64,000 bases of DNA from Limonium bicolor (lineage: Eukaryota > Streptophyta > Magnoliopsida > Caryophyllales > Plumbaginaceae). The position numbers were made by a program, and so were the translations under genes. The notes beneath the pieces are model-generated. The model had not been told where the DNA came from. It saw only the letters and a list, made by a program, of their open reading frames with translations, and made no database searches. Shown in pieces: positions 1 through 64,000 of this stretch. Where the stretch lies: assembly GCA_023374045.1 (NCBI GenBank), contig CM041783.1, forward strand, positions 123,071,503-123,135,502. The letters are read 5' to 3'. Position 1 is the stretch's first letter. The number at the start of each line of letters is the position of its first letter.

Positions 1-1337
1 TAGGCCGGATCACGCTTCTAGCTATTAATTAGGTTCAACTTCCTTCGTCTCGTTATCTATCTCAACTCTCGCATTTTAATAAGATAACTACAAGGGTTGT
101 TCTAATACTGGCCAAATAATTAAAACATTGAAGGACAGGAATTGAACTGTTGCAGTTAACAAATTTATTTGAAGAATACATAGCAGAATTCAGGAAATAG
201 GTTCGCTTCCCAACCCGGGAAGCTAAAATACTTACTCGCTCATCATTACAAAAACAACGATAACAGACAAGGAATGCATTAAATAAATTAAAGTAAAGGT
301 AAGAGGTAACTCCAGTTTAGAAGTTCACTCCGGATCCTTGCTTCAACTTCGTCTTGCGTTGCCCTGACTGCTAACTTTATTCCTGTAAAGCTGGTGCGTA
401 ACAGGGAAATAAAATGAAAAGTGGGATGTATGTGTTTACGTGGGAATTTAATGGAGTGGATGGGTGATGATTTCTGATAGAGGGAAATGAAGTGAATGGA
501 GTACAAGCGTGGGCGAGGGAGTGTGGTAGATGATTTGGGTCGATGGATGGATTTTAGCAACCAGAGTGTGGGTTTATATAGGCTGAGGAAATGAGAAGCA
601 GACAACGGAGAAGTCAGGGACAGTGAGCTAGTGAGTAGATGGCGGTGGTGTTAATGAGCAGATCCGTAAAAATTGCAGTCAGAGATTTCATTCCTGATCG
701 GGCAGAGCAATTAATTGCAGACAGAGATTTAATTCATGATCCGCAGCAGCAATTGATTGTAGAGCCGGCGTCACGCGTGCACAAATTAAGGTGGGTGCCA
801 TCTGTAATTAATGAAGTAGCAGTTCGAGTGCGGCGCCGGAAAGAAGAAGGAAGAAGAATCGCGTCTGAATTTGGTGCGTGTCCGCGCCTCTGTCCTCGCA
901 AGTGTCCGCCCAAACACAAGCGGACATCTCCTCCTCTCCGCGCAAGCAACCGCGCCTCTTCATGCGGACGTGTAATGTGTCCACCCAGCGACCGCCTAGA
1001 CTCAAGCGGACTCCCTCCTGACCGCCTAACTGTCCGCGCATGAGGATGCGGACGCAGCTTGTGTCTGCGCCTCTGTTTTCTATTTTAATGCAATCTTCAA
1101 CCGGCTCCAGATTCTTTGTTATAAGTCCGTTTTACTCGCCGTTTGTTGCATTGGAAAACTTGTGAAATAAACTATTTGATTCCAACACTTTTTCCTGCAT
1201 TTAACACATAAAATATATCAATTCATATCAAAACATAAATCTAGGAAAATCATAAGATATGTGAGAAATATTACTTAAAATACTGCAAATTATAAGGTAA
1301 TCAAACCCTTAAAAGTCTATATATTTCGCACTTATCA
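1..1337. mobile_element. end of an unidentified insertion (probable LTR) that interrupts element A
   Basis: This stretch has no homology to element B, while from about 1338 the sequence follows the antisense gene of element B closely. It ends in ...cttatca, a plausible LTR terminus (CA), preceded by an AT-rich tail. The start lies outside the window, so no terminal duplication can be checked. No convincing gene is present: open frames around 639-1043 overlap a GC-rich palindromic patch and resemble no family I know. It could be a solo LTR, the end of a full element, or simply the edge of a deletion in A. Confidence 0.45.
870..1075. repeat. GC-rich patch of gtccgc/gcggac inverted repeats
   Basis: Short motifs of the type tgtccgc and gcggac recur in both orientations about every 30-60 bases within otherwise AT-rich DNA. 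They form several imperfect hairpins. The pattern resembles the palindrome arrays inside the other LTRs of this window, which supports reading this stretch as part of an LTR. Confidence 0.5.
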
Positions 1338-1741
1338 TTGCTGCGGCCAAGGATTCAGCGCGGGAAAGAGCGACGGAGTATCGGCAGGTGCCCGAAGATC
1401 CCGAGCTTCGGAGTAAGCAAAGAGAGGACATCATGGCCTCTTCTTCCTCGCCTCCTCCCTCTGCCCAGGAGCCTTTCACCGGTCCCTCCCAAAAGGAAGG
1501 ATGGTTCTACCACCGCGGGCATCCTCTAACCTTGATCTCCTGTGAATCCGCCAAGTATTCTATTGTCTGGAAGGAGTCAATAAAGAGATCCGATCATCCA
1601 GACGGAATCTTTGCTCCTCCGACAACTGTTACTGCTACTAAACAAAGGCTGCGGATGGGAGATGGGGGGATAGATGCCATCATGCGACACTCCCTCCCAA
1701 TAAAAGATGTGTTCGACTTTATGTGGGAGGGCATTCTCCGG

Positions 1742-1837
1742 GTAGGCATACACCCTTTTTAAGTACCCTTCTTTGTGTTCCCTACTTGATTTGTTTTATT
1801 TCCTTCTTGACTTTGTGAATTGTGCTGCTTACCTTAG
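1742..1837 (+). other. predicted intron of the antisense gene (96 bp, phase 0)
   Basis: The donor is CGG/GTAGGC and the acceptor is CCTTAG/GTGATG, with a T-rich stretch before the acceptor. Removal joins two segments whose protein similarity to element B is interrupted at the same point, where B has its own intron (53545-53632). Confidence 0.7.
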
Positions 1838-2638
1838 GTGATGTCCATGGCCCAGAGTGCTGAGGTTCACTTCGGCAACCTCCAGTCCAGGCTCCGTTAT
1901 GAGGAGAGCCGAGCCAATAATGCTCAGAGGAGCTGAAGCAGAGCCGCTCTTCTCATGATGCCTATATTGATCAGATTCACTATGAGATCGATCTCAAGGT
2001 GAAGGAGAGGACTGAGGCTATAAACAAGGACCTGCAGCTGTCTCGGCAGGAATGCGTCCGTCAGCGTGACGAGTATAAGTCACAACTGAAGAAACTCCGA
2101 GAAGAAAATTTTTCTTTAAAAGGCCGGATCCTGGAAGCTGACAATACTTTGATAGAGGTACGAAACCACCTTGTTTCTAGGAAAGATAAGCTGGCTCGGG
2201 CCTTTTCTGACCTGGACATTTTGCTGGATCAGGTGCGCTCTACTCATCGGAATGAGGTAAATTCCCTCCAGGCCGACAAGGCTTTTTTCCATGCAGAGAG
2301 AAATTCTTTTAAGCTGGAGGCCGAGGCGCTTGAACTGGAGAAGCAGGCCCTTCAACGAGAAAATGAGGCCCTTGTAGGGGAGAAGGAAAAGCTTATACAG
2401 GAGATTAACTGCTCGTTGGAAGAAAGGGCCACACTGGAAGAGCAGTCAAAGGCTTCTTTCGAACAAGAGAAACAGTCGCTGTTCCGGGATCTTGCTACCT
2501 TAGAAGAGGAGAAGAAGACACTTGCCGCAGAAAAAGTTGCCTTAACAAATGAGAAAACCGGGCTGGAAGAGAGGGTGAAAGACCTGGAAAAAACCACGTC
2601 ACGTCCCCAAGTTGAGAATGTTGGGTTGCCGAGCCACG

Positions 2639-2715
2639 GTGAGTCTTCAGATCTTGATTTTTCCGTTTCCTCTTTTCCTTTCTTTTATTTCTTACCTTTC
2701 TTGTGTTCTGGTCAG
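2639..2715 (+). other. predicted intron of the antisense gene (77 bp)
   Basis: The donor is CACG/GTGAGT and the acceptor TGGTCAG/GCTTGAG after a long pyrimidine-rich tract. The homologous position in element B (52647-52719, minus strand) also carries GT...AG, although the intron bodies differ. Confidence 0.7.
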
Positions 2716-3584
2716 GCTTGAGCTCTGCCAATCTTTTGGAGTGTGTCCAGAAGCTGAATGGTCGGGTGAATAGTGCTAAAGAGGAGCTGTCACTGGCTAA
2801 CTCCGAACGTGACAAATACCGAGCCCAAGTCTTGACCCTCGAGTCTCAGGTGGCCAGGTTCATGTCATTCTCTCCGTAATCTCAGAAGGAGATACAGAAC
2901 CAAGGTACCATTAATGCTCATCTAAAGGAGTCCTTCGCCTCTCAGTGCCGCAGGATAGTCAAAATTTGTAAGCAGATTGTCTCGGAGCACTTCCTTAAGA
3001 AAGGGGAGTTATTGGACGACGACTTGTACAACAAGCTGGAATTCAAAGTTGTCGCCCAGAAGTCTAACTTTTTCTTGGAGCTTGAGAGATTTTTCCGCAG
3101 TCCCGGAGAGACATAATTTGGCGCTGGCCAAGCCTCCTTTCTTCCAGCTGGAAGCAACATCCAGCCGTTTGCCGGAGGGGTGCAGCGTCTTTCTAAGAGA
3201 CCTAAGTCTTCTGAAAGCGTTGCTGGTAGTGGTGATAGATTAGCTGCAGAAAAAATAGAATAGGAGTTTCCTTTATTTTTAGGTGGGGTTTTTTTGGTAT
3301 GTACCTTTTGTAATGACTATACTCTGTAATTGTTTTTACCCCGCTCTTGGGAGGAATATAAGTTATATTTTTCACCATCTTTATTAATTTGTCTACCGGA
3401 GTACTTCTTTTTTTTAGCCAAATTGTTTATTACTGTGGCATTCTCCCCCTTTTTTGAATGGTGTACATATGGTCTCCTTATGCAAGCCATGTTAGTTAAG
3501 TGTTTGCCCTTACAGTATAAGAAGCTTGTGGCTTATTAACTGAACTTTTGTTTTTAGTAACCGAATCTTTTTCTTTCAAAGTAT

Positions 3585-4412
3585 GGCCGTTTGGCCGGAT
3601 TTTTCTTTCAAGGCATGATAACCTGCGGCTCGTTGGCCAATGCTTACTTTCAAGGCATGATAGCCTGCGGCTCATTGGCCGGTGCTTACTTTCAAGGCAT
3701 GATAGCATGCGGCTCGTTGGCCGGTGCTTTCTTTTACTTTTAAGGCATGATAGCCTGTGGCTCGTTGGCCGGTGCTTTCTTTTACTTTCAAGGCATTATA
3801 GCCTACGGCTCGTTGGCCGGTGCTTTCTTTTACTTTCAAGGCATGATAGTCTGCGGCTCGTTGGCCGGTGCTTTCTTTTACTTTCAAGGCATGATAGCCT
3901 GCGGCTTGTTGGCCGGTGCTTTCTTTTACTTTCAAGGCATGATAGTCTGCGGCTCATTGGCCGGTGCTTTCTTTTACTTTCAAGGCATGATAGCCTGCGG
4001 CTCGTTGGCCGGTGCTTTCTTTTACTTTCAAGGCATGATAGCCTGCGGCTCGTTGGCCGGTGCTTTCTTTTACTTTCAAGGCATGATAGGCTGCGGCTCG
4101 TTGGCCGGTGCTTTCTTTTTCATTCAAGGCATGATAGCCTGCGGCTCGTTGGCCGGTGCTTTCTTTTACTTTCAAGGCATGATAGCCTGTGGCTCGTTGG
4201 CCGGTGCTTTCTTTTACTTTCAAGGCATGATAGCCTGTGGCTCCTTGGCCGGTGCTTTCTTTTACTTTCAAGGCATGATAGCCTGCGGCTCGTTGGCCAG
4301 TGCTTTCTTTTTCTTTCAAGGCATGATAGCCTGCGGCTCATTGGCCGGTGCTTTCTTTTTCTTTCAAGGCATGATAGCCCGCGGCTCGTCGGCCGGTGCA
4401 TTCTTTTACTTT
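3585..4412. repeat. 48-bp minisatellite between the pol and antisense gene ends (element A)
   Basis: About 17 head-to-tail units carry the core ggcatgatagcctgcggctc on the plus strand, followed by gttggccggtgct and a T-rich tail. The first units are shorter (about 42 bp) and the rest 48 bp. All lengths are multiples of three, so several frames on both strands stay open across the array; these frames encode only a 16-residue repeat and are not treated as genes. The same array, inverted, is in element B at 50640-51700. Confidence 0.95.
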
Positions 4413-4455
4413 TTTCTTTGAAAAATAATACCTCTTTATTGAAGAATCATGAATT

Positions 4456-5799
4456 TTAAACATAAAATTTTTGCAAACATTCTCCATGCCATGAATGTGG
4501 CAATTCGTACCCCTCACAATTTTTTAGGTGATATGAGGTCCGCCCCGTCTTTTGGTGTATGACATACGGTCCTTCCCATTGGGGCTCTAGTTTTTTAGGT
4601 TGTTTAATTTCCCGGAGGACCAACTCTCCTGGAGCGAAACTCCGCTCTCTTATCCTTTGATTGAAATATCGCTCTACTTTGGACTTGTCTTTCGCCATCC
4701 TTATTGCGGCGGCCACCCTGGTTTCCTCAAGGAGATCTAGATGTTCATGTATTCCCTGATTGTTGACATCTTCATCGTATGATTCCCACCTTACCGATGG
4801 TACCACAATCTCCGCCGGAATGACAGCCTCTAAACCATACGTTAGTCTTTAGGGTGTTTCTCCTGTTGGCCCCCTTTCTGTTGTTCTGTACGACCAAAGG
4901 ACCTGGGGTAACAGCTCTGCCCACTTTCCCTTTCTTTCATCGAGTTTTCTCTTTATTGCTTTTACTATCTGACCATTCACATTATCGACTTGCCCATTCG
5001 CCTGAGGGTGCGCCACTGATGTGAATCTTAAGTCAATCTTCTACTCTTCACAGAATTCCCGGAAGCTCTCGCAATTGAATTGCATTCCGTTATCAGTTAT
5101 TATTGCCTTCGGTATACCAAACCTGCATACCACATATATCCAGATGAATTCTTGTGATTTTCTTGCTGTGATGGAGATAGTAGGCATTGCCTTGACCCAC
5201 TTTGTGCAATAGTCGATGGCAACATATATGAATTTGAACCTCCCTGGCGAAGCTTCTTGGAATGGTCCCACAATATCTAATCCCCACATAGCAAAGGGGA
5301 TTGGGCAGAGGATGGATTTTCGTTCTGCCGGAGGATTGTGTATTTTGTTTCCGTGTTCTTGACACTTGAGACACTTTTGTATGTATTCTTTGTAATGTTC
5401 CATCATTTTGGGCCAAAAGTATCTGAGCCTCAAGATTTTGTGCATTGTGGTTCTTTCTCCTTGATGATTTCCACAGAGTCCGTCATGTACCTCTTTTATT
5501 AGCTTTGTCCCTTCGGCTATGGTAACACACTTCAGTGCCGGTCTTGCGAAAGATCGCTTATATAGCTGGTTATTCTCAATGAAGAATGATGCGGCCCGCC
5601 TTTTTATTGTCCTGGCCTCCTTTTCCTCTTCCGGCAACTTCCCTTGTCGTATGTAATCTATGATTGGAGTCATCCAGGATTCTGTCTCATCGTTTGACTC
5701 CATTGTAAATACTTGAGCCTCATCTATGCTTGACGTAGTTTTGACTTCTAGCCAAATTTCATTGGGTACTCTTTCGGCCATACTTGCCAATTTCGCCAA
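4456..5799 (-). pseudogene. integrase of element A (broken)
   Basis: This is the integrase module of the Tat polyprotein, which would insert the cDNA copy into the genome. It contains an N-terminal HHCC zinc site (HDG...NHQG...CLKCQEHG), then the catalytic core with Asp in GLDIVGPF and Asp in ITDNG, and a C-terminal domain ending at 4456 with HSWHGECLQKFYV. Comparison with B shows a TGG-to-TAG stop at 5041-5043 and a TAC-to-TAA stop near 4850. The third catalytic residue, Glu in B, is Asp here (codon at 4984-4986). The frame is continuous with the second RNase H domain upstream once the intron 5973-6057 is removed. Not functional as it stands. Confidence 0.9.
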
Positions 5800-7822
5800 G
5801 GCATCTCCCTCGACATTCTCTTCACAAGGAAGGTGTTTTAGTTCGCATCTTTGGAAATTTGCCTTTAACTCCTAGACTTTGAGCAAGTACCTCCACAACT
5901 TTTCCTCTTTGACTTCATAGATGTTGTCGTTTTGTCTTGCTACCAACATAGAATCCGAGTATACCTCTAATTCTGCGAAAAGTTAAATTTTATAAGCTTT
6001 ATTTTTAACAGGATTTCACAAGAACGAAAAAATAGAGACGGTATCTTCCTATGGAACCTGTTGCCCCTAGGGCGGTAGCCACCTCCAAACCCTGAATAAG
6101 GGCTTCGTATTCAGCCTCATTATTGGTAACATCAAAATCTAGCCGGAAGGCATAGTTCAAGCTTTGTCCATCGGGCGCTTGTACTACTATTCCAGCCCCT
6201 GCCCCACTTTTGCACCGGGCTCCGTCATCCAAGATGACATATGGGTTCTGGAGCTTTTTCTCTTCTTCTACATAGTTTGTTTCTGTTATGAAGTCTGCCA
6301 CGGCCTGTGCTTTAATCGCTGTCCTGGGTAAGAAGTGAATTTCATATTGTGTTAGCTCTACCGTCCAGCTCACCATTCGGCCGGAAGCATTTGGAATGTT
6401 AGTTATTTGCTTGAGTGGCCAGTTGGTCCTGACGAAGATTCGATGCGACTGAAAGTAGGGCCGTAATTTCCTTGACGCCACTACTAATGCAAACAGGATT
6501 TTCTCTATGTTTGTATACCGTCCTTCTGTTGGGCTCAAAATTTTGCCAGTATAGTAGACTGGTATCTCCCTTCTCTCTTCCATGATCAAGACAGCTGCAA
6601 CTGCCCAATCTGTTGCGGACAAGTAAAGGTAGAGATCCTGGCCTGGGGCAGGTACGCCCAATTTAGGCAGATCCCGAAGCATTTCCTTGATCTTTTCAAA
6701 TGCGTCTATACACTCTTGTCCCCATTGGAATTTGTTGTTCTTCCTTAGAATATTGAAGAACGGGATTGATTTTTCCTGAAGCTTGGAACAAAACCTACTT
6801 AATGCTGTGAGTCTCTCGTTCAAGGCTTGGACATCTTTGATATTTTTTGGAGGAGAAAGGTTGAGGATTGCTTGACTTTTTTCCGGATCGACTTCGATAC
6901 CTCGTTGTCCAACAATGAATCCAAGAAACCTCCCTTTGGTTACACCGAATACACACTTCTCCGGGTTCAGCTTGATTTGGTATTTGTCCAGAGTTTCGAA
7001 CGTGTCCTCTAAATCCTTCATGTGTTGCTCTTTTGATGGACTTTTTACGACTATATCGTCAACGTAAGCTTCCACATTCCGGGCAAGTTGTTGACAAAAC
7101 ACTTTGTCAATCATTCGCTGAAAGGTAGCTCCTGCATTTTTCAGTCCAAAAGGCATTAACTTGTAACAGAATATTCCGGCTGAAGTGATAAAGGATTTCT
7201 TTTCCGAATCGTCTTCTTTCATTTTTATCTGATTATAGCCAGAGAAAGCATCTAGAAAGCTTAACACAGAGCTCTGGGCAGTTGAAACCACCAATCTATC
7301 TATTGATGGTAGGGGATAGAAATCTTTAAGACACGCCTTATTCAAATCTGTGAAATCCACACACATTCTCCATTTTCCGTTTGCCTTCTTTACCATGACA
7401 ACATTAGCCAGCAATTGTGGGTATGCTACTTCCCTGATGAATCCAGCCTTGAGGAGTTTCTGGACCTCGGTTCTTGCAGCCAAATCTCTTTCTTCCCCTA
7501 TTACCCTTTTCCTTTGCCTAACTGTCAGATGCTTTTGGTCTACCCTGAGCTCATGCCGGATAACGCTTGGGTCTATTCCAGGCATTTCGTCCGTGCTCCA
7601 GGCGAATGTTGTCCTTCTTTTTTCCAGGAACCTCATTAAGTGAGTTTGCTCTTCACTGTCAAACGCAGTTCCTATTTTAAAAAATTTAGAAGGGTAAGAT
7701 TTTAAATGTACCTCTCTGGGTGAGTCTTGAGTTGTTTGACATCCTCCCTTTTCTTGACTTGGCTCTGGCAAAGAAGGTAACTTTCCCTTGAACTCCTTTT
7801 CTGACCCTACAGTTTTGACCAT
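5800..7822 (-). pseudogene. reverse transcriptase and dual RNase H of element A
   Basis: RT and RNase H convert the element RNA into double-stranded cDNA. From 7822 down: a linker with IDPSVIRHEL, RT motifs including FTDLNKACLKDFYPLP, FSGYNQIKM, LMPFGLKNAGATFQRMID, and the active site YVDD (AYVDDIVVKS). The first RNase H domain (about 6640-6290) has SATDWAVAAVL and RTNWPLKQI, where two usual Asp residues look replaced by Ser and Asn. The second, archaeal-type RNase H begins near 6235 with LDDGARCKSGAGAGIV and NNEAEYEAL, is split by an intron at 5973-6057, and resumes with YSDSMLV. A TAG stop near 5873 breaks it. RT itself reads open for about 560 codons. Confidence 0.92.
5973..6057 (-). other. 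predicted intron inside the second RNase H domain of A (85 bp, phase 1)
   Basis: On the minus strand the donor is ACAG/GTTCCA and the acceptor TTTTCGCAG/AATTAG. Without removal the frame runs into a stop at 6005; with removal the frame from 7822 continues exactly into the frame ending at 5041, and the domain continues at the next expected motif (YSDSMLV). Element B has GT...AG at the same place (48988-49080). Confidence 0.75.
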
Positions 7823-8467
7823 CTACTCACTAGGAAGGCTGTCCATGATGCGGACATTACACATTCGGGCCATCTTTTGGCTTCCTCTTATCGTAACCAC
7901 CTTCCCGTTTGTGGTTAAATATTTCAATTTTAAGTGATGAGTGTTGTGTATGGCTTTGAAAGCATTGATTCCTGGCCTTCCAAGGTACATGTTATATCCA
8001 GACAGACCTGGCACAATAAAAGCCGTGAGTTTCTCCGTTCTCCTTTCGTCCCCTTGACCCAGGGTCATTGTAAAATCTATACTGCCGGAAGACGTGGTAG
8101 AGACCCCTCCTACAAATCCTCCTAGAACCGCCGAATATGGCTTGATCCAGTCCTTAGGTACTTCCAACCTCATAACTGCTTCGGCTGATATGACATTCAC
8201 TCCAGCCCCACTATCGATCAGGATTCCCTCCATCATTCGATCGTTTACCTATGCACGAATGACAAGTGGATCGTTGTGTGGATACAACACTCCATCTTCA
8301 TCATCGTCGGAGAAGAAAATTGGAGGAGAACTTTCTTTTTTGGCGATCTTCCTCTCCGGGATTTCCTGATGCACTTGATGAATGTGCCTTTTTCTTTCAT
8401 TAAGGGTTAGTGGTCCTACCTCCGAAAAAGTCCTGTGAGTTTACTTAGAGAAAGATTTGTTAGTCTT
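7823..8467 (-). pseudogene. aspartic protease of element A
   Basis: This is a retropepsin-type protease that would cut the Gag-Pol polyprotein. The active-site triad region is LIDSGAGVNVIS, preceded by VNDRMMEG-like sequence and followed by the flap region GGFVGGVSTTSSGSIDFTM and the C-terminal LGRPGINAFKAIH. A TAG stop at 7823-7825 replaces the Glu codon found in B, separating it from RT. Further upstream a one-base deletion near 8425 shifts the frame relative to the gag-pol splice acceptor at 8467. By comparison with B, protease and RT belong to one open frame. Confidence 0.88.
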
Positions 8468-8760
8468 CTTTTTTGGGAGAAAAAAGGGGGGGTTCGCTAT
8501 AAACAAAAATGAATAAAATGGAAATTATATTCTCCTTTCTTTTTGGTAACGTGATACTTAACAATCTTAATCCTACATGCCCATTTTTGGGAAGACAAGT
8601 GATATAAGATTTCTCAGCTTAAAGCAGATTACAAAAGGTTATACTAAACTTATCAGGAGAATGAATCCACTTGGAGTAAAACAAAGACAAATTGTCTGGA
8701 TTTGTAATTCTGAATGCAATCTGAATGGAAAGAGAAAAAACTTTTACTTTCCTTCCTCAC
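8468..8760 (-). other. predicted gag-pol intron of element A (293 bp)
   Basis: The donor GGTCT/GTGAGG overlaps the gag stop codon (TGA). The acceptor is a pyrimidine-rich run followed by CAAAAAAG/AAGACTAAC. Splicing leaves phase 2 on both sides and connects gag to the pol frame apart from the later one-base deletion near 8425. Element B has the same arrangement at 46344-46570. Splicing between gag-pro and RT regions is known for the related Ogre elements. Confidence 0.6.
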
Positions 8761-10109
8761 AGACCTGTTATCATACCCACCGACTTGCCAGGGTCAAGCC
8801 TGGGGTGAACCTCCTCCTCTTGCCGTCCACGTGGTGCATTCTGGGCACCGCCCAGCTGACCGCCGTATTGCCTTTGTGCTCCGGCTGATTGCTTTCCCTT
8901 CCTCTTATTTTCCTCAATGACTCGAAGCTCTTTGGCCAGGGTAGCACAGTTTACAGTCCGGTGGCTGCGGTTCCCATGGTACTCGCAGAATGCAACTGGA
9001 ATTTCTCCCCGCGGCGGCTTTCTAGGCTGAGGAAGGTATCCTTCTCTTACTGCAACAACATACTTCCCTGGGTCAATGTAGACAATGGTCCTTGCCCCCT
9101 GATGTTGCGGCCCCTGAGAGGAAGATTCGGCGGCCGACTTGTAATAATAAGGCTTGTATCTTGACCCTCCTTTTCCGGCATTTCCTCCGTGCCCCTCTTT
9201 CTTTTCTGGTGTTGCCGCGCTTTTGAAGCTATCTGCTAGCTCCTTAGCCTTGTTTTCTGCTATCTCAGATTTTAAAAAATCATTGATCATTTCAGCTAAT
9301 TCCCCATGAGTTTTCGGTGCTTTTGTTGTGATTTTTCCAGTTTTCGGTGCTTTCTCATCGATATCATCGATTTCTGCGACCTTCTTATGGAAGCGCTCAC
9401 TGTACTCCTTCACAGTTTCCCCCTTTTGCTGCTTGACGTCCATCAACTTTATTGTCTCTTTTTTCACCCTCTTGCTCGCAACAAAGTATTGTTGAAATTC
9501 CTCGGTCAGTTGCTTGAAGCTGGTGATGGACTGCGGCGGTCTTGTGGAGATCCATCCCAATGCTCTCTTCGAAAGCGTTCCAGGGAATAAATTGTAGAGA
9601 GCGAGGGAGCTGATCCCTTGAGTGTTCATGGCAAACATGAATTTCTTAATATGTTGGGCGGGGTCTCCTGTCCCATCATATTTCTCAATTACCGGAGCAA
9701 CGAAATGTGGCGGGAGTTTTGCTTTTCTTATCCTCTCTGAGAAGGGGTACAAGCTCATGTCTATCTGGCCGTCCTCTTCCATTTCCTCCTCACTAACGAC
9801 TGAATTATGCTTCCGATCTTTACTTTCTTCGCCATTACTGCCTCTGGAATCCTTGTTTCTCAACTGTTCTATAGCCTTAGTCATTTCATCCCACTTCTTT
9901 TGATACTCCTCATCTCTTTGAATTAATTCCTATTGTAGAGTCTCGTTTCCCTCCACAATCTTCTCGTCAATTGATCTGACTAGTCCCTTCAGCATGTCCT
10001 CGAGATCTTTCTTGGAGATGGCTTCTGGTATCTCCGAACTCATTTCTTCTTCAACGCGATCGTTATTCTCTGTAGTGCTCTTTGGTGTCTTCTTAGATCT
10101 TGGAGCCAT
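8757..10109 (-). pseudogene. gag of element A
   Basis: This is the capsid/nucleocapsid protein that would package element RNA. The start is MAPRSKKTSKS-like at 10109, as in the two truncated copies at 11421 and 12732. A Lys/Glu-rich coiled segment is followed by the conserved gag core (MSLYPFSERIRKAKLPPHF, FMFAMNTQGISSLALYNL, GWISTRPPQSITSFKQL) and a nucleocapsid knuckle CEYHGNRSHRTVNC. It ends MITGL at 8757. A CAA-TAG stop near 9927 breaks the N-terminal part, and a short in-frame deletion relative to B lies near 9340. The frame after the stop is open for 375 codons. Confidence 0.9.
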
Positions 10110-10226
10110 TTCTCGTATTCAGATCCTGCAAAAGATTTCATTAGTCATTTCAGGAGTCCCATTACGAATCGTCACAGATCACTTCCCTGTTTCTATGGGG
10201 TCTCGTGGTTGCTTCTTGCTGTTCGT

Positions 10227-10244
10227 TTCCCACAGACAGCGCCA
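10227..10244 (-). other. primer-binding site of element A (copy 1)
   Basis: On the minus strand this reads tggcgctgtctgtgggaa, two bases inside the LTR end at 10247. The core tggcgcc (mutated to tggcgct here) is typical of Tat and Athila primer sites. Copies 2 and 3 lie at about 11539-11556 and 12850-12867. Confidence 0.75.
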
Positions 10245-10246
10245 AA

Positions 10247-10674
10247 TGAAACTGTATGTTGTATCTCAAATATAACCCGACCTGATTTACTATCCTACGT
10301 TACCTGGTCTCGGTTACAGAATCTTTTAAATAAAGGGAGAGAGAGAGAGAGTCTTTTGTTAGAGTCAAGTGCGAGTTTGACTGCCAAATGTTATGTGTCT
10401 TATTTCATGGGGGTACACTCTTAATTATAGAGTCTTTGGGCCTGGTCCTATGTTGCTAGCCTGTATTTTACATGTATAAGTATGATTTTGCCCTCCCTAA
10501 CATCTTTTGACCGACCACAGGCGACCGGCCACACTATATTTTGTCTTGCCAAAGTCCTACTTTCGTCCGGCCGGGGGCGGCCGGATGTCTTATGTATTCT
10601 TACTCCCATCCGGCTGGAAGCGGCCGGATGCTCCATATGTCTTGTTTGGCTTGGTACCATTTATTCCCTTCTCA
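10247..10674 (-). repeat. LTR copy 1 of element A (428 bp)
   Basis: The LTR starts tgagaaggg on the minus strand and ends in cagtttca-type sequence (plus strand tgaaactgt...ccttctca). It contains a GA-repeat stretch and two imperfect palindromes built on ccggccgg. It is followed on the plus strand not by flanking DNA but by a second gag fragment. Confidence 0.9.
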
Positions 10675-11421
10675 ATCATCAATTTCTGCAACCTTCTTAT
10701 GGAAGTGTTCACTATACTCCTTCACAGTTTCTCCCTTTCGCTGCTTGACATCCATCAGTTCTATTGTCTCCTTCTTCACCCTCTTGCTTGCGGTGAAATA
10801 TTGTTGAAATTCTACAGTCAGCTGTTTGAAGCTGGTGATGGACTGCGGCGGCCTTGTGGAGATCCATCCCAATGCTCTCTTCGAAAGCATTCCCGGGAAT
10901 AAGTTGCAGAGAGCGAGGGAGCTGATTCCTTGAGTATTCATGGCAAACATGAATTTCTTAATATGTTAGGCGGGATCTCCTGTCCCATCGTATTTCTCAA
11001 TTGCCGGAGCAACGGAATGCGGCGGGAGTTTTGCTTTTCTTATCCACTCTAAGAAGGGGTACAAGCTCATGTCTATCTGGTCGTCCTCTTCCATTTCCTC
11101 CTCACTAACGACTGAATTGTGCTTCCGATCTTTACTTTCTTCGCCATTACTGCCTCTGGAATCCTTATTTCTCAACTGTTCTATAGCCTCAGTCATTTCG
11201 TCCCACTTCTTTTGATACTGCTCATCTCTTTGCATTAATTCCTGTTGTAGAGTCTCATTTCCCTCCACAATCTTCTCGTCAATCGATCTGACTAGTCCCT
11301 TTAGCATGTCCTTGAGATCTTTCTTGGAGATGGCTTCTTGTATCTCCGAACTCATTTCTTCTTCAACGCGATCGTTATTCTCGGTAGTGCTCTTTGATGT
11401 CTTCTTAGATCTTGGAGCCAT
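10675..11421 (-). pseudogene. truncated gag copy 2
   Basis: This is the N-terminal part of the same gag, starting at 11421 and running in minus orientation to an abrupt junction with LTR copy 1 at 10674/10675, at the point of gag where the main copy reads ...AEIDD. A stop near 10968 (TAG) splits it. It lacks the knuckle and all downstream genes. Confidence 0.9.
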
Positions 11422-11558
11422 TTCTCGTATTCAGATCCTGCAAAAGATTTCATTAGTCATTTCAGGATTCCCATTACGAATCGTCATAGATCACTTCCCT
11501 GTTTCTATGTGGTCTCGTGGTTGCTTCTTGCTGCTCGTTTCCCACAAACGGCGCCAAA

Positions 11559-11985
11559 TGAAATTGTATGTTGTATCTCAAATATAACCCGATCTGATTT
11601 ACTATCCTACGTTACCTGATCTCGGTTACAGAATCTCTTAAATAAAGGGAGAGAGAGAGAGAGTCTTTTGTTGGAGTCAAGTGCGAGTTTGACTACCAAA
11701 TGTTATGTGTCTTATTTCATGGGGGTACACTGTTAATTATAGAGTTTTGGGGACTGGTCCTATGTTGCTAGCCTGTATGTTACATGTATAAGTATGATTT
11801 TGCCCTCCCTAACATCTTTTGGCCGACCACAGGCTACCGACCACACTATATTTCGTCTTGCCAAAGTCCTACTTTCGTCCTGCCGGGGCGGCCGGATGTC
11901 TTATGTATTCTTACTCCCATCCGGCTGGAAGCGGCCGGATGCTCCATATGTCTTATTTGGCTTGGTACCATTTCTTCCCTTCTCA
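11559..11985 (-). repeat. LTR copy 2 of element A (427 bp)
   Basis: It has the same ends and internal layout as copy 1, with scattered base changes. It is again followed by a gag fragment that starts at exactly the same gag position (plus strand atcatcaatttctgc). Confidence 0.9.
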
Positions 11986-12732
11986 ATCATCAATTTCTGC
12001 AACCTTCTTATGGAAGCGTTCACTATACTCCTTCACAGTTTCTCCCTTTCGCTGCTTGACATCCATCAGTTCTATTGTCTCCTTCTTCACCCTCTTGCTT
12101 GCGGCGAAATATTGTTGAAATTCTTCAGTCAGCTGTTTGAAGCTGGTGATGGACTGTGGCGGCCTTGTGGAGATCCATCCCAATGCTCTCTTCAAAAGCA
12201 TTCCCGGGAATAAGTTGCAGAGAGCGAGGGAGCTGATCCCTTGAGTATTCATGGCAAACATGAATTTCTTAATATGTTGGGCGGGATCTCCTATCCCATC
12301 GTATTTCTCAATTGCCGGAGCAACGGAATGCGGCGGGAGTTTTGCTTTTCTTATCCACTCTGAGAAGGGGTACAACCTCATGTCTATCTGGTCGTCCTCT
12401 TCCATTTCCTCCACACTAACGACTGAATTGTGCTTCCGATCTTTACTTTCTTCGCCATTACTGCCTCTGGAATCCTTATTTCTCAACTGTTCTATAGCCT
12501 CAGTCATTTCGTCCCACTTCTTTTGATACTGCTAATCTCTTTGCATTAATTCCTATTGTAGAGTCTCGTTTCCCTCCACAATCTTCTCGTCAATCGATCA
12601 GACTAGTCCCTTCAGCATGTCCTTAAGATCTTTCTTGGAGATGGCTTCTGGTATCTCCGAACTCATTTCTTCTTCAACGCGATCGTTATTCTCGGTAGTG
12701 CTCTTCGGTGTCTTCTTAGAGCTTGGAGCCAT
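11986..12732 (-). pseudogene. truncated gag copy 3
   Basis: This is the same gag segment as copy 2, from the start codon at 12732 to the junction at 11986. Stop codons near 12533 and 12555 interrupt the N-terminal part; the remainder from 12507 is open for 174 codons. The breakpoint is identical to that of copy 2. Confidence 0.9.
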
Positions 12733-12869
12733 TTTTCGTATTCAGATCCTGCAAAAAATATCATTAGTCATTTCAGGATTTCCACAACGAATCGTCACAG
12801 ATCACTTCCCTGTTTCTAGGTGGTCTCGTGGTTGCTTCTTGCTGTTCGTTTTCCACAGACGGCGCCAAA

Positions 12870-13294
12870 TGAAACAGTATGCTGTATCTCAAATATAACC
12901 CGATCCGATTTACTGTCCTACGTTACCTGGTCTCGGTAACAGAATCTCGTAAGAAAGGGAGAGAGAGAGAGTCTTTTGTTAGAGTCAAGTGCGAGTTTGA
13001 TTGCCAAATGTTACGTGTCTTATTCCATGGGGGTACACTCTTATTTATAGAGTCTTGGGGCCTGGTCTTATGTTGCCAGCCTGTATTTTACATGTATAAG
13101 TACGATTTTGCCCTCCCTAACATCTTTTGACCGACCACAGGCGGCTGGCCACATTATATTTTGTCTTGCCCAAGTCCAACTTTCGTCTGGCCGGGGGCGG
13201 CCGGATGTCTTATGTATTCTTACTCCCATCCGGCTGGAAACGGCCAGATGCTCCATATGTCTTGTTTGGCTTGGTACCATTTCTTCCCTTCTCA
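12870..13294 (-). repeat. LTR copy 3, outer 5' LTR of element A (425 bp)
   Basis: The outermost LTR, ending ...cccttctca at 13294, adjoins unrelated sequence of element E (ggatacaag). The matching target duplication would lie outside the window on the left. Confidence 0.88.
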
Positions 13295-14088
13295 GGATAC
13301 AAGTTCACACCAATGGAAGAGGACATGTAAGGTACCTAAGCTAACAAACTCATCCAAGAGAGAAATAACTCGGAGTCATGAGGCACCAGTTAGACGCGTA
13401 TATCAGACTCATCTTGAGATTAGAGAAACAACTACAGTAAGCACAAGGTGCTAGAGCATAGCTCGGTAACACTTACACCGAAAGTTAGTTCGATAGGGTA
13501 ACATGAGCTCTTGGGAATATACCATGAGCATGTACAAAATTTTAGAGAAGTAGAATAAAAGAGCTAGTCGAAATAATTAGCGTGTGTGATAATAATACCA
13601 CACATCGATATAATTTTTTCTCCATTACCATAATTATGGATGACCGTGTAGAAAACACCGTCACGTGGAGTTGAAACTGGCATGTAACTACTACTTAAAA
13701 GGGTAAACTAACCCTAAAGTACTTGGGTCATACCGCTTACGGAGCGATTGGCCCATGTTGCTTAGGTTTAATATACCTAACTAGTTTTGGGAAACAAATG
13801 ATGTGTTTATATCTCCCGATCAAACCGTATGTAATAGCCCAGGGTCCCACATGTGTGATATTGTCCGTTTTGGCACACCGGATGCACGGTTTTGCTCTTG
13901 GGTTTCACCCCAAAAGGCCTCACACAAGGGGGAGGTATCCATGCACCTATAAGGTGCACTTCGTGCTCCTCCCCAATCGATGTGGTAGGTAGCCCATCTC
14001 TGGGTGCTACACTCCGTTCTCCTCCCCCTCACGGGAGCCCAGCGTCCTCGCTGGCACACCGACCTGGGTCCGGCTCTGATACCATTTT
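13295..14088 (-). mobile_element. internal region of element E on the primer-site side (non-coding)
   Basis: No gene family is recognisable. The piece ends at its right with ggctctgatacca followed by four T and the LTR of E. On the minus strand this is a tggtatcagagc primer site (14073-14084) matching plant initiator Met-tRNA, so this is the 5' leader side of a minus-strand element. The left end is cut by element A. Confidence 0.6.
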
Positions 14089-17000
14089 TGGAACACCCCT
14101 ACTGCTAACGTCATTACTTCGTAAACCGTCACAACTTACCATAAAACTCGCAGCGGAACTCTAATTACAACAGAGGGTGATACAACGCCGTTAGCCACCC
14201 TCATGCCTAACCAGGCCTATCTCACATACAGTGACGGTCTGGTGAACTGGAACAACCGAGTACTCAACACAAACACAATACTCAACTCATTACTTTACTA
14301 TACCGAGTCTACATTATACGGATGCCGATAACATATTCGGTCTTACACCTCATTCAATACATAAGTAATTAAATCTAACTACCCATGCTATCCACCGACC
14401 ATGTCCTACTCTCGAATGGTATCGTCTTCGGTGTACCTGAAAAATAAAAACGATGCCCCTAGCGGCTCAGCTTTACGCTGCATATGAAATTCGCATACCC
14501 CGAGCGCTAACCGGGGTATGCCGACTACTTTTGTCGAGAGCATGAGATTCATTTTAATTCAATCAACATGCAACATAGCAATACATTATATATGTACACT
14601 ACACAAGGATTCACATTCAGCCATGGAATTCATTCCTTAACTAACATAACAAGGTTGTTAGTTGTGTTAATTTACTCTTAGGCCTAGAGGGTTATACCTC
14701 GCTATGCCTTGGTTACTTGTTCAACAACTCACCCACTCTCTCGGGCTACTCGTTCTTAAACTCTCCCATTCTGTTGGGTTACTCATTCTTACACTCGCCC
14801 ATACTCTTGGGTTACTTATACTTATACTCACACTCAAGCTCTTGTAGTTCTCGAGACACTACAGGTCTCCTACGCCACGCTTGTTTCTCATAATACATTC
14901 TTAGCCTGAACATATGGCTCTCAAGCATAGTTCAACTAGCTCCCGGAACTCTCTCTTAGTTCCTACTACTTTCACATAGGTCCGACTACTCTCGGACTTC
15001 TCACATTCAAATACACCCCTCTCTTGGAGTTATAATATAATTATAAATATTGGTCTAGGAGCATCACTCTTGATGTTCCTAATGACTTTGGGAACATCAC
15101 TTAAGTTTGGGTAATCTTATGTTTAAGGGTTACCCTTACATTCATATGCTTATACTTTCGGCGGGTAAAATCCTCATATAGGAGGTCGACCATGTCTCAA
15201 GGGAGTTAAGTGGTCCCTTAGGTCTCTTTTACTTTTCTTATGAGTTCTCATCATTGGACTAACTTCAATCCTCTCGATGGAGGTTCATTTATCTCTCCAC
15301 TCTCATTTATTTCGTGAACTGTTTCAATATGGTTTTCTAACAGTTATCGGGTGTTTACTCAACCCGTACATATCCTCACGTTCTAGTGGGTTCATTTGTT
15401 GCGTTATTGTTATACTTCAATCGATAGCTTGTGTGTTTGCACGTTTCCATTATTTATGAAACTACCCGATCTACGAGTTTCAAGTCAATCGCTACTCACT
15501 ATAAGTCGTTCTCTAAACTACGTTAGACCACACCGGCATACAAGTATGTTAGCTCATTCAACATAAAACAAGGCATACATAATCAAACAATGGATTATTT
15601 TCATGCTTTAGTCTTGATTAAGCCGGCACACAAACACACAAATCAACGTAACTCGGTTAGTACGCGGGGTATGAGAAAATCATACCTTTCACCGGGGTTT
15701 TTACTTTTACCGAGTCACCTCACCATGCTCGGTTCACACACGGTCCTCTGATAATGTTCCAAAAATTATTATTAACACTAAGTTCATACGGTACATAATT
15801 AAATGCTACTCCCGTACTTACCCCGTTATCCCGTTATCTCGGTTTTACTTTTGTTAGTTTGAGTTCTCACATCTCACTTGCTTCTAACACTTTCTTACAC
15901 TACTTAGGGCCTTTACATGTCACCAAACAAGGCTTAAACATCATCTAACATCAGTAACATTCTAACCCCCATCATTAGCAACCTTTAAAACACTCACGGG
16001 GCATTTCTGGGGGTGGTCCGGGACATGGTCCTTACCTAAAGTCCCGGATCAATGCTAGATTCCACTCTCGGCTGATTTTTCACTATGGTCCGGGACCTTG
16101 TCCTGGAGTATAGTCCCGGACCAGGTACAGACTTCTACTCTCGGCGCAATTGAAAGGGTGGTCCGGGACTTTGTCCAAGGACTAAGTCCCGGACCCTGCT
16201 AAATACTGCTCCAAACATCATTTTTCAGCCCCTAATCAATCCTTAATCCATACTTAATCATTCCATAATCTTTCCATAAGATTCCTACATGTTTAAACAC
16301 CTTACAACATGCTCTAAACCTCTTAAAAACTTAGGTTTAATCCTTACTCAAATTCTTATACAAATTCACACATTTTGAATTCTCATTTTGCATCCTTGTA
16401 CATTAATGCATTTCCTAACTTCCTCTTGGTAGTTTATACCTCTTACCAAACTTACCAAATCACTTAACACCCCAATACATTCCTAAACCAACGCACCTCT
16501 AAAACCCAAGTTCACTCCTTGATTCACAAGTTAAACACTCTTGTTCATTACTAGCAAAATTCATGACTTTTCTCCTTATTCATGCTACAGATTTTTGCAC
16601 AAATCTACAACCTCACAACAAGCATTTCCAAAGTGGTTAACTAACCCAAATCAATCTCCATACATACCTAGCTAACCCTAGGTTATTCATCTCTCAAAAT
16701 ACCACTTAAACCACCTAGATTTCTATCGGAATTTCGCCATAGTCCGGCTACTTTTCTAACCTTGCTCAAAACACATTCCTTCACATAATTCATCCTAAAA
16801 CTAGCCAAACCCACAAGGGTTCTACCAGCACACATAAAACCATAAAAATCATCAAATTCTCCAAATGCAACACAATACATAAATCTTGAAGTGCATAGCT
16901 CTTAGGCTCTTAAACCAAACATTAATTTCACAAATGCTTTCTCACTTGTATTATTTATATAGAAGCACATTATTACCACTCTCATGTGGGGTTCATTCAT

Positions 17001-18350
17001 TTTATTAGCCCATCCCAAATTCTAATACATATAGAATATTCATTAAGGTTGGTTTCTTACCTTAATCCACAAGTCTCTCCTTAATTTTCCTCTTGCTCCT
17101 TCTCTTCTCAAATTTGGTCAAGTGGGAATGGAGTTGCCAAACTCCATCCCAACATCCAAGAAACACAAAAATGCATTCAATTAATCCTCTAAACCCTTAA
17201 GAACTCTAATTCAATTAAAGCGCTTAAAACACCATAGTTAGGGCTTACCTTTTTGAGCTTTTTAAGAGGGGTTCTCACCCTTGGATCAAAAGGGAAATTC
17301 CACCACCATTGGAGGGTTGAATTGAAGCTCAAAATCAAGAGGAAAAACAAGGTAAGAGAGAGAGTAAAATCAGCTAAGAGAAGAAGGTGAAGAAAAATGA
17401 GTTTTTCTTGAGTATTTTTACCTTAGGTGAGAGAGAAGACTTCAAGCAATCCATTGATGCCATTTTCTCTTCAAATGGAGAAAACCCATATGGATTAAGT
17501 TCATCCTTTTCAAATTTCGAAAAGAGAGAATGATAGAGGGTGATGAGAGGAACATAAATATGTAATTAGTTTTGAGGTTGGAGCTTGAATAAAGCTTGGG
17601 CATGAGGAGAAGGGTGGAGAAGCCATGGAGGTAACTCCATTGTCGCCCAACACAGAGAGAGAGAGGGAAGAAAATCGGTGGGAGGAAGAAGAGAGGAAAG
17701 AGTGGAGGGAAAAGGAAAAAGGGAGGAGAGAGAAGGTAACTCCCCTTTTCTACTTTCTTTTTCTTTTCTTTCTTTCTTTACTTATTTAGTGTGTGAGTGT
17801 GTGGGAGGCTATTAAAAACCGGCCCCCACCATTTAAGTAAGCTAGAGTGTTTTTTGTCTTTTACAGGAAACACTCGTTATTTTACCCGGTTTGGCACTAT
17901 TCACTAACCGGGCCCATTTTTCGGATTTTTCTCGTTTCTTTATTTTTAATGGTCATTAAGCTTCCATTAATACTTAATTATAGTTATATAATCAACTATA
18001 ATTTTTACGGGTCTATTTGACCGCTTAAAGTCACGTTTTTGGGTTTTCTCAAAAAACGTGCTTTAAAACTTCATTAGCGTTTTTAATCCATTATTTGGAT
18101 CCGTTTTCTTCGGGAATCATTCCCGTATACTAATTAGGCCTAAGTAAGCCTTAGGAATCCATCTCGGACCCTAACAAGATCATATATCTCTTATACTCGA
18201 TTAATGTGCGCTTTAGCATTTTTCACGTTTTGCGCATTTTCTCCTTTCTTTTGGTTTTATTCTCTTTACCAATACTCTTTAGGCACCATTAGGCCTTTAA
18301 TAATCATATTAGAGTAATTTAATCACCATTTTTAGGTCCGGGGTATTAAA
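14089..18350 (-). repeat. LTR of element E (about 4.26 kb)
   Basis: It starts tggaacaccc (C and F start tgtaacaccc) and ends ...ggtccggggtattaaa where C and F end ggggtatttca, so the last bases have changed. It shares with C and F the aaaccggcccc motif and the inverted pair around aaaacgtgctttaaa. No gene is visible inside. A primer site lies on its left and a polypurine tract (minus strand cttaagggggtagat) at 18351-18365 on its right, which is not the arrangement of a single element. Confidence 0.75.
16005..16200. repeat. palindrome array in the LTR of E (ggtccggga ... tcccggacc)
   Basis: Three imperfect inverted repeats, each about 35-45 bases, of the form tggtccggga-loop-tcccggacca stand about 60 bases apart. 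The loops differ in sequence and the arms are conserved. Confidence 0.85.
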
Positions 18351-19696
18351 ATCTACCCCCTTAAGAACTTTGTCCTCAAAGTTGATGAATCTAGGATGGT
18401 TAGTCTCACGGCGTTCTATGCCAAGATTATAATACATGTATAACCTTACAGACTCCACAAGTCAGTCTCATTTCACACTACACATACCGCACATATATCA
18501 CAACATGTATATCAATCAAAAATACTCTTTGTACTCTTTCCATGGAATCGATCCGAAGACAAGAAGGCACTACAGTCCTCAAATCCATATCGAGTAATAC
18601 ACTACTGATCCCTCAGGTACCGGTCACGTTGAACACTTACGCTTTCTGATTCACAGCCGTTTCATGACAAATGGTCACTTACTCTCTCTCTCGCCCACGG
18701 TCCCTTCGGTACTGATCAAAACGTTACACATATACATATCCTCAGGCACTCTGGTTGACTCACTCAACACAGGACATTCTCAAGGTGCTCTCCCCGTCCA
18801 GCTGCCTTTGGAAAAATCACACACTGTCACCGCCCCAGCCGGTCACTTAGGACCGCCGCACGTACGGCGCAATGGTTTCAAAACCATTTTTCGTCTTCAT
18901 GCTCGAAGGAAGATCCTTTTCAAATTTTGTTTGAAAATTCTTTCTAAAACATCACACAACTCCAAATCCGGTTTATGGTAGTTGCATCTTTTCTTAGCGT
19001 GATTACTTGTGACCACTTATAGGGAGCTTCAAGAATCAACCAACCCTGATGTGATCAGCATCAGTGTTGAACTATCCTTCCACCCCAATTTGTGTTCGGT
19101 TTCCCTTGATCGCTAGCAGATCAAGTTCCACCTCCCACGTTAGTTTCAAACAATCAGATAGTCAAACATTTTCATTTTGTATCTTTTACACTTTCTAGTC
19201 ATATTCATAAAATAATCCATTTTGACTTATCTCAAATTCCTTGAACTTAGGTCATCCATCATTATCATTGCTTCACCACTTTATCTAGACATTCCATACT
19301 TATGGCCTCATTTCCTCAAGTTGTTACTCAATTTAAAACATATAACATACAACTCCAAAGGATGGAACTCACTCCATCAATCATTCTCAAATAAAATTAC
19401 CTAGGGAAACTCACTTCCTACTAGGTTACACATCGGTTCCATACCAATTCTTAGTCATCATAACTCATGTATAATCTCAATAGACATATACTATAGGGAT
19501 TCTCACTCCCTAGAAGTTTCTCTACTCCTATTTTTATAAATATTTCATACACGTTACTCGCATCTCTCACGCACAATGACCATAATTACACAATGAGTGG
19601 GTACATATGTTTATGTAACGTAAGTTCCAATCATCTAAACAATTTCTCTTGTGCTATGCACAAAGTAATTTACACACCTATGCGTAAAACATACTA
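18351..19696 (-). mobile_element. internal region of element E, polypurine side (non-coding)
   Basis: It begins with the polypurine tract and a segment (gaactttgtcctcaaagtt) also seen in C next to its 3' LTR (30925-30950). In C the pol gene ends within 330 bases of this point, but here no pol-like frame can be found. CT-rich, AT-rich DNA; no gene identified. Confidence 0.5.
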
Positions 19697-21463
19697 TGAG
19701 CCTCGATTTTAAACCCTATCCTGTGTTGATTAAGGCTGATTAGGATCTAACCGGGTTTTAGGTCCACTTATAACCTAAGATTAATAACTATGTCATATAA
19801 CAATAATTATTAAAACCTAAGCTAGCCCACTGGAACCTATTATGAGTCGCCACCTAATTTTAACCTAGGGTAAATTAGGAAAGGTAGAGTTCGGGTTCGG
19901 GGGCTTGGTATTCGACTTATTTAGGGTTCAAATTACTTTCATTACCCTTCCTAGGTCGCTTTTCCTCTACTTGGTTTATGTACGGCTTATTACGAGTCGT
20001 TTTAACCTAAGTGCGCGAGTTTCTGTTTTTTTTGTGTTTTTTAGCATTTTTTGATAGAAAATTAAAGTGAAATTAAAAGCTACCTAAACTAGGGTTTTGG
20101 AAGCAGAATTAGGTCGAATTTTGCTTACGTCTGTAGCCACGGACCCCATGTCCGAGACCACGGACCCCAGTTAACCTAATTATACAGGAGAGTCGAAAAT
20201 AAAGGAAAACAAAAAAATTGCAAAGTCCGGGGCCACGGACAGGCTGTCCGTGGGCCCGGACATTATTTGAAAAACCTAAATTTTGAATTTTTTAAAAGTC
20301 TCGCCGCTGTCCATGGGCGTCCGGGTTTACGGACAGGGAGTCCGGGACCCCGGACATGACGTCCGTGGGTGCGGACCGCCCTCGGACGGCGGCGTTGAGG
20401 CTGTTCCCGAAGGTGTTTTTGGCTCAAATTTTATGGGTGTGTAGCCTGAAAGATGTACAAGACATTAGTGATTGAAAGTTCTCAATTTGAATTCGAATTA
20501 AGCACGAAACTTGGTGAACAAGTTATTGGACAGAAGCTTAAACAAACAGCAATACAGAAGCGTAAAAAGGTTAGTTTGAACCCAAAATTTGATAGAGAGT
20601 TAATAAGGTCGTGGGGAATTAGAAAAGTAGAATTGTAACCTGTTTTACCTTCGAATTCAAGAGGATTCTTCACGTCGGGATTCTTCGGAGGCTCCGATGG
20701 TGCCGGTTCTGGATTGTGTTCGACCCGAGCTTCTGGTTGTTGATTGTTGAAGGTGTTCTTCACGTTTTAGAGGTGGTTTGGTTGATGTTTGATGATTGAT
20801 GATGTTGTGGGAGTTGAAAAATATGTTTTGGTGTTGATTTTGGTGAGATTTCAGTGTTTGATTGTGGCTCTGGAGTTCAAAAACGTGGAGAGAGAGAGAC
20901 GGCTGCCTTCTTTGAGAGTACAGGGTTCTTGAGGTTATGATTTGATCATGGGATAAGGTTCCTTATATAGGCTTCCTTAATGATAGAAAAATCCGGTAAA
21001 AACTGAGATTTACCGATGTTTTAGCTCAAGGGCTTCCAAAAGGAATTTGATTATGAAATTTTACACATGGGTAAAGGATGATATTTCTGAATTTTCTAAA
21101 GTGGAATCGAAATTTTTGGATATTGGAATATTTTTAAATTCAATTTCTCGTCAGATTCAATAAGAAATTGCTAGAAAATTATTGGCAATTCGAAAAATCA
21201 AAATTCCAACGCCATTATGCTTCAAATATCATCCTCTGTCATGGGTTAAAATTTCAAAGCATTTGGAACTGATTTGACCCTTATTTGGAGGAGAGAGAAA
21301 GCCTATAGGGGGCTTAGGAGCCTTGAAAAATTACGAAAGTGCCCCTGGAGATGACTAAGCTGTCCCTAGTACTCTGAAATGTGCCGATCGAACCGGGAAC
21401 CCTCGCTACTAGCCTATTAGTAGGGACTCTCTTCCGGGGGGGTGAATATTTGGGTATAACACA
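19697..21463. mobile_element. probable solo LTR G (about 1.77 kb)
   Basis: A block of different composition is bounded by TGAGCC...AACACA with flanks tacta (19692-19696) and tactc (21464-21468), a 4-of-5 match. No primer site, polypurine tract or gene is attached. The flanking sequences on both sides look like element E. The borders are by inspection and could be off by some bases. Confidence 0.45.
20125..20395. repeat. palindrome array in G (gtccgtggnccacggac type)
   Basis: A dense cluster of cacggac/gtccgtgg and gtccgggg/ccccggac inverted repeats spans about 270 bases of GC-rich sequence inside an AT-rich element. Confidence 0.8.
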
Positions 21464-22404
21464 TACTCTAAGCGGTTTCTCGCCCTACCCCCCTTAAAAA
21501 GGGTTACGCCTGCGTAATTGACCATATGTTTCACTGAACATTGGTTCACTAATTGGAGTATCATGAAGTGTTTTAACTTCAACGCGGTTAATTAACTCAT
21601 AACCGGGTTTGGTTCTAGGCTCTAAGGCATTTATGATTAGCCATTTACTCACATTTGCTAGGTATACTTAACCTTTGAATTATGGCCCACTAGCTTCAGC
21701 TGCGTGACTTGATAATTAGAGCTTAATTCACCCTTTGGTATTCTCAATGTATTACTCAGTCCCTTTTTATCCCTTTTTTTTGGGAATAAAGGTTTCTTAA
21801 TCGTCGCTTGGTATCTCTTACCATATGCGAATTTGATGAGTTATAGATTTTCTCTCCAGTTCTCTGGAAGTCTATTTCGTATAGCACTGTATACCTTCGT
21901 GATTATTCACTTACTTTTCCCGACTTGTTGTAGGTTGAGGTCAAGCTACTACTTAGTATTTAGTGCTTCCTCAATTAATTTTATGCTTGTTTACTTGTTT
22001 CTGTACAAGAATTCTTCATTCATACTACTCTGTATTCATCATCCATCGGTCCTGGGACCCGTGGGTTACTGCCCACGTTCTTCGTGCATCTTTGGCCAAC
22101 AGCCGCACGGTTATTTCTCTAGGTTTTCCGCTCAACAGGCTTTCCTAGCTATCCCACTAGATCATTACTGCACCAGAGCAATACCAAAACACTCAGTCCT
22201 ACAGAGTGCAGAGGCGTAAACGCTTGGCAGTCTATCTGTTATGAGATCGCAATAGGAATGAACATTTTCCTTTACCATCTTTTCTCATCAGCTTCATTTC
22301 ATTATCTGATTATACTCTTATAATGGTCGCTCGCTGCATACCATGCTCTTACTCATTACAGCATTCGCTTATACAATGGTATCCGCTACTACTTTAGCTT
22401 CTGC
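21464..22404 (-). mobile_element. internal region of element E continued (non-coding)
   Basis: This continues E after the G insertion. A cctacccccttaaaaagggtta segment near 21485-21506 resembles ccccccttaaaaaggggta in C near its pol end. No recognisable protein. It ends in tctgc, the target of solo LTR F. Confidence 0.45.
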
Positions 22405-25400
22405 TGTAACACCCCATCCAAAGCCAATCGTGGTTATCGCAAAACTGAACACCTAATTGAATTCGTCGTAACGGAAATAACAACACCTGGACCTTGCCAC
22501 GGTCTGATCATTAGAGTATACCGGCCTTAACAATTACAACACTTATCCAAAACACATAACCAACCCAAAACATCACCATCCATAATACCAACAACCAACC
22601 GAGTACAAGTAACTAAGTCATAATCACAACCTTACATCAGTTTAAATATCAACAGACGGGTGCACAAGCGCAACCCGCACTCAAAATAAACATCCCATCC
22701 TAAGTCTAACCGCTCCTACTCTCGTGGTGCGTCCTCATGGGTCTCTTACCTGCAAGTGTAAAAACAGCCCCCAAAGGGGGTCAGCACGAATGCTGGTACA
22801 CCCTCTCATGGCCCCCAAGCTAACGGGGCTACGACGACTAATTGCCGATAGCATGGAAATTGATTACATACACAAGCATGATATGAAGTGCAATAACAAT
22901 AATCCATATATGAACATGCATAGTTCACAAACAATGAACAACTCAAGCGTCCCCTTATCAAGTGGGTTAGTAACCCCCTCCTCAGTCCTGATTTCCTTAA
23001 TCTCAGTTCCTTACCTTACCTTAATCTTAATCTCAACTTAATCTCAGTATACAAACCGTTCCTGGAAGGGAATGGTTGTAGCTTAATTCGAACCTGGGAT
23101 TTAGGTGATCCCACCGCACCATCTTAATGCCACCTACTCTGGACGGGAGTCCAGCGTAGCTGAGCCGGCAACCGGCCCTAGGCTACAAGTCCGAAGACAA
23201 GTCCTTAAGCGGAGGGCGGAACTGATTCAGATACCGTCCCCCTTTCCTTAGCATGCATGACCGGAGTTCGGTCCCGGGTTTCCTCACTCAAGTTCCAGTT
23301 AGTAGAAATCTTAATCACCATGTGCTAGCTAAGCCTTAACGGGCATTAACCAACAACCACCAAAACTTAACTCTTATCCTTAACTCAGTAAGTACTAAAC
23401 TTGGTTAGTAACAATCTCAAGTCTCGTGGGTTAGTGCAAAGATAACAGATACACAACGAGAACAAATATAACCGGTTGCATGCTTTATCTTGTCTTAGTC
23501 ATAGCAATTAAAAGATAGCACACAAGCCGAGGGACACCTCGTTAGCAAGCAGGTCACAAGAAAGATTGTACCGTTCACCGTCGATCGTCGTTTGTTTTAT
23601 CTTCTCCGGGGTCCCAATTCACAAACCTAAAACATTGATTCATATTTAGGCCATTAGTTATTTGCACCTTACTTAACTCACTTAATTCCTAAAGATCCCC
23701 TTTGAATACCTTCTTAATTCCTTACCACTTAACCTTATAAACTTAACTTTAGACATTAAGGTTCTTACTCATATTAACTTAATCCCTTAAGTTCTTAGGA
23801 TCCTAATCATTACCACCCTACCAAAGGTATACCTTATTACCAATTAACATCCTTAGAATTCAAATTTCTTTTTTTTTTGTTTTAGGCCCGACCGAACTTA
23901 CGACCGACCTTACCCAAGGTCGGTCCATTCCAGAACATATTACTGCTTGAAAACTCTTCCCCGACCGACCTTGCAAGTCCAGTCCCCAAGGTCGGTCCAT
24001 TCCCGAGAGTTTCCCCGAGGGAAATTTAAGCTCGACCGAACTTGCCAAGTCCGGTCCCATGTTCGGTCGATTCCAGAGACTTATTACCGTACAAAATTCT
24101 AGGCATGACCGACCTTGCAAGTCCGGTCCCAATGTCGGTCCATTCCAGAGACTTAATTCCTTCACAAAATACAAGCCCGACCGAACTTGTAAGTCCGGTC
24201 CCCAAGTTCGGTCGGTTCCAGAAACATTCTCTGGCAGTGTAAACTGAGCTCGACCGACCTTGCAGGTCCGGTCCCTAAGGTCGGTCGGCTCCAGAACCTT
24301 GTTTCTAAATTCTCTTTTAACTCCAAACTTCTCCTCATATATTCTAATATGTTATAACCTCATTTGGGCACCTCAAATACACCTTAATCCAACCACTAAA
24401 CACTTTAAATCACTCACCAACATCCACTTTAATCATTATGCATTTTTCCTTGTAACCATGCCAACACTTGTAACATTTTCCACTAGGTTTCTAGGTGGTG
24501 GTTCATACCTAATGTAACCACTATGCCAAATGTTTCCCCACCACTATAACATCATCTCCCAAGCATCTTTCACCATCTAAAACTCTTTTATGCATTTACT
24601 TAAAGTTCCTTCACAAGCTTAAGCTTCCATCCATCAACACCTTATTTCCTTCCTAGTTGTTTACCAACATTTGCCTAAGTCCTAAATACTCAAATACATT
24701 CTCTTGATTCCTAAATCCTTCATAGTAATGCCTAAGTCATTATAACTCATTATAACACTTTATCTCACCCCTTTTTCATCAAGACAACCTCTAAAACTTC
24801 CTAGTACTTCCTTAGTCATTAAATTCCCTTAGAACATCTTAAACACTTAAGTTCTCCTTTAAATTTTGCCATGGGTTCTCTAGTATATAGCACATCCTAA
24901 CACTTGGTTTTTCTCCATCAAACAACCAATATCACTCAAATTCTCATCACAACACCTTAACACACAATTTACACCAAAACTACACCACATCATCTTATAG
25001 TGCATAAACTTAAATGCTTGGCACTTAGGCCCTTAAATGACAATAATCTTAACCACTGAATTTCCACATATATTTGCCTTCAACCTGCGAATACACACAA
25101 CAAGGCTCCCATTGAAATAAAATGCTTCTTGTAATTCACCTTGATATTCTTAAACTATCTATTTTTCCTCATTTGCTCCTTAGTCACAAGTTCACAATCA
25201 TGATCATTGTTTCTCCTAGGTCATATATAACCCTTTTCTAATGTAAACTCTACACTAAACTCATCACATATCTAATTCCCATTCCCTTAAACAATAAAAC
25301 ACCTTAAGGTAAGTAATTTACCTTGTTCTTTTACAAGCTTTAAAAACTTTCTTCCTTAGGTTTTTCCTTGCTCAATCTCGGTCACCAATATATATCTCCT

Positions 25401-26609
25401 TGCCAATGTTCTAACCAATATCCAATGACTCCAAAGAGTACTACATAATACATTAACCATAAGGAACAAACCCTAGGTTAAAATGTGCTTTAAGGTATTA
25501 AGGTGATTGTTTTACTTTGGTTTCTCAAGACAAGCTTGGATATGAAGCAAGAAGGACCTCCTCAATCCTTTGAAGAGTACAAAACAAGATAGAACAAGGC
25601 ATTAAAATGAAGCCTCATGAGCATACATTTTCGGTCAAGAAGAAAGGTGGTGGAAACCTAGATTTTCTTACACTTTCTTTACCTTAAGAGAATGGAGAAG
25701 CCAATGGAGTCTCCAAACTTGAATTTCCTCCTCTAATGGTGGTTTGGCTTGGCACCAAATCCAAGCTCTTGAAGTTTTGAAAAGATAGAAAGAGAGAGCT
25801 TGAGCTAACTAAGAGGAATATGTAATTTGTTTTTTTTTGGAGCTAAAATGAGTGAGTAGTGTGCAAGAGAAGGGAGCTAGCATGAGGGTGATCTTCACTT
25901 TAATGGATAAGAAGAGAGGAGCAGCTCAACCATGGGAACAAGAAGGAATGAAGAGGTGAGGAGAGAGGTGAGTAAAATGAGATATTTATCTTATAAAGTA
26001 AATAGTACTTTTGCTTTATAGTTATTTATTTACTTAATAACTAATGAAGGTGGTGACTCACCTTGTAAAAACCGGCCCCCATTAAGTAACAAGGGGTACT
26101 CTTTGTTGACCAAATATCTCACTTATATTGACTTATGTTATAAACTAGCTTAATTAATTTACTATTCACAAAACAAGGCACATTGTTGTGAAATTTTTGA
26201 TTTCCCATTGATATAGACTTCCAAATGTGATACTATATAGTACACATGTTAATTAAAGAGTAATGATGGACATTTAGCCATTCAAAACTCATTTACAAGA
26301 CAATTTTTCAAAAATGTGCTTTAAGACTCCTTAAAGCACATTTTGTGTTTTAACTTGTTTTCAAGCTTGGTTTTCTTTGGTAATTGATTTAACATGACCA
26401 TTAGGATATTACTGAGGTCTTAGAACAATATTTGGGTACTCTCCCAAGTCTCTCCAAGCTTAGAGCACGTTTTTGCTTAAACTGCTCTTTTGGTGTTTCC
26501 TTATATTTTCTTTGATTAGAAATGTTTCTTAATGTTTCTAAGGCATTATTTAGCCTCCTTATATCTTAGTTTATCATTTAAACACCATCTCTAAGTTTGG
26601 GGTATTTCA
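22405..26609 (-). mobile_element. solo LTR F (4.2 kb) with 5-bp target duplication
   Basis: It starts tgtaacaccc and ends ggggtatttca like the LTRs of C, and both sides carry TCTGC (22400-22404 and 26610-26614). Internal sequence is absent, so this is a product of LTR-LTR recombination. It shares several blocks with C's LTR, such as the inverted pair aaaatgtgctttaagact...taaagcacatttt, but its palindrome array and much of the body differ. No gene inside. Confidence 0.9.
23880..24300. repeat. palindrome array in F (gaccgaccttg ... caaggtcggtc)
   Basis: Five to six units of the form cgaccgac-ctt-gcaagtccggtcccaaggtcggtcc are spaced about 65-75 bases apart, separated by AT-rich linkers containing attccagaa. 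Arms are conserved and linkers variable. Confidence 0.88.
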
Positions 26610-26866
26610 TCTGCTCATGTACGCCCGCCATTCATACTATGGCTTGCCATCCACTTGCCTCAATGGGATATACTACTCTAAACTCTCTACGCTTATTGCG
26701 CATTGTTTACTCTGCAATTCATATTTCACACATACAGTGTTTACTACTCATCCGATTACTCTCTCAGTTTCCTTCCACTACTATCAAAGCCTTCCTACAT
26801 ACTATCTCTTTTCGATTTACTCCTTGGCAATAAACACATGCTCAAGTTTCACTACACCGCTCTGGC
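26610..26866 (-). mobile_element. short piece of element E between F and C
   Basis: Between the F duplication and the left LTR of C lies about 250 bases of CT-rich DNA with no recognisable gene, continuing the host sequence. It ends ctggc, compared with atggc on the other side of C. Confidence 0.5.
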
Positions 26867-29800
26867 TGTAACACCCCTACTACGCACATGTCACTAAATG
26901 AAATCGCAGCGGAAATAAATAACTAAACAGTAACTAACGCTTCGGTGCTACAACGCCGTCAACCACCCACGTGGTTGACAAGGCAGAATAAATACAAGTG
27001 TACCGGTCTGATGATCAGACTCCCGAGCATAAAACTAAACCATAAATACATCATATACAATACCGAGTGTTTACATATTCTTCACTGTAACACATCACTG
27101 TTAACCGCAACAACCAAATATATATAACGCCACGGGAGCACAGGCGCATCCCGGGCCATCATCCCAAAAGTATACAAAAGTAAATCACATCCTAGGATCT
27201 AAAGCCACTCCGCTTCTTCGATCCTCATCCTGTAGTAAAAGAAATATGGATCCCCCGAGGGGGTCAGCAACCCTTGGCTGGTATGGCTAACGCGCAGCCC
27301 ATCGGCTACCGGGATACGCGCAACTAATTGTCATGATAACATGGCATTCATTTATATACATAACATAACATAACATAACATGTGGCATAGCAACAATAGT
27401 GCACAGCACAACAACACATACACAGTGGATCTTCGTTCCACAATAACAAACCACAAGGGTCAAATAACACAAGAGCCTAGAGAGTGATTCACTCTCATGT
27501 TAAGCTCGTTAAACACACTCATTACCGTTCTGTTAGACGAACGAGTAACTTAAGTCACAGATGGTTCGGATTTAGTGACCCGAACACACCACACAAACAC
27601 ATGTTCCCACTAAACCAATCATAAGTCAGAATAGGTAAGCTTTGGAAGAAGCTAGCGGGAGATCGAACGCCAATTTAAGGAGAAAAATCTTAACAACATA
27701 AGAGTCGAATCTGATTCAGATATCTACTCTTAACTTACATGCATGACCGGGCAACCGGATTCCTCACTTCCCAGTTAACACTTGTTAGAAGTTCATAGTG
27801 GAACTTAACAACCAAACACAATAGGTGGTAAGTCATGTTAGACACACACAAGGGAAATGAGTCACAACATAACATCACAATAATATGAACAACTGTAAAC
27901 TCATTACATGTTTAAATCTTATAACGTCATAAGCACACAGAAAAACATACAACACACAAGCCGGTGTAAACCGGTAGGCAACAGACTGCAAGAAAACCAT
28001 ACCTTGGTCCTTGCCTTGATTTGTTTCCACCGTAGGTCACTCCTATACATGATTCAAGAATGTCGGTTAATTAACTTACTTAACCTCCAAATTTACTAAG
28101 TATTTAACTTGATTGTATGACATGTTTTAATGTCTAACTTACCCTAGGTTACCTTCATTATACACCCTAGGGTTAACTACATAAGTCACATTCTTTTCTG
28201 TTTTTTTTTTAAAAAAAAATTTTGGTATGTCCGACCCACCGTCCGACCCACAACTGGGTCGGACCCTTCCAGTGGTTTTCGGGTCTGAAGAACCTTACCA
28301 TGTCCGACCCATGTCCGACCCAACCTTCTGGGTCGGACCATTCCAGAGACATGTCCGACCCAAGTCCGACTCACTAGACTGGGTCGGACCATTACAGAGA
28401 ACTTCATCGACTTCAGAACATACACGTCCGACCCATGTCCGACCCACCCTTCTGGGTCGGACCATTACAGAACATTTCACCGCCTTACAAACATGCCCGT
28501 CCGACCCACGTCCGACTCACTCGACTGGGTCGGACCATTCCAGAAACATTTTCCCTCCTTTGAAATATGACCGTCCGACCCACCCTTTTGGGTCGGACCA
28601 TTACAGAACACTTCCCTAACGTCTAACAGAGGCTGTCCGACCCAAAACTGGGTCGGACCCCCTAGGTCGGACGTCCTCTAAACTTACCCAAATTTTGTTA
28701 AATCTTCACCAAACTTCTCCTAAAGCCTCTTAATGCTTCCTAACAACATTTGGTACCCTTATTTCCACATACAACATCCATGAAACTCATTTTCTAATTC
28801 CTTAAGCCTTTACTTATTTCTTTGTAAAATTCCTTAACACTTACAACATTTCATACTAGGTTTCTAAATGGTGTTCTCACCTATGATAACTACTATCCCA
28901 AAATGCTTTCTCCTCATCTTAACATCATCTCTTAAGCTCTATTTCTCACAACTAACTCCTTATGTCATTCTTGAAATTCTTTTCCAAGTTTACACTTTCT
29001 CCTTATTTTACCAAAGTTTGCCTAAGTCTTTATCTAAGTCCAAAATGACTTTGGTACCTACTAAAACCTCAAGCTCATGCCTAAGTCCTTGTGACATCCT
29101 AAATCACCTTAATGCATGTTCCTTACACAAGAACAACACTTAACCGATCTAAACACCTCTTAACTTATCAAACTCATTTTAACTCTTAGAACTTCTCATT
29201 TATTACCTAAGTTTCGACATAGGTTCTCCTAGAACATTACTAAACCAAAACACATTGTTTTTACCAACAAACAACCAAGAACACTAAAAATCCATCAAGC
29301 ACTTATTATACACAAACTTCACTCATAAAGCACTACATCACAATATAGTGCATAATTTAAATTGCATGGCACTTAGGCCCTTAAATGACATGGCTCTTAG
29401 GCCCTTAAGATGCATAAATCATAAACACTGAATTTCCACAATATATATTTGCCTTTGACCTGCAAATACACTCAACAACACATATGCCTTTTACTAAGCT
29501 CTTGGGAACACTTTACTAAGTCATTCACCATTTGCTCTTTAGGTAGTTTTAACAAGCATTATAAGCTCATTTCTCCTAAGGCATTAAACAACATTAGGTT
29601 AGTAGATTTACCTCTTTTTCCCAAATAACTTCTTTCTTGTTTCCTTTAAAAAAAACCGGTAGGGTATTTGATTCTTTGACAAGTTCTAAACAATATACAA
29701 ACATTATAATGAGTATTCAAGCTATAAGCTTCATCTCATTGTAAACCCTAATTTTACATTGTTTCAAAAACATTAATGTAGTTGTTTTACCTTGCTCTTT

Positions 29801-30910
29801 GGAGAGAGTTTGAATATCTAACAAGAGAGGACTCCACCTAGTCCATGAAGGGTTGGAATGAAGCTAGAACAAGGTCACACAAAGAGCTCCTTCAATATGT
29901 ATTTTCGGTCACAACAAAACATGAAGGAAATGAAGTTTTTATTTGAGATCCCTTACCTAGAAGCAAAGGAGAGTAACAATATGTAAAAATACAAGCTCAA
30001 GCTCCTTCAATGGTGGAACTCCATGGCACCGAAATGGTGGTCTTGGAATTTTAAGAAGATAGAAATGAAGAGCTTGATGAGAGGAAGAGATTGGTGGTGT
30101 TTGTTTTTGATTTGAACAAGTGAGCTAGATTTTACAAGAGATCAAAGAAGATGTTTAATGGAGGTGGTGTGGTATTACCGTGGAAGATAAGGAAGAAGAG
30201 GGGTTGAAGAGAGTGTGGAGCCGTGTGAACAAGGAAGGAAATGAGAGAATGAGATAGAATTACTTTTTTGAAGATATTTGTAGTAAAAGTAAAAAGTAGT
30301 TTATTTACTTATCATTACTTACTTAATACATTAATAAGAGAGTGGTGAGTCACCACACTTAAGAAAACCGGCCCCCATTTATACTTAGGGGTAATATAGT
30401 CTTTATTTGTCAATTTAATTACTTATACAAACATATGTTACAAAATAGCTTATAAAAATCACTATTCATGAAAACAAGGCACATAGAAGTGAAATTTTTT
30501 ATTTCCCATTAATATAGACATCCAAATGTGATATTATATAGTACACATATATATTTAAGAGTAATGATGGACATCTAGCCACTCAAAACTTATTTACAAG
30601 ACAATTTTTCAAAAATGTGCTTTAAGACTTCTTAAAGCACATTTTGTGTTTAAACTCGTTTTCAAGCTTGGTTTTCTTTGGTATTTGGTTTAATATGTTC
30701 ATTAGTGTATAAATGAGGTCTTGGTAAGTTCATTAGGTCTTAACCAAGTTTATCCCAAGCTTAGAGCACATTTTGGCTCTTATTGACTTTAAAGCACATT
30801 TTGTGTTTTCTTTTGTTTAAATTTGTTTACTAATGTTTCTAAGACTCTTTTTAGTCTTAATACACTATATTTAAGTGTTTAAACAATATATTAAGGTTTG
30901 GGGTATTTCA
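26867..30910 (-). repeat. 3' LTR of C (4044 bp)
   Basis: The plus strand reads tgtaacacccc...ggggtatttca. It contains a palindrome array at 28226-28675 and no gene. On the minus strand it starts tgaaatacccc, directly after the polypurine tract. Confidence 0.93.
28226..28675. repeat. palindrome array in the 3' LTR of C (gtccgaccca ... tgggtcggac)
   Basis: About seven units of gtccgacccatgtccgaccca-loop-tgggtcggacc are separated by AT-rich linkers, often with attccagaa or attacagaa after the closing arm. Open frames through the array are a by-product of the repeats. Confidence 0.92.
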
Positions 30911-30928
30911 ATCTACCCCCCTTAAAAG
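30911..30928 (-). other. polypurine tract of C
   Basis: On the minus strand cttttaaggggggtagat directly precedes the 3' LTR, the expected site for plus-strand DNA priming. Confidence 0.85.
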
Positions 30929-31241
30929 AACTTTGCCCTCAAAGTTCATACCTCCACATATCCTAAATGTTAGAACACGGGATACTTATAAACAATACTT
31001 CCATACATCATTAACAACACACTTACATAACATTGGACACCAGGTCCATACAACATAACATCGGGTACATAACATTGGACACAAGGTCCATACAACATTA
31101 TCCACATCATTCAGACACAACGGTCTGTAACATAACAACATAACATAGACGATGTATTCAAATACACGTCGTACACACATAACCGAAACGGCTCTACCCC
31201 CCTTAAAAAGGGGTACGTCCCGTACCCGATACACATAAGGA

Positions 31242-32906
31242 CTAAGAAGTAAACAATGACGGGTACTTCGCCTTCATCTTATCTTCTAGCTCCCAAGTGG
31301 CCTCCTCAACGTCCTGGTTAGACCAAAGAACTTTCACCAGTCTCACGGACTTATGGTGAGTGTCTCGAGTCTTAGTATCCAGAATCCGTACCGGAGTCTC
31401 CACTGATCGCATGGTCGGCTCTAAGGTTAGCCTTTCAGGCTGAAGCACATGAGACGGATGAGACATATACTTCTTCAACTGGGACACATGAAATACATCA
31501 TGTACCTTGCCCAGCTCGGCGGGTAGGATTAGTCTATAGGCTACCGGGCCGATCCGCTCCGTCACAACATAAGGCCCCACATACTTTGGGCTCAACTTGC
31601 CCTTCTGGCCAAAACGAAATACTCCCTTCATGGGGGATACTCTCAAAAATACCTGATCGCCCACGGCGAACTCCAGGTCACGTCTGCGCACATCTGCGTA
31701 CGACTTCTGTCTATCCTGAGCTGCCTTCATGTTAGCCCGGATCTGGCGAACTTCTGCCTGAACTTGTTCAAGATACTCTGGTCCTATAATGACCGTCTCA
31801 CTCGACTCATCCCAGCATAATGGCGTGCGGCATGGTCTACCGTACAAGGCCTGGAAGGGAGACATCTTGATCGAAGCATGATAACTGTTGTAGTAACTAA
31901 ACTCGATCAGATGTAACTTATCAATCCAGCTGGTCTGAAAGTCAAGTGCACAAGCACGTAGCATATCCTCAAGTGTCTGAATGGTGCGCTCACTCTGACC
32001 ATCGGTCTGTGGGTGAAACGCTGTACTCAATTTCAGTTCAGTACCCAATGCCTCTCGTGTAGACTTCCAATATCTGGATAAGAATCTGGTATCTCTGTCG
32101 GATACAATCGTTTTCGGTACACCATGATGTCTTACAATTTCTTTATCAAAGAGTTCTGCCAATCTTGCCACTTTCCAAGTGTCCTTCATCGGAATGAATC
32201 GGGCCACCTTGGTCAGTCGGTCAACTACAACCCATATCATATTCAGACCTCCCCTTGTAGGCGGAAGCCCTACTACAAAGTCCATGGAGATATCATGGAA
32301 CTTCCACTCAGGCACTGGCATTGGTTGTACCATACCACCAGGCCGTCGGTGCTCAAACTTGACCTTCTGGCAAGTGAGACACCCTAACTCATAATCACTT
32401 ACATCTTTCTTCATTCCAGTCCACCAAAAATACCTTTTCACACTCTTATACATCTTTGAAGCTCCGGGGTGAATCGAAGTAGTAGAACAATGGGATTCAC
32501 TCAATATGCGCTCCTTCAACTCAGCGCTACTCCTAGGTATACACAATCGGCCATTCAGCCTAATCAGGTCATCATCGTGGAGTCTGAAGTCGTACTTCTG
32601 ACCCTCGAATGTGCCATCAATAAGCTTCTGCCGGATCTCCAGCATATACTGATCCGTCATCTGAGCACTCCGCACCTCTTCAACCAAGCCAGTATGAGAG
32701 ACTAGCGAATGGAGAGAGTGTGCTCGGCGACTCAGTGCGTCAGCTACCACATTTGCCTTACCCTCTTTATATTGCAGATTAATATCGTAGTCATTCAGAA
32801 ATTCAACCCACCTTCTTTGCCTCATGTTCAACTCTTTCTGAGTGAACAAGTACTTTAAGCTTTTGTGGTCAGAATAAATCGTCACACTTACCCCATACAA
32901 ATAATG
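31242..32906 (-). CDS. RNase H end, integrase and chromodomain of C
   Basis: An open frame of about 550 codons. It starts within RNase H ([22 protein letters not shown]), followed by the HHCC zinc site ([17 protein letters not shown] ... CLTCQKVK), the catalytic core with [17 protein letters not shown] and the Glu in [12 protein letters not shown], a GPF-type C-terminal region ([17 protein letters not shown]), and a chromodomain-like tail ([20 protein letters not shown]) ending at 31242. Chromodomains of this class are thought to steer integration to silent chromatin. A single stop (TGA at 32907-32909) separates it from RT; otherwise it reads intact. Confidence 0.93.
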
Positions 32907-34046
32907 TCACCATATCTTCAATGCGAAGACAATGGCACCCAATTCTAAGTCGTGGGTAGGGTAGTTCTCCTCATGCTTCTTCAGCTGACGGGAGGCGTAT
33001 GCTACGACCTTCCCGTGTTGCATCAATACACAACCCATACCTCTACCTGATGCGTCGCAGTAGACCTCAAAACCATCTGGACCGTCTGGTATAGTCAGGA
33101 CTGGTGCAGATGTCAGAGCATCCTTGAGACTCGTGAAAGAACTCTCACAGTCGACTGTCCACTCGAATGGTGCATCCTTCTTCATTAAGGAAGTCATCGG
33201 CTTCGAGACACTGGAGAAGTCCTTCACAAACCTCCTATAATAACCTGCCAGACCGAGGAAGCTCCTGATATCAGTGATTGTCTTCGGCCTAGGCCAGGTG
33301 CGCACTGCATCTATCTTTGCCGGATCAACAGCGATCCCGGCCTCAGAAATCACATGTCCAAGGAAGGATACTTGGTTTAGCCAAAATTCACATTTCGAAA
33401 ACTTTGCATACAACTGGTTCCTCCTCAATGTTTGTAACACATTTCTCAGGTGGCTTTCGTGCTCACCTCTTGATTTAGAATACACAAGAATGTCATCGAT
33501 GAAGACTACCACAGACTTGTCCAACTGATCTTGGAACAAGCGGTTCATTAAGTCCATGAACTTAGCTGGTGCATTTGATAAGCCAAACGGCATAACTGTG
33601 AACTCATAATGCCCATACGTCGTTCTGAAAGCTGTCTTTTCGATATCACTGTCACGGATGGCAATCTGATGGTATCCGGAACGTAAGTCTATCTTGGAGA
33701 ATACTGATGCACCCCTCAGCTGATCAAATAGATCGTCGATGCGTGGTAAAGGGTAACGGTTCTTCACCGTAACAGCATTCAGCTCCTGATAATCAATACA
33801 CAGGCGGAGGCTCCCGTCCTTCTTCTTCACGAAGAGAACCGGCGCTCCCCATGGTAAAACACTAGGGCGGATAAAGCCCTTGTCAAGTAGGTCTCTCAGC
33901 TGCTCCTTGAGCTCTGTCATTTCTGCTGGAGCCATACGATAAGGTGCTTTCGCAATGGGTCCAGTGCCCGGAACTAAGTCGATCTCAAACTCAACCTCTC
34001 GTGCTGGCGGCATGCCCGGCAGTTCCTTAGGGAATACATCAGGAAA
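32907..34046 (-). pseudogene. reverse transcriptase and RNase H of C
   Basis: RT motifs in order are [71 protein letters not shown] and the active site FIDDILVYS, followed by RNase H with [15 protein letters not shown] and [19 protein letters not shown] at 34044-34046 separates it from the protease, and the TGA at 32907 cuts RNase H. Both look like single-base changes in an otherwise continuous polyprotein. Confidence 0.92.
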
Positions 34047-34640
34047 CTACGACACTACCGGCACATCTGGGCTAAACTCAGGGTCTCTCTCTATGTCCTG
34101 GACATAGCAGAGGTATACATCACCCCCTCGTCGTAACTCACGATACATGGCCATGGCGGTGATGATCTGAGTCGAAGGCTCCCTGGGCCTCTGGCGGTAT
34201 GATATGGTAACCCCAGATGGACTCCGAAGAAGCAGTCGATGCTCGGCACACAGGATTCTGCCCTTGTACCGCTCCAACCAGTTCATCCCGACAATCACAT
34301 CAAATCCAAGTCCGTCGAACTCTATCAGGTCGATGGGGAACTCTTCACCTCTGATTCTTACAATGACATCTCGGTGGTAGCGGGTACACCTGATCCGCTC
34401 TTTCGATGGGAGAGTGACCAAGAAGTCTGGCATCTCCTCTCCATCTAACCCCAGCCTCTTCGCAAAAGATAGCGAAACAAATGTGTGTGAGGCTCCAGAG
34501 TCGAATAAGAACGATGCATCCACGCCATTCACTGGAAAGGTACCGGTGAGGATTGTGCCGCTCTTGCCGGCTTCTGCCTCATTGCAGATACTCAGTGTAC
34601 CTCCCGTTCCGAGTGCACAGCCTAATTCATTGGCAAACTA
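34047..34640 (-). pseudogene. aspartic protease of C
   Basis: A retropepsin with active site FLFDSGASHTFVS and the later hydrophobic VIVGMNWL. It is open from about 34640 to 34047. Upstream the minus strand has tacttattag followed by this exon-like start, compatible with a splice acceptor. The stop at its end is a single codon before RT. Confidence 0.85.
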
Positions 34641-34649
34641 ATAAGTACT

Positions 34650-34804
34650 AGGTAACAACACGGTTGATATACTTCAATAACTCCACTTTATTCATTAACA
34701 CTTCCTCTCACAACATTGTTGGTTTACATGGTTGATACAACTTAAGACATACATAACTCCCTTAACATATACTGGCTTAACACATTACAAAAGTATACAA
34801 GGCT
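34650..34804 (-). other. 3'-UTR-like tail after the AlkB-like segment
   Basis: Between the AlkB stop codon and the protease start lies AT-rich non-coding DNA with AATAAA on the minus strand (34687-34692). It does not look like retroelement coding sequence and may have come along with the captured transcript. Confidence 0.4.
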
Positions 34805-35575
34805 TTAGAATTGTCTGAAGGTCAAATTCAAACGTCCGGGTTTCATGTGTGTGGCATTGATCACTGCCAACGGTGCGGTATTCAGTTTGATCTTCCTGAT
34901 GCCATGGTATAGCATCCTTGACTGCCCACCCATAACTAGCACATCTCCTGACTTTAGTATTAACTTCCTTACGAGATCAGCACGCTTCTGCTCGCCATAC
35001 ACAAACACTGCGGTATCACCAATGGACCAAGACACCACGGGTACTCCCTTACTTAGAGACTCGGGTGACTCGTCCTTATCTTGGTGTAAACCTAATCGTC
35101 CACCTTTCTGGTAGAAGTTCACAATACACAAATCTGCTTTCACATTTGGAATTGAATCCGTTTCAACTTGTTGAGCAATTCCCACAGCCACGGCGGCGTG
35201 ATTAACGACCGCACGGAACTCTACGTCAGGTATACTTGGACTGTTGCTCCACTTCGGCTCAGCACTTCTTGATATGACTTGGTGTAAGGGTTCCAGTCCT
35301 TACCTGCCATCATCTCAATTGCATTCTTGATCCGTTCGGATATTCAGGTGTGTAGAAACCTCCAGGTTTAGCTCCAAGTTCGTCGCATCGTCTGATGACA
35401 TGGATATTGTGCTTCCGGTGTCAGGTATCCTTTAGAAGTATCATACCTGGCTGGATAACCTGACATTGCTCCATGGAAAGTCGGTGATGTTGAGTGGTGT
35501 TTCTTCAGGGTTTGGTGTGGGTGGGATTGGATAACATATATTGAAGGTTCCTTTAAGTTTAGAATTATCTATTAG
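34805..35575 (-). pseudogene. AlkB-like Fe(II)/2-oxoglutarate dioxygenase captured in element C
   Basis: AlkB-family enzymes oxidatively remove methyl groups from nucleic acid bases. From 35191 to 34805 an open frame of 128 codons keeps the full catalytic core: the metal ligands H-x-D in RLGLHQDKDES (residues 36 and 38), the distal His in MLYHGI (residue 96), and the family signature R-x-N-x-T-x-R in GRLNLTFRQF (residues 120-126). Upstream to about 35575 the similarity continues in changing frames (pieces such as VIQPGMILLKGYLTPEAQ and GAKPGGFYTPEYP), so at least two frameshifts are present. No intron interrupts it, as expected of an RNA-derived copy. It lies in sense orientation between the gag knuckle and the protease. 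It most resembles the plant ALKBH1-like group, from memory of the family. Confidence 0.85.
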
Positions 35576-35744
35576 GTGTCTTTCACACTAACTTTGACTC
35601 GGCTTACTCACATGATAATACACTTGAACTCACTAGTACACATAAGCATGAAATGCGTATGCACTCACTTATTACATTCAAACATTTAGGCGGTACCTGG
35701 TCTAGAAGAGGGCCCTGGCGCCTCAGACCGCATCCACCAATTCA
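35576..35744 (-). other. junction between gag and the AlkB-like segment
   Basis: About 170 bases with no recognised protein. On the minus strand ctagaccag/gtaccg just after the gag end could be a splice donor pairing with the acceptor before the protease, which would place the AlkB segment inside an intron. This is speculative. Confidence 0.3.
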
Positions 35745-36042
35745 TCAAGGCGGCCTTGCTAGGTCCCGACCCCTTCCCCTCTGGGAATCAGTGTGCCTCT
35801 GATCTGTGGGTGGCTGATTAGCCATCTTCGGGCCATCAATAGCTGCTGTGGCCTTACCCTTCCACTGTCCTCTGGGCTTGTTTGACTCTGTCTGTTGGGG
35901 TTCGGTCATCTTCGTGGTCACGGTGACCCCACTTCTCGCAGTACGACACTGCACCTCATTTCCCTTGCAGTCCTTGCCGGGTGGTCTCCATTGCACCACT
36001 TACAGTAATAGTGGCGCTCCGGTCCAGAGCCCGTGCTAGCTG

Positions 36043-36119
36043 CTAACACAATACACACTCAGTACTTGTTTCACAACTTATCAACATACACTTCACTTAT
36101 CACACAAGATTAAAATTAC
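36043..36119 (-). other. predicted intron in gag of C (77 bp)
   Basis: Minus strand: CTAAGG/GTAATT donor and TTGTGTTAG/CAGC acceptor flank AT-rich sequence, with coding-like GC-rich DNA on both sides. Confidence 0.55.
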
Positions 36120-36378
36120 CCTTAGGTGGGTAAGAGCGTAGGGGCTTCGCCGCATAAGCATATGTGAGCTTCAGTGGCTCCTCAGCTGTGGTGGTTTGGG
36201 CTTGGCCCTTGTCACCCTGGTGCTGACTCTTCTGGGGCTGGGGATAAGGTTTCTTCTTCTTCTTTCCTCCCCCGTACCCCTGCGACTCTGGCCCTCGCTC
36301 GTGGCCTTGCGCTTGTGCGCATTCTCCTCGTCCCTCAGACGGACGGTGATCTCCACCTTAGCAGCGGCATGATAGCAC

Positions 36379-36485
36379 TCCTGAATTTAGGATGGTCAGT
36401 CATGCCCCGCAATACATACTCACAAACTCACATTAATACTCACTTGTAGACTACACATATTCACATCACTCTTTATTTAAATTAC
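36379..36485 (-). other. predicted intron in gag of C (107 bp)
   Basis: Minus strand: CTTGCAG/GTAATT donor and AAATTCAG/GAGTGC acceptor. The intervening DNA is AT-rich with stops in all frames, and gag-like coding sequence resumes after it. Confidence 0.6.
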
Positions 36486-37354
36486 CTGCAAGGTAGTATA
36501 CTCAGCTGGCCCCATCCCATAGCGAAGACGGTGGCTGAGACCGTTATAGAAACGGTTTACCAGCACCCGGTTCGAGTATCCCAGGTCCGGTAACAGGTGG
36601 ACAAGGCCGGTGAAGGCAGTGTAATACTCATCAACCGACACCTTGTCCCCCTGCCTCAGACTATCCAGCTCAAGGCGCTTGGCCTCTTGAACGTGCACAG
36701 GGTAGTATTTGGCTCGCAGTAGAGCCGTGTACTCCCTCCATCCAAACTGAGGATCCGCCATCCGGTCCTCTCTCACAAGCTTCCACCAGTTTTGTGCCGA
36801 ACCCTTCAGGTAGTAAGCGGCAAGACGGACCTTAGCCTCTGCGGTACAGCCAAGGTCTCGTAGGCGGTCTCCAACTCGGAGATGTACGCCTCCAGCTTAC
36901 GTGGGTCGGTCTCCCCATGAAATGAAGGGGGTCTCAGTCTGCCAATGCCTTGACCCAGTTGGTCTCTCGTGGCGGTGGCGGTGGTGGTTGAACTCCGGGC
37001 ATTGCCCCTGCTGTATCGCAGCTACAAGCTGGGGTACCATCTGGGCTACAGCGGCTGCTACAGCCTCAGCCATAACCTGGCCGTAGTATTCTCGCCCTGG
37101 TCACCCACATTACCGTACCACTTCCGCGGCCTCTACCACGCGGTCTACCTGCCATCTGTATTCACATGAATATTCATTAGCAATATGCTTGCACACTTAT
37201 CGGTCCAACGGTTGTAACGCTTCCCGACAATAAGGTATCTCCACACTTAGTTAGTGGTTAACCTTTCCATAATGTTCACTGAAGTAACTGTAGTTAAGTC
37301 TCCTAACTCGGTATATTCCTAAGCTCGGTATTCTAGTCATCAGAGCGATACTTC

Positions 37355-37366
37355 GCTCTGATACCA
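37355..37366 (-). other. primer-binding site of C
   Basis: Minus strand tggtatcagagc, five bases from the LTR end, complementary to the 3' end of plant initiator Met-tRNA. Confidence 0.92.
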
Positions 37367-37371
37367 CTTTT

Positions 37372-40300
37372 TGTAACACCCCTACTACGCACATGTCACT
37401 AAATGAAATCGCAGCGGAAATAATTAACTAAACAGTAACTAACGCTTCAGTGCTACAACGCCGTCAACCACCCACGTGGTTGACAAGGCAGAATAAATAC
37501 AAGTGTACCGGTCTGATGATCAGACTCCCGAGCATAAAACTAAAACCATAAATACACATATACAATACCGAGTGTTTACATATTTTCACTGTAACACATC
37601 ACTGTAACTGCAACAACCAAATATATATACGCCACGGGAGCACAGGCGCATCCCGGGCCATCATCCCAAAAGTATACAAAAGTAAATCACATCCTAGGAT
37701 CTAGAGCCACTCCGCTTCTTCGATCCTCATCCTGCAGTAAAAGAATTGGATCCCCCGAGGGGGTCAGCAACCCTTGGCTGGTATGGTAACGCGCAGCCCA
37801 TCGGCTACCGGGATACGCGCAACTAATTGTCATGATAACATGGCATTCATTTATATACATAACATACATACATAACATGTGGCATAGCATCAATAGTGCA
37901 CAGCACAACAACATACACAGTGGATCTTCGTTCCACAATAACAAACCACAAGGGTCAAATAACACAAGAGCCTAGAGAGTGATTCACTCTCATGTTAAGC
38001 TCGTTAAACACACTCATTACCGTTCTGTTAGACGAACGAGTAACTTAAGTCACAGATGGTTCGGGTTTAGTGACCCGAACACACCACACAAACACATGTT
38101 CCCACTAAACCGATCATAAGTCAGAATAGGTAAGCTTTGGAAGAAGCTAGCGGGAGATCGAACGCCAAATTAAGGAGAACAATCTTAACACATAAGAGTC
38201 GAATCTGATTCAGATATCTACTCTTAACTTACATGCATGACCGGACAACCGGATTCCTCACTTCCCAGTTAACACTTGTTAGAAGTTCATAGTGGAACTT
38301 AACAACCAAACACAATAGGTGGTAAGTCATGTTAGACACACACAAGGGAAATGAGTCACAACATAACATCACAATAATATGAACAACTGTAAACTCATTA
38401 CATGTTTAAATCTTATAACGTCATAACACACAGAAAAACATACAACACACAAGCCGGTGTAAACCGGTAGGCAACAGACTGCAAGAAAACCATACCTTGG
38501 TCCTTGCCTTGATTTGTTTCCACCGTAGGTCACTCCTATACATGATTCAAGAATGTCGGTTAATTAACTTACTTAACCTCCAAATTTACTAAGTATTTAA
38601 CATGATTGTATGACATGTTTAATGTCTAACTTACCCTAGGTTACCTTCATTATACACCCTAGGGTTAACTACATAAGTCACATTCTTTTCTGTTTTTTTT
38701 TTAAATTTTGGTATGTCCGACCCACCGTCCGACCCACAACTGGGTCGGACCCTTCCAGTGGTTTTCGGGTCTGAAGAACCTTACCATGTCCGACCCATGT
38801 CCGACCCAACCTTCTGGGTCGGACCATTCCAGAGACATGTCCGACCCAAGTCCGACTCACTAGACTGGGTCGGACCATTACAGAGAACTTCATCGACTTC
38901 AGAACATACACGTCCGACCGACCCATGTCCGACCCACCCTTCTGGGTCGGACCATTACAGAACATTTCACCGCCTTACAAACATGCCCGTCCGACCCACG
39001 TCCGACTCACTCGACTGGGTCGGACCATTCCAGAAACATTTTCCCTCCTTTGAAATATGACCGTCCGACCCATGTCCGACCCACCCTTTTGGGTCGGACC
39101 ATTACAGAACACTTTCCTAACGTCTAACAGAGGCTGTCCGACCCAAAACTGGGTCGGACCCCTGGGTCGGACGTCCTCTAAACTTACCCAAATTTTGTCA
39201 AATCTTCACCAAACTTCTCCTAATGCCTCTTAATGCTTCCTAACAACATTTGGTACCCTTATATCCACATACAACATCCATGAAACTCATTTTCTAATTC
39301 CTTAAGCCTTTACTTATTTCTTTGTAAAATTCCTTAACACTTACAACATTTTATACTAGGTTTCTAAATGGTGTTTCTCACCTATGATAACTACTATCCC
39401 AAAATGCTTTCTCCTCATCTTAACATCATCTCTTAAGCATTATTTCTCACAACTAACTCCTTATGTCATTCTTGAAATTCTTTTCCAAGTTTACACTTTC
39501 TCCTTATTTTACCAAAGTTTGCCTAAGTCTTTATCTAAGTCCAAAATGACTTTGGTACATACTAAAACCTCAAGCTCATGCCTAAGTCCTTGTGACATCC
39601 TAAATCACCTTAATGCATGTTTCCTTACACAAGAACAACACTTAACCATCTAAACACCTCTTAACTTATCAAACTCATTTTAAACTCCTAGAACTTCACA
39701 TTTATTACCTAAATTTCGACATAGATTCTCCTAGAACATTACTAAACCAAAACACATTGTTTTTACCAACAAACAACCAAGAACACTAAAATCCATCAAG
39801 CACTTATTATACACAAACTCACTCATAAAGCACTACATCACAATATAGTGCATAATTTAAATTGCATGGCACTTAGGCCCTTAAATGACATGGCTCTTAG
39901 GCCCTTAAGATGCATAAATCATAAACACTGAATTTCCACAATATATTTGCCTTTGACCTGCAAATACACTCAACAACACATATGCCTTTTACTAAGCTCT
40001 TGGAACACTTTACTAAGTCATTCACCATTTGCTCTTTAGGTAGTTTTAACAAGCATTATAAGCTCATTTCTCCTAAGGCATTAAACAACATTAGGTTAGT
40101 AGATTTACCTCTTTTCCAAATAACTTCTTTCTTGTTTCCTTTAAAAACCGGTAGGGTATTTGATTCTTTGACAAGTTCTAAACAATATACAAACATTATA
40201 ATGAGTATTCAAGCTATAAGCTTCATCTCATTGTAAACCCTAATTTTACATTGTTTCAAAAACATTAATGTAGTTGTTTTACCTTGCTCTTTGAGAGAGT

Positions 40301-41388
40301 TTGAATATCTAACAAGAGAGGACTCCACCTAGTCCATGAAGGTTGGAATGAAGCTAGAACAAGGTCACACAAAGAGCTCCTTCAATATGTATTTTCGGTC
40401 ACAACAAAACATGAAGGAAATGAAGTTTTTTTTGAGATTCCTTACCTAGAAGCAAAGGAGAGTAACAATATGTAAAAATACAAGCTCAAGCTCCTTCAAT
40501 GGTGGAACTCCATGGCACCGAAATGGTGGTCTTGGAATTTTAAGAAGATAGAATGAAGAGCTTGATGAGAGGAAGAGATTGGTGGTGTTTGTTTTTGATT
40601 TGAACAAGTGAGCTAGATTTTACAAGAGATCAAAGAAGAGGTTTAATGGAGGTGGTGTGGTATTACCGTGGAAGAGAAGGAAGAAGAGGGTTGAGAGAGT
40701 GTGGAGCCGTGTGAACAAGGAAGGAAATGAGAGAATGAGATAGAATTACTTTTTGAAGATATTTGTAGTAAAGTAAAAGTAGTTTATTTACTTATCATTA
40801 CTATAATACATTAATAAGAGAGTGGTGAGTCACCACACTTAAGAAAACCGGCCCCCATTTATATAGGGGTAATATAGTCTTTATTTGTCAATTTAATTAC
40901 TTATACAAACATATGTTACAAAATAGCTTATAAAAATCACTATTCATGAAAACAAGGCACATAGAAGTGAAATTTTTGATTTCCCATTAATATAGACATC
41001 CAAATGTGATATTATATAGTACACATATATATTTAAGAGTAATGATGGACATCTAGCCACTCAAAACTCATTTACAAGACAATTTTTCAAAAATGTGCTT
41101 TAAGACTCCTTAAAGCACATTTTGTGTTTAAACTTGTTTTCAAGCTTGGTTTTCTTTGGTAATTGGTTTAATATGTTCATTAGTGTATAAATGAGGTCTT
41201 GGTAAGTTCATTAGGTCTTAACCAAGTTTATCCCAAGCTTAGAGCACATTTTGGCTCTTATTGACTTTAAAGCACATTTTGTGTTTTCTTTTGTTTAAAT
41301 TTGTTTACTAATGTTTCTAAGACTCTTTTTAGTCTTAATACACCATATTTAAGTATTTAAACAATATATTAAGGTTTGGGGTATTTCA
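37372..41388 (-). repeat. 5' LTR of C (4017 bp)
   Basis: The partner of 26867-30910, with the same ends and order of blocks and small indels mainly in homopolymers and short repeats. No gene inside. Confidence 0.93.
38712..39175. repeat. palindrome array in the 5' LTR of C
   Basis: The same gtccgaccca...tgggtcggac array as in the other LTR, but with one additional gtccgaccca arm near 39070 and an extra gaccga near 38915. The array thus changed between the two LTRs since insertion. Confidence 0.92.
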
Positions 41389-41917
41389 ATGGCGGTTTCA
41401 CATTACTTCCTTAGGTTGTAGCCTTTCTCTAGAGGATTCACGCAATTACCGCTCCATAGGCCCTATAATAACAAGTGATATCCCCACTCTAAGGTAGTGG
41501 TTCATTCTCCACCGTTTCTCTTATGCCCTTATGCATAGGTATGCAACGTTTAAATCTATGAGTTGTAGTTAGTTTTCCGGCTTACAAGCCACTTTGCCTA
41601 AAGCCATGCTTTGTGCGGCTGTTTATACAAGTTTTTACTTCTCCGTACACCATTAAATGGTTTGGAGGTATTGTTGGGCTCTTTGACATAGCTGTCTCAT
41701 CACGCTTCTGTACCTGGAAGGCCCTTTAAGTATCGTGATATTAATTCATGCCCTTTGACAATTTAGGGTAGCCCGTGTTACTTGGGATCCCTTCGGGTTC
41801 TACCCGAGTGTTCGCTTTAACACTTGTGTTCTCAACACAATTTCTCGTTTAACTACTATTGATTTCGGCACCCTCCACGGATTGCTCCTTGGTGTTACTG
41901 AGTTGTGCGATTACATC
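41389..41917 (-). mobile_element. piece of element E between C and D
   Basis: CT-rich DNA without recognisable coding sequence, of the same character as 21464-22404. It ends in acatc (41913-41917), the left target duplication of D. Confidence 0.5.
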
Positions 41918-44114
41918 TGTTATAACCCGCATAGTTGCAACATTATATTATATCTGGCTTATGTAATGATCTAAGATGGATTGCATTATGATTGTCAGTT
42001 GGGACTTCGGCGGTATTGTTTTGATTGATGAGGGCAAGGAAGTCATTGCTTAAAACAATTAAGTTAATTGTTTTCTTTAATTAATAAGGAAAGGGAGCCT
42101 TATTTAATTATAAATCTTCTAATTGTTTTACATTACGATCAGTTTTCCTCCACTAGTTCCATCGTGCGTTCAGAACATCGACTTCCATTCTTCTCTCTCT
42201 CTGTTCTCTCTCTTGCTGAGGATCGTGAAGGCTGCTGCTACAATCGGATTGGAGGGTTTTGCTGCTGCATTTCTCTGATCGATTCAGGTATGTATTCAAG
42301 AATTCGGGACTGCGTTGGTGGTTTTCTTCTCTCTCTGTTTTCTGATTTTGAGCCGTGGTACATGATTAAATCAGAAGGATTCGTTGCTGTTGAGTTGTGA
42401 TTGTGCGGGCTGTGGAACTGCTCAGATTGTGGAGTTTATTCACTTCCGAAATCAGGTTGGTGTTGCAGATTTTGGGGTTTGGATAATCTAGGGTTCTTCA
42501 TTTCAGTTTCTGATTTTTGTGTCAATTGGTTTGGTTAATCAGTGGCTGTTGATCTATCCGGATTGTTGCTCTGCGTGGATTGTGGCTGCTGCCTCAGTTC
42601 GTTGGTGTTTTTGCTGATAAACGAGGTAGGTGGTTACTCGATTCGGTTTGGAAGTTCAGCCATGGGGATTACAATGTTTCTGTTTTGGGTGTGAATTCTG
42701 TTTGTGTTGTCTATTTGGTTGCGTTTTGGAATGGTTAAAACCCCATGGTTCTCTGTTTTTCTCTGTGATTGGTGTGTGTATCAATTTGGCAATTCGTGAT
42801 GATGTTTTTGCACAAGTTTCTGCTCTGCTCGTCTTCTGGAAAATGCAGTTTTCGCACTGTCCGAACTTCCGTCCGAGCTTTGAAGTTCGGACAGTGCGTT
42901 TTGCTCTATTGATTTTCAAAGTTCGGGGCATGTCCGAACATAATCCGAACTTTGATGTCGGACACGCCCTTGGGTTCTCCTGATTTTAGTTCGACCTGTG
43001 TCCGAACTTGGACGTCCGGACACAAGGTCGGACCTTCCGCGTAACTCTTTTCCATAACCCGTTCGAACATCAGTCCGAACATTGATGTTCGGACCTTCGA
43101 ATTCCTCTATCTGATTTCAATTCGACTTGTGTCCGAACATTGATGTCCGGACACAAGTTCGGACATTTGACAATCTCTGGTTTCCGAGTCTCGACTTGTG
43201 TCCGAACATCGACGTCCGGACACAAGTTCGGACACCCTCTGTTTTTCAGCGTAACTTCTTCGTTTGAACTTCGATTTGTGTGCCGTCTGCGGCGGTTGGG
43301 TCCCTTTATGACCTGTGCTACTGATTTATGAGTGTTTTGGCATATCTAATGCAATCTTGCTTCTGTTTAAGCAACCCTTCTGTTTTGGGACATTTCCAAT
43401 TGTTTCTGAGCCGTGAATGGCTGGGTCGAGCTATTCCGTGGTATGCAATGTAGACGTCGTTCTGAGTGTGGGTCTTCCCTTTCTGTTCTGTGGGGTGATG
43501 AACCTTTGGCTTTCGAGTCATTTCTGCAATTGCGAGAGACCTGGTATGGTCATAGGTCCTCGACCCTTCTGAGTGTGTGCATTGTGTCTTTTCCCTTTTC
43601 TGTTTAAGAGTTCGATTGTTTCTGAATTGGGAACCCTGAGTTCCCCTGTTCTGTTCTGGAAACTTCTGAGTATTGAGAATTGTGGATATAACGTTTATCT
43701 TCTCCTTTTTCTGATTTCAATTGTTTTGAGCGACCTTACTGATGACGGTCGCTGCTTACTGGGCATAGTTGTGTGCTCATTCCCCTACTTTTAACATTTT
43801 TACAGATTGATCAGCGAGGATCACTTATTCAGTTTCTGGAGCTTAGTTTATGTTATAGCTCATTTGTTATTTGATATTCTTACTCAGGCTTGTAGCCTTC
43901 GGGCCTTACTCTGTTAGACCTCTGTTTCTGTTTGGAACATGGATTTGGGATTTTGTATTTGCTTCCGCTATATTTGAATACTTTGGTTTACAATGTTTAT
44001 GTAACTCTGTTTTGGGCCTTTATTGCATTTGAGTGTTTTAGAGCCTTGCGTTATTGGTAGTAATACGCGGCGTGTAATACCCTTAACTCTTAGGCCGGTT
44101 TTAGGGGTGTTACA
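41918..44114 (+). repeat. 5' LTR of D (2197 bp)
   Basis: Reads tgttataaccc...gggtgttaca. It contains a CT-microsatellite near 42193, several non-coding open frames and the palindrome array 42857-43235. It is very similar to the 3' LTR. Confidence 0.95.
42857..43235. repeat. palindrome array in the 5' LTR of D (gtccgaac ... gttcggac)
   Basis: Five or six units of tgtccgaac-attgatgtc-cggacacaagttcggaca type, each forming a hairpin of about 30-45 bases, separated by 25-50 bases of coding-like but unrelated linker. Confidence 0.92.
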
Positions 44115-44237
44115 TTTAGTGGTATCAGAGCCAGGTTTGGCTTTCTTTAGGGTCTGTGGTTGTGTTTGCTTGTGTGAGGTTCAGTTGTGGCAATTGTTGA
44201 AGTGTGAGTCAGTTCTGACAAGTTTTGGATTTGTGTA
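44115..44237 (+). other. 5' leader of D, up to the B insertion
   Basis: Non-coding leader following the primer site. It ends in gtgta (44233-44237), which is repeated at 56657-56661 after element B. Confidence 0.8.
44120..44133 (+). other. primer-binding site of D
   Basis: tggtatcagagcca, five bases after the 5' LTR, complementary to plant initiator Met-tRNA. Confidence 0.93.
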
Positions 44238-44274
44238 TGAGAAGGGAAGAAATGGCGCCGGACCAAAGCAGGCA

Positions 44275-44470
44275 CGTAAAGCATCCTGCCGCTTTGGCCG
44301 GATGAGATTAAAGGCACGTAAAGCATCCGGCCGCTTTGGCCGGATGAGATTAAAGGCACATAAAGCATCCGGCCGCTTTGGCCGGATGAGATTAAAGGCA
44401 CGTAAAGCATCCGGCCGCTTTGGCCGAATGGGATTAAGGGCTTGTAGAGCATCCGGCCGCCTTAGTCGGA
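44275..44470. repeat. 42-bp tandem palindrome array in the LTR of B
   Basis: Four to five units of gcatccggccgctttggccggatgagattaaaggcacgtaaa-type sequence (written here as its core, catccggccgctttggccgg). Each unit carries a perfect or near-perfect inverted repeat around gcttt. The 3' LTR has the same units at 56125-56315 with small deletions. Confidence 0.92.
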
Positions 44471-44607
44471 TGAAAATGGGACTTAGGCAAAGCAAAACGT
44501 TACTCGACCGGCCGCTTGTGGTCGGTCAGAGGTACTAAAGAGGGGGTAGAACTGTACTTAAGCATGTAAAATACAGGCTGGCACCAAAGGGACCAGGCCC
44601 AAAAAAC

Positions 44608-44615
44608 TATAAATA
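44608..44615 (+). promoter_or_regulatory. TATA-like box in the LTR of B
   Basis: tataaata within a conserved block, about 220 bases before the LTR end. The same motif is in the 3' LTR at 56444-56451. A reasonable core promoter; the start site was not determined. Confidence 0.55.
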
Positions 44616-44831
44616 AGAGTGTACCCCCATGAAATAAGACACGGTTTTTGGCAATCAAACACACATCCGATTCTAATAGAAGCTCTCTTTCTCTCTCTCT
44701 ACTCTCACAAAGATTCTGGGTTCGAGATCAGGTAATGTAGGACCGAATGCCAGATCAGGCCATTTTAGGATAGATACATTGTTACATTGGGATCAGGTCG
44801 GATCCTGTTAGGATAGATACACTGTTTCATT

Positions 44832-44849
44832 TGGCGCCGTCTGTGGGAA
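44832..44849 (+). other. primer-binding site of B
   Basis: tggcgccgtctgtgggaa, two bases after the LTR. The tggcgccgt part fits the 3' end of plant tRNA-Asp; the rest does not, so the primer tRNA is uncertain. Confidence 0.8.
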
Positions 44850-44963
44850 ATCGAACAGCAAGAAGCAACCACGAGACCACCTGGAAAAGGGGAAGTAATC
44901 TGCGATGATTTATATCGAAAGATCTGAATTAATGACGTTTTTTGCAGGATTGAAACACGAAAG

Positions 44964-46347
44964 ATGGCTCCAAGATCAAGGAAAGCATCAAGGAACGCTG
45001 CTGAAGATAACAACCACTCCGAGGAAAGGATGAGTTCACAGATTCCAGAGGCCATCTCCAAGAAAGATCTAGAAGACATGCTGAAAGGATTGGTCAGATC
45101 CATTGACGAAAAAATAGTAGAGGGAAATGAGACTTTGCAGCAGGAATTGATGCAAAGGGACGAGGAGTACCAAAGAAAATGGGACGAGATGACGGAGGCA
45201 ATTGAGCAATTGAAAAACAGAGACTCCAAAGGTAGCAATGGGGAGGAAAGTAAGGATAGAAAGCGCAATTCAATTGTCGACGAAGAAGAGATGGAGGAAG
45301 ATGATCAAATAGATATGAGCTTGTACCCCTTCTCAGAGCGGATAAGGAAGGCGAAACTCCCGCCGCACTTTGTCGCCCCGGCAATTGAGAAATATACGGG
45401 ACTGGAGATCCTGCTCAGCATATCAAAAAATTCATGTTCGCCATGAACACTCAGGGGATTAGCTCCCTCGCCCTCTGCAATCTGTTCCCCGGAACACTTT
45501 CAAAAAGAGCATTGGGATGGATCTCCACGAGACCGGCTCAGTCCATCACGAGCTTCAAACAATTGACTGAAGATTTCCAGCAATATTTTGCTGCGAGTAA
45601 GAGGGTTAAAAGAAACAATAGAGTTGATGGACATTAAACAGCGAAAAGGAGAAACCGTGAAGGAATACAGTGAGCGTTTCCATAAGAAGGTCGCAGAGAT
45701 CGACGATGTTGATGAAAAGATCTTGATTAAGGCCTTTGGAAATGGCCTAGCTCAACCTCGATTGGCTGGAAAAATCACGACGAAGGCGCCGAAAACTCAT
45801 GGAGAATTAGCTGAAATGATCCATGATTTTTTGAAATCTGAGATAGCCGAGAACAAGGCTAGAGAGTGGCCGATAGCTTCAAAGCCGCAGGGGTACCAGA
45901 GAAGAAGGAAGGACTCGGGGGAAATGCCGGAAGAGGAGGGTCAAGGTACAAGCCATATTATGGCAGGTCAACCGCCGGATCTTCCTCTCAGGGGTCGCAG
46001 CACCAGGGGCAAAGACTGTTGTCTACATTGACCCAGGGAAATATGCCGCTGCAGTAAGAGAGGGTTACCTTCCTCCGCCAAGGAAGCCGCCGCAGGGAGA
46101 AATTCCGGTTGCATTCTGCGAATTCCATGGAAATCGCAGTCATCGGACTGTAAACTGTGCTACCCTGGCCAAAGAGCTCCGAGTCATTGAGGAGAATAAG
46201 AAGAAGGGAAAGCAGCAGGCCGGAATGCAAAGGCAGTATGGCGGTCAACAGAGCAACGCCCAGAATGTATCGCAAGGGCGGCAGGAGGAAGAGGCTCATC
46301 CCAGGCTTAACCCTGGCAAGTCGGTGGGTATGATAACAGGTCTGTAA
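44964..46347 (+). pseudogene. gag of B
   Basis: The start MAPRSRKASRNAAED at 44964 is followed by a Glu/Lys-rich helical segment, the capsid core (MSLYPFSERIRKAKLPPHF, FAMNTQGISSLALCNLFPG), and the knuckle CEFHGNRSHRTVNC near 46120-46160, with the stop at 46345-46347. One-base changes near 45395, 45610 and 45868 shift the frame. It retains a segment (about 45725-45770) that A has lost. The stop codon overlaps a GTAAGG splice donor. Confidence 0.92.
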
Positions 46348-46570
46348 GGAAAGTAAAGGTTCTTCCCTTTTTCGGTTCAGACAAAAGGACTTCTCAGGAA
46401 GCAAGGATAGTCATAGGTTGTTTTCTTAAAAATCAAGCATATAAGAATGAGTTGTCAAAAATCCTGCTACGAAATAAAAAGAGTAGAATCTTCATTTTTG
46501 CGCATTATTGTTTACAGCGTACATTTTCTCCACATTCTGTTTACAGCAAAACCCCCTCTTTTCTAAAAAG
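46344..46570 (+). other. predicted gag-pol intron of B (227 bp)
   Basis: The donor GGTCT/GTAAGG overlaps the gag stop, and the acceptor is ccccctcttttctaaaaag/gaaaag. The exon phase is 2 on both sides, so removal fuses gag to the open pol frame without a stop. A has the same layout (8468-8760). Confidence 0.65.
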
Positions 46571-47348
46571 GAAAAGAGAAAGGAGGCTAACAAAACTTTC
46601 TTTAAGAAAACTCACAGGGCTGTTTTCGGAGGTAGGACCACTAACTCCTAACGAAAGGAAAAGGCACATTCACCAAGTGCATCAAGAACTCCCAGAAAGG
46701 AAGGTTGCCAGAAAAGAAGACTTTCCTCCAATTTTCTTCTCCGACGAAGATGAAGATGGAGTCCTATACCCACACAACGATCCACTTGTCATTCGTGCAC
46801 AAGTAAATGATCGGATGATGGAGGGAATTCTAATCGATAGTGGGGCCGGAGCAAATGTCATATCAGCCGAAGCAGTTAAGAAGCTGGAGGTGCCTGAGGA
46901 CCAGATCAAGCCTTATTCGGCGGTCCTAGGAGGATTTGTGGGAGGTGTCTCTACCACATCTTCCGGCAGTATAGACTTCACAATGACCCTGGGCCAAGGA
47001 GATGAGAGGAGAACAGAGAGGCTCACAGCTTTTATTGTGCCAGGTCTTTCTGGATATAACATGTACCTCGGGAGGCCAGGGATCAATGCTTTCAAAGCCA
47101 TCCACAGCACTCATCACTTAAAAATGAAGTACTTAACCTCAAGTGGGAAGGTAGTCACGATAAGAGGAAGCCAAAAGATGGCCCGAATGTGTGAAGTCCG
47201 TATCATGGACAGCCTTCCTAGTGAGGAGGTGGTCAAAACTGTGGGATCAGACAAGGAGTTCAAGGGAAGGTTACCTTCCTCCTCAGGACCGGATCAAGAG
47301 AGGAAGAATGCCGAACAGCCCAAGATCCCCCCAGAGAGGTACATTTAA
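46571..47348 (+). pseudogene. aspartic protease of B
   Basis: The frame is open from the predicted splice acceptor to 47348. Active site LIDSGAGANVIS, flap-like GGFVGGVSTTSSGSIDFTM, and the C-terminal LGRPGINAFKAIH are present. Acidic segment FFSDEDEDGVLYPHNDPLV lies upstream. It ends in a frameshift at about 47340 before RT; in A the same region is continuous. Protease itself looks intact. Confidence 0.9.
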
Positions 47349-48987
47349 AATCTGACCCTTCTAAATTTTTTAAAATAGGAACTGCTTTTGACAGTGGAGA
47401 GCAGACTCACTTAATGAGGTTCCTGGAAAAAAGAAGGGCAACATTCGCTTGGAGCACGGACGAGATGCCTGGTATAGACCCAAGCGTTATCCGGCATGAG
47501 CTCAGGGTGGACCCTAAACATCCGGCGGTCAGGCAAAGGAAAAGGGTAATAGGGGAGGAAAGAGATTTGGCCGCACGAACCGAGGTCCAAAAACTCCTCA
47601 AAGCCGGATTCATCAGGGAGGTTGCATATCCACGCTGGTTGGCTAATGTTGTTATGTAAAAAAAGCAAATGGAAAATGGAGAATGTGTGTGGATTTCACA
47701 GATTTAAATAAGGCATGTCCTAAGGATTTTTATCCCCTGCCATCAATAGATAGATTGGTAGTCTCGACTGCCCAGAGTTCTGTGTTAAGTTTTCTGGATG
47801 CTTTCTCCGGCTATAATCAAATAAAAATGAAAGAGGACGATTCGGAAAAAACTTCCTCATTACTTCAGCTGGAACATTCTGTTACAGGGTAATGCCTTTC
47901 GGCCTAAAGAATGCGGGGGCCACTTTTCAGCGAATGATTGACAAAGTGTTTTGCCAACAAATTGCCCGAAATGTGGAAGCTTATGTTGATGACATAGTTG
48001 TGAAAAGCCCGTCAAAGGAACAACACATGAAGGATTTGGAAGAAACATTTGATACTCTGGATAAATACCAAATTAAGCTCAATCCAGAGAAGTGTGTGTT
48101 TGGAGTAACCAAAGGGAGGTTTCTTGGCTTCATTGTTGGGCAACAGGTATTGAGGTTGATCCGGAAAAGAGTCAGGCAATTCTCGACCTTTCCCCACCAA
48201 GAAATATCAAAGATGTCCAAGCTTTGAACGGAAGACTCACAGCATTAAGTAGGTTCTGTTCTAAGCTTCAGGAAAAATCAATCCCGTTCTTCAATATTCT
48301 AAGAAAGAACAGTAAATTCCAGTGGGGACAAGAGTGTATAGAAGCATTTGAGAAAATCAAGGAGATGCTCCGGGATTTGCCTAAATTAGGTGTACCTGCT
48401 CCGGGACAGGATCTGTACCTTTACTTGTCCGCAACAGATTGGGCGGTTGCAGCTGTCTTAATCATGGAAGAGAAAAGGGAAATACCAGTTTACTATACAG
48501 GCAAAATCTTGAGTCCGACAGAAGGACGGTACACTAATATAGAGAAAGTCTTGTTTGCACTGGTAGTGGCATCAAGAAAACTACGACCCTACTTCCAGTC
48601 GCACCGAATCTTTGTCAGGACCAATTGGCCGCTCAAGCAAATTGCGAACAATCCGAATGCCTCCGGCCGGATGGTAAGCTGGACAGTAGAGCTGACACAA
48701 TATGAAATTCACTTCATGCCCAGAACGGCGATTAAAGCTCAGGCCTTAGCAGACTTCATAACAGAAACAAGCTTCGCAAAGAGAGGAAACAAACTCAGAA
48801 TCCATATGTCATCTTGGTTGATGGGGCTCGATGCAAAAGTGGGGCAGGAGCTGGAATAGTGGTGCAGGCGCCGGATGGGCAAAGCTTGAATTATGCCTTC
48901 CGGCTGGACTTTGACGTCACTAATAATGAAGCCGAATACGAAGCTCTTATCCAGGGTTTGGAAGTGGCCACAGCCTGGGGGCGACAG
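47349..48987 (+). pseudogene. reverse transcriptase and first RNase H of B, start of second RNase H
   Basis: RT motifs FTDLNKACPKDFYPLP, FSGYNQIKM, MPFGLKNAGATFQRMID and AYVDDIVVKS are present, split by frameshifts near 47656, 47855, 48145 and 48780. The first RNase H again has SATDWAVAAVL and RTNWPLKQI, i.e. apparently without two catalytic Asp. The second RNase H starts with VDGARCKSGAGAGIV and NNEAEYEAL and stops at the intron donor. Confidence 0.92.
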
Positions 48988-49080
48988 GTTTCATAGAATA
49001 GATATCTTCCCTGTTTATTTCCATACTTATAAAAATCTATCTGGGATAACACTTATGAAAGTATAACCTATTTTTAACAG
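48988..49080 (+). other. predicted intron inside the second RNase H domain of B (93 bp)
   Basis: CGACAG/GTTTCA donor and TATTTTTAACAG/AGTTAG acceptor at the same place as in A. The intron body has diverged far more than the exons. A one-base deletion just before the donor spoils the phase in B, whereas A keeps it. Confidence 0.7.
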
Positions 49081-49562
49081 AGTTAGAGGTGTATTCAGAC
49101 TCTATGTTAGTGACGAGACAAAGTGACAACATCTACGAGGTTAAAGAAGAGAAACTATGGAGGTACTTGCTCAAGGTCCAGGAACTAAAGGCAAATTTCC
49201 AAAAATGCGAGCTAAAACATCTTCCACGAGAAGAAAATGTCGAAGCTGATGCCTTGGCCAAATTGGCAAGTATGGCCGAAAGAGTACCCAATGAGATATG
49301 GCTGGAAGTCAGAACCTCCCCAAGTATAGAAAGGCTCAGGTATTGGCGGTAGAGACAAATGATCAAGAAGAATCTTGGATGACCCCGATTATAGATTACA
49401 TACGGCATGGAAAACTGCCGGAGGAAGAAAAGGAGGCCAGAATAGTAAAGAGGCGGGCCGCATCATTCTTTATTGAGGATAACCAGCTGTATAGACGATC
49501 TTTTGCAAGACCTGCTCTGAAGTGTGTCACCATAGCTGAAGGAGAGTTGGTAAGAGAGATAC
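49081..49562 (+). pseudogene. second RNase H (3' part) and linker of B
   Basis: It resumes with YSDSMLVTRQ and closes with NVEADALAKLA, the last catalytic Asp of an archaeal-type RNase H. Frame breaks near 49310-49350 and 49590 separate it from the linker and the integrase zinc site. Confidence 0.85.
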
Positions 49563-50591
49563 ATGATGGGCTCTGCGGAAATCACCAGGGAAAGGACCAC
49601 AACTCACAAAATCTTAAGACTCGGATATTTCTGGCCGAAAATGATGGAGCACTGCAAAGAATATATACGAAGATGTCGCAAGTGTCAAGAACATGGAAAT
49701 AAGATACACACTCCTCCGGCTGAGCAAAAGTCTGTTCTATGCCCAATTCCCTTCGCTATGTGGGGATTGGACATCGTGGGTCCATTCCCGGAGGCTTCAC
49801 CAGGAAGGTTCAAATTCATGTACGTTGCTATCGACTACTTCACAAAGTGGATTGAAGCAATGCCTACTATCTCCATCACAGCTAAGAAGTCACAAGAATT
49901 CATTTGGAAATATGTGGTATGCAGGTTTGGCATACCAAAAGCCATAATAACTGATAATGGAACACAATTCAATTGCGAAGGCTTCCGAGAATTTTGTGAA
50001 GAATGGAAGATCGACTTGAGATTTGCATCAGTAGCCCATCCTCAGGCGAATGGGCAGGTTGAGAATGCAAATGGCCAAATAGTAAAGGCGATAAAAAGGA
50101 AACTCGATGAGAAAAAAGGAAAGTGGGCAGAATTGCTACCCCAGGTCCTATGGTCATACCGAACAACAGAAAGAGGACCGACAGGAGAGACGCCTTACAG
50201 ATTGACGTATGGTTTAGAAGCCGTCATTCCGGCAGAGATTGTGGTGCCGTCTATAAGATGGGAATCATATGACGAAGAGACCAACAATCAGGGAGTACAG
50301 GATCACCTTGATCTCCTTGAGGAAACCAGGACAGCCGCCGCAGTAAGGATGGCAAAAGATAAATCTAAGGTAGAAAGGTATTTCAACAGGAGGGTGAAAG
50401 AACGAAGTTTTGCCCCAGGGGAATTAGTCCTCCGGGAAGTTAAGCAACCCAAGAAGCTGGAGCCCCAATGGGAAGGACCATACATCATACACCAAAAGAC
50501 AGGACGGGCTTCATATCGCTTAAAAAATGCTGAGGGATATGAGTTGCCGCATTCTTGGCATGGAGAATGTTTGAAAAAATTCTATGTGTAA
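49563..50591 (+). CDS. integrase of B (open frame)
   Basis: About 340 codons without a stop. It includes the second half of the HHCC zinc site (RRCRKCQEHG), the catalytic core with GLDIVGPF, ITDNGTQF and the Glu in NGQVENANGQIVKAIK, and the C-terminal region with FAPGELVLREVKQPKKL and GPYIIHQKTGRASYRL, ending HSWHGECLKKFYV at 50591. The His pair of the zinc site is in another frame just upstream (near 49580), so the module is not complete as one frame. The minisatellite starts about 50 bases after the stop. Confidence 0.92.
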   Translation: MMGSAEITRERTTTHKILRLGYFWPKMMEHCKEYIRRCRKCQEHGNKIHTPPAEQKSVLCPIPFAMWGLDIVGPFPEASPGRFKFMYVAIDYFTKWIEAMPTISITAKKSQEFIWKYVVCRFGIPKAIITDNGTQFNCEGFREFCEEWKIDLRFASVAHPQANGQVENANGQIVKAIKRKLDEKKGKWAELLPQVLWSYRTTERGPTGETPYRLTYGLEAVIPAEIVVPSIRWESYDEETNNQGVQDHLDLLEETRTAAAVRMAKDKSKVERYFNRRVKERSFAPGELVLREVKQPKKLEPQWEGPYIIHQKTGRASYRLKNAEGYELPHSWHGECLKKFYV

Positions 50592-50639
50592 AATTTATAA
50601 CTCATCAATAAAAAGTATTATTTTTTGGAATATGAAAGA

Positions 50640-51700
50640 AAAAGTAAGCACCGGCCAACGAGCCGCAGGCTATCATGCCTTGAAAGTAAGCACCGGCCAA
50701 CGAGCCGCAGGCTATCATGCCTTGAAAGTAAGCACCGGCCAACGAGCCGCAGGCTATCATGCCTTGAAAGAAAGCACCGGCCAACGAGCCGCAGGCTATC
50801 ATGCCTTGAAAGAAAAAAACACCGGCCAACGAGCCGCAGGCTATCATGCCTTGAAAAAAAAGAAAGCACCGGCCAACGAGCCGCAGGCTATCATGCCTTG
50901 AAAAAAAGAAAGCACCGGCCAACGAGCCGCAGGCTATCATGCCTTGAAAGAAAAAGAAAGCACCGGCCAACGAGCCGCAGGCTATCATGCCTTGAAAGAA
51001 AAAGAAAGCACCGGCCAACGAGCCGCAGGCTATCATGCCTTGAAAGAAAAAGAAAGCACCGGCCAACGAGCCGCAGACTATGCCTTGAAAGAAAAAGAAA
51101 GCACCGGCCAACGAGCCGCAGGCTATCATGCCTTGAAGAAAAAGAAAGCACCGGCCAACGAGCCGCAGGCAATCATGCCTTGAAAGAAAAAGAAAGCACC
51201 GGCCAACGAGCCGCAGGCTATCATGCCTTGAAAGAAAAAGAAAGCACTGGCCAACGAGCCGCAGGCTATCATGCCTTGAAAGAAAAAGAAAGCACCGGCC
51301 AACGAGCCGCAGACTATCATGCCTTGAAAGAAAAAGAAAGCACCGGCCAACGAGCCGCAGGCTATCATGCCTTGAAGAAAAAGAAAGCACCGGCCAACGA
51401 GCCGCAGACTATCATGCCTTGAAAGAAAAAGAAAGCACCGGCCAACGAGCCGCAGGCTATCATGCCTAGAAAGAAAAAGAAAGCACCGGCCAACGAGCCG
51501 CAGGCTATCATGCCTTGAAAGAAAAAGAAAGCACCGGCCAACGAGCCGCAGGCTATCATCCCTTGAAAGAAAAAGAAAGCACCGGCCAACGAGCCGCAGG
51601 CTATCATGCCTTGAAAGAAAAAGAAAGCATCGGCCAACGAGCCGCAGGCTATCACGCCTTGAAAAAACAGCATCCGGCCAACGTGCCGCAAGCTAAACAT
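50640..51700. repeat. 48-bp minisatellite of B
   Basis: About 22-23 units with the core caccggccaacgagccgcag and ctatcatgccttgaaa, with a variable A/G-rich spacer. The first units are 42 bp and later ones 45-48 bp. One degenerate last unit lies near 51670. It sits between the convergent ends of pol (50591) and the antisense gene (52066). It is the reverse complement of the array in A. Confidence 0.95.
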
Positions 51701-52065
51701 GACCTTTTTTTTATTATTATTATTATCAAAACAAAACTGACCAACAAGCTGCAGGAAGACCCAGCTTAGAACCATAGATAACCATGCTCCAAAAGGGAAA
51801 AAGGGGCCCGCCGGAACAAAAATCCAAAGCTGCAAACCGCGCCGGCATAACTTGCATAAGATAACTATTTAAAAGAGAGGGAAAGACGAGAAAGAAATAT
51901 CGCGACAATAGAAAACTCGGCTCAAAAAGAGTTGCTCCGGCAGACAAATAACAAGTGATGATAAAATATAGCTTATATTTCTCCCAAAACGATGGGGTGG
52001 AGACAATTACAACATATGATCATTCGGCAGAAACAGAAAATACATGTTGTAACAAAAAACAACCT
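51701..52065. other. spacer after the minisatellite
   Basis: AT-rich DNA containing a (tta)n-like stretch near 51711-51724. Nothing recognisable; probably the 3' untranslated region of the antisense gene. Confidence 0.4.
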
Positions 52066-52646
52066 CTATTCTACTGCCTTTGCAGTTTCTTTGTCTGCAG
52101 CTTCTTCTTCGGCGGTTAATAGTCTATCGCCGCTACCTACTACACTCCCGGAAGACTTGGACCTCCTGGCAAGATGCTGCGTCCCTCCGGTGGACGGCAG
52201 GATGTTGCTTCCGGCAGGAAGGATTGAGGCTTCACCAGCACCAAAGCATGTCTCTCCGGGACTGCGGCAGAATCTCTCAAGTTCCAGGAAGAAGTTGGAT
52301 TTCTAGGCGACAGCCTTGAATTCCAACTTATTATACAAGTCATCATCCAGCAACTCTCCTTTCTCGAGAGAATGATCCGAGACGATCTGCTTGCAGATGT
52401 CGACTAACCGGCGGCATTGAGAAGCAAAGGACTCCTTTAAATGAGCGTTGATGGTGCCTTGCTTCTGTATCTCCTCCTGAGATTGCCGAGAGAATGACTT
52501 GAGCCTGGTCACTTGAGATTCGAGAGTCAGGACTTGGGCACGGTACTTGTCACGTTCAGAATTGGCGGATGCCAGCTCCTCCTTAGCGCGGGCTATCCGT
52601 CCACTCAACTGGGTGACGTGCTTCAATAAATTGGCAGCACTCATGC

Positions 52647-52719
52647 CTAGCCGGAACAAAAAGAATAAGAAGAGGAAAGGGCCAAAAAAAAAGAAAAAGT
52701 TGAAGGCCTGAAAGTTTAC
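52647..52719 (-). other. predicted intron of the antisense gene of B (73 bp)
   Basis: Minus strand CATG/GTAAAC donor and CCGGCTAG/GCATGA acceptor, with a pyrimidine-rich body. Its position matches the intron 2639-2715 of A. Confidence 0.7.
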
Positions 52720-53544
52720 CATGACCTAATGGCTCGGTACTCTCGGCTTGAGAGCGAGACTTAGCTTCCTCCAGCTCTCTAACTTTCTCCTCCAGCCTCG
52801 CCCTCTCTTCTATCAGGGCGGCTTTATCCGCAGCAAGGGTTTTCTTCTCTTCTTCCAAAAGAGAATAATCCCGGAGCAGAGACTGCTTCTCTTGATCAAA
52901 AGAAGACCTTGACTGCTCTTCCAGCGCGGCCTTTTCTTCCAGCAGACAGTCAAGTTCTTGCATAAGTTTCTCTTTCTCTTTCACGAGAGCTTCATTCTCT
53001 CGTTGAAGAGCTTGCTTCTCCAGCCCAAGCGCTTCAGCCTCCTGCTTAAAAGAGTTCCCCTCTTGATAGAAAAAGGTTTTCTCAGCCTGAAGTTTATTTA
53101 CCTCGCTCTGAAGATTGTTCACTTCGTTCCGATGCATGGAGCGTACCTGATCCAGCATAGTGACCAGGTTAAAGAAGAGCCAAGTTAGCTTATCCTTAAG
53201 GGGAAACGAGAGATAATTCCATACTCTATCAATGTATTATCAGCCTCCTTGATCCGGCTCCTTAGAGAAAAGTTCTCTTCTCAGAGTTTCTTCAGCTGCA
53301 GCTCGTACTCGTCACGCTGGCGTTCGCATTCTCGCCAGGACAACTGCAGGTCCTTGTTGATTGCCTCATTCCTCTCCTTTGCCTTACAGTCGATCTCGTA
53401 TTCAACCTGGTCGATGTAGGCGTCGTGAGAAGAGCGGGATAGCTTCAGTTCCTCTTCAACATTGTTGGCCCGGCTCTCCTCATAGCGAAGCCTGGATCGA
53501 AGGTTACCAAAGTGAACCTCAGCACTTTGGGCCATGGACATCAC

Positions 53545-53632
53545 CTAAAAAAAGCAGCAATGCAATGCACAAAGTCAGGGGAAAGCCAAAAATGAAACAG
53601 AAAAGAGACATGAAAATAACATGCAGCCTAAC
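53545..53632 (-). other. predicted intron of the antisense gene of B (88 bp)
   Basis: Minus strand TTTCAG/GTTAGG donor and TTTTTTAG/GTGATG acceptor. Its position matches the intron 1742-1837 of A. Confidence 0.72.
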
Positions 53633-54206
53633 CTGAAAGATTCCCCCCACAACATGTCAAACACTTCGTTGGCTGGGAGGGAATGCCGCATGATAGCATC
53701 CGCCCCTCCATCTCCGGTCCGCAGCCTTTTCTTAGTGGCAGTAAAGGTTGTTGGAGGAGCAAAAATCCCGTCTGGATGACCGGATCTCTTGATTGCCTCC
53801 TTCCAGACGGAGGAATACTTGGCGGCATCATAGGTTATCAAAGGAAGGGGGCGCCCGCAGTGGTAGAACCACCCTTCCTTTTGGGAAGGACCGGTGTAGG
53901 ACTCCTGAGCAGGAGGAGGAGGGGAAGAGGAGGAGGAAGCTATGTAGCCTTCTCTCTGCTCACCCTGGGACTCAGGACCCTCCGGCAAAGGGGAGGTCGC
54001 ATAATCCTCTCTTTGCTTACTTTGGAGCTCGGGGTCCTCCGGCACCTGCCGATACTCCATTGCTCTATCCTTTGCCGCATCCACGGCCGCAGCAACGTCA
54101 ATGGAGAATGATCCTGAAGCTTCGGGATCACCAGAGGTTTGTGGCTCTACGGCCTTCGGCCTCGACGCTGTTTTCTTTTTTGATTTTTTCTTGGCAGGAG
54201 CAGTGG

Positions 54207-54311
54207 CTGCCGCAATGATAAAGACAATTAGAACCAGAAGAATGAAGCTAAAAAAGAATACCAAAAAAAGGAAACTTGAAAGACAGGAGAAGACGACAAA
54301 GCAAACAAAAC
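54207..54311 (-). other. predicted intron of the antisense gene of B (105 bp)
   Basis: Minus strand GAGAAG/GTTTTG donor and a long T-rich tract before TTGCGGCAG/CCACTG. The counterpart in A lies beyond its interruption and cannot be checked. Confidence 0.55.
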
Positions 54312-54775
54312 CTTCTCCAGCCGAAGGATCAGCACAGAGGTCTCCGGCCTCCAGGGTGTTTTCCTGAGCAGGATCTGAGGAAAAGTAACCCGTCAAATCA
54401 GGAAACAACTCACAAATAGGAGTCGGATGACCGGACTCCCGCCCCGGGCGAGAACCAAGGTCAGAACCTGAACCAGGGGTGAGGGGAAGGGTGACACGGC
54501 GCCCAGACTTGGGCTCAAGTGCCATGTACCTGACAATCCGGCGTCAGCATGTACAGGAGATTCAAGCCGCTTCTTTTTCTTCAAATTACCAGCTTGGTCA
54601 TCTCCAACCTCTCGTCTGGAATGCTTTGCCGGAGCAGCGTTCTCTAAAAGCTGCTCAGCCACGTCAGTGGCTGCATCCAGCGTGTCGTAGTAGTCAATTT
54701 TTTTGCCCCCATTCTTAAAGGTGACAAAGTTCCAGTTATAGAAGGGACCGATCTTGTCCCCCTTCTGGAAAAAGT

Positions 54776-54852
54776 CTACGACAATACATCCAAACGATAA
54801 GGAGACCGAAAGAAACGACAGAGTTCATACTAAGCAAAAAGAGAACACTTAC
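54776..54852 (-). other. predicted intron of the antisense gene of B (77 bp)
   Basis: Minus strand CACA/GTAAGT donor (consensus) and TTGTCGTAG/ACTTTTT acceptor. The coding pattern continues after it. Confidence 0.65.
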
Positions 54853-55609
54853 TGTGATATGTCTTCAGAGAAGACAAGCGTTCTTTTGTAAAAAACGCCT
54901 CGACGGTCGGCAATTTCTTGTTTACCGCCCGCAGAACCTTCGAAATAGGAATTTCAGCCGGAGGAGTCTCGGGGCTGATTAACTGACCTTTTCCGGCCTC
55001 AGCAGCGTATGGTATGCCCAACACTCGGCCGGACGGGGGAATGACGACGAACCACCGCGACCCCCACTCGTGGGCCTTTTGATAGTCAAAAAGGGAGTAC
55101 CCACTCTTCGCAATAAGGGTTAGGCTCTCAGGATCCTTCCTAACTGTGAAGAATCGGAAGAAATCAGTACCCTCCGGCCGAATTTTGATATCGTCACAAA
55201 GGGAAGCAAAAGCCTGAAGGTGTGAAATGGCTTTAGGGTGAAGATGGGCGAGGGTGCAGCAGCGACGGAGAAGGAACCCTAGCACGAAAGGGTGTGGGGG
55301 AATGGTCAAACCTGACTGGAAGAAGTCGGCATAGACGACGTACCCGCGACCAAAATCGTCGTGGGGGTGAGAATCAGTGGATGGCAAATAAATTTGTGTG
55401 CCAAGTGGAGCTTCGACCCCCCCGAGACAATCACAGAGGGAAAAGTAGTTGAGAGAAGAAGGAGAAGGTTGACGTCCAGAACAGAAGGGTCTTATCGGCT
55501 TCAGGTACGAAGGGCGAAAGCCGTTAGGAGACTGAGAGCCTTGAATCGCTCCGATGGCGGGCAGAAATTTAGGACCAAGTTTGCTCTGTTTAGTGGAAGA
55601 AGAAGCCAT

Positions 55610-56083
55610 TGTCAAGTTAGGCAAGAATCGAGGGATGACGGCGATGAGAGGAAGGGTAGCGCACAACGGCAGGAAAGCAAGAAGAAGAGAGGTCGAAGTA
55701 ACGGGCCAGTAGAGGAAAGAGGAAAAAGGAGAGAACTCGAAGAGTTGGGCTTTAAGGGTCGCACGCTTCCTAAAGACGCTACCGACGTCGAGTCGAAAGG
55801 AAGGCCCTGCATATTCTACATCGGTAACGGGCGGAAAATTCGAAAAAAGAAATACACAGGACACGAGCTATGCGCGTGGCCAACAAAAAGTTCCTTTTCT
55901 CACGTATGAAGAAAAAAACTTGTGGGACTGAGATAAGGAGACAACGAAGCTGGAGTAAACCAAAGAGAGGGCCCTAGAGCTGGCCCACAGGCAGTCGCAA
56001 AATTTTTTCAAATCCCCAAAACACCAAGACCAGAAGTTCTATTTTTCTTCACCGAATTCAGAAAGATAGAACTGTGGGACTGA
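55610..56083 (-). promoter_or_regulatory. region upstream of the antisense gene, before the 3' LTR of B
   Basis: About 470 bases between the likely antisense start codon and the 3' LTR. An antisense promoter must lie here or in the LTR; I see no clear TATA box. An open frame extends upstream of the start but lacks resemblance to anything. A tgtgggactga motif precedes the LTR and occurs again near 55921. Confidence 0.4.
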
Positions 56084-56656
56084 TGAGAAGGGAAAAATGG
56101 CGCCTGACCAAAGCAGGCACGTAAAGCATCCGGCCGCTTTGCCGATGAGATTAAAGGCACGTAAAGCATCCGGCCGCTTTGGCCGGATGAGATTAAAGGC
56201 ACGTAAAGCATCCGGCCGCTTTGGTCGGATGAGATTAAAGGCACGTAAAGCATCCGGCCGCTTGGCCGGATGGATTAAGGGCTTGTAGATCATCCGGCCG
56301 CCTTAGCCGGATGAAAATGGGGACTTAGCAAAGCAAAACGTTACTCGACCGGCCGCTTGTGGTCGGTCAGGGTACTAAATAGGGGGTAGAATGTACTTAA
56401 GCATGTAAATACAGGCTGACACAAAGGGACCAGCCCAAAAAAATATAAATAAGGGTGTACCCCATGAAATAAGACGGTTTTTGGCATCAAACACATCCGA
56501 ATTCTAATAGAAGCTCTTTCTCTCTCTCTACTCTCACAAAGATTCTGGGTTCAGATCAGGTAATGTAGGACCGAATGCCAGATCAGGCCATTTTAGGATA
56601 GATACATTTTACATTGGGATCAGGTCGGATCCTGTTAGGATAGATACACTGTTTCA
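56084..56656 (+). repeat. 3' LTR of B (573 bp)
   Basis: The partner of 44238-44829, about 19 bases shorter, mostly through single-base losses spread along the LTR (for example in the palindromes and near the TATA box). It is followed by the duplication gtgta. Confidence 0.95.
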
Positions 56657-56668
56657 GTGTATCTCAGA

Positions 56669-57640
56669 ATGCCTCCTCGTAGAGCACCAGTGACCCCTCA
56701 GGGAGATGCTGTAGATGCAGTACAGTTTGTGGCACAGTTGATGCAGACGAGGCTGCAGCAGGTGGGAGCTGTGGAGCAGGCCCAGCAGGGCGAATGCTGT
56801 GGGAGGCCGAGTCAGGGCGCTCCAGGAATTCTGAAGCTAAAAGCCGCTTCCTTTGACGGCTGTGGTGACCCTCAGGAGCGAGCCATGGATTACTGAGTGT
56901 CGAGACCTGCTGAGAGTGATGGGTCGGAGGATGACCAGAAGGTGGACTTCGCCACGTTTCCTCTTTAAGGGGGAGGCGAAGGAGTGGTGGCGTATGGTGA
57001 TGGGTAGGCACCCCCAGCCTTGGACCTGGGATCATTCTGGTTGAGTTCAACAAGCATTATTCCGACGTTTACAAGGATCAGAAGATCAACGATTATAACC
57101 GGCTGCGCCAGGGGAGAATACATGTCAGTCTCGAGGAGTACGTGAGGAAGTTCGTGACGCTCTCGAAGTATGCTCGAGCTAGATGAGCAAGGAAGGCCCT
57201 AAGTTCGAGAGTGGGCTCAACCAGACCTCAGGTCCGCGGTGACACCCTTCGTCACGGACCTTCAGAGATGTTGGCAGATGTCCGCTCTGCTGGTAGAGGC
57301 CGACATCAGGGCAGACAGCTGGCAAGGACCATAAGGGGAAGAGGCGTGCTGAAGTGCCTCGAAGAAGGAGGCTGCTCATCCTTAGAAAGAAGTAGTCCTA
57401 TGGAGATCGTCGGGGAGCTTCTTCATCTTCGTCAGCTAGGCGAAGTGTAGGTCTTGTGGCCACTCCCATCCTGGTAGGGAGTGCTCAAGAAGACTAGGTG
57501 CCTGCTTTAAGTGCGGGTCGATGGAGCACCGGATCGCTCAGTGCCCGCAGGCATCCGGTAGAGGCTCAGGAGATAGAGGCACCGGTTCAGATCAGGGGCG
57601 AGGTCCGACCAGAAGAAGCCTCAGACTCAGGCCCGAGTGT
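56669..57640 (+). pseudogene. gag of D
   Basis: The start MPPRRAPVTPQGDAVDAVQF is at 56669, twelve bases after the B duplication begins. Capsid-like fragments follow in changing frames, including FNKHYSDVY-type coding near 57050. The nucleocapsid knuckle CFKCGSMEHRIAQC is at 57503-57544. Many one- and two-base deletions break it. Confidence 0.8.
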
Positions 57641-59500
57641 ATGCTATGGCGGGGGAGCGTGATCGTGCTGGTGATCGCGTCGTCTTCCAGGTATCCTCCA
57701 GATCCATTCTCAGGATGTCTTTTCTGTTTGACTCGGGAGCTACGCACTCTTTCTCTGTTGTGATTTATTGGTAGACTTGAATTGACTGCTGTGCCAGTGA
57801 AGTAGATTGTGTGTGAGTAGTCCCTTGGGTGGGATTGCTCCGTATTCTTGATTCTGTGTATAAGGCTTGTCCCATAGCAGTTAGGGACAAGACTTTCTTT
57901 GCTGACCTCATCCGATGCGGATGACCTGTTCTGATGTGATGTTTAGGCATGGACTGGCTAGCAGAGCACCATGCCATATAGACTGTGCAGCGAGGAGAGT
58001 AGTGTTTGAATTGTCGGGTGAGCCGTTTTGTCTTTGCTGGGAATGCAGTCGTGTGCGCTATGATGTGTCTGCGATGCAGGCAGCCAGCTTCTTGAGGAAA
58101 GGGCTGCCAGGGATTCTTGTGCTATCTGCCAGAGGTGCGTGAGGGATCCAGCTTGGAGAGCATCCCGATGTCAGAGAGTTCCCTGAGGTTTTCCAGATGA
58201 TGTGCCCGGACTACCACCAGTGAGGGAGGTGGAGTTCACGATTGACTTAGCGCCAGAGACTCAGCCATCTCTAGGCCCCTTATCGTATGAGTCCGGCGGA
58301 GTTTGAAGGAGCTGAAGGTCCAGCTCAGGAGTGCTAGACAAGGGCTTCATTCGCCCTAGTGTTTCGCCTTGGGGAGTGCTAGTGTATTTGTGAAGAAAAG
58401 GATGGGACCTTCAGATGTGCATGATTATAGAGAGCTGAACAAGGTGACCATCAAGACCCGCTATCACCCTTCCGGCCATAGATGATCTGTTTGACCAGTT
58501 GGCGGGCGCCACAGTGTTCTCGAAGATAGATCTTCGTTCAAGGCTACCATCAGTTGAGGATTAAGGCCGAGGATGTGTCCTAAGTCCGCCTTTAGGACTC
58601 GTTATGGTCATTACGAGTTCCTAGTTATGCGTTTGGTTTGACTAATGATCCCTCAGTCTTCATGGATATGATGAACCGGTTTTCAAACCCTATCTGGATC
58701 AGTTTGTAGTGGTCTTCATAGATGACATCTTGGTGTCTTCCAAGGTGTAGAGGAGCACGATGAGCATCTAGGATTGTTCCGTAGACGTTTGAAGGATCGT
58801 GAGCTATATGCTAAGTGAAGATATGACTTCTGGCTGGATCGTGTAGTATTCTTGGGACATGTGGTCTCGAAGGACGGTTCTAGTGACCTAAGAAGATTAG
58901 AGATGTGATGGAGTGGTGAGGCCACGAATGTCGCTGAGATCTGGCAGTTTCCTTGGGTTAGCGGGTATTACAGGAAGTTTTCGAGGGGTCTCTAAGATTG
59001 TTCCCCACTGACCCGTCTGTTAAGGAAGGAGATCAAGTACGGTGGAGCGAGGCTTGCGAGCAAAGCTTTCAGGAGGTTAAGAAGAGGTTGACGACCGCAC
59101 CGATTCTGACTTTGCCATCTTGGGACCCGAGATTCGAGGTCTTCTGTGATGCGTCCCATAAGGGACTAGGATGTGTTCTGATGCAGCAGGGTAAGGTAGT
59201 GGCTTATGGCTCTCGGCAGCTTAAACCTTATGAGAAGAACTACCCTACCCACGATCCTGGAGTTGGCAGCTATGGTTTTCGCGCTGAAGATTTGGAGACA
59301 TTATCTGTATGGGCGTCGTGTAAGGTTTACACGACGGACACAAAGTCTCAAGTATTTGTTCACTCAGAAGGAGCTGAACTTGAGACAACGAAGGGTGGTG
59401 GAGCTACTTCACGACTACGATTTAGAGATCCTCTACCACCCGGGTAGAGCGAATGTTGTGCAGATGCTTTGAGCCGGAGAGTGCTCCGGTGTAGCTTGTG
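57641..59500 (+). pseudogene. protease, RT and RNase H of D
   Basis: The protease active site MSFLFDSGATHSFS lies near 57715-57756. RT is recognisable only in pieces: [11 protein letters not shown] near 58427-58460, a shifted IDLRS block near 58528, and [11 protein letters not shown] near 58710-58742. RNase H from 58998 has [19 protein letters not shown] and KNYPTHD. Frame changes occur roughly every 50-100 bases up to about 59470, far more than in the rest of the element. Confidence 0.85.
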
Positions 59501-61044
59501 CCTTGACAGGAGTTCGGAGTTCAGAGTCCGCCTTAGAGCTTCAGCGTATGGGCGTCTGGGTAGTCAGACCAGCCAGCGCCAGTGTGATAGCAGCACTTCA
59601 GGTTCAGTCTTCGTTGGTCGACAGGATCAGAGTTGGTCAGGAGTCGGATTCAGCTTTGAGTCGGATCAGAGAGGGGCTGCCTTCAGAGCAGAACTCAGAC
59701 TTCAGTGTCTCCAGTGATGGTTGTCTGCGTTTCAGAGGCCGAGTGTGTGTGCCCGACGATGCAGTTCTGCGTAGGGAGATCCTTCAGGAGGCTCACGGAG
59801 TGTCATATTCAGTTCACCCAGGAGGGGTGAAGATGTATCGAGATCTCAGAGAGTCGTTCTGGTGGTCAGGGATGAAGCGAGACATCTCTGAGTTTGTTTT
59901 GAAGTGCCAGACCTGTCAGCAGGTGAAGGCTGAGCACCAGAGGCCAGCGGGTTTGCTTCAGCCCCTTCCCATTCCTGAGTGGAAGTGGAAGAGTGTGGGG
60001 ATGGACTTTGTCCTGGGTTTGCCCAAGACTTCCTCGGGTTGTGATGCTATTTGGGTGATTGTTGATCGTCTGACGAAGTCTACTCATTTTCTGCCTGTGA
60101 GGAAGACCTTCAGTCTGGAGCGTCTAGCTCGTCTGTATCTGGATGAGATAGTGAGGTTGCATGGTGTGCCTACTACTATAGTTTCTGATCGTGACCCGCG
60201 CTTTGTTTCGAGATTTTGGCGCAGTTTGCATAAGGCCCTGGGTACGAATTTAGCCTTCAGTTCAGCTTACCATCCTCAGTCGGATGGCTAGACAGAGAGG
60301 ACTAATCAGGTTCTGGAGGACATGCTTCGCGCATGTGTCCTGGATTTTGGAGGTAGCTGGGAGCAGCATGTGACTCTGATTGAGTTTGCCTACAATAACA
60401 GCTTCCAGGCGAGCATTGGTATGGCTCCGTTCGAAGCGTTGTACGGTAGGAGGTGCAGGTCCCCCATCTGTTGGGATGACCTGAAAGAGAGGGTCTTGGT
60501 TGGACCTGAGCTGGTGCAGGGTGCAGTAGAGAAGATCAGGACGATTCGGGAGCGTCTGCTTGTTGCTCAGAGTAGGCAGAAGTGCTATGCAGATCAGAGG
60601 CGCAGGCCGCTTGAGTTTGATGTTGGTGATCATGTCTATTTGCGAGTGTCGCCGGTCAGAGGCGTAGTCCGGTTTGGGTAGCGTGGGAAGCTTAGCCCAA
60701 GGTTCGTTGGACCTTTTGAGATTCTAGAGAGGATTAGCCCTGTGGCCTACCGGTTAGCGTTGCCACCCGCTTTGTCTGCTGTCCACAGTGTTTTTCATGT
60801 CTCGATGTTGAGGAAGTACCTGCATGATCTGTCTCACGTGATCGACTACAGCCAGCTTCAGTTGAGAGAGGACTGCAGTTTCGAGGCGGTGCCTACTCGC
60901 ATTTTAGCCAGAGATGTCTGTCGGCTTCGTAGTAAGACCCTGCCTATGGTGAAGGTCCAGTGGTCTGATCAGTTAGAGAGTGAAGCGACTTGGGAACTCG
61001 AAGATGAGCTGCGTGCCAAGTTTCCCTCCCTGTTTGAGCAGTAA
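59501..61044 (+). pseudogene. integrase and chromodomain of D
   Basis: HHCC zinc site (VHPGGVKMYRDLRESFWW ... CQTCQQVKAEH), core with MDFVLGLPKT, VSDRDPRFVSRFW and the Glu in [13 protein letters not shown], then FEALYGRRCRSPICW, and the C-terminal chromodomain-like segment [19 protein letters not shown] ending at 61044. Only two stops interrupt about 510 codons: TAG at 60289-60291 and TAG near 60679. Compared with C the domain order is identical but the sequences differ clearly. Confidence 0.93.
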
Positions 61045-61074
61045 GGTGAGTTAATCTCAAGGACGAGATTCTTT

Positions 61075-61088
61075 TAAGGGGGAGGTGA
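61075..61088 (+). other. polypurine tract of D
   Basis: taagggggaggtga directly before the 3' LTR. Confidence 0.88.
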
Positions 61089-63293
61089 TGTTATAACCCG
61101 CATAGTTGCAACATTATATTATATCCGGTTTATGTAATGATCTAAGATGGGTTACATTATGATTGTTAGTTGGGACTTCGGCGGTATTGTTTTGATAGAT
61201 GAGGGCAAGGAAGTCATTGCTTAAAACAATTAAGGTAATTGTTTTCTTTAATTAATAAGGAAAGGGAGCCTTATTTAATTATAAATCTTCTAATTGTTTT
61301 ACATTATGATCAGTTTTCCTCCACTAGTTCCATCGTGCGTTCAGAACATCGACTTCCATTCTTCTCTCTCTCTCTCTGTTCTCTCTCTTGCTGAGGATCG
61401 TGAAGGCTGCTGCTACAATCAGATTGGAGGGTTTTGCTGCTGCGTTTCTCTGATCGATTCAGGTTTGTATTCAAGAATTCGGGACTGCGTTGGTGGTTTT
61501 CTTCTCTCTCTGTTTTCTGATTTTGAGCTGTGGTACATGATTAAATCAGAAGGCTTCGTTGCTGTTGAGTTGTGATTGTGCGGGCTGTGGAACTGCTGCA
61601 GATTGTGGAGTTTATTCACTTCTGAAATCAGGTTGGTGTTGCAGATTTTGGGGTTTGGATAATCTAGGGTTCTTCATTTCAGTTTCTGATTTTTGTGTCA
61701 ATTGGTTTGGTTAATCAGTGGCTGTTGATCTGTCCGTATTGTTGCTCTGCGTGGATTGTGCCTGCTGCCTCAGTTCGTTGTTGTTTCTGCTGATAAACGA
61801 GGTAGGTGGTTACTCGATTCGGTTTGGAAGTTCAGCCATGGGGATTGCAACGGTTCTGTTTTGGGTGTGAATTCTGTTTGTGTTGTCTGTTTGGTTGCGT
61901 TTTGGAATGGTTAAAACCCCATGGTTCTCTGTTTTTCTCTGTGATTGGTGTGTGTATCAATTTGGCAATTCGTGATGATGTTTTTGCACAAGTTTCTGCT
62001 CTGCTCGTCTTCTGGAAAATGCAGTTTTCGCACTGTCCGAACTTCCGTCCAAGCTTTGAAGTTCGGACAGTGCGTTTTGCTCTATTGATTTTCAAAGTTC
62101 GGGGCATGTCCGAACTTTGATGTTCAGACACGCCCTTGGGTTCTTCCCTGATTTTAGTTCGACCTGTGTCCGAACTTGGACGTCCGGACACAAGGTCGGA
62201 CCTTCCGCGTAACTCTTTTCCGTAACCCGTCCGAACATCAGTCCGAACATTGATGTTCGGACCTTCTGAATTCCTCTATCTGATTTCAATTCGACTTGTG
62301 TCCGAACATTGATGTCCGGACACAAGTTCGGACATTTGACAATCTCTGGTTTCCGAGTCTCGACTTGTGTCTGAACATCGACGTCCGGACACAAGTTCGG
62401 ACACCCCTCTGTTTTCAGCGTAACTTCTTCGTTTGAACTTCGATTTGTGTGCCGTCTGCGGCATTGGGTCCCTTACGACCTGTGCTACAGATTTATGAGT
62501 GTTTGGGCATATCTAAATGCAATCTTGCTTCTATTTAATCAACCCTTCTGTTTTGGGACATTTCACATTGTTTCTGAGCCGTGAATGGCTGGGTCGAGCT
62601 ATTCCGTGGTATACCATGTAGATGTCGTTCTGAGTGTGGGTCATTCCCATTCTGTTCTGTGGGGTTGACGAACCCTTTGGCTCTTTCGAGTCATTTCTGC
62701 GTTGTCGAGAGACCTGGTATGGTCTATGGGTCTTCGACCCTTCTGAGTGTGTGCATTGTGTCTTGTCCCCTTTCTATTTAAGAGTTCTGATTGTTTCTGA
62801 ATTGGGAACCCTTGAGTTCCCGTCTGTTTCTGTTCTGGAAACTTCTGAGTATTGAGAATTGTGGATATAACGTTTATCTTCTCCTTCTTCTGATTTCAAT
62901 TGTTTTGAGCGACCTTACTGATGACGGTCGCTGCTTACTGGGCATAGTTGTGTGCTCATTCCCCTACTTTTAACATTTTTGCAGATTGATCAGCGAGGAT
63001 CACTTATTCAGTTTCTGGAGCTTAGTTTATGTTATAGCTCATTTGTTATTTGATATTCTTACTCAGGCTTGTATCCTTCGGGCCTTACTCTGTTAGACCT
63101 CTGTTTCTGTTTGGAACATGTATTTGGGATTTTGTATTTGCTTCCGCTGTATTTGAATACTTTGGTTTACAATGTTTATGTAATTCTGTTTTGGGCCTTT
63201 ATTGCATTTGAGTGTTTTAGAGCCTTGCGTTATTGGTAGTAATACGCGGCGTGTAATACCCTTAACTCTTAGGCCGGTTTTAAGGGTGTTACA
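61089..63293 (+). repeat. 3' LTR of D (2205 bp)
   Basis: The partner of 41918-44114, with the same ends, and palindrome array at 62034-62403. Confidence 0.95.
62034..62403. repeat. palindrome array in the 3' LTR of D
   Basis: The same gtccgaac...gttcggac units as in the 5' LTR, with slight differences in one unit near 62105-62130 (an intact arm here, a changed one there). Confidence 0.92.
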
Positions 63294-64000
63294 ACATCTG
63301 GCATGAACTCATGTGTATGTTCAGTTTCTTACCCCGCCTTGCGGTTATATACTTTGACTATCCCGTTTAGGGTTGTAACGTCTCTCGTTATTGGGTAGAT
63401 CATTGGTACCTTTCCTTTACCTTCTTGGTCTAGTCGTTATTCTCTTCAGTGAGGTATACTATAGGAATTCTATCCCGTTCATCGAACATTAATATGTTCA
63501 TTTTAGGCATTCGGCTTATTGTATACGCTGGGTATTCATTCCAGTTACCATTTGTTTCCTTCGTGATTTTTGAGACATATCCAATGTCTATACTAAATAC
63601 TCTGTGCTTCTCGCACCTCTTAACGCTATGTCCTTAGGTCCGTCATCTTATTGGGTTCTTGAATCCTTTAGCTTAATAAGCTTCATTGTGTTCTTCGATC
63701 ATTCGAGGTGTCCAACTGTCTTGATTTGAATTGACTCTTTCGTCCGTAGTATGGAGTCGACTACTTCCCGTGTTCCGTACTCTACTTGTATACATACATG
63801 GAGTATCTTATTGATACGTTACCACTTACCCGACTAACTCATAACTGGTCTGTCAGGCCCGCAAGCTCCTTCGGAGTGCAGTCGTTCCATGTCTCATTTG
63901 TGTACACTTGTAGTGTTGGTCACACGCCTAGGTAAAGTATTCTGTTGCCAACTCCTCCTATATATTCCTATGATAACTTACTGTGGTTCTCTGGTTTGGT
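63294..64000 (-). mobile_element. element E (or other host DNA) right of D
   Basis: It starts with the duplication acatc. CT-rich, no recognisable gene, similar in character to 41389-41917 which it would join if D were removed. The strand is inferred from the orientation of E's LTR. Confidence 0.4.

Follow-up and report, generated by a model that had tools for sequence, protein, structure and literature searches.

A Ty3/gypsy retrotransposon family of Limonium bicolor carries a conserved ALKBH1-like AlkB domain, for which alternative 3' splicing is predicted to yield either Gag-AlkB or Gag-Pol, and the resulting enzyme would likely be packaged and remove methyl groups from RNA or cDNA of the element itself; we give this reading somewhat better than even weight. 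The copy from which our description proceeds, element C, lies within a 64,000-nucleotide stretch of contig CM041783.1, the whole of which was analyzed and is here called the window. Its parts are as follows.

26867..41388, minus strand: whole element C, LTR to LTR (self-comparison, edges)
37372..41388, minus strand: 5' LTR (self-comparison)
37355..37366, minus strand: primer binding site TGGTATCAGAGC (edge inspection)
36486..36776, minus strand: gag capsid block, part of predicted exon 1 (PF03732, 2.6e-12; border by alignment)
36381..36485, minus strand: predicted intron 1, 105 nt, GT..AG (copy alignment)
36120..36380, minus strand: predicted gag exon 2 (copy alignment)
36043..36119, minus strand: predicted intron 2, 77 nt, GT..AG (copy alignment)
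35697..36042, minus strand: predicted gag exon 3 with zinc knuckle, ending ..SSRP plus one base; frame-broken in the window copy
35695..35696, minus strand: predicted common splice donor GT, CCAG/GTACC (25/25 copies)
35551..35552, minus strand: predicted AlkB splice acceptor AG (24/25 copies by motif, L043 by eye)
34805..35550, minus strand: AlkB coding segment, comprising leader (35445-35550) and AlkB domain (34805-35444, stop TAA) (Pfam, tblastn, splice-border alignment)
34622..34804, minus strand: post-AlkB spacer, 67% AT, ending in the predicted protease acceptor AG at 34622-34623 (25/25 copies)
34047..34621, minus strand: protease (PF08284, 1.7e-22 at 34047-34532; start by splice border)
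32907..34013, minus strand: reverse transcriptase (RT) and start of RNase H (PF00078, 3.3e-35; PF17919, 3.3e-25)
31242..32900, minus strand: end of RNase H, integrase, Tf2-1-like SH3 and chromodomain-like tail (PF17921, 7.3e-17; PF24626, 2e-25; PF00385, 7.8e-4)
26867..30910, minus strand: 3' LTR (self-comparison)

Element C has the LTRs, the primer binding site and the gag-PR-RT-RH-IN order of a Ty3/gypsy element. The two LTRs, each of about 4 kb, are 97.49% identical (37 mismatches in 4065 columns), and the flanking CTGGC and ATGGC agree in four of the five letters of a target site duplication. We take the primer binding site to be of the initiator tRNA-Met type, and the long LTRs presumably recall the Tekay/Del-like lineage of chromoviruses. 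Read along the minus strand, gag (the PF03732 reading frame spans 36477-36776) is followed by AlkB, protease, RT-RNase H, integrase and a tail that we call chromodomain-like, PF00385 scoring 19.8 and 22.8 bits after the integrase in two copies against a Pfam cut-off of 25.1. AlkB thus stands between gag and protease in sense with both, as the earlier note had placed it. Both LTRs contain GTCCGACCC-rich tandem repeats with a unit of about 73 bp (28298-28582 and 38784-39146), and an array resembling them lies at 23913-24286. Elsewhere in the window, a further TGGTATCAGAGC primer binding site, at 14073-14084 on the minus strand, probably belongs to another element. On the plus strand, a second element (41918-63293) has LTR-like repeats at 41918-44114 and 61089-63293 (95.8%) with Ty3-type RT and integrase, and no AlkB match was found in it. 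Two arrays of 48-bp units, at 3600-4412 (~17 copies) and 50633-51664 (~22 copies), run in opposite orientation, both inside a pair of inverted copies of about 5 kb. An Rfam search of the whole window at gathering thresholds returned zero matches.

The identity of the domain is well defined by the open part of the window copy, a reading frame of 128 aa at 34805-35191 on the minus strand that matches PF13532 over profile positions 81-194 with an E-value of 1.3e-36 and 127.1 bits, against a curated cut-off of 31.2; copy L039 reaches 165.2 bits. The same frame matches rice ALKBH1 (5xeg) at 2.2e-39 and contains HxD, the distal His and RxNxTxR. The remaining AlkB homology of this copy, located by tblastn with P0001 (a 210-aa relative used as search query), continues further upstream, divided between two other frames (35444-35313 and 35433-35239), so that the segment is frame-broken there. 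The earlier note had read both the complete signature within 128 open codons and the shifted upstream similarity correctly; the span that it gave, 34805-35575, was nearly right, the coding segment being better set at 34805-35550. Across the family, ten active-site positions, including the HxD..H iron ligands, RxNxTxR and the 2-oxoglutarate ligands, are invariant in 22/22 coding copies. OsALKBH1 is the best fold match of the element-type AlkB, a structure model of P0001 superposing on 5xeg with a TM-score of 0.93, and by closest fold and place in the trees the element AlkB is, on modelled structure and phylogeny, plant ALKBH1-like. It has the same fold and active site as OsALKBH1 (5xeg/5xoi) and the ALKBH1C/1D-like proteins, but within its AlkB segment is without the long N-terminal part of its cellular ALKBH1-like counterparts and forms a clade of its own, in which the element copies join P0001-P0005 and P0241. 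Pfam and the trees accordingly bear out, in line with the earlier note, an ALKBH1-like domain carried by an element of Ty3/gypsy type whose tail is chromodomain-like. A bacterial origin of the domain is ruled out by the trees, and a single scan of viral contigs for AlkB relatives gave three remote loci at 28-34% identity. In the same tree, P0034 and P0019 of Paspalum notatum form a long branch beside Oryza; P0034 represents a cluster of 42 sequences, all of an ALKBH1-like protein from this one grass, P0029 is from the same species, and the set may perhaps reflect a separate amplification or capture.

Sister copies were sought in 2.92 Gb of genome. When the best 150 of 50036 first-look candidates for AlkB were scored with P0001, 148 spanned residues 1-210 and 137 had no internal stop (hand count), a sample biased to intact copies because it was ranked on AlkB score. 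In all 20 of the 10-kb stretches found through AlkB, gag, AlkB and protease follow one another in the same order and orientation (L023 and L024 have a partial gag, L018 a partial protease), and 18 of the 20 have RT and integrase, often over several frames. Copies found without recourse to AlkB tell the same story: from the best 111 of 106314 RT candidates scored, eight loci were taken, which include the window copy and so leave seven others, and from the best 150 of 53307 protease candidates scored, eight were taken. AlkB is in place in 15/15 of these, its constant presence being a point that the earlier note had proposed to check. The domain reads open and in register in eight of the 15 and not so in seven; the eight comprise five of seven RT-found copies (L031, L032 and L034, together with L035 and L036, which have small in-frame changes) and three of eight protease-found copies (L039, L042 and L043). 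L040 is open, yet out of register in part, and L042 has a frame break within the leader. The copies fall into two subfamilies, abundant and window-type, with 74.6-78.6% identity over the 126-residue AlkB core of the window (20 copies); the abundant-subfamily copies were all found via AlkB, and its presence there is not an independent count. An insertion private to the window copy is ruled out, as the same junctions, the common breakpoint that the earlier note had proposed to look for, are found again in the 24 other copies examined. Since the same segment occupies the same place in every other family copy checked, the observation is beyond chance. Individual copies decay while the family as a whole retains AlkB, and the upstream frameshifts of the window copy are decay of that copy, given that sister copies are open. 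By these searches the family is a high-copy Ty3/gypsy family. Window-subfamily protease copies also stand in rows at 10.2-10.3 kb spacing (G000:C4:317465949-317497151 and C2:303778467-303789228), which suggests tandem LTR-internal-LTR-internal arrays.

Retention of the domain bears the mark of selection. Between the subfamilies, comparing 19 of the 20 abundant copies (L017 left out) with three window-type copies (L031, L032 and L034), and skipping one stop codon each in L024 and L028, AlkB has a mean dN of 0.182 and dS of 1.398, a ratio of ~0.13 over 19 x 3 pairs and well below the value of 1 against which the earlier note had wished it compared. Pooled pN/pS within the two groups is 0.13 and 0.17, and a wrong-frame control on one pair gave dN/dS of 1.21 and 1.81. 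As the ratio stays at ~0.13 at a dS of ~1.4, purifying selection maintains AlkB in the family. The protein nonetheless evolves about twice as fast as RT, with a dN of 0.18 against 0.08-0.10, the RT figure coming from four abundant copies, three with one stop, at a dS too large for computing.

The surroundings of the domain, an aspect absent from the earlier note, point to how it may be expressed. Judged by composition, the region from gag to protease in which AlkB sits is AT-rich and intron-like: in five copies AT content is 64-74% between the gag blocks and on either side of AlkB, against 40-55% in the coding blocks. In 60-column bins of the window aligned to two abundant copies, with bins at borders left out, identity is 0.31-0.47 in the spacers beside AlkB and rises to 0.52-0.82 over AlkB and 0.63-0.92 over protease, whereas gag exon 3, at 0.35-0.61, is as diverged as the spacers. 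Seven splice dinucleotides, chosen by eye before counting, are kept in 16, 17, 17, 17, 17, 16 and 17 of 17 aligned copies (the window, in which all seven are present, and 16 of the 20, L013, L018, L020 and L024 being excluded because their ends are odd or partial). All seven are common to both subfamilies, as against 6/31 of the other AG and 10/24 of the other GT in the same spacers; in the post-AlkB spacer, however, 6/9 GT are shared with the window, which tells against the prediction. When L037-L044 are added, the last gag block ends CCAG/GTAC in 25/25 copies and protease starts after AG in 25/25. In element C this donor is 146 nt from the end of the AlkB acceptor and 1075 nt from that of the protease acceptor. 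Predicted introns 1 and 2 split gag, with phases derived by hand; the donor and both later acceptors are all phase 1, and the donor would therefore join either acceptor in frame. A conserved donor and acceptors that agree in phase are what would be expected of an alternatively spliced LTR element. By hand count, the final 70 gag residues before the donor are open and in register in 14/25 copies, and leader plus AlkB are in register from acceptor to AlkB end in 12/24.

The leader, which begins at the AlkB acceptor and runs for 35 codons to the domain Met, is itself kept as protein (dN/dS of 0.24, 0.24 and 0.34 in three pairs, with few sites), and no conserved ATG was found in it in the 25-copy alignment. 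The more distant relative P0241 aligns to leader and domain at 59%, and at the leader position an FDIC stretch occurs in P0242 and P0243, which are cellular relatives, an FNIC/FDIC stretch being common to both sides. These features fit a reading in which translation would enter from gag via splicing. We accordingly predict a choice between two 3' splice sites from one gag donor, with splicing of the element RNA inferred from the letters of the sites: use of the near acceptor would produce Gag-AlkB, use of the far acceptor Gag-Pol, and retention of the intron Gag alone. The Gag moiety would bring AlkB into virus-like particles, where the packaged enzyme would act on the RNA or cDNA of the element by demethylation or repair; going by the ALKBH1 class, likely substrates are N6-methyladenine, or N1-methyladenine and N3-methylcytosine. 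Reverse transcription must use unspliced RNA, because the introns are present in genomic copies.

Other accounts of the domain must be weighed against this one. AlkB could be a separate protein with its own start, the Met at 35444, translated from unspliced or partly spliced RNA and acting in trans on element or host RNA in the manner proposed for the orchid ORF2. The Met at that position is found in 22/22 coding copies, and orchid AlkB does sit in a separate ORF (PMC9289625), but we regard this account as unlikely: the same Met occurs in the cellular relatives (RPGMVLL in P0242 and P0243) and is thus ancestral, and conservation at the protein level extends over the 35 codons before it, from the acceptor onward, without a conserved start. 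The predicted fusion, which sets AlkB directly after the zinc knuckle region, could also be taken to mean that the domain is an RNA-binding tail of Gag and no enzyme; with the iron and 2-oxoglutarate ligand positions invariant in 22/22 copies, we find this very improbable.

The earlier note had also entertained a passive captured transcript without function. A broken frame in the window copy and the seven of 15 RT- or protease-found copies that are not open in register are what such a remnant would leave, yet the stretches flanking AlkB diverge freely while its active site is invariant in 22/22 and its dN/dS is held at ~0.13 over a dS of ~1.4, and sister copies are open. The selection test largely refutes the idea, to which we attach hardly any probability. 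A Gag-fused, packaged AlkB enzyme remains the reading that we favor.

AlkB-carrying plant LTR retrotransposons have been described before. The earlier note was aware of no AlkB in a plant LTR retrotransposon, but PMC9289625 reports one from Phalaenopsis: Gypsy_Pa_2799 is a Tat/Ogre-like element of 25.5 kb in which an ALKBH5-like domain forms the C-terminal portion of a separate ORF2 of 565 aa, Gag-Pol of the Phalaenopsis elements is in one ORF, the ALKBH5-like protein is active on m6A ssRNA in vitro, and a screen of 121 angiosperm genomes found 2-ODD domains only in Phalaenopsis elements. Both are plant Ty3/gypsy elements with a conserved, multi-copy AlkB-family (PF13532) domain; element C differs in its length of ~14.5 kb, chromodomain-like tail, ALKBH1-like class, placement of AlkB between gag and protease, intron-like spacers and predicted Gag fusion, and does not have the ALKBH5-like AlkB ending a separate ORF2 by which the orchid type is there defined. 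The differences thus concern the class of AlkB, the type of element, the position and the predicted expression. Among the matches listed in searches of the open-access literature, no LTR element had an AlkB of ALKBH1 type or one fused to Gag.

Introns, too, have precedents. Plant LTR elements are in general without introns, with Ogre and EVADE as exceptions (PMC12786077); the Ogre intron has been described (PMC6317226), and splicing has been reported for BARE1, with Bagy2, Ogre and CRR also named (PMC3735527). In Ogre, EVADE and BARE1, as predicted for element C, partial or alternative splicing balances Gag against Pol (PMC6317226, PMC12786077, PMC3735527). Element C would differ from them in that one donor is predicted to serve two acceptors, the nearer of which adds an enzyme to Gag. 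AlkB domains are also described in plant RNA viruses of the Alpha- and Betaflexiviridae and Closteroviridae, which, as described in PMC9289625, resemble element C in being parasites with an RNA stage that carry AlkB.

Taken at its widest, the reading is that a host ALKBH1-type demethylase has become a passenger of the capsid, one donor being joined to the AlkB or the protease acceptor and the enzyme in the particle cleaning RNA or cDNA before integration, in a second, independent capture of AlkB by a plant Ty3/gypsy element; we judge the chances of this to be about even. If true, element C would be a rare case of a plant LTR element with several introns in which splice choice appends an enzyme to Gag, and the conserved pair of acceptors makes for a sharp prediction, namely a Gag-AlkB protein in particles. 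A second capture, of another AlkB class by another type of element, would moreover be an argument that the fitness of the element is affected by methyl marks on, or alkylation damage to, retrotransposon nucleic acid.
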